NCBI GenBank assembly: GCA_945643635.1
Contig: CALZFC010000035.1
Coordinates: forward strand, 1,153,501-1,217,500
Source: Allodiplogaster sudhausi
Taxonomy: Eukaryota > Nematoda > Chromadorea > Rhabditida > Diplogasteridae
Reading direction: 5' to 3'
DNA length: 64,000 nt
Shown: positions 1 to 64,000 of the stretch, one piece after another
How positions within the stretch are numbered: position 1 is the stretch's first letter
Layout of the letters: each line of letters begins with the position of its first letter
Notes under the pieces: model-generated
Told to the model about the DNA's origin: nothing
Database searches by the model: none
What the model saw: only the letters and a program-made list of their open reading frames with translations
Program-made: the position numbers and the translations under genes

Positions 1-312
1 TACTAGCCTGTTGTAGCTGCAGCTTTCATTTGCAAAGCACTTAATATGACACGAAGAAGCTGCAGCATTACTGACGATCTGGGGACAGCTGATTGAGCTA
101 ATGAAAACAAAACATCCTTACGTTTGATTTTTCCATGACCTTTGTAAACAATTTCAAAAAAACAGCCTGCTGTTTTAAATATCGATACATTTTCAACTTT
201 TCGTAGTCATTTTTGGAAAGTCGCACATTGATTTCGAACTTGTTTTCTTACCCATTGATAATATCGCGTTTCCCGTTGGAAGAGAAAGAGCAGAAAGTCG
301 TCGTGCTTGGGA
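1..312 (-). CDS. Two candidate exons of an unknown minus-strand gene running off the left edge
   Basis: Read on the minus strand, 252-312 lies between a good acceptor (GATTGCTTCAG) and a strong donor (GG|GTAAGA). Positions 97-1 follow another acceptor (TTCATTAG) and stay open to the window edge; this second stretch reads as Cys-rich residues (motifs SCHIKCF and NESCSYN). I do not recognise a family. The exon borders are convincing but the pieces are short, so this may be chance. Downstream exons, if any, lie outside the window. Confidence 0.25.
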
Positions 313-1880
313 CTGAAGCAATCGACGGTAATCATGTAAGTAATTACCCATGACAGATGTTTATTATTCTTTTTATCGTTGAATAATTTTTGCTGTCACT
401 TTTTGCATGAGCTTAAAGGAGGTCTCTGGCGAATAATTAGCATGTTGTTTTGTAAGCAGGGATCACTTCATGTCGTCGTAAAACTTAGATACTAGAAAGT
501 TTGAGCGATTTTCATCTTATCATTTCGGAATTATAGTCATTAAAGTCTCCAATTTTGCGACGCTCTCTCGGGCCTAAGACAGTCGAGATTGTACAGTAGC
601 GCTACATTATTTTCTGAGGTAATTCAATAAAAGTAGCAGTTTACACCCAATGAATTAGCTTGGCTTCTCCGTGTGTCTATTTTGATTGTAGTAACTCATC
701 GCAAGGAAAAGGAAACAAACGGTACGCGGTGCTCCTGTCGTACATTAACAGCTGAAAACATCGTTTACACGCACTCTGCGAACACAAGTCTTCAGCGCAC
801 AAAGCAGTCAGAACGCAGACCTGAAAGAGAAGTTATGCTTTGCTTTAGGGTTCTTTTATGGATCATCTGTACGTGAAGAAACATAGGGCTAACTGACCAA
901 GAGCAATGGAAGAAGACGAAGGAAGCCGACCATCGCAGAGCGAGGAAGAGGCGTGAAATGACGTTGAAGAGATAAACTCTGGGATTTGTATTTGCTTGTC
1001 CTTTCATTTTCTTATACTTCGAAAGAATCGTAATTTTAAAGTACATGAAGACCTTGTATGATCGCACTTTAACTAATATCTTTGTCTTTAATTAAATGTC
1101 AGGAAATAAGAACTTTTGAAAGCAACGAATTCAATTAATTGTTTTAACATTAGAAAGCGAACAGTCAATAAAAAAAAGATTAGTTACATATGGTGTATTC
1201 ACAGAGCATATTTCCGCTTCCGAATTCTTGATATTGCATCAATATACATACGAATATTGTACGAATGTGGTAAGGCCGAGTAACTCTTTCGGTATCCGAC
1301 TGCTGAGGGGTATCTCACTTAAATTGCGTATACTTTGTATGTACATATGTGTACAAGTCGAGTCAAAAACATTATTCATCACGTTCAACATTAATTTGAG
1401 GGAGTTAGCCGCCATCTGTGGTCAGTCGGCTACTGGAGCAAGGCCCGAGGGTGTTCCAGATGGAACATGGGCCATTCTCTCTGACCTTCTTACTCTGCTG
1501 GCTAACTCACTGGAGCATGTCTTCAAGCTGGACCAATGCTCAGTTTGGTTCCTGTCCTTCCTGGCCGCCTCTTTCTTCCTCTTTCTGTGCCGCTATGTAT
1601 CCATGTCGCGTACTCTATCTTTCTCCCTCTGATCCAAGCGATGACAATTCTCTCGCGTGCCCCGATGCGATGACATCACCCCCCCCCCCCCCCCCCTCAC
1701 CCCTCGGATGTTCACTACCAACAAGGGGCATCACCTCCGCTGCCCCAAGGTAGCAACGACGTTAAGAGAGTGTGAGCAGTGGAAAGGACTGTATCTCCGG
1801 AAGAGCATGTCACTAAAGGAGCTCGTGAGATTCGGTGGGTGAGATGCAATGGGAGTGTACTGCCGCCCCAGCTTCTTCGT
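313..1880. other. No gene recognised
   Basis: AT-rich spacer. Short open frames exist on both strands but none has a domain, good splice borders or a coding bias I trust. A homopolymeric C run lies near 1,679-1,696. Confidence 0.5.
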
Positions 1881-2840
1881 TGAACATGTTCGGATGGGGC
1901 GATGCGATGACAACACCTCCTATGCTCATTTATTCAATTTGTCTCTAGCACGAAAGGCAGACCCATCGTAATCTATCACTGGCTATTCTTCCTCGTCTAC
2001 GATTTCTGCGCGTATTCTCTTCATCCATCTCCCGTTCGAAAAGTGCCGAAACGAGTCAGGCATGGCCATTCCGGATGGCGGTAAGCGATAACTGAGAAAA
2101 GTGGCCTCTCGAAATTGACTGCTGTCTCTCTTTCTCTGCGTGCCGCATAAGAGACTCGCACCTTGATGGCCTCCCTTTCATCTATCTCTTCTCCTTTTTT
2201 TAACCTTCCGCATTCTTGGTCCGGGCCCTTTTCTAAGACATGCCTTCCTCTCTTCCTTCACCGCCGAGTCCATCACAGAATCCGATTCATTTAGTTCCGG
2301 TTGTGCTCGATGGACTCTCCGAGTTGGTGCTATGAATTCATTGTGTTGCTCTTAAAGACTATCTCTATATTATGTGTCTATATTTAAATGGCGTTCTTAA
2401 TGTTAGAGGTGTCAAAAATACTTTTGATAAGTTTTACTCTTCTTGAGTGTTAGCATGATTTATCTGGAATGCCTGTCTCCTTCTCTCTATCTCTCTTTCC
2501 TTTGTCCGTTTCTCTCTCTCTCACCATCAGCTTCTCGCACTCGCCACAATTCTCCAGATCTTTTCTTCAACGAAGCCAAAAGCCGTAACCCACGCCGCTC
2601 TCTATATTCTACAACGACCCCGAACGAGATGTCCGATCCCAACGGTGCGAAGTCACTTATTCTCTTACTTATTTTTAGTGACATCTTGAGATACATATAT
2701 ACATACATATGTATATGCATGCCTATTCATTTAATGATCATACGAAATCGTTTGACCTGAATCATTTCAGGCCATTCAAAAGCCCAATGTTTATCGAGGT
2801 TCTTTCCATTTTTCTTTCAGCATTATATTAAACGCCACTA

Positions 2841-2876
<36 letters not shown>
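2841..2876. repeat. (TC)n microsatellite upstream of GATA finger 1
   Basis: A pure CT/TC dinucleotide run directly upstream of the acceptor of the GATA exon. A similar run precedes finger 3, and a (CA)n run takes its place before finger 2. Confidence 0.9.
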
Positions 2877-2879
<3 letters not shown>

Positions 2880-2913
2880 CCTCGGGAAAGTACGTGTTTG
2901 AGAAGGACGACAG

Positions 2914-3040
2914 TGCGCGAACTGCGGCTCCACGAACACACGTCTCTGGCGTCGGGATGGAGAGGGCCGGGAACTCTGCAACGCCTGCGGCCTCTACCAC
3001 AAGATGAACGGCCACAATCGGCCACTCGAGCGGCCACCTG
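2914..3040 (+). CDS. GATA-type zinc-finger exon 1
   Basis: After a CAG acceptor the frame reads CANC, 17 residues, then CNAC. This is the C-x2-C-x17-C-x2-C pattern of GATA fingers, with the family landmarks LWRRD between the pairs and [12 protein letters not shown] after them. GATA fingers bind (A/T)GATA(A/G); in nematodes small single-finger factors specify endoderm and epidermis. The basic tail after the finger (NRPLERP) is short, and the frame runs on without the compact stop and poly(A) signal seen in copies 2 and 4. No upstream coding exon is certain; a plus reading near 2,590-2,645 (ending MSDPNGAK) is shared with copy 3 and could be one. It may be a gene or a recent pseudogene. Confidence 0.7.
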
Positions 3041-3114
3041 CTAATCGAGGTTGCTATTCGAGGTTCTCTCCATCTTTTATGGCAGTGCAAACACGTGGTG
3101 TTACACACAGCGCA

Positions 3115-3275
3115 AATAGTTCAGAACTATTATCACGCTGCGGATAGTTCGGTTTCATTGTTCACCTTGACCGAACTATCATACCACAGCCGGTGATGAA
3201 CTATTCCGGCCAAGGTGAACTATTGCCAGCTTTTCCGGCAATAGTTCAATTCGGCTTCCTCACTGTTGAACTATT
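3115..3275. repeat. Cluster of AATAGTTC/GAACTATT motifs, locus 1
   Basis: About ten copies of AATAGTTC, GAACTATT or one-base variants occur in both orientations within 160 bp, so the strand can fold on itself in many registers. A related cluster lies at 7,745-7,915. Nature unknown; a foldback or MITE-like element is possible. Confidence 0.6.
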
Positions 3276-3929
3276 CAGAGGATTTTTAACATTCGAATGA
3301 CATTTTCCCCACCAATCCCCTTCCATTCTTCTTTTGTATCTTCAACACATTCCCCCTCTCTTCCTGTTCCCTCTCTCTTTCTCGCGCTCTCTCTCTCCTC
3401 TCCCTCTCTACGACTCCCCTTCTCATCCCTTTCCGCCTGCCTCTCTCTCGCTCTAATTTACTTACCCATCTTCTTGTCTCTTCCCTGAACATCTACCGCT
3501 TAAGGTGTTGGCTGCTGTTATGAGTCATGCAAGCATCGGGCTGCTACAAGAGTTTATTTGTTAAAAATTTTTTTTATCACCTCGCCGCATCCAAGTAAAC
3601 AACAATCTTCTCTATTTTGACATAAAATCAAACAAAAACAACTCAGCTCGGCAATTACACTAACAATTAGGGAGTAATCGATGCTAAACTACTATAGAAG
3701 TGATGGCAAGATGTTTAGGCGAGTAAGGTCTGCATGAGACTGAGCTTGGAGTCTAGCAATTGTGATGGAATGGGCATATACATGGTGGGTCAAGGCGTAC
3801 ATTGGGAATTATTTTTATTTTTAGTTGGGCTGTAAGTAAACTGAGCATATTCAGAACCTAAAAACTACGGTCCATCTAAACATAATACGTGCCTTTACTC
3901 CTACCGTAGTAAGATCAGAACTAAATTTT

Positions 3930-5165
3930 AAATTAATTATTCTTGGTAGGAATTTGTGGGTACATCAGCTTCCACAGGCAACTTCCACACTCCACTATTG
4001 CCCGGGATTGCATTTGACCCAACATAACATGAAACCAGTAGATTTGACAAACCCGCACAATCAACGAGGGCCGGTAATTAGACAGCGTCGGCAGCGGAGA
4101 TGATTTCAAGAGCGCACTATGATGACATCCTGGTGAGTGCAGTTGAATGCCATCTTCAGCTTGTCGACCATCTCGTCTGTAGAAAACATGCTTATCCACA
4201 GGCCTCTATTATAAGGAAATATTCGTTCTAAAGGGGAGAACTGGATGAGGCTCTTCTTTGATAATGGTCGCAGCAAATAGACTTATAAGAATGAACATAC
4301 CGACATTCTTGGAAGCACGCTCTGTGCACGGAAGTCACGCGAGAACTTGGCTCGGAGGTGGCGCACTCCTCCAATCAATATCATATACTTATTGGCCAAC
4401 AGAAACTCGGAAGTGAGCAATTATTTTTAATTAGAATCATCGGTATTTCGGAAAGGTGTTTCTTACGATAAGACTAAAATATCTGTTCTAAAACAGTCTT
4501 GTTTGATAGAATGAAAAAAGTGATTCTGCGGTTGAGTTTCCATCGAGAGAGAAAAGAGAGATAGAGAATGGATACCTTAATGGCATAGTAGATGATGAGC
4601 TGAGCGAGAGAAAACCCCCGAGTAGCTCTGCAGAACATCATCGTCCACGAAATCGGGTGCCTTCAATCTATTCAATACTTTAAATTGATAGAACCCTCAT
4701 CAACTCCTGCACTGCTCCAGTGGCGTGGTCAGGTTTAAAATACTTATTCCTACCATTCTTACCATTATGGTTAGACTGTTCTCAATTAAAATTCCTTGCT
4801 AAATTTGAAATAATTTAAATATTTTTCGTATTGGCGAAAAAATCTGGTTTTTTTTTGTAGGAAATAAAAGAAGTTTTGAGGAAAAATAAAGGAAGAAGGC
4901 AATAATATAAGTTAAAAAATATATAAGGGAAGTAAACAAGAATGAAATGGAACTTTTAAGAATCCTGCTTCAAGTGTTAGCAACTTTTCCCATCAAATGA
5001 ACCCTGACCTTGATGCCGGCCGTTCCTGTGAAACTACACGGCATTCGAATGGATCCAGCGCCGTCTCCGCCAGTGCCGAGGATGCTTCCGCTGACGGCAA
5101 AAATCGCCGCTTCGCCGCCAGAAGATTAGCCCGTTGTTCGGCTTGCGTCCAGCGGATTCATCGTC
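3930..5165 (-). pseudogene. Amidase-signature (fatty-acid amide hydrolase-like) pseudogene, 3' part
   Basis: On the minus strand, 5,165-4,995 reads RTTG-stop-SSGGEAAI, then GSILGTGGDGAGSIRMPC and FTGTAGIKV. This is the amidase signature (normally GGSSGGEAALI...GGSIRIPA...GFKPT), which carries the nucleophilic serine of the Ser-Ser-Lys triad. A TAA replaces the second glycine of the GGSSGG loop. Further down the same strand are pieces in the expected order for FAAH: DFVDDDVL near 4,650; LIIYYAIK bounded by splice-like sites near 4,590; EMVDKLKMAFN near 4,150; and a tail (IPGNSGVWKLPVEADVP) ending at a stop near 3,935. Another stop (TGA) follows IIVRS. The N-terminal half with the catalytic lysine is not found. 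The two stops and missing half make this a pseudogene; the FAAH subtype is inferred from the C-terminal pieces, which are weaker than the signature match. Confidence 0.6.
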
Positions 5166-5169
5166 CAGC

Positions 5170-6180
5170 CTTAGAGAGATAGCTTACAATTATTAGCAAC
5201 GGAAAACTTAGTAAGTACAAGTTCGCTATCCCATGCCTAACACCTTCGAGCTCCAAAGAGAAGACACCCATTTGATGAGCTGTGACATATCGATTTCGCG
5301 CTGTGAAAGAGTGATGAATATCATTCCCACGTATGCATAATAAATAAGGGCAGTCATGACCTTCATCGAAGCTTCTAATGACCCGTTACTTGCTTAATAG
5401 CTTCGGTGAGTACCAATCCAAAAAAAAAATTTGTAGAAGGCCATCAAACAGGCTATTTTAGCATCTAAGCATTTCTTTTTCAGTCATTTACAAATACATT
5501 CTATTTCACCACGTGCGGATATAATTCATACCGTAAATAAAGATTAGAAATATCTTACATTTTGAAGAAAATGAAAGCTCAAGAATAGAATATCCGAAGA
5601 AAAGGAGAAAGATTAAAAACAAATAGAATTCTCAAATACATTTAAAAGAAGTATGAAAAGTAAAGCAGATTGAACATTCACGGAGATACGCAGTCCATTT
5701 TACTATGCTCATTAAACGTGCGCAATGCACAGTTGAATGTAACAATGGGAAATACGAAGGAATGAGAATGAAAAAGAGAATAACCTTGAGCAAAGATGAC
5801 ATCGGCCGAGCCGACGGAATGCAACGCGGCTCGCTGCAGACTGAGACGGCTGACGCAGCCTCTCAGATGGAGCCGAGAACATATTCTAAAGGAAATAGAA
5901 CAGTTCAGTTCTAGATATATCTTACAAAAGTCTAAAATCAAAGCAAATATGAAAAAAAAAACAATCCAAGAAAGCAACACTCAGTCGCAGTTATCTCTTT
6001 GACCCGGCAAACGCGCCAAGAAAATGCGGCTGCGCATCAACTCAAATGCATTGCGCGATACTCAGGCTGACAATGTGTGTTCGGCTTTCATACGAGTGTT
6101 TTCTTCTTTCGTTCTTTCTTTTTTTGATATTTCGTTGTTCCCCTTAATAAAAAACTTTTTAAATGTAATGGTTCAATGTT
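5170..6180. other. No gene recognised
   Basis: AT-rich DNA. A GC-rich island at 5,800-5,885 is open on both strands for 60-100 codons but has no recognisable motif and poor splice borders. Confidence 0.4.
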
Positions 6181-6189
6181 ATTGATGTC

Positions 6190-7482
6190 TTAAGCTACTT
6201 TTAGTGGCCACATTGCGGAAGTCGGAGAGCGCCTCCGCCGGCGCCACGGGACGCTAGGACCAACATCTGGGGTCTGTTTGTGATTGATTCTTTTGGTTTT
6301 TATTCTTCTTTTTTTTGCTAATTAATTTATACTGTTCGGGGCTATGCACCTGATCTCTCGAATTATTGCACCTTTTCCGCTTTTTATGAGCTAATATAAC
6401 ACTTGCGCTTGATAGAAATACTCTTTGATAAGGCAATTTTTTGTTTCTACGTGAAGTCCGCGCGGACCATGACGCTTGATGAGTCGGCCTACTCGACGGT
6501 GGCCGCCGAGAGGGCATCTCGGCAACGAGCAGTGACTCGTCTTCGCAGGTTTGTCTTGTGTAACTTATACCTTGCAGAGCCAATCGTACTCGCAACAATG
6601 CGCTGCTCTTTTGCATATTCTAGAACATGAGTTAAGCGCTATAATGATGCATTACTAATCTTTAATTTTTTTACTTTCAAAGACATATTAATGTATAAAT
6701 GCAAAACTTTTGTTTTCTTTTTTCAAGATCGGATGACTTAGTGTTGTCAAAACGCTTTAGAATATTGTTTGATCGATTATAATTTTGGGTTTTCGATGGG
6801 AGGCGATAAAAACGCTTTCAGCTGTTTGCATGTGATTGAAGCATTACTTGGATTCAATAATGTAAGAAGGGATACGATTCTTTCGAGGTTAAGGATGTGA
6901 ATTCGTGTGATTTGTTTAACTAATTGAATTGGAGCGGGGTTATCTAATGTGCTTTTGGGTTATGAAAATAATTTGGATGCTTTTTTTTATTAATTGAAAT
7001 ATATTTTACTTTGTAGTTGCGGTCGGAGAACTCGGCCGCCGGCGCCAGCGATCGCGAGGTGCGACTCCATCAAAGGTTTATCTTTTTTTTTATAAAGACA
7101 TGCAAAGCCTTTATCTTTTAAATGGTTATCTTAAGTTCATTTTTATTCTTATAATTAATCTTTCTCGTACATCCCTTAAAGTATTCCGCCGATGCAAGTG
7201 TGATAATCTTGGCTTGTGTTCCAGCCGATGTTGTAAGTAGGGGGATTGATGAGTGAAGTGATATACCATGTTACTGGGTAGAGTTTCTTTACTTCCTTCG
7301 CTGTCATTGCTTTCTTCCATCCTAACCTTTCGTACTATTGCAGTTTCGTGACGTCTCCGGGTTCCTCTCCGAGACGCCCTTCGTCATCTCTCTCCCGTCT
7401 TCTACATCCTCAACGGCAACTGCTCCCCGGCGTCCATTCCTTCTCCACCACCACCACCACCCCTCGACTGCTCCCCCACATT
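6190..7482 (+). CDS. Candidate terminal exons of an unknown gene
   Basis: Three GC-rich islands sit in AT-rich DNA. One at about 7,018-7,059 reads LRSENSAAGASDRE between an acceptor (CTTTGTAG) and a donor (GAG|GTGCGA). The next runs from an acceptor (TTGCAG) at 7,345 to TGA at 7,482, in the same phase 0, and reads FRDVSGFLSETPFVISLP followed by a Ser/Thr/Pro/His-rich tail. An island at 6,455-6,550 (SARTMTLDESAYSTVAAERA) ends in CAG|GTTTGT but its phase does not join well. Islands at 6,200 and 7,018 share the core TTGCGG...TCGGAGA...CCGCCGGCGCCA, so they may be duplicated exons. The minus strand is also open there. Low-complexity tail and short exons keep confidence low. Confidence 0.3.
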
Positions 7483-7744
7483 GAATAGTTGTGTGGCCCC
7501 ATATTGTTTGTTGCATACCGTGTTTTTTTGTACATTGGTTGTGAAAGTGATAAATACTGCTAAAATTAAATTGGCAGTGTGTTTAGCGCATTTTATCGTC
7601 TTGAATGAATGAAAGAAGGATGGAGGGGGCAGCAGAGAAGGGTGGGTGAAAGGAGGGAGCATTGTAAAGCAGGAGGGTAGCAGAGAAGGAGGATGGGGGG
7701 GGGGGAGCGAGGGGGGCCCGCTGTCAGGGTGGGGTGCCGGGTGA

Positions 7745-7915
7745 CCGTAATAGTTCGGCCATGCCGAGCTATCTCGGAATACTATTTAGTTCCTATTAGA
7801 TGAGCTATCGATAGAAGCATGAGGGTGAACTATTTAGCTCCGGCGCCAATCGGAAACAATATAGTTCTGCTTGATAGTTCGGCCTTGCTATACTATCTGT
7901 GTATAGTAACTACGG
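7745..7915. repeat. Cluster of AATAGTTC/GAACTATT motifs, locus 2
   Basis: Contains ATAGTTCGGCC twice, GGTGAACTATTTAG, and further TAGTTC/GAACTA words in both orientations. It resembles the cluster at 3,115-3,275. Between it and the GATA finger at 8,318 the DNA is AT-rich without genes. Confidence 0.55.
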
Positions 7916-8238
7916 GAAAATACACAATAGCGGGAATATAAAATTTATAAAGACGTCACTATTTTCGCATTTAACTGAGCGCAATAATGTGTTTTTACTC
8001 GTTTTTCTATATAAAGTTTTAGCAAGAACAAAATAACATCAAAATAGTCAACCAGCATTGATATCTAGCTTTGAAAAAAAACACGCATTTCGAAATACAT
8101 TTTGAAACAAGCGTCGCATGTACATCCGCTCTTACCGTATATATTAGAATAATCTAATGGACTTCCATTTGAGATATTTGCACATTTGAACTCATATTAC
8201 TTCATTTTATGTGATCTCCCTCTTTTAAGCATTATACT

Positions 8239-8240
<2 letters not shown>

Positions 8241-8277
<37 letters not shown>
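8241..8277. repeat. (CA)n microsatellite
   Basis: Pure CA repeat immediately upstream of GATA finger 2. It takes the place of the TC repeat found before fingers 1 and 3. Confidence 0.95.
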
Positions 8278-8281
<4 letters not shown>

Positions 8282-8317
8282 GTTTCGTCTGGAAAGTACC
8301 TTTTTTAAGGACTTCGA

Positions 8318-8449
8318 TGTGCGAACTGCGGCTCCACGAACACACCTCTCTGGCGTCGGGATGGAGAGGGCCGGGAACTCTGCAACGCCTGCGGCCTCTA
8401 CCGCAAGATGAACGGCCACAATCGGCCACTCGAGAGGCCAACTGTCTGA
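8318..8449 (+). CDS. GATA-type zinc-finger last exon 2
   Basis: The 43-residue frame begins [15 protein letters not shown], completes the C-x2-C-x17-C-x2-C finger with [12 protein letters not shown], and ends [12 protein letters not shown]. An AATAAA-type poly(A) signal (TTCAATAAAGC) follows about 20 bp after the stop and is shared almost exactly with copy 4. Such a compact 3' end suggests a real transcribed gene. However, the acceptor CAG seen before the other copies is replaced here by CGA (TTCGATGT), so splicing into this exon may be lost. All four zinc-binding cysteines are present. The upstream exons are not identified. Confidence 0.7.
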
Positions 8450-8664
8450 CCTGAGCAATGTACCCGTTCAATAAAGCTATTGTTGTGTCTGTCAGAGAAA
8501 TCTTTTCCATTTCGTGACATCCACAAAATGTGTTCTTTTTTTTACTTTACCTCTCTTGCCCGCCATGTGCTCTTGCTAGAGTATATTGCCTCGTCGCAGC
8601 AGGCATGGGTGGTCCGATGATGAAGGGCGAATGGGTCAGTAATGGGAGTGTACTGTTGCGGCAG

Positions 8665-9775
8665 CCTCCTTGTACGGATAGGGCGACGCGATGACAACAC
8701 CCCCTGATATTTTTTTCTATTTTTTTTCCAGCACGATAGACAAACCATCGTAATATATTACTGGACATTCATCGTCGTCTCCGATTTCTGCGCATATTCT
8801 CCTCATCCATCTCTGGTCTGAAAAGTGCGAAAGAGTCAGGCATGGCCATTCCGGATGGCGGTAAGGGATAACTGAGAAACGTAGTGGGCCTCTCGAAATT
8901 GACTGTTTACTCTCTTTCTCTGCGTGCCGCAGAAGTGACTCGCACCTTATGTTAATGTCCTCACCTGCATCTTTCTCTTCTCTTTTTTTGCCTTCTGCTT
9001 TCCTGCCCCGGGCCCTTTTCGAAGACACGCCTTCCTCTCTTCCTTGACCGCCGAGTCGATCTCACTCACAATCAGAATCAGTTCCTTCCATTCGTGCGCG
9101 GTAGACTCTCCGAGTTCTTGCCAGGAATTCAATTGTTTTTGAAAACCATATCTACATTCGGTGTCTATATTTAAATGGCGTTCTTAATAATAGAGGCGTC
9201 AAATAAACTTCTCATAAGTTTTACTCTTCTTGATTGTTAGCATGAATTTCTGTCTATTTTTCTCTTTCTCTTTTTCATTTATCTGTTTCTCTCTCTCAGC
9301 TTCTCTCATTCGCCATCCTTTTTCTTCTACGAAGCCTGCGAATCTCTACTACGCCGAGAACAAGATGACCGATTCCAACGGTGCGAAGTGCCTCTTTCTC
9401 ATAGCTCTTTATTGTGATATCTTAAAATATGAATATACATGTCTACTCATTTAAAGATCGTCGTTTAATATGAAACCTATCAGGCCATGCAAAAGTCCAA
9501 TGTAAATCGAGTTTCTTTCCATCTTTCTTTCAGCATTATATTAAACCCATTCTCTCTCTCTCTCTCTCTCTCTGCTTCCTCGGGAAATAACATGTTTGAG
9601 ATGGACGTCAGTGTGCGAACTGCAGCACCACGAACACATGTCTCTGGCGTCAGGATAGACATTGCCGGGAACTTTGCAACGCCTGCGGCCTCTACCACAA
9701 GATGAACGATCGGCCACTCGAGAGGCGTCCAGCGGGCAGTGGTGCGCGGAAAACGTCCAATGCCAATCGTGATTC
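8665..9775. repeat. Segmental duplication, copy B (paired with 1,880-3,040)
   Basis: Second copy of the block described at 1,880-3,040. In this copy the minus-strand readings remain open: one contains RWMRRICAEIGDDDECPV (about 8,745-8,840) and another starts MNSWQELGESTAHEWKEL (9,132 downward). These may be remnants of a minus-strand gene that was duplicated together with the GATA exon. I do not recognise the protein. Confidence 0.8.
9612..9765 (+). pseudogene. GATA-type zinc-finger exon 3, diverged
   Basis: After a GTCAG acceptor the frame reads CANC, 17 residues, [11 protein letters not shown], so all four zinc ligands remain. The loop is altered ([12 protein letters not shown] in place of [12 protein letters not shown]) and three residues (GHN) are missing from the basic tail. 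The frame continues without an early stop into TC-rich DNA. Loss of the conserved loop arginine and glycines suggests relaxed constraint, so I call it a likely pseudogene, though a diverged active finger is possible. Confidence 0.5.
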
Positions 9776-10046
9776 TTTCCATCTTTCTTTCTGCATTATA
9801 CTAAACACACGCGCACTCTCTCTCTCTCTATCTCTGTTTCCTTTGGAAAGTACCTTTTGAGAATTGCAAGAGCTTGCTATCTTTCAGTATAAGTCGATTT
9901 TTCACTTGGGTCTTAGCTTTCGATGCTCGGAGAGAGGGGGGGGGCTGGCGTCTTAGCTTTCCATTAATGAATGGTAGAATGCTTTATTATACAAGTGCAT
10001 CTATGTATATTGCATGAACCCACCCCCTTTTTGAGAAGGACGTCAG

Positions 10047-10178
10047 TGTGCGAACTGCGACTCCGTGAACATCACTCTCTGGCGACGTGATGGACAGGGC
10101 CGGGACATCTGCAACGCCTGCAGCCTCTACTACAAGCTGCAGAACACAAATCGGCCACTCACGAGGCCAGCTGTCTGA
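10047..10178 (+). CDS. GATA-type zinc-finger last exon 4
   Basis: A 43-residue frame after a GTCAG acceptor. CANC, 17 residues, CNAC gives an intact finger (loop reads NITLWRRDGQGRD), followed by SLYYKLQNTNRPLTRPAV and TGA. The canonical CGLY is CSLY here. The stop is followed at about 10,196 by TCAATAAAGCTATTGTTGTG, the same 3' end as copy 2. This is the most divergent but structurally complete copy. With fingers 1-3 it forms a tandem family, presumably made by the segmental duplication of this region. Confidence 0.65.
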   Translation, partial: CANCDSVNITLWRRDGQGRDICNACSLYYKLQNTNRPLTRPAV

Positions 10179-10179
10179 G

Positions 10180-10841
10180 CAAGCAATTTACCCCATCAAT
10201 AAAGCTATTGTTGTGTCTTTCCGAGTGAGGGCCATGGGACATAATTTGTGTGAAGGGGCGGGAGAGAGAGACTAGTTTATTAGAGATCGCAGGACGACCG
10301 CCGCTTTAGGAGAAGAACACAGAGGGAATTGAAGTGAGCTCACCGGTTACACACTACAATGTAATATGTACTATTGCAAAAAATTTACATAGTACCGACA
10401 CGTGTCGATATTCACTATCTACTTAACAGCTATCAATCGATAAGCTGGCAATTCAAGTCTTTGTTAGTCTCTCTTATCTACCTGTGGTAGTTTTTTTATC
10501 TCGTTTTCATTAGAAAACGGAACATTCTCTACATCATAGTTTACTTTCTGATTGGTTGCCAGTCAAGAGTCACTTCAAGCTACGTGATATTCTGAGAAAG
10601 TAGAAGTATTCTCGACGAGTCTACTAAAGTGACAGAAGCAGTTGAATAAAAATACCGAAACCAACAAAACAGATCGCAACATTTGATATTAACATTCGCC
10701 CTGAACTTTTGATACCGACGAATTTGACAAATGTTAACATCAGAAGGCTAATTAATTATATACTTTCCTCGCCAGTTCTGGAATGCAATTGTTTTAATGC
10801 AAGAAGATATTAATGATTTCTTATATATATTTTTTACGGCT
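10180..10841. other. Intergenic, no gene recognised
   Basis: AT-rich spacer between the 3' end of the last GATA exon (+) and the 3' end of the srd gene (-); the two genes converge here. Confidence 0.5.
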
Positions 10842-12056
10842 TTATTTCATTTTAGTTGAAACGAGTGTTTCCTTCCATTCTAAATTATTTTCTTCTCGTC
10901 TACGATGGGCCTTGGCCGCTAGACGATGGCGACCCAACTGTTCTTTGTTGCTGTTCTCGCTGTCGCGCCTCCATGGCATCCGGAATAAGCCGATTATGAA
11001 CCTTAAATATTAATACCGCATACATTTCATATAATAAATTTAAAATGAACCTGAAAATATTATGTTAGGCTATTTTCTTCGCTTGACTCCTTCAACTAAT
11101 TAGATTTTTTTTTTCTCAAAGTGCATTATTTCTAATTTCACTGCAGTGAGTGCATTGTTCGCAAAGGCAAAATATGCATTTAGTGAATACATATTTACTG
11201 AAATTAGCATAATTGATTTAGCCCTTGTTATCCTTTTTGACCTTTTTTTGCTTGAGAAACGAAATTATTTTCATGAGACCTGCGATATGGGCCGACACAA
11301 TAGAGCATAGCAATGGCATTCAGCGGAGGTATCACATTGCCGATCTGGAAGAACAAATTGACAAACATTTTAATGATGTTATATATTTTCTTAATTTTTC
11401 GAATTTTTCTTTCTCCATCGTCAGACGTGCACAATTGGCCTCTAATTAGTATGACAAACTAATTGTACGCGTAGCAGTACTACTGACCGCTGTTGGATAG
11501 TTCTCCAAGAAGGCGTTGTTGGCCGTCTTTGTAATGATGAGATAGACGCCAAGCAAGCAGAGGCGTGCGCCGTAAGAGCCTGACAAGCAAGCAAGCACTA
11601 TACGAACAGCATTTTGTACATACATACATAATGAAATTAACAAATCAAATCAATATATTGTGGGCGTATGCCTTCTCTCAACAATACTATACGGCTGCTC
11701 TGTTTATATTGAAAATAATTTTAGTGAAACATCCGTTACAAAGAATGGCCGGTTAACGAATATAACCGGCCGAAGCATGACATGGAGTTTACAATAACGG
11801 TAATTTTTTATCTGCTTCTCTCGTCTGGCGTCCATTCTTTCCTTGAGGATAAGCACAGTTTTAGCGGTCCCTGTACAGTCTCTTTAGCAGAGATAAGAAA
11901 GATGGTTAAGAGTGATCAGAAAGATCTATCAACAGTGATAAGCTGCCGATGCATGACGCGCGTCTTGTCGCTCATCGTCGAGGACAGCGCGCCGAGCCGG
12001 CGGAGGGGGGCGCAACCAGAAGATCAGCGTGTACTCGGATAGCGGAGGGAGCATCG
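10842..12056 (-). pseudogene. srd-class chemoreceptor, 3' half (end of TM5 to C-terminus), cut off by a transposon
   Basis: The 3' part of the receptor whose 5' part lies at 26,970-27,976. Minus-strand exons: 12,056-11,934 (LSEYTLIFWLR, then MSDKTRVMHRQLIT), 11,579-11,488 (ALTAHASACL and GVYLIITKTANNAFLENYPTA, TM6), 11,344-11,280 (NVIPPLNAIAMLYCVGPYR, TM7) and 11,001-10,842 (basic tail ending in TAA, with AATAAA overlapping the stop). Last-exon phases agree. The MS-KT--MH-QL motif between TM5 and TM6 and the PYR after TM7 are typical of nematode Str/Srd receptors. Two one-base frame breaks are visible: at the run of six G at 12,005-12,010 and near 11,550. Either the gene decayed after the insertion, or these are sequencing indels in homopolymers. 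Confidence 0.75.
12055..12056. repeat. Left CG target-site duplication of the 14.9-kb transposon
   Basis: CG directly precedes the left terminal repeat; CG directly follows the right one at 26,970-26,971. Keeping one CG joins the srd codons TAC TCG ATG CTC in frame. Confidence 0.75.
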
Positions 12057-12077
12057 CACACAAGAAAAAAAACCATT
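12057..12077. repeat. Left terminal inverted repeat of the 14.9-kb transposon
   Basis: Pairs with 26,949-26,969 (20/21 positions). Beyond base 21 the two ends differ, but both continue with words such as ATACCGTA, ACCGCTGG and AACGGT. Confidence 0.85.
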
Positions 12078-12089
12078 GGAGGTGCGAAA

Positions 12090-12360
12090 TCGCGATACCG
12101 TAGGTGTTGAAACCGCTGGAAATAACGGTTTTTTGCCTTTTCGCGACCTGGGCGCGCCCTCAAGCAGCAACGGTTTTTTCCCCAGCTAGCATACCATTAA
12201 AATGAGTGGTTTACAACTGGCATCTCGGCGAAGCATACGGTGTTCCGTGACGCATTTATGGTTCGCTGGCGCACCTGTATTTTCCGACTGCACGTTTTGG
12301 ACGCATGAGGTGTATCATGGCGCACTTATAGTATGCTGGCGCACTTGATTTTCTGGAGCG
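12090..12360. repeat. Left subterminal repeat region
   Basis: Contains ATACCGT, ACCGCTGGAAATAACGGTTT, GCAACGGTTTTTTCCCC, and several copies of TGGCGCACTT/CTGGCGCACCTG. ACCGNT/ANCGGT words recur in the right end at 26,795-26,940. Subterminal motif clusters are the usual transposase-binding sites of CACTA-type elements. Confidence 0.5.
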
Positions 12361-12727
12361 AATTTCCTCAGGAAGATGGATTATGTCGCTGACAACCATA
12401 AATGATAATGTTTTAATTGGTTCTCTTGAATTTCTTACTTACTTTCAGCCTTCGCCTCCTGCCGCATGAAGAAGAGTCCCTGCCGGGGTCTCTCGCGCTA
12501 GAAGCGACGTCAGGTATTATCATGTTCTGTTTTATTCAAAATTCAGATTGTTTTTACATTAGATTTATTGCTTTTGGCTTGAGACTGTTATTATCAACAC
12601 AGACAACTTTTCCGTTGCAGGTTTACACACACAAGAGGCCCTCCGCGAAACAGTAGCGACTTGGCGCATTTAAGGTTCGATTCTATGAAAATTTTCATAA
12701 AATAGTATTACTCAACTTTGCTTTCTT

Positions 12728-14512
12728 CACAAATATTTTTATTTTCACGTGTCTGCCGCGGCTCGCTCGGTTGCAGCGAATCAGCAGGAGCGACTACGAC
12801 GGTATGCATAATTTCTTTGTGGAAATGTTTTTTTTGATGAAATGGAATCTTTTTAAATGGATGGGAATGGATGCAAGTGTTTTTTTTAGAAACACATTAA
12901 TTACTGATTCTTTAAAAAGGGTAGATATTGTAGATAATATTCTCCTATAATTCAGCTTCCACATCGGGTTGCTCGAGTTGTGAAGAAGCAGAGGGGAGCG
13001 AGGAGTACGGGACTGGTCGATAACTGCGTTAGTTATGTTTCCTAGAGTTGACTTGTAGCCGATTTTTTTTTCAGGTTTCTTTCGAAACAAAAGTTTTTGG
13101 CTGAATCTTAGAAAGAGTATTTTGTGAATATTATTCTATTCTTTTGTGCACAGTGGTGGACGATCACTGTGGTGGGCATATTTTCTTTATGGGAATTGGA
13201 TGAAAATGTTTTTTTTAGAAACACATCTAATAACAAAGCACTTTTCTAAAGAATTGTTATTTAAGAATATTTTCTTTCCGTAATTCAGCTTTTATTTCTT
13301 TGCAGTTCCGCTGGTTGTTGGGAGGCAGGCAGGGAAGCTGAAGCACGGTGGTGATTGTCACTACTGTAAGTTTTTTTATAAGGGAACTTTAGGTAGATGT
13401 TTTTTCTTCGAAATAAAGCCCCTTTCTTCCAATGAGTAGTTATTTTAGATTATGTTTCTTTCGTAATTCAGCTTTTTCATCTTTGCAGTACCGCTAGTTC
13501 TCAGTTCATCTTTGCTAGTTCGCGAGGCAGGAAGAGAAGGAGCAGTACGCTGGAAGAGGATCCCCACGGTATGTTTTCTTTAAGATAACTTAAAGTACAT
13601 TTTTTTTCTTCGAAGCAAACCCTCTTTTTTCTAATGAGTATTTATTTTGGGTTATTTTCTTTTTTTCTTAGTTTAGCATCAGCATCTTTGGAGCACCGCG
13701 AGTTGTAGCGAAGAGGCTAAGGAAGCACCAGCAGTACGCTGGTGGAAGTTCTTCACGGTATGTTTTCTTTAAGGAAACTTTTATTTCTTTAAGTAAGCAG
13801 TTGATTTATTTTCGAAACGAAACAAAGCATTTTTTTAACGAGTTGTTATTTAAGAATATTTTCTTTCCGTAATTCAGCTTTTATTTCTTTGCAGTTCCGC
13901 TGGTTGTTGGGAGGCAGACAGAGAAGCAGAAGCACGGTGGTGGATTGTCACTACAGTAAGTTTTTTATAGGGGAACTTGAAATAGATGTTTTTTCGTCGA
14001 AACAAAGCCTATTTTTTCTAATGAGTAGTTATTTTAGAATATTTTCATTTCGTAATTCAGCTTTTCCATCTTTGCAGTACCGCGAGTTCTTGCGAGGCAG
14101 GAAGCGACGCTGAAGCAGGCTGTTGGATAGTCACTGATGTAAGTTTTCTTAAGAGGAACTTGAAGTAGATTTTTTTATTCGAAACAATTCCTCTTTTTTC
14201 TAATGAGTAGTTATTTTGAGATTATTTTCTTTGCGTAATTCCATTTCTTTGCAGTACCGCCAGTTGTGTCGAGGCAGCAAGGGAGGCCGAAGCAGGGTGT
14301 TGGACGGTCACTACTGTAAGTTTTTTATAGGAAACTTGAAGTAGATGTTTATTCCTTCGAAAAAAATCAAATCCTCTTTTTTTCTAATGAGTAGTAATTC
14401 TAGATTATTTTCCTTTCGTAATCCAGCTTTTCCATCTTTGCAGTACCGCGAGTTGTGGCGAAGCAGCAAGGGAGGCTTAAGCAGGCTGTTGGACGACCAC
14501 AGCTGTCAGTTT
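12728..14512 (+). repeat. Tandem array of exon-like units, period about 180-210 bp
   Basis: At least seven units begin with the acceptor TTTGCAG or TTGCAG, after 13,305, 13,488, about 13,685, 13,894, 14,077, 14,254 and 14,443. Each then has 65-85 bp beginning TACCGCGAGTTGTGGCG or TTCCGCTGGTTGTTGGGAGG and ends in a donor (GTAAGTTTTTT or GTATGTTTTC). A conserved 100-bp intron-like spacer (TTCGAAAC, TCTAATGAGTAGTTATTTTAG) follows. Two or three decayed units lie at 12,728-13,190. Units differ by substitutions and small indels, and some are closed in a given frame, so they look like repeated non-coding or alternative first exons rather than one protein. The array ends about 110 bp before the ATG of the transposase-like gene. 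Confidence 0.75.
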
Positions 14513-14623
14513 TTTTTTCGCCACATTCTGTTATTAATGGATTCTTCTGTTTTTTTTAATCTCTTCAATTAGTTAACTTACTACTGTGACACTTTAAGAG
14601 AACCAAATTACACCACTATTTAG

Positions 14624-17097
14624 ATGGAATGCCCTGTCGAAGGATGCAACGAATGGCTGGAGTATAAACGAAGAGTTTTGGAACATCGGCGACACGATCA
14701 TGGTGGCAGCGGTGCCTTGCTCTGCAAGATGTGTGTCGTCTGGCAGCGATTCGGCAAAATGAGCTCACTACAGCAGCACTGCACACGTTTTCACGACGGT
14801 TCTATTCTCTCAGGTGATTATTTATTAGTTTTACGCCCTCTTACTTGAAGTACTGTATGCCTTGACAGACAGCACAGTCGTCTTTGGTGGTCAAGAGAAG
14901 AAAAAAATTTCGTGCACTTTATTTCTGTTGTTTATTAAAATAAATAGAAAAATTCAGCTTCGCCACCGCCAAGACCTCCAAATGTCGTTCCGCCTGCTTT
15001 GAACGTTGCTGAAGCAAATGGTTCCTATTCGCCAGAGCTATTTATTCTAAGTTTCCAGAATCTACCAGCTGTGCGAACGAGCTGCAACAATTCTTCGCCC
15101 AGCAGATGGGCAGAGGAGTCCCCCGCTCTTCGCTGGACAGCTTCGCCCAGTTTCTGCAGCGTGTTCTGCATGTCGGCGAATCCGGTGATCCTAGGGCAAT
15201 TGCCGAAACCGATTCGGCCATTTCCTCCTGTTTGACGCATTACAAAAGGACCCAGCTTGGCACGCGTAACGGCGATATTCTAACACCTCAGAAATTTCAG
15301 ATGGGCGTAATCCAGACGACCAAGAGAGATAGACACGGCGAAGCAGTCCGTGTAGAGCAAGGAGAGTACTTCTATGTGTTCGAGCTTGAAGAAGTGCTTA
15401 GACAAGCAGTACAATTTGCTCGCTCCCTTAACCTGCTCAAGTCCTGCTGTAGCGATAGAATATGCTGCCACAAACAGGGAGAAAGGTATAAGACCGTGGC
15501 TGATGAAACTCAGCATGCAACCCCACTTCCTTTCCTGTTGTATGGCGACGATGTCTCACCCGGAAGCTCCCTTGGCCCGAAGGCCGCCGCCAACTCGCTT
15601 TGTCTTTTCCAAATCAAGCTGGCAGGGCATCACTTGGACGCCTCATCGGTATTGGCGTCCAAGTTTGTCTATGCCACTGCCTATGCGAAAGACCACTCTG
15701 CGCATTCCTTCCTTCCCATCCTTGATGTCCTAAAGCAGCAGCTGGCCAGCATTTATGATAGGGGTGGCCTTCGAATTGGAGATGAACTCTTTCACCCAGT
15801 ACTCCTCTCTGTGATTGCGGATAATAAAGCGCATTATGAGTTCCGCGGCCTCAAACTCAATTACAACCGCTGTCGCCTCTGTCTAGTTGACTCTGCCAAT
15901 TTTCTTACTGTCACGAACGAGTCTCAAGTGTAGCTGAAAGATAGGCAGTGGTACGACCTGGTTTGCAGCGCAGGATTGGCCCAGCACCATGGCTTCAAAG
16001 ATGCTTGCCCTTTGGATGGCATTCCGGGCTATGATTTTATGAATGATTGCTCGATGGACCTAATGCATGACGTGTTGGAGGGTGAAGCCCAACGAGCAAC
16101 CATTAGGCTTCTGCGCGCATTGGATCGGCGTGGGCTTAAGTTGCAAAGAATCAACGCGATTATGTCCAATCTCCCATACGGAAAGCAAGATTCTTCATCC
16201 CGCCCCTCCCCATTCAAGGTAGATGTTCTGTCTGGCACTTCGATCTCCCAGCGGGCTTCCCAGGTTCACACTCTAATGAGATTGCTCCCGCTTGCTCTTC
16301 ATTTTCACACCGATCTCTCCGACTTCGTAGAGCGGGAATCCTTTGTGCTTCTTGGAAAAGTTCTCCTGACCCTTCTGCAGCCTTCCTTTACGGAGCGAGA
16401 TCTGGCCAGATTAGAAGATCTTGTGGCAAGATACATTGATTCCGTCCGCGAAATTGTCAACCTTTTCCCTGGCGAGGTTTCGATGACGATCAAATCTCAC
16501 CACCTCGTTCACTATGCAAGATTCGTGAGATTGTATGGACCCCCCATCCTGAATTGGTGTATTGATTTTGAGCAACTTAACGCATAAATCAAGTCCCACT
16601 CCTACATGTCTAGGAACGCTCAAAACTTGCCATTCTCCATGATCAACCACGCGCAGCATTTCCTTGCATCTCAGCGCGCATCATTCAATTTGGAAGCGTT
16701 GCCGCGAGCAGGTGTACGGTATTACAGCGAGCTTCCATCCGATTCTCCCCTGATCTCCATCATTGATGACCTCGCAATTGTCGTAGACATGTTGTGCTAT
16801 AGAATTGACTACCATGGAATGTGCTACAGTGACCGCGATATTGTTGTCTTGTCAGCAGGCGCGCTCCCATCCTTTGGTCAGATTCGCTTTGCTGTTTACG
16901 TTGATGGTGAGTGGCAACTTGTGATTCAAAAGTGCGAAACGATCTCTTGGCTTGATTCTATCAACTGTTACACTGTTCAGATGTCCGATGTTCTTTGTGT
17001 TGTTTCCTTCGAAAATCTTAACTCTGCTCACCCACTTGACTCTTACTTCTTTGTTGATGTTGTGTACATTCCAATCAGACATTTCCCTTTGGAATAA
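14624..17097 (+). pseudogene. C2H2 zinc-finger transposase-like gene of the 14.9-kb transposon
   Basis: Three exons in phase: 14,624-14,813 encodes two C2H2 fingers (C-x4-C...H...H beginning CPVEGC, and C-x2-C...H...H beginning CKMCVVW); 14,958-15,020 is Pro-rich; 15,059-17,097 is the core. The core has the landmarks of a widespread animal transposon protein family: LLYGDDVSPGSSLGP, then FHPVLLSVIADNKAHYEFRG, CRLCL, DLMHDVLEGEAQRA, SHHLVHYARF and LNWCIDFEQLNA. Acidic residues in YGDD, IAD and MHDVLEGE are candidate catalytic positions of a DDE/D fold. Two in-frame stops interrupt it (TAG at 15,931-15,933 and TAA at 16,585-16,587) without any frameshift. That suggests recent loss by point mutation; suppression or editing is possible but unsupported. 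Confidence 0.65.
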
Positions 17098-17207
17098 AAG
17101 AAGAATTTCGCTTTCAAATGAGTGTTATTCCTTATAAAAATTAAGGCGTTATAACGCAATTACTACTTGTAAACTGATTTTAAGCATATATTTGATTTGT
17201 TAATTTA

Positions 17208-19627
17208 GAATGCGTTTCCGGTTGCAAGTTTTGGCTGAAGATGGAAAGTCGGTTGAAGCAGAACTTGGTTCCGATGAGTCCGCTGCAACTACGTTGGAGG
17301 AGCTGACGATTTAGCTTTTTGGCCGTTACGAAATCCATCGCTCGCGAATTTGTCGAGTTACAAGATCAGTGGGTCGTATCGAGTACCCCGTTTTGGGTAT
17401 ATTCCCCGATGACGACTGCCAGCTAACAGTCTATCTTGCTCATTGTCAGGAAGAGGTTACGCTTGTAAGTTACCCAAAATGTTTAATTCACTTTTCTATG
17501 TTATCCTGCACAAGTTGAGTTTGCTCATTTGTAGAATGCTGTCCATTCTCAAGAGGAATACAGCTCATTTTCAAACGTTAGAAATTCTAAACTATGTGCT
17601 TCTTTATCTTTCAAATGACGATATTTTCCGTTATCAGGCTCGTGATTCCGCTTCTCCCTCGCGAAAGAGAATAATGCTGGGTAGTTCTGACGATGAAGAT
17701 GAAATCGATGAAATTGGAAGTCGTCACGAGAGTAGCTCTTCAGCTTCTGTACTGGATGGTCATTGCGTTGGCGAGCTTCTGAAAAGTAAGCTGTTTATGT
17801 TTATATTTAAAACAAAACTCGCCCCCCCCCTCAACTTAGATCGCGAAAATCGATCTGGCGGAGATGTGCTTGTCCAAAGACTTAATGAGAAATTAAGTAC
17901 CGCGTCCATGGAAGGTACGCTTTACATTACAATTTCGTGATCAAAGTGAATTAGATATACATATTCAGATATTCTGAGGACTCATCCAGAAACTGATCTC
18001 ATCCTCTCCTCTCTGCGCTCCGGTGACATCACCGAAGAGTATCGTTGTAACGTCAGGAGGCAGTTCGTTCGAAGAGTCGGCGAATATGTTATGCAGCATG
18101 CAGACAAGTGAGCCAATTCTCCTTATTCACTTGTGTTTTATTTACCTTAATATTATTTTCATTATCTTCTTTACAATATTGAAACAATCTTCCATACCTT
18201 CTTTAGCAAGAATCGTCCAACTGCTCGTGAGATTGTCTGCTTCTTCACCAGGCTCATGCACCCTTTCCCAAAGACAAACCAGGTTTCACTTCGTATTTTT
18301 TTTTAATTCATCCTTTATGACTGCAAATAACTTTAGAGCCTACTGCATATTTACTTTAGGCGCCCTTCGTCTGCGGCAACAAGAGCTTCCTCATCGTGTA
18401 CGTCAGCAATCGGCGAAGACGCATGGCGCTTCATGGAGACGCTGTCCTGAGACCATACAAGAGGAAGAAGATGGACACGTCTCAAAGGAACTTCGAAGGT
18501 CAGCGTCTCATCGCCATGCAGTTGAGGCACTTTCCTGATGACAGTGACACTGCGCTTCAGATGCTCGAAGAGTCGCGGTCGGTCTTTCTACACCTATTTT
18601 TGAATATTATTGTTATTTATAATTTGTATTCATTAATTAATCGGAGGAGATTGTTAGAGTCACTTATTTTTAATGATATTCTGCTTATGGCATAACCTGT
18701 ATATATATTACGGTACTTTTATTAATAGAATAACAATCGTAAATGAATTTGCCTGAATTACGGCCTTTATTTATTCTTAAGTGACTACCGACTCCAGCTA
18801 TGTCGTGAGATGGGTGCTGCGAAGGCGATTGAAGAATTTAGACAGCTCTCTTCTTCCAAGCAGGTACTTTTCTTGATATACGGCAATACCGTACTCGTTT
18901 GTAAAGAGCAGGTCTAAATTACTGTAGTTCTTTAATTGCAGATACTGTCCGACTTTGACAGAGGATTCAAGGTCGACTCCAACGCCTTTGTGCAGAAGTG
19001 GCCCCGAATCGAGGAGTATCTGAGCAGCATATTCAAGACTAACTTCTCCTCGGCCGAGCATATGTCAATTTCTGCCATGAATACAGTTACAGGTTCAGGT
19101 AAGAGGAGAATTTTTTTAAATCAATTTCCCGATTTTTCTGTTCTATGTTGAAAAGAGATGGTTGCAGAAACAGCATCTGTACAAGCCGTTCTCGCCGTGG
19201 TTGCCCACTTTAAGAAGTTCTGCCCACGTAAGCAGATGTCACGCTTTGGCAGAGTCTTCTCTACATTCCTGGTCAGACAGTTTGCTGGATACTTTTACCA
19301 AATTGAAAGCAGCAATAGATTTGTATGTGATTTTCTTTGATAAGTGTTCTCTTTTAAAATGTTCTTTGCGCTTTAGAGAAATTGTCAATCAATACTTATA
19401 GTCTGAGCCTGATGCAAGGCACGTCGTCGATTGACTCTGCGAAATGGGCCTCCGTCAGCCGCTCGTAGTCAAGTACGGTCAGAGCAGGAAGCAGTTCTCC
19501 GTATTTTGCAACGTCAGCGTAAAGTTTTCTTTTTGCAATAGTTTCATCTCTCGAGTCAGAAAAGGTGCAGTACTGTCCGGATATAAGATCATGAAAATTG
19601 AGGCTGTTTTGCTTCTATCCATTTCTA

Positions 19628-19669
<42 letters not shown>

Positions 19670-19938
19670 GTCTCGCTCACTGCCTGCATATCTCTGCTAG
19701 AACAGGTACAAGAAAACAGTAAATAAAAGATGTATATTTCCAGGCAATCGAGATTCTCTGCGGCGAATCGTTCATCGAGGCTGTTGTTGTTGCCCTGGCC
19801 TGCCACTTCCTCTTCCATCTCCGATTCGACTCTGAGGTTACCGACATCTGGGGCGTGTTCTCGCTTCTCATCGGCGCGCCACATTCGGTCAAGTCGAATA
19901 CAGCTATCAACCTGGTAGACAGCATCCAAATACATTTG
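17208..19938 (+). pseudogene. SAMD3-like accessory gene of the 14.9-kb transposon
   Basis: A multi-exon gene just downstream of the transposase-like gene. Exons as read: 17,208-17,464; 17,638-17,785 (acidic, DDEDEIDEIG); 17,840-17,914; 17,969-18,107 (DILRTHPETDLILSSL, RRQFVRRVGEYV); 18,207-18,282; 18,360-18,577 (RRRMALHGDAVLRPYKRKKM); 18,782-18,863; 18,942-19,098; about 19,169-19,321; about 19,402-19,513; 19,743-19,938 (ends QIHLV-stop). The layout matches proteins annotated in many animals as sterile-alpha-motif domain-containing protein 3-like, which travel with the same transposase family. Exon 1 has an in-frame TAG at 17,312-17,314. The exons near 19.2-19.5 kb are uncertain in frame. Function within the element is unknown; a DNA-binding or repressor partner is a guess. 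Confidence 0.55.
19620..19670. repeat. (TC)n microsatellite inside a SAMD3-like intron
   Basis: CT-rich run with interspersed TATCTC units between the last two exons of the SAMD3-like gene. Confidence 0.9.
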
Positions 19939-19939
19939 G

Positions 19940-20554
19940 TATGATTCTTCTTGTCAAATTTTATCATGGATTTGTAGAGTGATCTGTTGAGTTTCCTAGA
20001 AATAGGCGAAGAATAACCTTGTAAAAAAAAATGTTTTCATCATATTTGCCAAAGATTGTATATGTATTCTGTGAGAACGCGTCTTTTGTATTTCTTCCTT
20101 CTTTGTGAAATTTTTTAATCATTGCTTTAATTTTAACCGGGTGCACTATGTGAATGTATTAATTACGAGTAAAAATCTAGTTTATCTTGTAGCATTGTTT
20201 GGAATATCCTGTGAATCGTTGCATATTGTTTGGAATATCCTGTGAATGCCTGTACATTTCTGTCAAAATGTCGCTCGATTCATTATGGCGCTTACATTCC
20301 GCTTGTTATCACATTGACCACTGCATAACAATAAAAACTGTTGAATGCTGTAATTGCAAAGCGTAAGTTGAAACATGGTAAGTGTATGCTTATATGGATG
20401 CAAAGTTTAGCCTGCCTGCAATTGGCAGCTTAAAAAAAATCGATACATAGAGAACGAAGCTCTCACAATCAATTTACCACTCCCTCCCTCACAGTTGCTC
20501 TCCAGCTCTCTCTCTCTCTCACACTCACTCTCTCTCTCTCTCTTTATCTCTCTC

Positions 20555-20597
<43 letters not shown>

Positions 20598-20822
20598 GTC
20601 TGTCTGTCTTACTCTCCTCAACAAGCGGTGAACACTACACTGAACGAATGCAATTAGCACATTACAGCTAATCAAGAGAGATTCGGACTTCACCGTTTGG
20701 TAGTTAATTAAGTATTGAAGTAGTGAAAGCAAACGCATCATTGAGACTAAATTAACCAAATGCAACATGAATGAACTGCAAGAGATGAAAGACGACAAGT
20801 TTGAGAAAAATGCTGTCTTACA

Positions 20823-20871
<49 letters not shown>

Positions 20872-20880
20872 TCTCTCTGT
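19940..20880. repeat. AT-rich spacer with (TC)n/(TG)n microsatellites
   Basis: Runs of CT occur at about 20,505-20,595 (ending in CTGTCTGTCTGTCTG) and 20,826-20,882. A near-perfect direct repeat GTTTGGAATATCCTGTGAAT lies at 20,198 and 20,228. No gene is seen. Confidence 0.7.
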
Positions 20881-20974
20881 CTTTCTCAAGCACGCGCTCG
20901 CGACCTTAACATAGCTTCATGCCGACCTCCGTTTTCTATTGGCTATCTTCTTCCGGATTCAGTCGCGGGGTACG

Positions 20975-21068
20975 GGTGGTGTAGTGGTCTAAGGCGCGCT
21001 TGCTGGGAAAATGCGAAAATGGGTGGTGGCTTGGTTGGGTACGGGTTCGCTTCCGCGCGGGTGCAAAA
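20975..21068 (+). repeat. tRNA-derived (SINE-like) sequence
   Basis: GGTGGTGTAGTGGTCTAAGG resembles a pol III A box, and GGGTTCGCTTCC, about 50 bp later, resembles a B box. The T-arm does not pair as in a real tRNA, so this looks like a degenerate tRNA-derived short interspersed element rather than a tRNA gene. Confidence 0.35.
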
Positions 21069-21117
21069 CTCTCTGTCTGCTTACAGGTTCACCGTCGTCC
21101 ACGGCAACTCCACTACG

Positions 21118-21125
21118 CAAATCAG
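21118..21125. repeat. Left 8-bp target-site duplication of the Mutator-like element
   Basis: CAAATCAG stands directly before the left terminus (GGCGCTAGGTCG) and again at 26,481-26,488 directly after the right terminus (CGACCTAGCGCC). Eight to eleven base pairs is the usual duplication length for Mutator-like elements. Confidence 0.85.
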
Positions 21126-21997
21126 GGCGCTAGGTCGTTTGAGAACCGCCGGATGAGACCACCCCGGATGAGAACTTTGGCCGGTCTGATGAGAACCGAC
21201 CGCAATGAGAACCAAGCGGATGAGAACCAAGTAGATGAGAACCAAGCAGATGAGAACCGACCGCAATGAGAACCAAGCAAATGAGAACCAAGCAGATGAG
21301 AACCGACCGTGATAAGAATCGCCCAGCTGACAGGGATGAGATCAGAGCAGAAAACACAAATTTTAGGTTTGCCCCGGATGAGAACCGAGCGGGAAATATC
21401 GTTTCCGGGTATCTACCAGATGAGAATCGAGCGGGAAATTTCGTTTCCGGAAACGTACCGGATGAGAACCAAGCGGGAAATCTTGTTTTCGGGAATGTCC
21501 CGGATGAGAACCAAGCGATAAAAGTTGTTTTCGGGTATGTCCCGGATGAGAACCAAGCGGGAAAAGTTGTTTTCGGGCATGTCCCGGATGAGAACCAAGC
21601 GGGAAAAGTTGTTTTCGGGCAAGTCCCGGATGAGAACTAAGCGGGAAAAGTTGTCTTCGGGTATGTCCCGGATGAAAAACAAGTGGGAAAAGTTGTTTTC
21701 ATGTATGTCCCGGATGAGAACCAAGCGGGAAAAGTTGTCTTCGGGTATGTCCCGGATGAGAACCAAGCGGGAAAAGTTGTTTTCGGGCATGTCCCGGATG
21801 AGAACCAAGGGTGAAAAGTTGTTTTCGGGCATGTCCCGGATGAGAACCAAGCGGGAAAAGTTGTTTTCGGGTATGTCCCAGATGAGAACCAAGCGGGAAA
21901 AGTTGTTTTCGGGCATGTCCCGGATGAGAACCGAGTGCTAAATATCGTTTCCGGGAATGTACCGGATGAGAACTGAGCTGAAAAGTTCATTTCTAGG
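21126..21997. repeat. Left long TIR of the MULE: subterminal words plus 42-bp tandem repeat
   Basis: The outer part has irregular GATGAGAACCGACCGCAAT-type units about 15-27 bp apart. From about 21,375 a 42-bp unit begins (core GATGAGAACCAAGCGGGAAA, then a GTTGTTTTCGGG block and CCCG). About fourteen units are present. Since 42 is a multiple of three and the unit lacks stops in several frames, long repetitive open frames arise on both strands; I do not regard them as genes. Confidence 0.9.
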
Positions 21998-22635
21998 TTT
22001 GTCCCGGATCAGAACCTAGGCGGAAAGTCCATGTTTGCCCGGAATAGAACCGAGCGGGAAAAGTTATTTTTAACGCATGAGAGAGAAATGAAATGATGTC
22101 TAGTGGTGTCCCGATGACAATAACAAAACGTGCTGATCCCATTTCATGCCATCATTCACAAATATATTTTCACTCAGACTACGGCTCCCGTTATTATGTT
22201 ACTAACACAGAGCAGAATCGATTTAGCACATCGAATATGAATCGCATCATAATACTTGCACCACAAAAATGACTGAAATACAAGAAAAGAGATTCAATCC
22301 ACAGCCAATCACATGATATATCTGAATAATTGGTATACTTCACATGAACAAAAACACAGAGAATTATTAGATATGTAGTAAGCAGGAAAAACAAGGTGTT
22401 TAATTAGTAAAAGACGATTAATTTTTTGAAAAATATTTCTGCGAACCTTTTCTGCGAGTTGATCAAGAGTCTTATTTTCTCAACACAGAACTCAGCTGAT
22501 CTAAGAGAGCCGCATACTTAGTAAAGGGGGTAAGGAGAACTCGCTTCAGCTTCTCGTTCTTCTCCGACTCCGCAGACTTGCGCGCTCCTTAGAGCATAAA
22601 CTTTACTCAACAAAGAGAGAAATGTTTTGGTATGC

Positions 22636-25024
22636 CTAATATAAGCATATTTGTGCCCAACAACTCAATGGAGATTGCTTACCACGTACACCTGCGACAT
22701 TGTGGGGAGCAGCTGTATCTTGTCGCACTTTCTCCTCCTCCAGCTGAACTGCGTACACCGCTCTAGATGGGCGCACCTTTCTACCTCGTGACAAATCGCA
22801 GCGGGCAACAGCCTGGAAAACATGTATCGGTATAATTTCATTTAGCATGAATGCAATCCTGCTAAATTACAGTACGTTCCAAAACAGTAAAGAAGATAAG
22901 ACCAGTTTTGTTTTATTAACTACCCATCATTGTGAGCCGTAAAGAAAACTAACCCCGAATTGGAGATGAAAAGATTCTTTGCTGTTGTTGCAGCGAGGAT
23001 CCCCATTCAATGTTGTGCTGTAGATGCTCCATGACTCAGGAGAGAACCTGATATTATTACTCGTTTACTCTTACAATTAGTGTTTTCATGAAGAACATTT
23101 TGGGAAACACAACTTAGATAATCGGTGAGTACTGTAACCTTGCCGCTGAGTTTTGGCTGCCGAGATAAGTCCGCTCATGATAGTCCAGAAGAGCTGTAAA
23201 AAATTTAAGTATATTTCGTACAAACGCTCTTATACCTAGAATGCACTGAACTCCTTACCATCGGCACTCGCTGGAGAATCCGCCTTAATCGCATAAAATG
23301 CGTCCGGAATGAGGTACGGTGGGAGCAGTGGAAGAACTAGCAATCGTCTATAGCACGTGAGCAATGGTCCAATCTAAGAAAAAAATTATAACACCCATTT
23401 GAGCTTTTGGTAAATAGCAATTATACGAAAATTACCAGTTGAGTGAGGAGATGAAGTGAAGCAGCCTTCTTTCGCAGATTCTGATTCTTGTGGAAATAAC
23501 ACAAGCGAAACTCGACTGCTGGGAAATACAGCTTTAACGCAGCCCGTGGAGAGATCTCATAGTCTAAAAAATTCAGCTGTAATTCTTTTTGCAGCGAAAA
23601 TGCTAGATTATTTTGGAACAATGCGTCAGGATCTCATAAATAAAGGGGGTAAACTATACTTAACCAACCAGAGTATGTATATACGTGATACGCTCCAGTT
23701 GGCGAGAGAAGGGTCTTGTCTCAATCTCACAATGACGCGATCGTAATCCGCTGTAGGGAAAAGCCCCGCCCGGTTGCCTGCCATGAATACCACCACGGCA
23801 AGGAAAAACTTGTCTCGTTTCTTAAAGAAAACAAATTATCGCACCCTTTAACAAAATAAACCTCAGAAGTACTTTGTCTGTACTATAACAAAAATATTTA
23901 CGCGGGCATGCATCGTCCAAATGAGATCGAATCCCTCTGGTGCTGCTTCGAAAGTTGCATCGATAGAGATCTGAGCACAGCATAATCATGTTAAAGATGT
24001 CACAAATAAAAATGTGTAATCTTATTAAAATCTTATGCTAATAGGGACAATGGAGAAGAAGTAATTATGAAATAGTTTCGGTAAAACAAAAGGCTTACTT
24101 CTTTTGATTCGGCTAGGATTTGCAATTGTGCGTCAGAAGCAAATATCACAAATCTCTTCGAATCCGCAGCCCCAGAGTCATGGAGCAGCATTCGATCTCC
24201 TGCTAAAGAACAAGGACATTTCAACTAACAACAAAACGAGATAATTTTATTTTTAAGCGTAAAATCACTGGAATCTAATAAATAAAAGTAAAACTAGAAC
24301 TATGAAAAATACAACTAGAAATAAAATTGACAGAATGTCGAGGCGAATTTTCCGTAGAAAGAGAATGGCGAAGTGTCAGCAAGGATTTCATCGCCATCAC
24401 GAGGTCTCGCTCTTAGATAGCACTTCCTTAACGCCTCATCGGTACCTAATAATAGCACAGTTATACTACTCAGCGTACAGTCTGACAAAAAAAAACGGAA
24501 AAACTTTAGCAAAGTTGTAAGTTCATCGCCAACAGAATGAGAATCATATTAGGAATAAAATGTGAGAAACATATTGTGACAATTCGTGGGCTACTAACCA
24601 ATTACATCAAGGGCTGCCACAGATAGGCCAGCTTTTGCTAAGACGATAGCTTCTCGTGGCTTTAGAAGTGTTGATTGCGCTTTGCGGGTAAGCTCACGCC
24701 GCGCAACAGTCGCCTTATAAAGCAAGCGATTTGGATATGTTTGAAAACTAGCTAAGCATAGTCAATGAAACAAAAATAAAGGATGCAAAATAGGACAAAT
24801 GAAACCTCCGCAGCTGAGTCGTCAGGGAGATGCGAATGTGTTCCATGAACAGAAATCTGTTTAGATGGTCGAAAATATGCCGTTGCATCGCAGCCCGCCT
24901 TCCTCTTCAAGCAGTGAAGCAGCAAAGAGCCATCACGAAGAGTCTTCTTCTTATTGAAAAGATTGCCATCTTTTGAGAAAACCTCCGCAGGTTTTCCTCG
25001 AGGCATCTTAGAAAAAGTATTCAA
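22636..25024 (-). CDS. MULE transposase (FLYWCH-type N-terminus, DDE domain)
   Basis: Minus-strand exons as read: 25,024-24,806 (FLYWCH-like zinc-binding region, LHCLKRKAGCDATAYFRP with HGTHSHLP); 24,713-24,599; about 24,445-24,336; 24,199-24,099; 23,970-23,902 (ISIDATFEAAPEGFDLIWTM, first catalytic Asp in IDATF); about 23,815-23,710; about 23,565-23,435 (DYEISPRAALKLYFP, then CYFHKNQNLRKKA, second Asp and the C-x2-H landmark); about 23,375-23,266; about 23,196-23,135 (LLDYHERTYLGSQ); about 23,045-22,955 (NNSKESFH, catalytic Glu); about 22,815-22,680. This is the normal order of MULE transposase blocks. No stop was noticed in the landmark exons, so it may still be active, but not every junction was phase-checked. 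A start at MNTFSK (25,024) or MPRGK (25,006) is possible. Confidence 0.78.
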
Positions 25025-25674
25025 ATGGTACGAAGGTATAGCGATCTCATAGATATATGCTCCTACTCAATATTAGTTGTCAATCTTTTTGAGGGTAGAA
25101 TAAACATTCTGGAATATGTTTTCGGTTTTCCTCATAATTTTTATCACCAACGAAATCTTGCAGGAAATTCTTTCTTATCTTAATCATAACATAACCTCAA
25201 AGGATTAACAAATGTCAAAAGCACATGCCAGAATCTTGCCTTTACACGCTCCAGTACTCGAGTTAATAATTTAGATTTATAGTGAATTAAATAATTTAAG
25301 TATAAAGAACGCGAAACATCTACGGAAACTTCAAATATTTATTGTTAGGTTAACACACCTTGAGACACCGAGATTTGGTGACTGCCTCAATACGACCAAA
25401 CTGCTTCGTTCAGCCCCTTCTGTACTTCTGGTCCTGAAATACAAAAATAACAATTTAAATACACCAAACAAACACATTAAAAATAGAATAGAAGACGATA
25501 TACCACGATTGTTCTTTAAAAAAATGGCACCACATTGCGCAAGCAGGTTTACAACCTGTTCCGTGCAAGTTACATAATAGGGCGCAGCTGTAGTGCGATT
25601 CAAAAGTGATGTGAGTGATGATTTGAAATGGGAGAGCATTTTATTCCCAGAGAAAGAATTTTCTTTTATATTTT

Positions 25675-26480
25675 CTTCCTAGAAATGAACTTTTCAGCTC
25701 AGTTCTCATCCGGTACATTCCCGGAAACGATATTTAGCACTCGGTTCTCATCCGGGACATGCCCAAAAACAACTTTTCTCGCTTGGTTCTCATCTGGGAC
25801 ATACCCGAAAACAACTTTTCCCGCTTGGTTCTCATCCGGGACATACCCGAAGACAACTTTTCCCGCTTGGTTCTCATCCGGGACATACATGAAAACAACT
25901 TTTCCCACTTGTTTTTCATCCGGGACATACCCGAAGACAACTTTTCCCGCTTAGTTCTCATCAGGGACTTGCCCGAAAACAACTTTTCCCGCTTGGTTCT
26001 CATCCGGGACATGCCCGAAAAGAACTTTTCCCGCTTGGTTCTCATCCGGGACATACCCGAAAACAACTTTTATCGCTTGGTTCTCATCCGGGACATTCCC
26101 GAAAACAAGATTTCCCGCTTGGTTCTCATCCGGTACGTTTCCGGAAACGAAATTTCCCGCTCGATTCTCATCTGGTAGATACCCGGAAACGATATTTCCC
26201 GCTCGGTTCTCATCCGGGGCAAACCTAAAATTTGTGTTTTCTGCTCTGATCTCATCCCTGTCAGCTGGGCGATTCTTATCACGGTCGGTTCTCATCTGCT
26301 TGGTTCTCATTTGCTTGGTTCTCATCTGCTGGGTTCTCATTGCGGTCGGTTCTCATCTGCTTGGTTCTCATCTACTTGGTTCTCATCCGCTTGGTTCTCA
26401 TTGCGGTCGGTTCTCATCAGACCGGCCAAAGTTCTCATCCGGGGTGGTCTCATCCGGCGGTTCTCAAACGACCTAGCGCC
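25675..26480. repeat. Right long TIR of the MULE
   Basis: Reverse complement of the left TIR, starting TAGAAATGAACTTTTCAGCT and ending CCTAGCGCC. It has roughly two fewer 42-bp units than the left copy but keeps unit variants in the same order, including the odd CATGTATG unit. The arms are therefore nearly identical apart from a repeat-number change and scattered substitutions. Confidence 0.9.
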
Positions 26481-26488
26481 CAAATCAG
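26481..26488. repeat. Right 8-bp target-site duplication of the Mutator-like element
   Basis: CAAATCAG, identical to 21,118-21,125. Confidence 0.85.
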
Positions 26489-26794
26489 ATCAGTGATATT
26501 TCAGTCACTTTTGCGTTTTTTTAACACCTTATTAGTTTCTAGTTTCTTCTTTATTAATGAAATTATAACAAAAGAAGTGTTTAATCCAACTAAACCACAA
26601 AAATTGAGAAATTGTCGCCTATTTACGTGGTTCCAGCCATATTTTAAGTAGAATAGGGAAGGAGAGAGAAGTAGACAGCGAGATAGAAGTAGGGAAAGAA
26701 GAGATATTGAGAGAAAGAGAGAGAAAGAGAGAGAGAGAGAGAGACGAAAGAGTGAAAGAAATGGCCAAAAACGAGGTTCAAGCCGCGTCCTCCT

Positions 26795-26948
26795 TAGCTG
26801 CGAAAATACCGTTGCCGCAGCGGTTAGCTGCTTTTTGACGGTTTCTGACCAGCGGTTTGCGGCAACGGTTATTATTTGCGAATTAGTACGGTTAATTCCC
26901 TAGGCTTCTACTTCAACGGTAAATACCGTAGCCAAAACAGTAGTTTTT
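26795..26948. repeat. Right subterminal region with an imperfect palindrome
   Basis: ATACCGTTGCCGCAGCGGTTAGC near 26,808 pairs with the GCGGTTTGCGGCAACGGTTAT block near 26,850, which would form a hairpin of about 25 bp per arm. Further ACGGT/ACCGT words run up to the right terminal repeat. The left end shows the same words without the full palindrome. Confidence 0.6.
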
Positions 26949-26969
26949 AATGGTATTTTTTCTTGTGTG
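26949..26969. repeat. Right terminal inverted repeat of the 14.9-kb transposon
   Basis: Complement of 12,057-12,077 at 20 of 21 positions. CG at 26,970-26,971 completes the target duplication, and srd coding sequence resumes at 26,972 on the minus strand. Confidence 0.85.
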
Positions 26970-27976
26970 CGAGTACGCCAGGCACACCATGAACAGGCCA
27001 CTCTCCAATTTGGCCGTACCTGGAATTGTCGATCAATCGATATTGACCTTTGTGAATTTACCTGAAACGAACATGTCCTCATGGCCGTAGTGCGGAAAGG
27101 ACGCTTGCACGAGCGCTTTCATGTCGTCGTGGCCGTCGTTGACGTAGATGAATATTACCTTAAAAAGGTGTTTTTTTTTCTCCTTTTTCATAAATGTGCG
27201 TGTAAAAAATTAAACTTCATAAGAAAAAAAAGGAAGATAAAAGTATGAAGAAAAAGAAGAAAAAAGAAAAAATAACCATGAGCGAAGCGGTCGGCAGAAC
27301 GAGCAGCAGGCAAATCGCGTAGACTGTCATCTTCTTGGGCGCCGCGTGCCAGAGGACGTGATGGCGGAAGGCGAATGAGAAGGTGACGAGGTAGAGCGAG
27401 TGCATGGAGAGCAGGAAGTGCCCGCACACGGGCACGTAGCAGAGCGCGGCCGTCGAGGAGAGCGGGAGAAGGGGAGAAAGGAGCAGAGGGCATGCGCCCA
27501 GCTCGACGTACGCCACGAACGTGCCGTCCGAGACGATTCTTGTAATTAATTTATGACGTCATCGTTCTAATTTTTTTTAAATCGTGCCCTCCGTGATGAT
27601 TCTTGTAAAATTTATGACGTCATCATTCTCATTTTTTATCATCGTCGACCCTCCATGTTGATTCTTATTATTAATTTATGACGTCATAACTCCTCTTTTT
27701 TCTTAAAAAATGTTATAAGACAAATTGAAGTAAAAAAAAATTTGCATAAATGAAGAAAACAAACTCGTACTTTGGATGCACGACCAGAGCGCAGATGGCG
27801 TAGACGAGATCGGATAGGGTGAGCGCATTGAGGAGGATGGCGTACGACTTGAGAGAAGGCGGCGTGCAACGGTGGATGACGACGAGTGCGATGAGGTTGA
27901 CGATGCAGCCGAGGACGCTCGTGGACACGGCGAAGCAGAGGAAGGCTGTGTCGGTCGAAGAGGAGGAGGAGCGCAT
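26970..27976 (-). pseudogene. srd-class chemoreceptor, 5' half (TM1 to start of TM5)
   Basis: Minus-strand exons, all in phase: 27,976-27,771 (start MRSSSSSTDT, TM1 and TM2 with SLKSYAILLNALTLSDLVYA), 27,538-27,277 (IVSDGTFVAYVELGACPLLL and the TM3-TM4 block ending KKMTVYAICLLLVLPTAS), 27,158-27,062 (VIFIYVNDGHDDMKALVQAS, extracellular loop with FPHYGHED) and 27,019-26,970 (TAKLESGLFMVCLAYS, start of TM5). The LKSY...LLN...SDL block, the DGTFVAY-GAC turn and the PHYG...VSG loop are hallmarks of the nematode Srd family of seven-transmembrane chemosensory receptors, expressed as a rule in ciliated sensory neurons. The fifth transmembrane exon is broken by the transposon at 26,969; its continuation is at 12,056. 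This half shows no frame damage. Confidence 0.85.
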
Positions 27977-30179
27977 CTCTTATATGTATGTATCTATTAT
28001 ATATGTGGAGAACTGTAAAAAAATTTTCTAATTGAAAATAAAAAAATGTATGTATGTATATAACTGCAAAAGAATTTTTTTTTTTAATGATGGATTATAC
28101 ATATATTTTTCTGTAGCTCACTCAGGCACTCTTTTGGGAAAAAAAGGTTTTTCTTTATGGATAAATGATTGCATACGAATGAGGTTATCATCTAATGTAA
28201 GTTATCTCTTTCCCGCAATGACATAAACGAGAATAGCATATGAATTTATTATGTGTGAACGAAAATACATTTATCCAAGAGCAATAATTTACTTGCATAC
28301 GGGTACAGCCTTTACATATGCGCATATGTATATGGTTATGGTTTGATATGATCTAATTAAACGGAGTATTTCTCATGATTTCATTTTAAAGAAAAAGAAT
28401 TAATTGAGACGACGCGGAGAAGTCCAAGATATCTAGCTCACTTTTAAGATTGATGATGCTCTTTCGTAAAACATCTTGTGTTTCCTCAGGAACTTGAAAT
28501 CGTTTGAAGATGTCAAGAAAAAAAGAGTATTACTCGATAATGAGCAGCAGACGCCACTTCTCCAACCACTCCATTTCTACTCAATGAATCAGCTCACACA
28601 AGCATACAGACACCTATTTGAATATAAAAATAGAAACTCTGCGAAAATATGTTGTGACAAGCCGTGATATTATTCTTGCTTCTTTTTTTCCGTGACAATC
28701 ATGACCGTTCTTGGCAATTATTACCATTTCATGGGCACTGTACATATTCGCTTATGTTAGAAATACTTTTTGACATTTTCTGCCTTTTTTACCGTTATTC
28801 TACACTTATTTCGAAATAATAATCAAATAAAAAAGGTAGGCTATAATTGTTCACTTACGCACCAGGCGCCATAGAGTACCATAACGAAATTGCTAACATG
28901 TTTCTTTTTTTCTTGATCGAATCTAATCTTGACTTCGATCCTGGAGACCCATGACTTTAGACGTGCGCAGAAACTAGAAAGATTGAGTAACAATTCGATA
29001 GATATCATTATGCTCTATCAAAATAAAAAAAAATGTCTCCTAAACACTGTCATATGATTTTCTATTTCTTTTAGACAAACAACAAACAAAGATTGAAAAA
29101 AAAACTTATTTTCATTATATTACTGAAAATGTTATGTTGTGAGCGATGTGTGGCTTCTTCGACAACGTCAAAGTTCGATGAGATCGACAAGGTCTGCCCT
29201 GGCCCGATGTGGAAGAAGCCAATGTGCTGATATGCTTTCGAGAATGACATTCTTCGGGCTACCTTTCCCCGGCGAAGCAGAAGAGTGAAGACACCCTAAA
29301 GCGTGTGTGTGTCGTCGGAGTGGAATGAATGACGTCATCTACGAGGATGACTCGAAAAGCAATGACGAAGGTGTTAAGCTTTTATATCGCACTCATTGTC
29401 AATATTACATTTAAAAGGTTTGCTTTCCGTAGATTTATTGGAAAGAAAAGGTACGTTAAATAAATTATATCGACTACAGTCAAAACGAAACCCTCAAATC
29501 ATCGTATCATTAGTTATGAGCTGCGCTAAAATGATCCCTTCCAGAACGACATAAATTCTCATTAGTTTCTGTAATTTTTCGACATTCTTTACCACTTTCT
29601 AATATAAAAGTGCAATTATCTTGAGTCTTTTCCTTATTTGAATTCTATATTATTTATAGCTCCTTTATGTCTTCCATCTGCTTATATTACAATCTCTCTT
29701 GAGATCTGGGTTTTTCGTTCTCGTACTCCTTTCTTCTTCTAATTAGTTTGTGTACTTGAGAACTTTGCTCCTAGTAGAAGAGGCTTATGTGAATGTCAGA
29801 TATCTTTGCCGTAGCGGTATCTTACAAATAGCAACATTACAAGATTGAAGACCAAAAGTCAAAGTGGACGATAAAAAGTGACCAATTTCACGAATTGAGA
29901 GAGTGATCAATAGACGGGCGAGAGGCCATAGCTGCATCGCGGCTCCGGGTAGCCCCAGCCGGGCGGGTTCGACTGCGGGAACTCATAGCAGCCACAACCG
30001 GCGCCATGGCTCAAATATTTGTACATATATTACTTGATATGTATATATATATATATATACAATTAATTATAGCATTCAGTTACTAATTAAAATAAAACTA
30101 ATTAAAATAATATTCCCGACTTTTCATTGAAAGCCTATTAAAGATAAGGATATTAAAAGCGAGAAGAATCAACCGCCTC
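27977..30179. other. Spacer with no recognised gene
   Basis: AT-rich DNA. Weak open stretches include 28,476-28,667 on + (LRNLKSFEDVKKKRVLL) and a GC-rich patch at 29,150-29,345. A patch at 29,920-30,000 has a B-box-like GGGTTCGACTGCGGG but no matching A box. (AT)n occurs near 30,045. None is strong enough to call. Confidence 0.4.
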
Positions 30180-31375
30180 TTACTGTCCGTGGTGGCGGGA
30201 GTGACGGCCGTGATGCCCGCCATGCTTCTTATGATGCCTGGGATAGTGGTGTTCCTCGCTGCTAGACGAGCTTCCGCTTCGGCTTCCGCTCGAATCTGTG
30301 CAATTATTAATCTAAATTGTTACTATAATTCTTCTCAGATGTCAATAATTTGGCTTGCATTTTCGTCATTACTTTATTTCCTCAAGTGTCGTCATGCTCC
30401 ATAGCGCAAGAGCGAACTTAAAAAAAAGAAAATGAATCTAATCATTAGTTGACCATGGCCGTGGTAGCCACCGCCGCCGCAGCCACAACCACATCCGCCG
30501 CCGCCGCGGCCGCCACCGCAGCTACACGGCGCCGAGTTGTCGTAGCTGCGCTCGCACGATGAAGAGTGCACCGGAATGCCCGCCGGTGTCTATAAATATA
30601 CAAATTGATATTTATTTAGTTATTAATTTTATTTTGTATCGTGAGCTCAAATGAAAGGAATTTGGCTGATTATCCAGAGTTCAATTTTTACTACAGATAC
30701 TATAAGCCGCCAATGGCAGACGTTATCTCACCCTTTTCTTACCAAATGCCCTTTAACCAGCATTTCAAGCCTACTTTTTTCCTATCTTTATGCAAAGACA
30801 ACTATTCATGTACATTGGAATTATATTCTGCCATGCTTATCCTTGGTTTTGTGGATTCAAATCGGTTAATGTTTTCAGAGCAATGAAGTGTGATCTAAAC
30901 TTCCCAAAGCCAAACGAAAAAAAAAACAAGACCTGATCATTTAACGTTATTCGAGCAATTCTTTTTGAGATACAAATGTTTCAAGAGTTTGTGTTGAGTT
31001 CCATGTCATTAGCGCTTTTACTGTGCTCTCTGATCTATCTCGAGTGCAATGGCTATTATGTTTACAATAATTGTCACCATTCTGATCTACTAAAAAAAAC
31101 TATCTTTTGTGACTCTTTTCTAGTGTGAATCTAACAAGTGGTGATCATACTGTTCGCCTCGTGATCATCTTTGATATAAACAAAAACTCATTTGATAGTG
31201 GCCACTTGAACTTGGAATCAAATCTATGTACATCTCTATCACTTCCATGAAATTTGAGATGATGATGAAAATCGTCTCGAAACCTCATTTTCAGTAAGTT
31301 CTCACAAGCAGAAGTACAAGTGTGTAGGCTCAAGAGAGTCTAAGACAGCACTTTTGTATGTAAGTAATTTCGCAC

Positions 31376-31419
<44 letters not shown>

Positions 31420-32187
31420 CCTTCCTCTTCCACTCTTCCACTTTCTCTCTCGCTCACCTCAATGCTCTCCTCTGGTGATTCGTCCTCGTAGTCGCGAATT
31501 TGGCCTAAAAAATTAAGTGGAATTGATGTTTCAAAATGTGATGTGAAATGAAAATTTGATCTCATATCGACTAAAAAAACGGGGATTTTCCACTCGCAAA
31601 ACAATATTTTGTCTAGTGTAGTGTATGTTTGATGGTGAACTTTGGTGTGCCCTCAAAGGAATCGCCCCTTTTTGATAAACCGTGAGGAGAATAAAAGATA
31701 AAGCTATAAAGGACAATGTGTGTGTGTGCATTCTTGTCCAGAATGACTGAATGGATTTTGTTGGACCAAAGAAAAAGAGTCATGCGATGAGAAAGATGCT
31801 CTCCTGTCATTAAAGTTCTACCGTATTCAATTGCTAAAATGATAGAGGTGACGGGTGCCGTTACAGAAGACCGTTTTTACATTTGACTACCGAAAGGACC
31901 GTTCTTAAACTTGACTACCAACAAGACTGTTCTTAAATTTGATTACCAAAAAGACCGTTTTTAAATTTGACTACCGAAAATTATTTAAACAATGTTTAAA
32001 TTTTATATTTAAAAGTTATATATATATATATATATAAATGTTATATACATACATTATATATGTAAATATAACAATTATAATAAATGTGAGATAATAAATA
32101 ACCCGAGGATGAGTCGGTGCCCGCATAGCCAGCGCACCCGGCAGCGGCTGACGACACGAAACAGAGGAGAAGAAGCAGCGGACGCAT
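30180..32187 (-). CDS. Secreted Gly/Cys/His-rich small protein, 127 residues
   Basis: Four exons join in phase on the minus strand: 32,187-32,103, 31,504-31,458, 30,589-30,454 and 30,295-30,180 (TAA at 30,180-30,182). Exon 1 gives a classical signal peptide (MRPLLLLLCFVSSAAAG). Exon 2 is acidic (QIRDYEDESPEESIE). Exon 3 holds CERSYDNSAPCSC followed by a Gly/Cys repeat (GGGGCGCGCGGGG). Exon 4 is Ser-rich, then strongly His/Lys/Arg-rich (HHYPRHHKKHGGHHGRHSRH) to the end. I know no named family with this build. The His and Cys clusters suggest metal binding or a secreted antimicrobial or cuticle-surface role, but that is inference. All donors and acceptors are GT-AG. Introns of about 160 to 870 bp contain a GA repeat (31,380-31,412) and a 28-bp minisatellite. 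Confidence 0.75.
31381..31414. repeat. (TC)n microsatellite in an intron
   Basis: Pure CT run just downstream (minus sense) of exon 2 of the secreted Gly/Cys/His-rich gene. Confidence 0.9.
31868..31980. repeat. 28-bp minisatellite, four units
   Basis: Unit GACCGTTTTTAAATTTGACT followed by ACCGAAAA, with small changes between units. It lies in intron 1 of the secreted Gly/Cys/His-rich gene. Confidence 0.8.
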
Positions 32188-32407
32188 ACTTCTGATTACA
32201 TTGTTATTATTATTACTATTTTGAACATAAATCTTTGTGTCTATCTTAATTCATAATCGATAATATTTAATTAAAAATTAAATAAAATTGCATTACAGCG
32301 AAATGAGTCTTTACTCTGCGAATGATGCACACTTGTATTTATACATTTGCCATGTGGAGCGGACTCCACGATGCAATTACAACGTCCTTTTCGGTGGCCA
32401 AAATGAA

Positions 32408-32507
32408 ATGTCAAGTGAAGACGAAGAAGAAGAGAGAAGAGCGGCGGCACCATTGCTGCTGACGATAGACGAAACAAAGAGACGCTTCGCTGACATCTCC
32501 GCCTATT
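32408..32507 (+). CDS. Candidate first exon of a plus-strand gene, divergent from the secreted protein gene
   Basis: The frame opens MSSEDEEEERRAAAPLLLTI, continues DETKRRFADISAY and meets a good donor (TT|GTGAGC). It is GC-richer than its surroundings and has acidic then amphipathic character. It starts 221 bp upstream of the minus-strand start of the secreted protein gene, so the two could share a divergent promoter. Following exons were not identified, so this could be a chance open frame. Confidence 0.3.
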
Positions 32508-32569
32508 GTGAGCATTCCTTAATCAGCGAAAAAGAACAGACAAATTGGCAACGATTGGAAGAGTGCTAA

Positions 32570-33290
32570 ATTCATGGAGCACCAAATTAGCCATTCCAAG
32601 GGGAATTTTAAAATTCTTGTGTGCCTAAAAAACATTCAACAAATGCCACTTAACCAATTGTGATTGCGTCGACTCCGTGATCCTTTGAGAAATATACAAC
32701 ATACCTAGAAATATTAAAACATTATATGCACATTTCGTATCCTTTCAAAGACTAATAAACATGTATAACGTTCATTAAAATAGCTTCCGCTTTAGAAAGA
32801 GTAATCATCATTATAATACAATACGACTACTCGGTTCAAGGCCCGCATAGGAACATTCTGGGCTCCCCTTTTTGAAAATTAAAATTGAATGCAATGTGAC
32901 GACCGTTCCGGTCAAATTTTCGCTTCTGGATGTTTCGAAGAAGGATCCCTCCAAGATGCAACTCTAAAGTATATCTTCCTTCTAAAACTATCAGTATATA
33001 CGCATAGTTTTATGGCCAATGGTCGACTTAAAGGTTGTCTTCCCTAAGAATAAGCTTTTTTGCGTGCCTTTTGTCAGCCCACGCTTTGTCAAGAGTCATT
33101 TGTATCTTAACAAATCGGCAACAAAACGGAAACTTCACTTTATTTTCGCTTTATTCGAGAAGGCTTTACACAGCAATTGTGTGTTCGTCGCTTTTTATTA
33201 TTATTAGAATAGATGACGCTAAATGAACTGCGATAAGTGCATTCACTTGTAATATTCAAAAGATTATTTGACATAAGGAAGTAAGGAAGA
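32570..33290. other. No gene recognised
   Basis: AT-rich spacer with only short uninformative open frames. Confidence 0.4.
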
Positions 33291-33291
33291 A

Positions 33292-33702
33292 GTGAAAGAT
33301 CTCAACGCCCTCTTCAACACCTTTGGTTCTCTCTTTTTTCTGCCTCTTTTCATGTTTTTAGAAGAGGCAATAAACATCTTGTTTCAATCTGTCTGGCTAC
33401 ATAGCTTTTTTACCAAACTTCACAAAAGCTTCCTTCCTTCTAGATTCCTTGCTAATCGTTATTCAATGGGTTCAAGGATTACCTTCTAGAAGTACCGTAA
33501 GGTGAACATATTTGGAAGTGCAATTTTTTTGTTCTCCTTGCCCAACGAGAAGTTCAAGGATTACCTCTTTGAGCTACCGTATTATAAACATTATGACCTT
33601 TACATGTTTGTAATTACATATAATGGTGAAGCGTTTGATTTGGATGTTGAAGTAGATATGTATGTAGTAAAGAAAGCGAGGATTGTAGTAAAATGTACAT
33701 GA
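33292..33702 (+). pseudogene. Unknown AT-rich reading frame with one internal stop and an internal DNA repeat
   Basis: Two open stretches in the same frame, 33,292-33,489 and 33,502-33,702, are parted by a single TAG. The second ends FVITYNGEAFDLDVEVDMYV and VKKARIVVK, a beta-strand-like alternation of residues. DNA around the stop (TTCAAGGATTACCTTCTAGAAGTACCG, 33,473 onward) is echoed at 33,553 (TTCAAGGATTACCTCTTTGA), so about 80 bp was duplicated. I do not recognise a family. It may be a decayed gene or transposon fragment. Confidence 0.25.
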
Positions 33703-34109
33703 ATGAAATTAGTGAAGTAATCACCGTTGTATGCATACATAGTAACAATCAGAATGGATTCCATTTATAGATTCACTCAACCGCCATAGATGACCTTTAA
33801 ATTATCCGATAAGAATGTTGTTTCTTTTCTTTACTCTCTCGTAAAGCACAGATTGGTTGTATATAGCAATTTAAAAAAAACAAATTGTGCTCATGTGTGA
33901 AAATACGCGGATGAACTACATAAAGTGGTCAAGTGGTGACTTTTACTTATTGTTAGCTCTCTCTCTTTTTAAATCTCCCTTTCTCCCGCCTTTTCTCCTT
34001 TATTTGTTTCGAGAAGACGCGAGCACGAGTTGTGATGAAGTAACGAAGCGATGTCATAATGATGCTTCGGCTCTCGAGTACTACTGCTTCCCACGCTTCC
34101 TTCAAGCAG

Positions 34110-34113
34110 TCAC

Positions 34114-34150
<37 letters not shown>

Positions 34151-34215
34151 CGAAACGGAGAGGACAGAGAGAGAATTAGATAGAGAGAAAGAAAGAGATA
34201 GAGAGAGAGAAGAAG

Positions 34216-34259
<44 letters not shown>

Positions 34260-34262
34260 AAG
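34110..34262. repeat. (GA)n microsatellite
   Basis: A long GAGA tract with occasional GAAA and GATA units. It opens low-complexity Arg/Glu frames on + and Ser/Leu frames on - that are not genes. Confidence 0.95.
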
Positions 34263-34640
34263 CAGAAATGGAATAAGGACGCTTCCTTCCAATTATCAAA
34301 GTTGTTCTTCTCGCACACACTGTTAGTTTCACAGCCTCTCGACTCTTGTCGCTTTCTTGGGATCCACACGTCAATCGTGCGTGCCTCGTGGCTTTTCTTT
34401 TCCGCCTTCTGTTGAAACCGAACAGTTCACGACGGCTGACTGACTGAGACTCCTTCAAAGTAATGTAATGAGCGGTCAAGATCATCAAGATCTATTATAG
34501 TAGCTATTTACGTTCATCGGATTCAAGTGTAAAAATCATATGAACCGGGAAATTACTAACAAAAAAAGAGAGAGAATACGGAATTAAAGTAGTATATTTC
34601 TGTGTGAATTTCACACGCTGTCTTTCTCCCATGTGGAAAG

Positions 34641-34675
34641 TATATAAAGGTGGAGATCAAAATTAACCGTTGAGT
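34641..34675 (+). promoter_or_regulatory. Possible core promoter (TATA box)
   Basis: TATATAAAGG at 34,641-34,650 with GTTGAGTTCAAC about 30 bp later, a spacing typical of TATA promoters. No open frame follows, so the transcript is unknown. Confidence 0.2.
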
Positions 34676-35084
34676 TCAACTCATTTTATTCCAACACAAG
34701 TTGACTATTTCTAATTTTTATAGACACTAGCTATAATACATAGTAAGAGATACCAAGGGAATGCATAAGTTCTCTTCATTCGAAGTCTAGACATTCTCTC
34801 GATATAAAGACATGTCGTACTCAGATGGAATTTTGAGAATTTCAATAGCGGCCTATGCCGGAAGACTTTTCTTTCCACTGAATGGAATGGGTGTTCTTTA
34901 CCTCTCACTAATTCAACCAGTCAAACTATAGTCACAAGAGGATAAATCGAATTTCGATATTATATCTGCATTCATATGCTTCATAAGCAAAAATTATGTA
35001 TATTGAAATAATAATTATATCCGGATTTTTATCCATGGATACTACAGTTTTGCTGCTGTTAACACTATCAGTTTCCCTATGTGG

Positions 35085-35400
35085 TACAGTAGAATTTAAG
35101 GAGTGACGTCATCACTTGTCAATTTTGTCCCCATGCACACCGTCATTCTTCCAATCTTTAGCGTGACTTACTGCGACGCGACAAACCACGCTGGATATTT
35201 GATGGAAGAGAAGAGAGGTTGAGAGAAAACGACGCAAAAGACTCGTTTGTTGTGGTGGATACTGTGCCAGCGATCTGGAAAAACGTTTTTGCAAGATCAT
35301 ACATGATTTCAAGACGTTTGTTTTTCACGTTTTGCACAATCATCTTGTTATCTCCATGACTAGTTTCTTTAAACTTTTGACGGTAAAACGGTAAAAGCAA
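35085..35400. repeat. Dispersed repeat, copy 1
   Basis: Shares GTAGAATTTA, TGACGTCATCACT, CCCCATGCACACC, GGAGAAGAGAGG-type, TTTGTTGTG.TGGATACTGTG and TCTCCATG stretches with 35,810-36,095 in the same order. The two copies lie head to tail about 0.72 kb apart and are perhaps 75-80 percent alike by eye. No coding capacity is evident. Confidence 0.65.
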
Positions 35401-35809
35401 TCACTTCTTCATATATTGATTCCGACCGATCACTAATTGTGACTTGAGCCACAAACAGTGAGAGGAAGAATAAGTGAGAAAGAGAGGGCGAGCAATCGAG
35501 AATAAAGGGGTTTTAGACGGATTGCAGCTTTTTCATTAATCTATCCCCGCCTGTCTAATTGTCTTCATTTGACCTCTCCCTATCTTTTCTTTTTTTGTTT
35601 ACACTGTGCCTGTACATTTCTACTTTTTAGGATGCGCTTCTGGCATTTATAACTCTAGCAGAATGCTTAAACTTAAAGGAGCTGTCCATAGAAATTACAA
35701 TGTTGCTGTATTTTTGGTAATACTATCCGGTCCAGCTAGAAACATCGATAGGAAAAGTATGAATGTGTTTTGAAAGGCCCCTGAGGAGAAAAACCACATT
35801 TTCTCCACG

Positions 35810-36095
35810 CCGTACTGTAGAATTTAGAGATTGACGTCATCACTCCTTGTCTATTTACTCCCCATGCACACCCTCATTCCATCAGAAAGAAGGTGATAAC
35901 TAGGTGCGAAGCGGCAAGCCATATTGAGATTCGAGGGAGGAGAAGAGAGGCAGAGAGAAAAAGACTCCCAACGTCTAGTTTGTTGTGATGGATACTGTGC
36001 TAGCATACCGCCAAAACTTTTTACAATATCATGCGGGAATTCAAATGTTAATTCTCCACAAGCGGGTTCTAAACTCCATGGATAGTTCCTTTAAG
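35810..36095. repeat. Dispersed repeat, copy 2
   Basis: Second copy of the block at 35,085-35,400; a further 20 bp (CTCCATGGATAGTTCCTTTA) matches the end of copy 1. Confidence 0.65.
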
Positions 36096-37452
36096 CGCAT
36101 TCAGCATTTGAGTTTGTTCGCAATTCGCACCAGGCGCCAGAATTCATGTATGTACATACATATGCCTGCATACCTTCATTGCATGCAAAGTGGAACAGTG
36201 CAGAACAGAGAGGAATGTTCTCTCGAGAAAGAACGGCCAATATTTGGCAGCATCCGTGCGTAGAACAACTTGTATGTATGTATGTATGTGTCACTTGCGT
36301 TGGCGGTGAATTGCAGATGAAGTTGGAAGAAAAATTTTGAAAGTGATGGCAACATTCGAAGGTCCATTTGTCTCGAGCAATCAAACTTGAGTGTAACAGG
36401 TGAGAGAGACAAGGAGAGAGAGACAGAGAGAGAGAGAGAGAAGGAGAGAGAGAGATGGATCGAGAGACAAAAGAGGGAGAGAGAGAAGGAAGACAGAGGA
36501 ACAAGGAATCCGGAATAATATAAAGAAACTTAGATTTATATATGTACATATGTACGTTGTAGAGACTTATACCGTAATCAAATTGATTGCCTTTGGAAGT
36601 AGTCTAGCAAATAATTGCAAAACATACGACGACTGTAAGCCATGTAAATATGTACATATACACGCAAAAATATAACAATTCATTACGTGAATATACATAT
36701 GTATTTCTCCAAAGAAGGGAGAAGCTGATTATGAGGTATATATACATACATATATTTGTCTCACTTATCTACATGTCTATGTATGTATAATCCGTTGCAC
36801 TTCCTAAAAAGAAATATGGACTCTCTGGCATTTTATTAAACTCATCTTCTGATTCCTCTACTGGTCCGAAGCCATATAAAGGTCTAAAAGTTTTCATGCT
36901 AGCGGCATGGCTTCCTTTAAGTAGGAAGATTTGGAGTGGAAAAGATAAATATGTAGGCATATTCTGATGTGTTACTTCAAGCAAGCACTCAGTATCTGCT
37001 GCATGCTTGAGATGTTAGAAATTGGAGCTGAGTTTTTATGGGGGAGGAATCCATTGCTGTATGTGCTGTTCTGGGATGCCTATTTTAGAGATGGCTCTGT
37101 ATGGATTTAGAAAATACACGACTTGACAGATGGATGGATACGATATCCAATCAAAGTCAAATGTCTACTTATTCTTATTCTTAGGTAGAGTTTCGAACAC
37201 ACAAACACGCTTTTTTTGGAAGGGGCGGAGCCTCCGGTCGACGAGAAATTTAGATGGCGGAAGAGGATAGTGGAAGGAAGGAAAGAAGGAAGGAAGGAAG
37301 TCAAACCAAAAGAAGAGTTGGGCGGAGACAATGGACCCAGTGGAATCCACTATAAATCAGCCGGACGTGCCTTTGATTCCATACCGTTCAGCTTCATCTC
37401 AAGGCTTCCGGACGGCAGCTAGGAAAAGCAGCGAGAGAGAGAGAGAGAGATT

Positions 37453-37489
<37 letters not shown>

Positions 37490-38435
37490 TCTAAAAACTG
37501 TAAGCTAAGCTTACCATTAGCCAACTTTCCTTGATTTGTTGCGCTTATTACCTGAATTCATTATGTATGTATGTATGTAAATCGTAGTCGCTCCAAAAGC
37601 AGGAATATTTTCGATCATAAGACAGAATGTCTAACTGGAATATATAATGCCCAGCAAGACGATCTTTGCCTTTACTTTAAAGCTCTTTTTCAATGCTCAT
37701 TAATATAGTCAACTTCCGTTGGCTAATAATATAACTCATGTAAAGCAAGACGATTTTTGCTTTTATTCAAACCCTTTTCTTTGATCTCACTAATCTATTC
37801 TACTTCCCCAAGCCTAATAATGTGTGAGATATATAACGTAGAGCTCTTGATAACGACATTCTTCTTGTTCCTATCTTGTCTTACATCATTAAATTAGAAT
37901 TAAGCAGGTTCCTCCTGCCACTCTAATGAAAGGCATATGTGCATATTCGTGTAGTATGCCTTTCTTTTATTTAAAGGAAATAAGTACTCGCCAATTAGCA
38001 CTACTTCTCAATGTGACAGTCCTCACGCGAATGGCGGCACTAATGAGACCAAGCTCAAGTGTGTCACCTTGCGATACTATTCAAGTATCAGCTTGCGATA
38101 CTATTCAAGTATCAGCTTGCGATACTATTCAAGTATCACCTTGCGATACTATACAAGTACACACATGTAAGTATAAATGTACATGATGAACATAAAAAGA
38201 TGTACTTCCGTTCATCCTCACTCTAATTTTGGATCTTTGTCCCACACGCTCACGTGGGAAAGCCATTATCCCTAAGTAAATGAATACTGTACTGTGTGCT
38301 ATTGAAGATTTCTCTATTCTACGGTAATACTACTCTAGTCTCTACTGTTTTATCAAATCAATATTCTATACTTAAGTAGCATTTGTAACTAATGGTAAAT
38401 TAAATATATCTTTGGCATATATAAGATATTTATAC

Positions 38436-38472
<37 letters not shown>

Positions 38473-39220
38473 ATATATTTCCATCATGTTTTGTATTATC
38501 CAGTCCTTGGCCAGATGTGCAAATGAAGGAAAGGCTACTTTGAACCTCTAACACATGCACCCCTTCTGGTGGTCTCTAGCGCTAGCTGCAGTTGATTAGG
38601 AAAGGAGTGGCCCTTTCTCGTCCCCTATCTCCTCCAAACTTTTACTCTCTTCACACACTCGGTTCCCGATCATCCTACGAACAACTTTTCAATATATTTA
38701 ACTGCTCTCAGTTGGTAGAAGTCGGTCAGAACCGGTACGGCATGTATCTCTTTATTTAAACTCTTTTCGTGTGACCCTCATTCTCTCGAATTCTTTTACT
38801 CTAATGTCCTTCTTTATTTCAACACTCGCTCCCTTAATTTCTCTCATTCTCGCTTTCTCTTTCCCTTCCCTTGTATTTCAAACAGTTGACACTCTGATTT
38901 GCCGGTGACATTTTACATTGCGCCATTTTGGCGTGCCGTCCTCTGCATGATTAATTAGCCATGAGAGCGCGTTTGGCGATTTGTAAAGAGAAAAAGAGCA
39001 CTAATGAAATTTGCAGGGAACGCATGCGATCGGGAGAGAGATAGAATCTTTAAAAAAAAGAATGAAAGCCAAGAAAGGCACAGAATTTGAAAGAGAGAGA
39101 GAATAGCATGTGGGAAAATGCAAAAGTTCCTATTTATGTAACTACTAAACGACTTGCAAATTAATTTATTATTATATCCATTTCTTCAGTTCAGCTCTTT
39201 GTTTTGCTGTCTCTCGAACA
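36096..39220. other. Spacer rich in simple repeats; weak candidate exon at 37,331
   Basis: Contains GA runs (36,403-36,480; 37,431-37,488), GGAAGGAA (37,275-37,300) and (AT)n at 38,436-38,470. TACATATGTA-type tetranucleotides are scattered. A plus-strand stretch at 37,331-37,425 (MDPVESTINQPDVPLIPYRS) looks codon-like and overlaps a CTATAAATC TATA-like word, but has no partner exons. Confidence 0.4.
38068..38162. repeat. 24-bp minisatellite, four units
   Basis: Unit CTTGCGATACTATTCAAGTA plus TCAG, with two changes in the last unit. Each unit contains the near-palindrome GATACT...AGTATC. Confidence 0.9.
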
Positions 39221-40680
39221 ATGGCTACAATCGCCGCCTGGCTCTGGCTCGCGGCATCAGCACTGCTCATTCTGCGACAACAACACCATGCAGTCGCATA
39301 CGTCGTAGAGTCTGTAAGTCTCCTTGACCCCCTCTCCCTCCCACGCATTCTATCAACTATAAATGGAAACCTTTCATTTTTTTCCATACAATGGAACAGA
39401 GCAAAAAAGCGCTCAAAAGGTCTTGAGATTCTCTAATTAACTCTAATATTTCTCTCGCCGAAAATAATAATCGTGACGTATGCATGGATACTCAAAAACT
39501 CCTCTTGTGATTCATTAAGAGGTAAAGCACACATAAAGTTTCGGAGGTAGAAAAGATGAAAATGTTTCAGCCTGAGCAAAGAGAGTCTTTTTGCAGGACA
39601 CAAATTTCAGAAATCCTTAAAAAAAACGTGTTTTCGGAAATTATAGCAAAATATATGTACATACAACTAACAAATGTTAAAAGGGTAGAAAATAAAATAA
39701 CTTTTATCAAAAAGTTTAAAAAAAATTAAGAAATAATGATTTCCAGAACCTATCCGAATGCATCAACTGCATGAACGCAACTTCTCCCCGTTTCGACGAC
39801 TTGCACAAGAGACTCCTCGCGCAGATTGGCATTTCAAACTTCCCGCCATCTTCTATGGTCGTTCCCGAAAGGGTACTTTTCTCTCAAGAGTTTTCGCTCA
39901 CTTTCTCCCTAACCGTGTTAAACATTTTTATCTCTTATCGCGCTTCTCTGACGCTCTCTCACGCTTGTTCTCTACTTCATTTACTCATTCGCTCTCTATC
40001 TCTTTCTCTCTCTTTTTCTCTTTCTCTTTCTCTCTTTCTCGATTCCTCTCTTTCACACACTATCTCTCTCTCTATCTGGCTTACCTAACATTCCATATTG
40101 TGTTTCCAAAAAAAGTGTCAGAAACAATCCAGATATATTTAAGAGATCGTACTACAACTTACAAGAACTAATAGATTATATACCAAGAATCCTCATTTGT
40201 GGTCTAACTAAGGCACTACGACAGTCTTCTCTTTATTTGCTCGTTTATGGCCCTTCCAAAGGCTCTTGGCTAGAATCATCAGACCATATCTCATGTAATT
40301 TGAGAGCACTTCTTCATAACTTCCTTCTTCGCCTCTCTCACACTCTCTTTCTCACTCACTCTCTCTCACGTACCTAAAGCATATCTGATATCCGAGAGAA
40401 GTAAAAGGAAAAAAACACTATGCAATTCTGCATCAAAATAGCTGCTCTTTTGTCTCTCTCAAATATTCAATCTAATCATTAGGCAGCGTAACAAATAACT
40501 GCAGAAATAAATATTCTCAGAAAACGCAAATAACAAAAAAAACTAAAAGCAGTTTCTACTCGAGACGTAAGCACAAGGCTAGTGAACCATAATTGAGAAT
40601 ATGTAGTATCTAGAGAGCCGTGAAGGCAAAGCAACAAAAAAGAAGCTGTTCTTATGCGAGGAATTTAGTGGGAAGACAAA

Positions 40681-40718
<38 letters not shown>

Positions 40719-43126
40719 GTTTCTAGAAAATCGAAATTAATGCAAAGAGTCGACTGTTTTACCTTACACGGAAATTGTCTCGGCTTCTCCCGAGGTTATG
40801 ATATGGGAGCCATATTCCATTCGAAAGCTCTCGTTGAGTAGATAACGGAAATGATAATCAAAATCTCCTAACGGGTAGTGTTTGTGAGATGCCATCCATA
40901 GCGATATCTTCTCTCTTTCAGCTACAACAGGAAGCGCTCCGCGCCCACTTGTTCTCCACTCACTCCAATACTCGGTCACACGACAAGTCGACCACGACGA
41001 TTCAAGTGATCGCGCGCCCGGGTCTAAAGCATGGTGATCTATCTCTCTTTCTTTCTTTCTTTCTTTCTCTCTCTCTCTCTTTCTTTCTTCCTTTCTTTCT
41101 TTCTCTCGCTCTTTCTCTCTCTCTTCAAATCTTGTGCTCTTCTTCTATACTACAGTTATCTTCGTATGTATATGACATCAAATATTCCATCGATTACAAG
41201 CGAGAAATATCAAATCTTGAGGATAACATAGTCACGGAAGAAGAGATAGTAGAACGCTAGGAAGAGGAGGAATAAGATGGAAACCAAGAGACGTAATCAC
41301 TTCCAGGCCTGCCAACCGCCGTCTTTGACTTCTCTCGCGAGACGCGCCGTCAACGCGTGATGCACGGCGCGCTCAGCTTCCATCTGCGCGCGCCATCTTC
41401 CGCCGCCGTCGACCCGGCCGCCACCGTACCCGTCCACATCCACGAGCGATCCACGAATGGAAAGGCAAGACGTGACTAATTAGATGTTAAATTAGTTAGG
41501 CTAATGGCCTACATTTTTTACGACAAGCCAATTGAATCTGTTTATAGACACATTCGGTATACCTATGCATTTGTTGTTATTGTTATTGTAGTCCAAATTC
41601 GACGAATAGTACTTTCAGCTTGGCCGCATCATCGCTTCGAATCGCTTCGCTGTCCCTCGTGACCCTGCTGGTAGCACCCTGCTCATCTCGATCGAGTCGG
41701 ACGACATTGTCAGGTAGATCAGTAGATCATTCATCATACATCATCTTTTATCCATTGCGTTTGCAATAGAATCAACCAAGTCTAATAACTAATATATTTG
41801 TAGACAAAGATCATATATATATATATATATATATATATAAACAACAAAAACCCTAAAAAGACAGGAAAGAAGTCTAATTGAAGCTGGTGGCACAACGAGA
41901 GCGACGTCGACGGCATTTTCGTGTCGGCGCTCTTCAACGGCGAGAATTTGGCCGTACATCCGAGCGATGCTGACCATCACGCCACGAAGGTCGCTTTTTT
42001 ATACATACTTCATTTGCATTTCAGAGAGGGAGAATTCTTGTGCCGAACTCGGAGAGAAAGTTCGAGAGCTTCCCCTCTGATGTGTGTTGCTATCGGCCTT
42101 TGCTTTGCTTTACAGAGCATGGAGCAAATTGCAATCTTTCCAAAGCACCCATTCACCCCCGCCATTCACGCAAATGGCTGACATCCATCAGGATTTTACT
42201 TACCATTTGAGCTTGAAGTGTAGGCAAATTTGGGTGCATGTGGGTGAATAATGGTTGTGTGAACGGGGTTTCTATTTGCCAGAGCATGGTGCTTGGCGTC
42301 AAGCTGCGCGATGCGCCCTCGCGCCGCGCGAGGGCCGCGCGCCAGTGCGTGGATGCCGACGACGACAGCAGCTGCTGCCTCCACGATCTCTTTGTCGACT
42401 TCAAGGTAAAAGGCCTCCACGATCTCTTTGTCACCTTTAACCTTATGTAATTAAAAAACTTATTAATTGATTAATTAATTTATTAATTGATTAATTAATT
42501 GATTAGTTATTACTTCACAGATTCTCGGCTGGAACTTTATCGTCGCGCCCCAGCGCTACAACGCGTACGCGTGCACGGGCGACTGTGTCAAGAGCGACAT
42601 GCAGCTGGTGTGTGTGATCTGTGAACTTTGAACATTGAACTTTTAAAATTACAAATTTTCATAGAAATGAATTTGATAAGTACAATTTCTTTCTTACCAC
42701 CACTAAGTCTAAGCATCAGTCATACAAACAATTGCACAGACAAAGAGTCACGAGTAATTCTGATACAGACCACTCTCAGTCAGACACCTTCTGATACATG
42801 CTCGTACTACTTGCGGGAATACCTAGGAATGTAGTTAGATTGATATCAAGTTTAGAGTGTCTGAAGCACCTTTTTCTTTCTATATATGTCTCTGTCTTTC
42901 TCTCTCTCTCTTTCTCTCTCTTACTGCAGACAGTTATTATTCATTAAATGAACGATGACGAAATTACATGAAGTTTGGTGCACTTTTGCGTTTTACAATT
43001 TCCCTTCATACATTCATTTTGCAGCTCCACACCAAAGCGGTAGCGTCAGGAGTAGTGACACGCGAGAGCATCGCTGGAAACACATGCTGCCATGCTTCTC
43101 AGTCAGCGAGACTCCTTTCTCTTCTC

Positions 43127-43169
<43 letters not shown>

Positions 43170-43507
43170 CTTTCTCTCTGGCTCGCTCTCTTTCTCTCGC
43201 TCCCCCCTCTCTCTCCCACTTCCCCCTTCCCCTCTTTATTCTCATCCTCATTCACAATTGTCGTGCTTTAACTCCATTCGTCTGATTGTTGCCTGTCTCA
43301 AGAGCAAAGCACATTCTAAGCATGCAATTGAGCAATAAGGAAGAAAGCCTAGAATGTATTTATATTTGGGAGAGATTATTATGACGTCATAATGATGATA
43401 CTTCATTCAGGTATGATCCCCTCGAGATTGTCTACGTCACGGCGGAGGGCGAGGTCGTCATCGCGAACGTCGAAGGCCTGGTCGCGAAGGAGTGCACGTG
43501 CGCCTGA
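39221..43507 (+). CDS. daf-7: DAF-7-type TGF-beta ligand precursor, ten exons, about 353 residues
   Basis: Exons in phase: 39,221-39,313; 39,747-39,872; 40,922-41,021; 41,307-41,464; 41,619-41,713; 41,884-41,989; 42,283-42,405; 42,521-42,607; 43,025-43,101; 43,411-43,507. Exon 1 encodes a signal peptide (ATIAAWLWLAASALLIL). The propeptide follows, with VFDFSRETRR and FVSALFNGENLAVHPSDA. Basic cleavage sites (RRAR, RAAR) precede the mature domain, which has nine cysteines in the TGF-beta/activin pattern: QC, CCLHDLFVDF, ILGWNFIVAPQRYNAYACTG, GDC, TCCHASQYDPL, and ANVEGLVAKECTCA at the end. RYNAY, GW-IVAP and the IANV-G--AK-C-C ending match nematode DAF-7, as does the length (about 350 in C. 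elegans). DAF-7 is secreted by sensory neurons and signals through DAF-1/DAF-4 in dauer and metabolic control. The intron after exon 4 has a GC donor (AAAG|GCAAGA). A paralogue of daf-7 cannot be excluded. Confidence 0.82.
41040..41124. repeat. (TTTC)n/(TC)n microsatellite in daf-7 intron 3
   Basis: TTTC tetranucleotides mixed with CT runs. Other simple repeats in this gene's introns are at 39,965-40,080, 41,814-41,840 (AT) and 43,125-43,200 (CT). Confidence 0.9.
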
Positions 43508-44870
43508 GTAATACTCGACCGATACCAGACCGGTATCTGACTGGTACCAGACTGGTACCTGACCGGGACCACAGGCCCCCGCCCCATACCCACCTAGCCA
43601 CCGGCACCTAGCGCCCTACCAAAGTACACACCACTTTCTAGCCAATCTGTACTCAAATACCAATCCACGTTTCCGTACAATATTTAACGAAATAATCTAC
43701 ATTTCCCCACAACTTGCCCATTCCCACCCACAACTAATATCTCCTAGATAGTATTTAAAGTAAAGTGACTTATTACAATATATACTTGTGACCAACATTT
43801 ACAAAGTCTGCCTGTATAACCGAGTTTCCAACTTGCCAACAAGTGTTTTTTTTCTTGTTTTTGTTGCTCTTTGATGTGCTTTTAATGCTCGCATACCTAT
43901 ATTATAGGGCTCCAACTTGCCAAAACATTGTTTGTGTTTTTTTACTTGAAAATACTAGCCTGCTTTTAAACTTGCTGTTCAGCATTATGAATGCTCGTTT
44001 TGATATGCTTCCGGCAATAGTTTTTAGCTTTAAAAGTGACTTTGTGCCTAGACTGACCAGACTAAAAGGATCTGTTTAGATCTAAACAAAAAAGCGGCGT
44101 TTCATTGTTCTAGACAAACGAGCTTGTGAGCCAGCTGCGATCTACAATAATGATCTACAATTTTACCAGTATCGCTTTAATATTCTGGATTACCATATTT
44201 AGTGATAGCATCTATACGAGACGTGCTACTAGGATGTAAAATGCCCAGCAATTTACAATTATGAAGTTTCGCTAATAATCTTGCATATACTACATTACTT
44301 GTTGTGACCGATCGACTAACAATAAGCGAACAGTGCTTGCTCAGAGACATTTTTACCATCGCGATCTCATGGTCTGCTTCATTTCCAAAGGATATCTCTT
44401 TGCGGCTACCAGCACATCATTCTGCTGCTTAATAAATGATGTGAAGTTTGAAGCAATACAAATATATGAATGCATTTGTTCTTAAAGTGTGGAATGGAAA
44501 AATTATAGCGAACAACAGATGTAACAGACACAGCAATTTGTCCACTCTATTGAAGTGGATATATGTATGTATATACATACATATATATATATTTATATAG
44601 GTAATTGATGACCATTGTTAAGAATTCAAATCCTACATAGCACGAGATATTATTTAGATGTGCTGCCCGTTCAAACTATATAGAGGATGAAGAAGTATAG
44701 AATGAAAGGCTCATTTTAAGCTCCCTCTGCAAGAAGGCAGTATTGTGATATAATTCTTGTTTTTTTGACATGAACTTCCAACGCCACAATTCACGATCTA
44801 CATGTGGTAAATATGTGTTTGCGTTTTGATCTTGCTAAATTTACAATCAACAAAAGGCGCACACGGAGTA
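43508..44870. other. Spacer downstream of daf-7
   Basis: Just after the stop, ACCGGTATCTG and ACTGGTACC-type words repeat (43,520-43,570). The remainder is AT-rich. A minus-strand open stretch at 44,177-44,359 (NVVYARLLAKLHNCKLLGIL) has no recognised motif. Confidence 0.4.
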
Positions 44871-45017
44871 CACAGCTGCTGACATTTACGCAACAATTAA
44901 CTCGGTGGCTACTCCAATTATGTACATGAATGCAGCCAACATCCCGTGACAATGGCGTTCTTCTTTAGTTCTCCAGAGTGAGAAGCCGCAGCTCATCGTC
45001 AAGTGCATCCTAAAATA
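44871..45017 (+). pseudogene. Receptor-like last-exon remnant
   Basis: A plus frame reads EYTAADIYATINSVATPIMY then MNAANIP-stop-QWRSSLVLQS and ends at a stop beside AATAAAG. The N-x3-TPIMY arrangement followed by a basic stretch resembles TM7 and helix 8 of nematode rhodopsin-like receptors. One TGA interrupts it. No upstream transmembrane exons were confirmed, so this is a tentative fragment. Confidence 0.3.
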
Positions 45018-46409
45018 AAGAGCTAAAATGACTACAAAAGTGACGACAAAAAGTATGTAGGTGGCATACGGTCGTTTGATGAGTGAAGAAAAATGGGCGA
45101 GGAGAGACCAAGGAATTAATTGAAGTAGAAAAAGACGTAATAATTGTGTTCTCGCACATCATGAGCATCAGAAAGCATGGATATATCATGGAAGGTGTTA
45201 TTATCTAATCAGTCATTACAATTCACCAGAACATTTTACCGAAGCCAAACTCAATGGGGTCATGAATATACTGAATATATTTATGTATTCTAAAGATTCC
45301 CTGGTAGGCTGACTCGTACTGCAGTTCTAATTTTTTTTAAATGAAAATTTCTGCAGAAAAAAATTGTGCACTTCGAAAACTAGAAAATTCTAGTGCACCT
45401 TGAAAATTATGTACCAAATATTTCATGGACAAGAATGATGTTTTTTTTTAAGTGTTGAATGTGTTCGATAGAGAAAAAGAGCTGGTTGAAGAAAATATGA
45501 ACATTACACGAGCATCTACTGCTAAGAATTTTACAATACCATGGTTATTATTACAATACAATACCGGCGTTAATTGATTCAATTCAATTTTGGTCAACCA
45601 AAGTTCCAGTTGATTTTTATCATTTATTGTTCAGAACGACTTGGCCATATTACTAATGGTAAGTCGATGAGGAAATCGGACGAAAAAGCTGCTGACAAGC
45701 ATATGAAACAGTTCACGATGACATTCGGGAATGATAGCGTTCGAGGAGCCAATAAGTCGGCAGTTTGAATTGCCAAAAGGGCGCTCTTGATTGCAGAGAG
45801 GCAGAGTTCCTTTCGTCAAGATCTCATTTATCACCGCGCACAACCCGGCAATTTCTAGCTGTCTTTCCATTCCACATTCTCGAGCCGGAGACCTCGTTCC
45901 TGGAATGTTCGGTCTCGACCAACAGTATAATTTTATGCATACATATAAGCCTTCAGCGTCGTAAATATTCTTCTTTCTCTATTTTGTAGCTCTATTTCAG
46001 AGAAGGCTTATCAGACGTCCGTGCAGTTCTGAGCTGCGAAATTCTTGCCTTTGTAAATTGATTATTAATAAAAACTCACTTTCGAAACTAAATTGCCTGA
46101 ATTTTGATAAGAGAGAGAAGGAAAAAGAGAGAGATAGAGAAAGAGAGCGAGGGAGAAAGAGGGCGAGAGAGACTGTGAGATAATATACCAGGCAGAGATT
46201 ATTAAAAAGAGGAAGGGAGAGAAATAGGAAGAGAGGGACAGAGGTTTATGCATGTATGTATGTATAGCTCTGACTTTGATACGACTGTTTAATAATTATA
46301 TGTACACTGATAAGCGTTTATAGCTTTTGTTCCTCTAAATCTCTGAAACCTCCTTTTAGTTGTTGCTGTCTTGCTGATTTGACTCTATAGAATCGATCTG
46401 TGTTAGACG
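45018..46409. other. Spacer, no confident gene
   Basis: A GC-richer patch at 45,640-45,900 is open on both strands for 60-80 codons (plus: KRALLIAERQSSFRQDLIYH, stops on either side) and may be decayed coding sequence. A GA tract occurs at 46,105-46,235. Confidence 0.35.
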
Positions 46410-48884
46410 ATGATTATCATCTGGGATGAGGAATCTCTTTGGATCATCAGTGTTTTTATCACTCCCTCCATTCTTATTATTGGTTAGAAAAAACTGGTGT
46501 TAAAAAATAAATAAATAAATAAAGTTAATCTCATTGACTACAGGATTAATCAATCAGACCATCAATGTTTGCGTGCTTCTACAGATGACGGGAAATAACT
46601 TGATATTTTTAAAGGTTTGTGAATACTGCTCTATTTTGATATGTATGTATGTACATACATATAAACGCACATCAATTTCCAACTTTGAATGTGCGGAAAA
46701 AACAATAATCGCAACGATAAAAATGTGTGTAATTCCAAAACTTGACAAATATCTTTTAATGTGAAAATAATGCTAGACAATATTTGCAGGCATCGGTTGC
46801 AATTGACATCATTTCAATCTTCTTTGTCTTCATTTTCTGCATACAATATGCCGAGATAGTAAATTGGAAGAACTCCGAGGCTGCCAATGTCTATTTCGCC
46901 TACTTCAATCGCAATATTCGAAGGTCTCTCTTTGCGAGCAGGTCTGCGACAATCAAATCAGGCTCGAAAGCTCAATGATCAAAAATCAAAGATCAAAGTT
47001 CAAAGTTTATACCACTTTCAGGATTGGGTCCGGTGGATGAAGGCAAGCAAGCTTGCCTTCACTCACCGGACCCAGACTCAAAAAGTGATAAAAAAAATTC
47101 AGCAGTTCACTTGTATTTAGCGCTCTTTGTCTCGTCGCCATGACCATTGAGCGACTTTTTTGTGTGTGGAGTCCAGTTCGGTTCCAGAGGGTAAGTAAGA
47201 CATTCATAGCTATAAGATTCTTGTGAGTAGAGTAGCAACATGTACAAATATGATATATGTATACCGTATTTTCTCTGTTGGTCCCCTGCCCTATTATTAG
47301 AATACCTCGCCCCTCCAATAGTACGCCAGCCCCTAACAGTCTAGTACCTCAGCTCTAGATGTGCCTCGAATGGATCCTGGAGGCATGGGGTGCTCTCAGC
47401 AATCAACTGATGGCAAATTCGTGAAAAATCTCATCTTGAACGGATATACCAGTGATGATTCCATTGAATTCGTGCTATGATTCCCCTTTTTTTAATAGAA
47501 TGTTGTTATAAAACATTTTGTGTCTCACATTAAAAAAATAGTACCCCTCTCTCTAATAGGGTCCCTCCTCCGCAAGGGTATTGAAAAATAGTACCCCCGG
47601 GGAGTACTAATAGAGAAAATATGTTAATATACAATATTTGTTATTACAAAATACATGCATAAATAACCTATATTAAAGAACATTAAAATATAATTTTTGA
47701 ATATCGAATTACAAGAGAGGATTAGTCATCATTTAGTGGTCAGCTTCTGGATATACTGAACGAATGGCGATCATAGCATTCTGTGTCCTGTCATCCTTTG
47801 GCGCACAATTTGCCATCAGCATTGGAGGCCGCGTTACGAAACCCACAGAGAACGGGACGTCAGTCAGCTTCTATCTTTAAGTATCTTTAAAGGAGGTCAC
47901 CGAGCAATAAACAGAGAGGACAGGCAATAGTTTTCTCTTTATTGCTTATTGGCTCCAATCTTCGTCAAATAAGGCCGGAGGTTCCGGCTTAAATAATTTG
48001 GTCAAAAATTCTTCTCGAATTTAATAAATCGAACAAACACATTCTTCCTCTTCAGAACGAGTTACGGCGTTTATATCACCGATACTGAGATCAGAAAAAG
48101 AACCTGGTTCCAAGCCTACGAAATTTTTCGCGAAGTATGAGCAATTTTATTCTTCTTTCTAATAAATCAAATTAAAAAAGTATATATACTTCCTTTTTTG
48201 GTGTACACAAAGTGGTTACCGATGATTCTTCTGCTTCTTCTCAATATCTTCATGCTGTTCAAGTTGTGCCGTATCCAGCGGAAGTGAGTTTGCCGTATTT
48301 TCATTATTATTACCCCCCCCCTTTATTAGAATCCCCTCTAGTTGTTTCCCCCCCCCCCCAAATAAATGGCGCTCCTTGGGGAACTAATAATGAAAATACG
48401 TTATGTGCATATGTACATAAAAAAAAGCAAAATTCTGGCGTCTGTCCGCTCTGCTCATCGCGACAGTCTCGAGCTATCTGCTGTGCAATCTGCTTAAGGC
48501 TATCTATACTCTGCCAATCATTCCCAAGACTGATGGGCCGACCGCAATGCTCGCCATTCAGAACGTCTCGCAAAACCTTTCGTCAGAAAGGTTTTTTTTT
48601 GTTGACCATTCGTCATCTCTTTTTTGACCATTCGTTTAGCAATAATAATACTTACATACCTATGTCTAGGGAGAAAAATACGCAAAAAACACCTTTCTTT
48701 GTTTGCTCTAAGCTTCATCTTCAACTTCTACCTGTACTCGCTGTGTTCGAGTGCCTATCGAGCCGCACTCAGGAGACTCTTCTGGCGTCTTCTCCCGAGG
48801 TCTCTGCGACCGACGCCGTCCTCCACGACAATCACTGCTGCTGTTGTTAAGGTCACGAATGGCTTACCATTAGCAGTTCGCTAG
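46410..48884 (+). CDS. Rhodopsin-like seven-transmembrane receptor, nine exons
   Basis: Exons: 46,410-46,482 (MIIIWDEESLWIISVFITPS, TM1), 46,544-46,614, 46,790-46,923 (AIDIISIFFVFIFCIQYAEI, TM2), 47,121-47,190 (ALCLVAMTIERLFCVWSPVR, TM3 with ERL in place of DRY), 47,737-47,858 (MAIIAFCVLSSFGAQFAISI, TM4), 48,056-48,134, 48,213-48,283 (PMILLLLLNIFMLFKLC, TM5), about 48,428-48,590 (SALLIATVSSYLLCNLLKAI, TM6) and 48,674-48,884 (LSLFALSFIFNFYLYSLCSS, TM7, then a basic tail). Phases agree except between exons 7 and 8, where the strong donor GGAA|GTGAGT is one base out of register; an earlier weak donor (TGCC|GTATCC) would fix it. TM3 and TM7 (NFYLY) look most like nematode peptide-type class A receptors, ligand unknown. 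Poly-C runs at 48,312 and 48,350 lie in intron 7. Confidence 0.65.
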
Positions 48885-49736
48885 AGTCATCATCTTCTAC
48901 ATATGAAGATATTCATGATGAACAATGTACTTGTTGTTTTTGTAAATACCATTCCGCGATGACGAGACTCACGTAGTCGAGTATAATATCACAGGACTCA
49001 CAGAGTAAATTAACAAATGTCCATAGTACTTATGTATAAGTAAGTGTAGATATTCATTATCTACACAACACTACTCCTTGTGCGGATATATAAGATCGCG
49101 CCTTCATGTAGCCTTTTCAGACGTACATAGATATTTTGTCATACTAGTTAGCTCTCACATACACACAGATGTTTATATTTTATGTAAACAGACAATATTT
49201 TTTCTCTCGAAAATCGTGCTCTGCGCGGACTCTTCAAGTAAAACGTGCAAACAATTAATTCAAAACACAAAATTAGCCGCAAACGTGCGACAACGCGAGA
49301 TGACGAAATGTTATGGGAAGCTTGCAAGACAAAACAGATTTATCTGCTCACTCCAGAATACACAATAATAGCAAGCGTTAAACGATATCTGTTCATATAA
49401 TCTATTATAGTACATTCTTACAATGACGAAATAAAATGACCCGACCTAATAGACACCATGTGAGAAGCGCACCTTGAGCAGACCGAAAAAAGAAGTAGAA
49501 AACTGTGAAGTAATTAATTATGTAACTAAAAACATTTAATTTATTATTATGACCCGTCCCAAGTTTTCGGAGGCTGAACAGCTCATGAAAGAAAATGTGA
49601 GCTTTTTTCGGAAAGTGTTTCTTCTGGAGTGATATTTCAACGAATTTTAGTGAATAAACATGACTTTTTTTAAAGAAAAGGCGAGACTTTTTTGTACCTA
49701 ATAAAAATTGTAAAAAATTAGACGATCTATTCGTTT
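48885..49736. other. Spacer between convergent receptor and kal-1 genes
   Basis: AT-rich, no recognised gene. It must hold the 3' ends of both transcripts. Confidence 0.5.
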
Positions 49737-51895
49737 TTAGCGTAGCCAATGTCGAATAATGAGAAGAATGGCAAAAATGAGGTTAAAGCTAGGAAATGAT
49801 AATGTTGACGAGCTGCTCTCTAGCGGCAGTTCGACAATCTCGCCTGGCACGTAGTCGTCTTCTTCCGTCTCGAAACGTTTGACCTCGTGAGAGGACGAGG
49901 AAGAAGAAGAAGAAGTGGAGAACGATGTCGACATCACTTTGCCGACGCCCCGCGACGTGATCGGCTGCACCTCCACAAAGTAGGTGGTGGACGACGGAAG
50001 AGCCTGACCATGACATTTGAGCTTAATTGTTTTGCAATTTTTTTTTCAAATTTTTTGTTTTAAAGAAGTTTAATAAAAATACATGTATATATATATATAT
50101 TTTTTTTTTTTTTATTATAAGAAATTTTTATTTAAATTTAAAAAAATAATAATAAAAAATACGATAATTAATTTGAGGTTAATTTAAAAAAAACCTCAAA
50201 CAACACGCGTGGCGTCTGCGGAGGCAGCACTGAGATATTGTGGAGGCCGAGCGCGGGTGCCGACAGCACGACGCGGTAGCCGATTGTTGACTCGAGCGAC
50301 GTCGAGTGGACCTTTAAAATGTTTTTAAAACATATATTTTTTTATTATAGTTATATATATATATAAATATATATTCATATATAAGTGACGCTGTAGATGT
50401 GATGCGCCACAATCTGAGAGAATCTTAAGAATACATATGTACATTCAAGACCCCGTTGGGCGGTCCTGTATGAATGTATCTTGCTTATCTTATAGAACAA
50501 AGATAGCGCTGAACCCACCGGCTTCCACGAACAAGTAGCAGCTGCATACTCGTCGAGACGACACGCGAGAGGCGCGGCGGGAAGTGGCGTTGTCACCGCA
50601 GAGGAGGACGAGGGAGAGGAGAAGGAGGCGCCCGAGGAGCCCGCGGAGGGAGAGGTGAAGCTGCGAGAGGAGAAGCTGCTCGAGCGCGGTGTCGGAGACG
50701 GCGGCGTCAACGATGCTGTCCGTATGAAGAGCATGCCCTTCTCGCCGTGCAACTCGCCCTCCGTCGACTCGACCGAGGCGTGAACCTGTATAGAAAATGC
50801 ATTTTTAAAATATATGGATCTATTAAAAAATATAAAATAAAAGATGCTGCCCACGAGCCGAAAATCCACCGTTTTTTACCGTCTGTGTCTTCAGATATGT
50901 ATATGTTGATTAAAACATTAAATTAAATAAAAAGTAGTAAATAAACACGCCTCAACAAAGTAGACGGCGTCGAGCGCAAGCCCCTCAATGTCGTTGCTCG
51001 TGTGATACGAAGGAAGAATAGCCGAGTGCCGCCGGGCATCCTTCCCGAATCCCCCGAGGGCGAATTCGTCGACCTGTCAAGAGAACACACGTCTTAATTT
51101 GCTAATCTTGATGAAGCTGCTGTTGCATCCTATACACATTCTCCAAGGATCTCCTGCTTTCCATAACAGACATGCCAGTCACTATATACACACATGTATG
51201 TATGTACGAAATCAAGTACGATTACACGTTAGTCATATCACTTTTTTGGTACAAAAAAGGATGATTTAGTGAACATTTAGTGAACATATGAGAAAATATA
51301 TTTCGCGATTAAACGGAACAAACCGTTAGGATCAACGATTCAAACCATAGTCCGAAACCGCTGGTCTTAATGCTTTCTTTTTTGCGCGTCTATGTATGTT
51401 TGATGCATACCTTATCATCATCGTCTTCGTCGTCGTCCGCTGATCTCTTCGCTTGCTGTTGCCCGAAGAGCGCGCGTCGTCGCTGCGCCTCCTCCCACGC
51501 ATCTGCCGCGGTCGCCGTCGACTCCCACCACGAAAGCTGTCACGAATTTTTTTATAATTAGTTACGTAATTAATTAAGTATAACTAATCAACAATTCTAT
51601 TTCGCCAACTACATATGTACATATGTATGCATATTTTGCTGTGTGCCTAGTCAGAAAAGAAGAAGAAAAAATATATTAATTAATTAATTAGGTAAAAAAA
51701 ACTTAGGAATTAAATAATAACCTGATAGCTCTTGATGGGCAGATCGCTGTGCGGCGGCGTCCACTGGACAGTCTGCGACCAGAGACCGGCGGGCGAGAGA
51801 CGAGAGACTCCGAGAAAGAGACGAGGCGGGCCAGGGGCGCGAGCTTCTCAAGAGGAATACTGGCTAGACACGAGTAGAGAGAGAGAGAGAGTGAG

Positions 51896-51930
<35 letters not shown>

Positions 51931-54900
51931 CGAAACAGAGGGAGGGAAATATTCAAGTGACCTTTGGAAAGCTTGAAAAGTCGACTTGGCGTCGAGAAGC
52001 CGAGACTGCCCTCGGTGCTGACTGCGGCCACGCGGAACTGATAGAAACGGCCGGGCGAGAGAAGATGCTTCAGGATGGCGTATGGCTTGTTGCGCTTAAT
52101 AAATTAATAAATTAATTTATTTATTTATTAATTAACTTAGTCAATTAATTAATTAGCTTAGTTAATTAATGTACGCAAGTAAATAAGGGAGAATAGTTTA
52201 GCAAAATTGAGAGAAAGAAAAAAGAACAGAGTTGATCGGTGCTGACAATAAGAATGGTCTGCCACTCGGTGAGCGTCTCCTCGTGCACGCCCCATCTCCA
52301 TTGGAGAACGAAGAGATTCGAGAGGGCATTCGACTGAGAGGGAGACAGGCGGCGGAGTTCCCAGCGGACAACTGCGGATCTAGGGAGAGAGAGAGAGAGA
52401 GAGAAATGGAGAGGGAGAGAGACGGAGAGGGAGAGAGAGAGATAGGAGAGAGGGAGAGATGGAGAGGGAGAGAGATGGGAGAGCGAGAGAGATGGAGAAG
52501 GAGAGAAAGATGGGAAAGTGAGCCGGAGAGGAAGAGATGGAGAGAGATATGGGAGAAAGACGGAGACGGAGAGGGAGAGAGAGATAGGAGAGAGGGAGAG
52601 ATGGAGAGGGAGAGGGAGAGAGATGGGAGAGCGAGAGAGATGGAGAAGGAGAGAAAGATGGGAAAGTGAGCCGGAGAGGAAGAGATGGAGAGAGATATGG
52701 GAGAAAGACGGAGACGGAGAGGGAGAGAGAAAGAGAAAAAGGGAAAGATGGATCGAGAGATAGAGAAAGACACAGAGAGAGTGAGATGGAGAGGGTAATT
52801 ACAAAAGAATGACTGTGTCTTACCTTCTCCTCTTTCGTTCCTGTACCGTAATCTTGTTCGGGAGCGGGAGGAGGCGCGCGACGGAGGGTAGCGGCGCGAG
52901 GCATTTGCGTGAGCAGCCGACCGAGCAGCACTTCTGCGTCTCCGCGCAGTCGCCGTCCAAGTGACACGACGCCGTGCACTCCTGTGGCAAAAGAGTTTCT
53001 TATTTATGTATTTATTTATTAAATATATATATTTTAAATTAATTTAATTTTTTGTAATATTTTATTTGCCAATTCTCTTTTTTATTTTTTTTTTATTATG
53101 TTGCAAGACAAAAAATATATGTATGCTATGCTGCAAGTTAATACACAGTGCAAAAAAGAATTAATATTTAATTTTATTGAACTTGATTTTTTGTTAGCTA
53201 TCAATCACAAAATGAAAGAGCAACGTTTGCTTGCGGCGGAAGCTGCGCGGCCGGACAGCTGCCGGGCTTCTCCGAGAAGATCTTTTGCACAAAGTCGCAA
53301 GAGTTCTCACAAGCGACAACCGTCGACGAAGTGTTGCTCTGGCAAGAATGATTGGTATTTATGAGAAATTGACCAGTCTGAATAAATTTAAACCCACTTA
53401 CTGATGATAGATTTAAAAAGAATGACATATAAAATTATTCATTGATGACGTCATTCACTCATAGTAGAAATGTACACAGAAAGTATTTTATGCCGTCCAT
53501 TTGTGATATCTCATCGTAATTAATAATTTCATACAAGGCAAATAAATGCTTTAATAAAAAATAGAATTAATAGAATTAAATGAGGGATCAAGAAACTTAC
53601 CGCGCAAAACCTCTTGCGACACGCGCTGACCGTTGTGAATGAGTCGCGGCAAGGCTCGGTGCACTTAAGAAGAAAAAAACATTTCAAAACATTTCAAATA
53701 AAAACTTATCCATACCTTCAATTTCTTCCGAAAAAAAATTCCTCTTACAATTAGACTTATTCAATTAAAGGCGGTCACAAAATCTTGTCCCCACTTGAAT
53801 AAGACATAATATGAATATTTTCTTCTCTCTGTAGCTTTCAGAATCAAGTCTCAATCTCTCCCTCATATGCATGCCCATTTTCCATTTCCTGTAAATGACA
53901 CCATGAACTTTTTTCCGACTTGAATAACGGCTCATATCCGCTAGCGGAAGCTCTCTTTATCTGTATAGCTCACGTTACTTTCGCTTCAGTTGGAATGGCC
54001 TCATGATACGTATTATGACGTTGTTTCATCGCCTTGGAGCCTTTTTCTCTGTTCGTAAGTCTCTATCTCCCTCTCTTTCTCTCTTTCTCTTTATCTCTCT
54101 CCATCTCACACACTCTCTCTCTCTTCTTCCTCTCTCTCTCTCACTCTCTCTCTCTCGCCCTGATCGTTCTTCCCTCCAAAAGCCATTGGCGATCTCTTCC
54201 ATTATCATTTAAGCGCAGACCACATTGCGCATGCGGCCGGCGCGTCTTCTCTTTGATGTTGACCATGCAGCAGAGGTCGTCATGGACATCGGGACGAGAG
54301 ATAGAGAGAGAGAGGGGAGAAAAAGAGAGAGAGGGAGAAAGAGAGAGAGAGCGACTGGGAGAGAGAGAGGGGGAGGAAAGAGTTGGAGAGTGCGAAAGAG
54401 GAAACTGAGGTGTCGGAGAGAGAGGTAAAGAGAGAAACAGAGAGATAGAGACGGAGAGAGAGAGAGCGAGCGAGAGAGAGAGTGATAGAGATAGAGACAG
54501 AGAGAGGGAGAGAGAGAGAGAGTGATAGAGACAGAGAGAGAGAGAGAGTGAGAGAGAGAGAGTGAGAGAGAGAGAGAGCAACGACAAGACCCATCGAGTG
54601 CAAATCAGCAACGGTTATCGCACCCTCTGTCGCCGCGAATGGTGGTGTATTTGCCGAAATCTTTACGATCGCCGGATTCTTCACGCCCGCGCGCCCATTT
54701 GAATGGACGCAGCTAACAGCATAAGAGGATGAGAAGACGGCAGTTAAGCATCAAACTTAAGACAGACTTGGAGCATATGTACGTACATGGGAAGTAGTAT
54801 TCCCATGTACATATGCTAAAGAAGTATTAGAGATGTGTAGATATTAACCCCCAGTATCAGAACCCCAGCAGTATTAGACCCCCCACCAGCATTAGACTCC

Positions 54901-55286
54901 ACCCCCCCCCCCCTCCAACCCAAGTATTAGACCCCCCACCCCACCAGCATTAAACCCACAGTATTAGACCCCCAGGGTATCGTATAGTATGATATGCATC
55001 TGTCTAGAGTATCGCGCTTGTCACTCTAGCGAAAGAGCTTAGCTTTCTCTGGAAGGACCCAGAAAGAGCACTCTCTACTACCCTAAAAAAAAGTGCCAAT
55101 CATGAAGCATCAAGTCTTTCACTTTCTCGGAAGTAAGAAGACGAAAGAGGCGCGCGCGATCGAGGCTGAACTGTTAATCTCCGCACACAGAGTAAATACG
55201 CCGCTGCCACGCATCATTAGAGGACTTTTTCGTTCCCTCTCGTTCTCTCTTTCTCTCTCTCACCCTTTCTCCTCTCTCTCTCTCTT

Positions 55287-55320
<34 letters not shown>

Positions 55321-55378
55321 GCACGCCCTTTCTCTCTCCGTCTCTCTCTTTCCCTCTCTCTTTCTCTCTCTTTCTCTC

Positions 55379-55409
<31 letters not shown>

Positions 55410-55550
55410 TACTTCTCAAGCCCTTCTTTCCGCTTTTGGTCCCGATTACCGCCGTCTTTTCTTGTTTGTTCTAGGCCAAGAAGCGGGCTTGGCTGGCATC
55501 GAGATTCTCGGCAAATGAAAGCATAGCGAGCGACGGCAGATCCAAGAGAA

Positions 55551-55596
<46 letters not shown>

Positions 55597-56603
55597 CGGG
55601 TGCGAGATGGAGAGAGAGGGAGAGAAAGTGAGAGAGAGACCATAGATAGGAAATAAAAGAAATAAACTGCTCAGACTATCTGAAGAGCAAAGGTATTGAC
55701 AGCCAAGAAATACTGTAGCTCTAGCAGCCCATTGCATCACACATGTCTTAAAGGAAAAAAAAGAGAAATTCATAATAATCGGGCAAGCGGTCAGCTACAT
55801 ATATGCTATCATTTCCTGAATGTACGCTTTCTAAAATACATAAATAATACAGAAGCTTTGTTCTTGAGCTCTTCATGACTACCCACCATAGGAATGTTCA
55901 TGCTTCTATCTTCCTACTAATTGTAAGGAATCTCCCAGCCAGCATCCTAATCGTCTTTCATTAAATGGGAGTAATAACGATGGCACTTTCTCCTCTCTCT
56001 CTATCTCATCTCTCTCTCTCTCTCCCTCTCTCTGACAGCCTGCGCTGACAATATGCGCAGAGAGGCTTAGGCTTATCCGGCTTCTGTCTGCTCTGACACG
56101 CCCGGAATCTCTACTACACTTCCTCCTCAATCCTCGGTCATCTATGGGATCCACCCTACGTACATATCTTATGTGTCCAGTTACTCTATCTTTCTTCTCT
56201 CTCTCACTCTCTTTCAGTCTCACTCACTTCATTCTCTCTTTCTTTCTCTCTCTCTCTCTCTCGCTCTTTCCTACTTTATCCCCTTTTTCTACATCTTCAT
56301 TCTCTACATCTGTGTACTGCTTATCTCCACCTAACCCGAGCTCATAGATCCGGCAGAAGAAAATGCGCCAGATGTGGACAGTCCAAAAAAGACAAGCCAA
56401 CGACAAAAAAGCAGAAAAAGAAGAAGATAAACCAGTGAAAAAAATAATGCCGGTTTATATTTTCATGTTTTCAATGTTAATTTAAGTTAATAAATGAATA
56501 AAAGTCTAAAAATGAAGAAGTAAATTACAGCCGTGCAGTTGGCGTCCTCTTTGCACATGTTGATGATTTGATGCTTGAGATTTCGTCTCATCTCGGCGTC
56601 CTC
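49737..56603 (-). CDS. kal-1: Anosmin-1/KAL-1 homologue, 3' thirteen exons (5' end not found)
   Basis: Exons, high to low, all in phase: 56,603-56,529; 53,663-53,601 (CTEPCRDSF...CRKRFCA); 53,338-53,225 (ACENSCDFVQK, cysteine box); 52,981-52,824 (WAP four-disulfide core, CTASCHLDGDCAETQKCCSV then GCSRKCLAP); 52,379-52,247; 52,094-51,962 (FYQFRVAAVSTEGSLGFSTP); 51,846-51,722; 51,536-51,411 (AADAWEEAQRRRALFG); 51,073-50,951; 50,785-50,519; 50,413-50,390; 50,311-50,195; 50,003-49,737. Cys box, WAP domain and fibronectin type III repeats in this order are unique to anosmin. The protein binds heparan sulfate and guides epidermal morphogenesis and neurite branching. About 574 residues are covered; the signal-peptide exon should lie above 56.6 kb. 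The C-terminus ends in a Ser-rich stretch and a hydrophobic tail (FNLIFAILLIIRHWLR), suggesting a GPI anchor. The intron after 50,951 has a GC donor. Confidence 0.88.
50390..50413 (-). other. kal-1: 24-nt microexon in kal-1
   Basis: Bounded by TTCTCTCAG and AGC|GTCACT, it encodes IVAHHIYS and joins CSWKP to VHSTSLESTIGYRV in phase within a fibronectin type III repeat. It could be an alternative cassette. Confidence 0.55.
51884..51930. repeat. (GA)n microsatellite in a kal-1 intron
   Basis: GA tract between the exons at 51,962 and 51,846. Confidence 0.9.
52381..52795. repeat. GA-rich minisatellite in a kal-1 intron
   Basis: GA/GGA/GAT-rich DNA in which a block of about 145 bp (GACGGAGAGGGAGAGAGAGA onward, containing GGGAAAGTGAGCCGGAGAGG) occurs twice, at about 52,421 and 52,567. 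The long Ser/Leu/Pro or Arg/Glu frames here come from the repeat. Confidence 0.85.
53664..56528. other. Long kal-1 intron with TC/GA tracts on both strands
   Basis: TC tracts at 54,060-54,155 and 55,240-55,410 alternate with GA tracts at 54,298-54,580 and 55,545-55,640, so the single strand could form purine-pyrimidine hairpins. Poly-C runs at 54,900-54,915 lie in a patch of repeated GTATTAGACCCCC/CAGCATTAGAC (54,850-54,975). A GC-rich patch at 54,590-54,715 is open on both strands without a recognised motif. Confidence 0.6.
54850..54975. repeat. Short irregular repeat of AGTATTAGACCCCC
   Basis: At least six copies of (A/C)AG(T/C)ATTA(G/A)ACCC-like words with variable C runs. Similar words (CCCC..CAATAGTACC) occur near 47,285-47,600. 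Confidence 0.6.
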
Positions 56604-57123
56604 CTGCGAAAGGAAAATTGCATTAATGCTTTCTATCATTTCTGTATACAAAATAAAAGTCTACAACAAGTGATGATTTGTTGAAAAATTTTTTTTAAAT
56701 TGGTCTTATAATTTCTTTTTCCTTTGTTTCGAGATGTTTACTGCCTTCTAGATGAATGCACCGTAGGCGTGCATTCATCTAGATGTTTCGTATTCAAGAA
56801 TGGCCAAATGCAAATTATCGGCGTGATCCCTTTTAAAATTGCTTTCCAGAATCGGCCATGTGGATTGTGTGTCTCGTGTGAAGAGAGAGAGAGAGAGAGA
56901 GCAAGAGAGAAGAGAGACAGACAGAGGGAGAGAGCGAGAGACAGAGAGAGATAACGAGAGAGAGAGAGAGAGATCCAGAGAAGTTAGAGAAGGCAAGGAA
57001 AGAAAGAATTTAGTTCGCCAATCATCGAAGCTATCCCAAATCAAGGTGCGTGCCTTCTTCCGTTCTCTAGTTTCCTTCCTCATCGCTCCGTACACCTTCG
57101 TCTTAGTCTTCTAATTCCACTGC

Positions 57124-57159
<36 letters not shown>

Positions 57160-57960
57160 CCCCTCTATCTCTCTTCTCTCTCCTCTCTCTGTACTCTCTC
57201 TCTCTCTGTACTCTCTCCGTCTCATTCATCTACCCCTACTTGCGCATCTTCACTCAGGCGTGAAGGTGTCCCCTCTAGACTTGGAGAAAGAGGAGAGGAG
57301 ACTGTTGCCGTGTGAGAGTTGCTCACCCCCAGCCACCAGCTCAAATCTACCGGATCTGGTAGGAGGTGACCCGGGTCTCACCCCTTATGCTCTCTCTTGT
57401 GCATATGCATTAGGGCAGCCTGGAGGGAGGAGAGAGCTCATAGCTCACTCGCCTTCAATATTCTCTTTTTCTAGCTCTATCTCTCTTTCTCTCTCTCTCT
57501 CTCGCTCTCTCCATCTCTCTCTATCTAACTTCTCTCTTCCTCTCTCTCGCTCTCGCTCTCTCCATCTCTCTCTCTCTCGTACTCATTTTTCTTCTTCTAG
57601 CTCTCTCCAGACCATTGTTGATGACAACCTTTCGCGACTACTCTATCCAAAAATAATAGAGTGTTCTGCCTTCACTGGTTGAATGGCGGGAGAAGAAAAG
57701 GGAGGCAGGATCAAAATGATCCTGCTAGCCTCTAGGCTACTTTCTTTGTTTATTCTCTTTCTCTCTGACTCTCTCTGACTCTCTCTGACTCTCTCTTAGT
57801 CTCTCTCTCACACTCTCTCTTTCTCTCTCAATACCTCTCTCTCTCTATCCCTCTCTCTATCTCTCGCTCAACCTAAATATACCGCCTTTAATACAATAGA
57901 ACTGATGAGTCGAGAGAATTGTCTCGAATGAAGATGGAGAGTAGTGAGACATGCGAGGCG
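56604..57960. repeat. Simple-repeat-rich DNA, no gene recognised
   Basis: GA tract at 56,880-56,975 and TC tracts at 57,128-57,215, 57,470-57,595 and 57,755-57,870. CTCTCTGA(C) units repeat at 57,763-57,800. A perfect inverted pair (TCTAGATGAATGCACC and GTGCATTCATCTAGA) lies at 56,747-56,784 and would form a hairpin. Confidence 0.6.
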
Positions 57961-58745
57961 AAAGAGTCAGAATAAGAGAGACGGAGAGAAAGAGAGAGAG
58001 AGAAAGAGAGAGATAGTGAGAGAGTGGGAAAGAGAGACGGAGAGAAAGAGAGAGAGAGAAAGAGAGAGAGATAGTGAGAGAGAGGGAAAGAGAGAAGGAG
58101 AGAAAGAGAGAGAGAGAAAGAGAGAGAGATAGTGAGAGAGAGGGAAAGAGAGACGGAGAGAAAGAGAGAGAGAAAGAGAGAGAGATAGTGAGAGGGAGGG
58201 AAAGAGAGACGGAGAGAAAGAGAGAGAGAGAAGAGAGAGAGATAGTGAGAGAGAAGGAAAGAGAGACGGAGAGAAAGAGAGAGAGAGAAAGAGAGAGAGA
58301 TAGTGAGAGAGAGGGAAAGAGAGACGGAGAGAAAGAGAGAGAGAGAGAAAGAGAGAGATAGTGAGAGAGAGGGAAAGAGAGACGGAGAGAAAGAGAGAGA
58401 GAGAAAGAGAGAGAGAGATAGTGAGAGAGAGGGAAAGAGAGACGGAGAGAAAGAGAGAGAGAGAAAGAGAGAGAGATAGTGAGAGAGAGGGAAAGAGAGA
58501 CGGAGAGAAAGAGAGAGAGAGAAAGAGAGAGAGATAGTGAGAGAGAGGGAAAGAGAGACGGAGAGAAAGAGAGAGAGAGAAAGAGAGAGATAGTGAGAGA
58601 GAGGGAAGAGAGACGGAGAGAAAGAGAGAGAGAGAAAGAGAGAGAGATAGTGAGAGAGAGGGAAAGAGAGACGGAGAGAAAGAGAGAGAGAGAAAGAGAG
58701 AGAGATAGTGAGAGAGAGGGAAGAGAGACGGAGAGAAAGAGAACG
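57961..58745. repeat. GA-rich minisatellite, period 56-60 bp, about fourteen units
   Basis: The word GACGGAGAGAAAGAGAGAGA recurs every 56-60 bp, each followed by GATAGTGAGAGAGAGGGAAA. Units are nearly identical, with length changes mainly in the GA part. It produces a 318-codon Ser/Leu-rich frame on - and Arg/Glu frames on +, which are artefacts. Confidence 0.95.
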
Positions 58746-59208
58746 AAGGTAACAGGACAGGAGTGAACAACAGCAGGTGGCAGGTGAAATGAGGGATGGA
58801 AATTGAAACAGTGTCGAAGGAAAAGATATTGACCTGAATGTCATAGTAAGATGGTATTCAAATATAATGCACTTGAATTACGATAGACAAAGAAAGATGT
58901 TAAAGACGAGAAAAATGAGGATAGAGAAAGACAGAGAGATAGAGAGAGAGATAGAGAGAGAAATAGAGAGAGAGAGAGATAGTCGACAGAAGGTTGTCCA
59001 TGAATCCACTTGTTAGCCTTACGCAAGAGTACGCACATGCGAGAGTTGCTGTGCTCTTATCCCTTTTGTCTTCTTTTACCAATTGGTGGTGCCCGTGGAC
59101 AATGGCAGAGGGAGCTACTCGAAGGGGCTGGAGAGCATCCTCACTACTCTACACCACCTGATACATATTGCATTCCGAGGTTGGAGAGAGAGAGAAAGAG
59201 AGAGAAAG

Positions 59209-59239
<31 letters not shown>

Positions 59240-60500
59240 GAGATTGAGAGATTGAGAGATTGAGAAAGAAAGAGGTATAGAGGATTCAGCAGGATGATAG
59301 AAGAGAATAGACTAGCGCGCAAGAGAGAAGATAAAGATAGTGAAGTTTCGAGAGAGAGAGAGAGAGACAGAGAGAAAGAGAGAAAGAGAGTCAGAGAAAG
59401 AAGAGAGAGATAGAGATAAAACCCTTCAGCTTTGTTTCTCACTCTCTATTTTACCTAGTCTCCTCTCTCTCCCTCTTATCTCTCTACCCCTCTATCTCTC
59501 TCTTTCTCTCTCTATCTCTCTCTCTCCCTCTCTCTCTCTCTCTCTTCCTCTTCCATCAGCGCGCGCGAGCTGCTCAACTCATCTCCCGTCTGTCAGAAGA
59601 GAAGCCCGGCTGTCCGTGTTGTGTCAGTGTGAAGACATGGCTCGAGCACGCGTGCGCCTGTCAGATTCCGTAGACATCTCCTCCTGGATTTGCGAAACCC
59701 CTTTTTTTCTCACTCTCTATCTCTCACTCGCTCTCTCTCTCACTCTCTCTCACTCTCTCTCACTCTCTCTCACGCTCACACTCTCTCACTCTCTCACTCT
59801 CTCACTCTCTCACTCTCTCACACTCTTTCTCTCTTCCCCCCACCTTCCTCATTGTCAGCTTTTTCTCCCATCCCTGCAATTTCCATGCCCCTCTTCCCCT
59901 TCATCAAGCATCCAGGATTGGTCCCGGTTGCTTCCACTTCTCGCACCTCTCTACTGGGCATACCAGAGAGAGAGAGAGTGATCTCGTGCCCAGGAGAGCA
60001 GACTGGGATAGGAGAGGACGAGAGAAAGATAAGAGTGGAAAGGACGAGAGGCAGGAAGTGAGAGAGACAGATGGAGAGAGAGAGGGAGAGAGTGAGAGAG
60101 AATAGAGAGAGCGAGTGAAAGAGACAAAACAGAAAGAGAGAGAGAGAGAGAGAGAGAGAGTGAGAGAGAGGGAAAAGAGAAAAGGAGGTGAGGAAGGATT
60201 GGATTGCCCATTCAAGCCCTTGGCATCAATGGCCCCTGAGGCTAGAGGTCAAATCAGCTGGCAGTCCCGGAGACAACATTCTCTCTGAAGATCTCTGAAG
60301 AAGAGAAGAGTCCAGGATCCGGGTGCCCTCCGGGTCATGAATGGACCGACGAAAACTATAAGAGGCCACACAGGAAAGGGAAATCAACCATTCGAGGAGC
60401 GAGCAAAGAAGAGAGAGAGTGGCTCATGATGATGGCTAATTGTCTCATTAGCATGGCTCTCATTCAAGCGGCCACACGGACAGAGACTGATATTGTCTTC

Positions 60501-60538
<38 letters not shown>

Positions 60539-63500
60539 GCAATAGAGTAGATCTTTTTCGTTCTCTAATCCTCTCTATCTCACTTACTCTCTAGCTCTCT
60601 CTCGTCTCTCAACTCTCTCTCTCTCTTGTCTCTCTACTCTCTCTCGCTTTCTCTCTCTCTCTCTTTGCTTACTCTTTCCCTCTAGTCTATATATCTCTGC
60701 TGCAATCACATTGAATCTATCCACATCTCTCACATCTCCACAGAATCCATATTGAAAATATCTGAGCAATTTTTTTTCAACTCTGCACAGAGATACTCGT
60801 AAATTGGCAAGGCCTCTAATTCTCGCACGGGACAGTAGCCGGTAATTTGGAGTGGCGCCATACATATGTTGTGTGGTTGTTGTGTGTGAGGGCTCATGAC
60901 GGGAGACAGAGAGGGAGGATGAGAAAGAGGGAAAGAGTGAGCAAAAGAGAGAGAGAAAGAGAGAGAGAGTGAGGGAAAGAGTGAGTAAGAGGAATGGAAA
61001 TAGGGAGAGAAAGTCTGAGAGAGGGGATGGAGAGAGAGAGAGACTGAGAGAGAGAGTGAGGGATAGTGAGAGGATATAGAGAGGGAGAGAGAAAATGATG
61101 AGATAGAATGTGAAATGAATAAAGGAACTGTAACGATTCGAGACCGACGACTCTGCTGGCTCCAGCGAGCGCTTTTTTGACCTTCCACTTGAAAACAGAC
61201 GAAATTGTAAATTATGAAATTTATATGACTCGTGTTTGTCCACGTGTGGATGAAGGAAGGCCAGCAATCAGTTATACTATATTGTTATGTGTGGATGTGT
61301 GTGCATCTGTGACTCCTCGGTTTTCATGGAGGAGATTGGCTGCCGGAGATGATTTACGGGTCAGCCGTCGAATGAGCAATAGAGGGCGAGAGAGAAGGTG
61401 TAAGTAGCTAAATATAGAAAGAGCAAGAGAGAGAGATATAGAGAGAGACAGAGAGAGAAAGAGAAAGAGAGAGAGTGGCAACGAAAGAGAGAGAAAGCGA
61501 AAGAGAGAGAGAGAGACAGCGAAAGACAGAGAGAGAGAGACAGAGAGAGTGAGAGAGAGAGAGATAGAGATAGCGAGAAAACAGCAGACACGACTGTTGC
61601 TTCGCTAAGACCATGCACAAATTTGTGCCGTTGATAGATTGCCCTGATACGATCTCGCTTTCTTTACCTTTCTGCTCTTTCCGTTTTCTTAATCCCTCTC
61701 TTGATCCCTTCCTGACCTCTCCGCTCTTGCCATTTCTGTCTTGTCTCTCACTTTGATATCTCTCTCACTCTCTCTTCTCTCACTCTCTCACTCTCATTCT
61801 CTCACTCTCTCTCCCGCTCTCTCTCTCTCTCTCTCTCACTTCCCCCATCACCTCTCCTTCCCGCACTATCAGAAGGGATCACCACGGCAGGAGTCTGGGA
61901 AGGGAGGAAGAGCGGAAAGGGGTTGGGAAGGCATTCAGACATTCAACGCAGCTGTGCTCTCTCTCTCTCTTTTTTCTCCCTCTCTCTCCTCTCACTCTCG
62001 CTCTTTCTCTCTCTCTTTCTCTCTCCCACCTCTCTCTCTCTCTCTCTCTCTCTCCCTGCCCTCATAAATCTGTCTTTGCATCGTTTAGAGCATCGAGATT
62101 GCGGTTAAAAGCTAGCTAGTCATAAGAGAAGCACAGAGAATCGAACGAAAGAAAACAAGATGATTTCCTCTGTTATGAGAACAATCAACGACCATAAAAC
62201 TCGGATGGCATCCCATATCGGTTCTGTTCTGTCCAATATCTCTTCCAAGTTTCTCCATAAGTGTAACAGAGAGGACACACCTTAGAAAATGGCTCAAGTT
62301 CGCCCATAACAATATAACAATTAGCGGATATGTTTGGATAAGGGGGATGGGGGGGAGAGAGGGGGGTGGCACAGGCTTATGGTTATAACCATAGAAATGA
62401 GCCACAACATACGAGTTTGTTTAGTCCGAGTTTAGTGCCTCATGACCCCCATTTGGAGATGTCCATTCTTCGCCTTGTAGTACTACGTACTTTCTTTCTA
62501 ATCGGAATGGGGATGAAGATGTTCAATGGCCCGGGTCTACATACTATGGAAGATGCGCTCCATTTATTCCCTTCTGTGTGCAGAGATAGTCACTACACTT
62601 CATACAAGGGAGGGGGAGGGTGGTTACTCTCTCTTTCTCTGTCAGTCTCTCACACTCTCTCTCTCTTTACCCTCTCTTTCTCTTTCTCATTCACTCTGTT
62701 TCTCCTTCTCTCTCCCTCTCTCTCTCTCCATCTCCGTCCCTCTCTCTCTCCCTTACACTGTCACGACCCCTCTCACCCACACTCTCAGATTCTACCTCTC
62801 TCCACCGTCTTTCAGTACATCATCCCTTCTTTTGTAACCACGATTTGCACTGTTCACCCATCTTCAATGGCCTCTTGGCAGTTTGGAGAGAGAAAGAGAG
62901 TCACAGAGAGAGAGAGAGAGAGGGAGAGAGATAGAGAAAGAGAGAGAGAGAAAGAGAGAGAGGGAGAGAGAGAGAGAAGAAAAAGATGCTCTTCCGTTCC
63001 ATTCATGTTCGAGGAGGTGAACACTCTTGTGGATGCTCTTCATGAAGAGGGGCAGTTCAGCGTGCGACGTGGATAAGAGAGAGGAAGAGAGAAAGAGGGA
63101 AAGAGAGAGAGAGAGACAGAGATAGCCCATGGGCCTTGATGAAGTGGTGAGGTGGAGAGAAGAGAGAAAGAGAGAGAGAGAGAGATAAAGAGAGAGAGAG
63201 AGGAAGAAGGAGAGGAAAATGAAGACAAGAGATTAGAGAAAGCTCAGAAAGAGATGAAAAAATGGTCACTTAAAACCACTGACCGAACACGATCCATCAA
63301 AAGTTTACACACCTTGTGGGCGTATCGTTCAAAGAAGAAAGCTTAAGCTACAACATCTTTCTTTCTCTGTCTGTTTCTCTCTTCCCCTTTCTCTCTCTGT
63401 CTCTTTCTCTCTTCCCCCTTTCTCTCTCTCCCTCTCTCTGCTTCTCTCTCTCTCTCCCTCTCGCTCTCTCCACCGGTCACTTATCCACTTCATTCACCCA

Positions 63501-63557
63501 TCTTACATTTATCTTCCACTTCTTCCGTCTCACTTTATCTCTGCTTCTCCTCTGCGT

Positions 63558-63606
<49 letters not shown>

Positions 63607-64000
63607 ACAATGTCTGCCCTTGACAACTGCGCTGCCGCCGGCAACTGTCACATCCAGCGGTGATGGACTCTCTCTCTCTTTCGGCGTGCGCAAAGTTATC
63701 ACACATTGTTTTTTTCTACATACGTTCCATCGTCGCTCACCGTCTCTCTCTCTCTCTCTCTCCTCTCTCTTTCTTGGCCCCTCTTTCTCTCTCTCTCTTA
63801 CCTCTCTCTTTCTTCTGTTTCCTTCTCTCTCTTCTTCTCTCTCTCCTCTCACTCCAAGTTCCTAGTACATCAGTGAAGAGAGAGAGAGAGACCCTTCCTG
63901 GCGGCATCTCTAAGGGGCTGCACTGATTGACTTCTTCTCTGTTGACTCTTGTCGCCTCTCTCGCTGCCATGACCTGTTGGAGTTGCGTAAGGGACAGGCA
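58746..64000. repeat. TC/GA microsatellite-rich DNA, no confident gene
   Basis: More than twenty TC or GA tracts on alternating strands (for example 59,188-59,240, 59,735-59,830, 60,140-60,180, 60,508-60,538, 62,030-62,054, 62,905-62,975, 63,560-63,605). Small non-repetitive islands read as possible exons: 63,008-63,076 on + (FEEVNTLVDALHEEGQFSVR), 63,609-63,660 on + (MSALDNCAAAGNCHIQ with donor CG|GTGATG), and 62,366-62,600 on +. None has a recognised domain or a partner exon, and the 5' exon of kal-1 was not found here. Confidence 0.5.

Follow-up and report, generated by a model that had tools for sequence, protein, structure and literature searches.

What kind of DNA splits a single srd chemoreceptor exon at this locus, where exactly does it begin and end, and how could it have arrived there? 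All coordinates refer to the window, i.e. the whole 64-kb stretch of DNA that was analysed. The initial annotation proposed that one autonomous 14.9-kb transposon had entered the exon. The insertion (12057-26969, plus strand; 14,913 bp) is instead composite, consisting of an outer element with CAC...GTG ends, 9,550 bp long when the nested sequence is set apart, and of a nested MULE-type element.

Termini of the insertion and relatives of the outer element

The insertion is bounded by terminal inverted repeats located at 12057-12077 (plus strand) and 26949-26969 (minus strand), the former being identical to the reverse complement of the latter at 20 of 21 bases. The best other match of the left end in the 64-kb window reaches at most 17/21 bases. 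A CG dinucleotide adjoins each end externally (12055-12056 and 26970-26971). Recomputation returned the same 21-bp ends and CG flanks as initially described.

Searches of protein sets being empty, relatives were drawn from the window's own genome. With the left end as query, 35 matches reach to within 8 bases of the query's left end: 22 start at its base 3 (position 12057), another 10 at one of its first two bases, and 3 further in. Flanks were examined in 28 copies (20 and 8 fetched places) of 53 matching rows, giving 29 elements with the window copy. The first 20 relatives were picked by their left end and the right end played no part in the choice. Nineteen of them align from the equivalent of 12057 and one, L017, whose end is mutated, from 12059. 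The right end is the same in 16 of the 20, namely those in which it lies inside the fetched stretch. With the window included in both counts, 27 of the 29 elements carry CACACAAG at the left end, a single base being altered in each of L017 and L030, and 17 of 18 elements carry CTTGTGTG on the right, where L024 has one altered base. The family of the outer element is multicopy, and its other members have their termini at the same positions. Elements so exactly bounded had been called rare; in this genome they are not, as both ends were found within the fetched stretch for 18 of the 29 elements, window included.

Coding content and probable class of the outer element

Clustered subterminal repeats are present at both 250-bp ends, with four ACGGT/ACCGT motifs on the left (12057-12304) and six on the right (26721-26969). 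Elsewhere in the window, 1255 overlapping 250-bp segments hold a mean of 0.25 such motifs and a maximum of 4; five segments hold at least three, and one non-terminal segment equals the left end with four. Such clustered repeats are a CACTA hallmark. Further inside lies a tandem array of ~183-bp units (13232-14516, plus strand), and in five of these GCAG and GTAA-like signals enclose an exon-like block of 60-61 bp. An exon-like segment whose cysteines and histidines are spaced in a C2H2-like manner (14624-14812, plus strand; weak Pfam zinc-finger matches only, E at least 0.016) is probably the N-terminal part of the outer-element transposase.

The transposase frame itself (15013-17097, plus strand) displays the motif order D-D-CxxC-HxxxH-E, with D179, D271, C287-C290, H496-H500 and E520 putatively assigned by eye. 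Its dN/dS of 0.20-0.27 between subfamilies indicates purifying selection. The window copy contains stops at 15931-15933 and 16585-16587. Conserved stop readthrough was rejected because the copies covering these positions carry sense codons (13/13 and 12/12, respectively). A segment of ~150 bp, present in 13/13 comparable copies, is missing at 15019-15020 (plus strand). Owing to the two private stops and this missing segment, the window copy is not autonomous. A second, multi-exon gene (approximately 17210-19941, plus strand) has no match in Pfam. Its stop at 17312-17314 is not private, since the second gene of L017 is stopped at this position too. The scan of the 64-kb window found no tRNA and no Rfam family, and a tRNA-like box pair suspected near 20970-21060 was unsupported on checking.

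The most likely identity of the outer element is a transposon of the CMC clade (CACTA/Mirage type). Published features of the clade served for comparison (PMC12730594, PMC6004678). The 5'-CA...TG-3' ends listed for CMC/CMCT elements are present (CACACAAG in 27/29 left ends, CTTGTGTG in 17/18 right ends), as is a target duplication within 2-5 bp (2 bp, 17/18). The plant-type CACTA terminus with its 3-bp duplication is absent, the terminus being CACAC, the duplication 2 bp and a 3-bp match occurring in 0/17. The transposase matched 0 Pfam families at E up to 10, had one NCBIfam match at chance level and found 0 matches in the PDB. In a set of 5.8 billion proteins, 7999 candidates were scored with none at E up to 0.001, and for residues 150-560 alone 8000 were scored with none at E up to 10. 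When viral contigs were scanned with 217 residues of the transposase, two pattern matches came up, neither confirmed as a relative, and the single-sequence AlphaFold model (mean pLDDT 34.9) was unusable. As no library or database match to the transposase was obtained, CMC membership is inferred from the ends, the duplication length and short motifs. The same lack of a match would suit a non-CMC DDE transposon in which CAC ends and a 2-bp duplication are coincidental. We consider this rather unlikely: the CAC...GTG ends, the 2-bp duplication and the D-D-CxxC-HxxxH-E order jointly fit the CMC type, and so do the second multi-exon gene and the clustered subterminal motifs (PMC12730594, PMC6004678, PMC4158355).

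The interrupted srd receptor

The receptor is encoded on the minus strand. Before the break (26972-27976) it comprises four exons, at 27976-27771, 27538-27277, 27158-27062 and 27019-26972. The part after the break (11240-12054) comprises the remainder of exon 4 (12054-11934), the TM6 exon (about 11582-11460) and the TM7 exon (about 11352-11270). When the flanks are joined with one CG retained, a gap-free srd exon reading MVCLAYS-MLPPLSEYTLIFWLR is obtained, while zero or two CG at the junction lose the frame. The spliced one-CG model scores 83.6 bits against Pfam Srd (PF10317; cut-off 22.8) and aligns up to model position 200. The part upstream of the break alone scores 78.2 bits, the zero-CG join 78.4 and the two-CG join 78.5, and these alignments all end at model positions 180-184; the one-CG join thus gains ~5 bits. 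The pieces past the break continue the first half collinearly but match weakly, to Srd 211-233 (E 0.012) and to Srd 263-288 (E 0.17). A PYR motif lies close to the end of TM7. With the receptor protein, 835 candidates from the 5.8-billion protein set were scored and none was found at E up to 10.

The decisive check on the empty site comes from an srd paralogue of this genome that has no interruption (L043, G000:C27). This paralogue is 86% identical to the joined flanks over 236 bases, with 6 gap positions, none of them at the junction, and it has exactly one CG at the site. Exons 1-3 align to it without gaps. Its identity amounts to 78.7-85.5% on one side of the break and 79.6-85.9% on the other. 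Both flanks match this one paralogue collinearly, so that the proposals of a single srd exon split by the insertion and of its in-frame repair with one CG were confirmed. The srd genes are multicopy and a single assembly was examined, which would leave room for an assembly misjoin or for the joining of two different srd paralogues. Such an origin is very unlikely, given that the same paralogue accounts for both halves at similar identity, collinearly and with no base lost at the junction.

Relative to the paralogue, the window copy lacks 5 nt in the exon just past the junction and 22 nt in the TM6 exon. Since these losses add to the insertion, the receptor is broken at three places, and the window copy is a pseudogene with three lesions.

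A nested MULE-type element

The nested element (21126-26480, minus strand; 5,355 bp) is flanked by an 8-bp duplication, CAAATCAG, at 21118-21125 and 26481-26488. It has long inverted repeats on the left (21126-22032, plus strand), built from tandem units of 15 and 42 bp, and on the right (25676-26480, minus strand). Putative transposase exons (approximately 22900-25007, minus strand) encode a FLYWCH-like N-terminus (E 0.049, below the Pfam cut-off) followed by a MULE-like domain. The rough hand-spliced protein matches Pfam MULE (PF10551) with 20.3 bits and an E-value of 7.7e-4, below the cut-off of 27.6. The target duplications of MULEs measure 8-11 bp, typically 9 bp, and the 8 bp observed here fall within this range.

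The MULE insertion was seen in 0/20 fetched relatives of the outer element. Its empty site was seen in 18 of the 20; it is exact in 16, and L025 and L028 each differ at a single one of the 8 bp. The initial reading of the whole as one autonomous 14.9-kb transposon has in its favour that a single pair of 21-bp ends encloses the entire insertion. It is refuted by these relatives, which have the same ends and lack the 5.36-kb block, and it appears all the more improbable as the block possesses its own long inverted repeats and MULE-like gene and as the outer transposase is broken.

Target duplications of the outer family

A 2-bp target duplication was found in 17 of the 18 elements seen with both ends, the sole miss being L018, whose flanks differ (TG vs CC). 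A third matching base beyond the duplication occurs in 0/17. The count omits L016, L025, L026 and L028 as well as seven of the eight later copies (L029, L030, L032-L036), whose right end lies outside the fetched stretch. In the window, the left copy of the duplication (CG, 12055-12056) is assigned from the family matches, most of which start beyond it, and the right copy (CG, 26970-26971) from the end comparison; the single CG of the paralogous empty site agrees with both. The proposed borders and 2-bp duplication, for which further copies were to be sought, accordingly hold across the family.

The duplicated dinucleotide varies, which led to the rejection of a CG target specificity; in most elements (14 of the 17) it consists of a pyrimidine followed by a purine. 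Among left flanks, counted by eye, such a pyrimidine-purine step is found in 21 of 29 elements. That the CG, present at both ends and its own reverse complement, could be part of the inverted repeat with no target duplication is refuted by other copies with TA, CA, TG, TT, AA or GA matching on both sides and by the paralogue retaining one CG, and can practically be dismissed.

Proposed course of events and significance

The observed borders, both duplications, both empty sites, the copy number and the private lesions are very probably explained by the insertion of a CMC-clade transposon into the srd TM5 exon, with a 2-bp duplication and a MULE nested inside. A cut-and-paste CMC (CACTA-Mirage-Chapaev) transposon of ~9.5 kb, with CACACAAG...CTTGTGTG ends, would have entered the exon. 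By analogy with DDE transposases, the enzyme would cut the target with a 2-bp stagger and gap filling would leave a duplicated dinucleotide, here CG. It may have been supplied in trans by less damaged copies. A 5.4-kb MULE-type element would then have entered the outer copy, presumably already in place, making its own 8-bp duplication.

We hold it improbable that the family represents a distinct nematode CMC lineage, with a 2-bp stagger, a preference for flexible pyrimidine-purine steps (TA, CA, TG, CG) and tandem exon-like leader units. If it did, its pyrimidine-purine target rule would differ from the 3-bp CACTA rule and from TA-only lineages.

The site is a fully resolved case of nested transposition for which one genome supplies both empty sites. 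It establishes where the elements of a probable CMC-type family of a nematode genome end, how long their duplication is and which targets they prefer, and it illustrates how three lesions made a chemoreceptor pseudogene. The event is ordinary genome biology and by itself opens no long-standing question; the outer family and the nested MULE are new members of kinds already known. The pyrimidine-purine bias is the only result that specialists might follow.

Comparison with known systems

The nested element resembles Mutator-like elements (MULE) by its long inverted ends, its 8-bp duplication and its MULE-domain-like transposase, and departs from them by a duplication of 8 instead of the typical 9 bp and by a Pfam match under the cut-off. 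The receptor resembles the srd chemoreceptors known in Caenorhabditis (PMC2576165) through its Pfam Srd match and the PYR motif of its TM7 region; it differs in that the window copy is a pseudogene with three lesions.

CACTA-type elements with CAC ends and 2-bp duplications have already been published, i.e. ENS1_Cis from Ciona savignyi and CMC-NA (PMC6004678). The outer element shares with them the CAC...GTG ends and the 2-bp target duplication and differs in its full length of ~9.5 kb and its host. Mirage, a lineage of the CMC clade, has been described in C. elegans (PMC12730594, PMC4455052), and the likeness concerns the probable CMC membership and the nematode host. In plant CACTA/EnSpm elements (PMC4158355), a transposase and ORF2 lie between short inverted ends starting with CAC, and the outer element likewise has two genes between short CAC-starting inverted ends. 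The plant elements start with CACTA and duplicate 3 bp, whereas the outer element starts with CACACAAG and duplicates 2 bp.

Insertion borders and the interrupted srd gene

The initial annotation described an insertion of 14.9 kb, bounded by 21-bp inverted ends and flanking CGs, that splits a single exon of an srd gene (a nematode chemoreceptor family), and all of these are present in the sequence. The inverted ends (12057-12077 and 26949-26969) are identical at 20 of 21 bases, whereas no other place in the window matches the left end better than 17/21, and they are bordered by CG at 12055-12056 and 26970-26971. The srd gene model, on the minus strand, places four exons ahead of the break (27976-27771, 27538-27277, 27158-27062 and 27019-26972). 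With one CG kept, the frame stays open and transmembrane-like through the junction, as had been proposed; it is broken with zero or two. The one-CG join scored 83.6 bits against Pfam Srd (cut-off 22.8), with an alignment reaching model position 200. The pre-break half alone (78.2 bits), the zero-CG join (78.4) and the two-CG join (78.5) all end at model positions 180-184, so that only the one-CG join carries the match past the break, for a gain of about 5 bits. Beyond the insertion, the srd exons correspond to later parts of the Srd model, in order; they are weak when taken singly (E 0.012 and 0.17), and one piece had no Srd match when searched singly. Hand-joined over the frame breaks, these pieces reached 28.3 bits, better than singly.

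An empty site was searched for in the genome from which the window comes (351.8 Mb in 382 contigs). The DNA of both srd flanks matches an uninterrupted srd paralogue, L043, located within C27:2928485-2931598, with identities of 78.7-85.5% for one flank and 79.6-85.9% for the other. At the junction the paralogue aligns without gaps and carries exactly one CG. Since both srd halves match one and the same paralogue rather than different ones, the reading of a single split exon stands, and the base-exact mending of this exon holds, supported by the empty site. At 79-86% identity, L043 appears too diverged for an ordinary allele of the window gene. Compared with L043, the window gene aligns without gaps over exons 1-3, lacks 5 nt shortly past the junction and is 22 nt shorter in its TM6 exon. 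The receptor carries three lesions or more and is a pseudogene. In L043, a short additional copy of the start of the TM5 exon lies just upstream of that exon (about 1431-1454). Elsewhere in the window, CT/GA microsatellites are very dense over 34000-64000, and the long reading frames that they create on either strand are spurious.

A Mutator-like element nested in the transposon

The insertion had been taken for a single 14.9-kb element but consists of two, an outer CAC...GTG transposon (12057-26969) and a Mutator-like element (MULE) nested in it, each with its own empty sites. The MULE spans 21126-26480 (5,355 bp) and is flanked on both sides by CAAATCAG. Twenty further copies of the outer element, picked by their left end, were compared: the inner block is absent from all 20, and the unoccupied site was found in 18, with CAAATCAG exact in 16 and one base changed in two, and was not found in L017 and L026. 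The nesting is therefore shown. The inner block contains long inverted repeats (635 bp at 97% and 180 bp at 98%) and a minus-strand gene whose FLYWCH match is weak (E 0.049) and whose MULE-domain match lies under the cut-off (20.3 bits, E 7.7e-4). Its repeat arms, 21126-22032 and 25676-26480, are built from tandem units of 15 and 42 bp; the two arms agree at 816 of 904 aligned bases, most mismatches falling at the inner ends. Without the MULE and one duplicate, the outer element measures 9,550 bp.

Family borders and target duplication

A search of the genome with the left-end DNA returned at least 53 matches, some being pieces of a single copy. That other copies end at the same bases was borne out by a common right end in 16 of the 20, i.e. 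in all those whose right end lies inside the fetched stretch. The flanking dinucleotides are equal on both sides in 15 of these 16 two-ended copies, or 16/17 with the window. Among eight additional copies, one (L031) includes its right end in the fetched sequence and is flanked by CG at either end, and the 2-bp target duplication suggested from the window is thus seen in 17 of 18 two-ended elements. The exception, L018, is flanked by TG and CC. A 3-bp match of the flanks was found in none of 17. The duplicated dinucleotides are CA (5), TA (4), CG (3), TG (2), TT, AA and GA (1 each), and CG is therefore one among several targets accepted by the family. Pyrimidine-purine steps account for 14 of the 17 duplications (binomial p 2e-7) and, counted by eye, for 21 of 29 left flanks alone (p 9e-9), both against a background of 0.219 taken from the window only. 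Of the by-products of the analysis, this bias in target choice is the most interesting.

By analogy with DDE transposases in general, the transposase would most likely cut at the CAC...GTG ends and the element would most likely be joined to a target whose two strands are cut 2 bp apart; repair would then, most likely, duplicate the target dinucleotide. The duplication itself is observed, and the cutting mechanism is borrowed from that general model.

Part of the right end region is tandemly duplicated in two copies (L020, about 5699-6322; L022, about 4473-5080). At 13232-14516, the window copy carries a tandem array of units of about 183 bp, five of which contain a 60-61 bp block between GCAG and GTAA-like signals, an arrangement that looks like the repeated duplication of a non-coding leader exon. 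The segment 20970-21117, which we take to resemble tRNA promoter boxes, had no tRNA or Rfam match; it is part of the outer element because it aligns in other copies.

Coding capacity and decay

The window copy was presumed autonomous, which did not withstand comparison: its transposase frame has two stops and lacks about 150 bp. The stop positions are sense codons in 13/13 and 12/12 other copies covering them, and all 13 copies spanning 15019/15020 have about 150 bp more than the window. The stop of a second gene (17312-17314) is a sense codon in 9 of 11 copies, L017 also having a stop and L016 being disrupted. Among the 20 copies, seven have no transposase match, three have an unbroken frame (L011 and L017 over residues 3-694, L027 over 51-694) and the remaining 10 have stops, gaps or breaks. 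The window copy is 99.1% down to 91.9% identical to its relatives (14 copies compared). Between two subfamilies (L011/L017 vs L023/L024/L027), dN/dS is 0.20-0.27; it is 0.30-0.90 among L023, L024 and L027 0.41 for L011 vs L017 and 0.97 for the window vs L011, few changes lying behind the closest pairs. This pattern is typical of a transposase kept under selection while its family is mobile, with individual copies decaying afterwards; the family was thus alive, although the window copy is dead.

Relationship to known transposons

The locus is unremarkable: a multicopy transposon, probably of CACTA-Mirage-Chapaev (CMC) type, has left a dead copy with a nested MULE inside a chemoreceptor pseudogene. 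Taken alone, the borders, duplications and nesting are virtually certain; this explanation as a whole, CMC membership included, is held with good confidence. CACTA elements carry subterminal binding sites, and the ACGGT/ACCGT clusters at both ends here (4 and 6 per 250 bp, against a mean of 0.25 and a maximum of 4 in other 250-bp stretches of the window) look like such sites and are putative ones. The window transposase frame contains D179, D271, C287-C290, H496-H500 and E520 in that order, with residues assigned by eye, and this order was compared with the CMC features given in PMC12730594. The assignment found no support from profile searches, databases or fold; for this reason the outer element is described as very probably a CMC member and no subfamily is named.

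No description of the family was found in titles and abstract openings of papers dealing with Mirage, with CMC elements of nematodes or with 2-bp duplications. The combination of CAC...GTG ends and a 2-bp duplication is not new, since CACTA-type elements that have both are on record (PMC6004678). Plant CACTA elements have CACTA ends and 3-bp duplications (PMC4158355), in contrast with the present family, which has neither.
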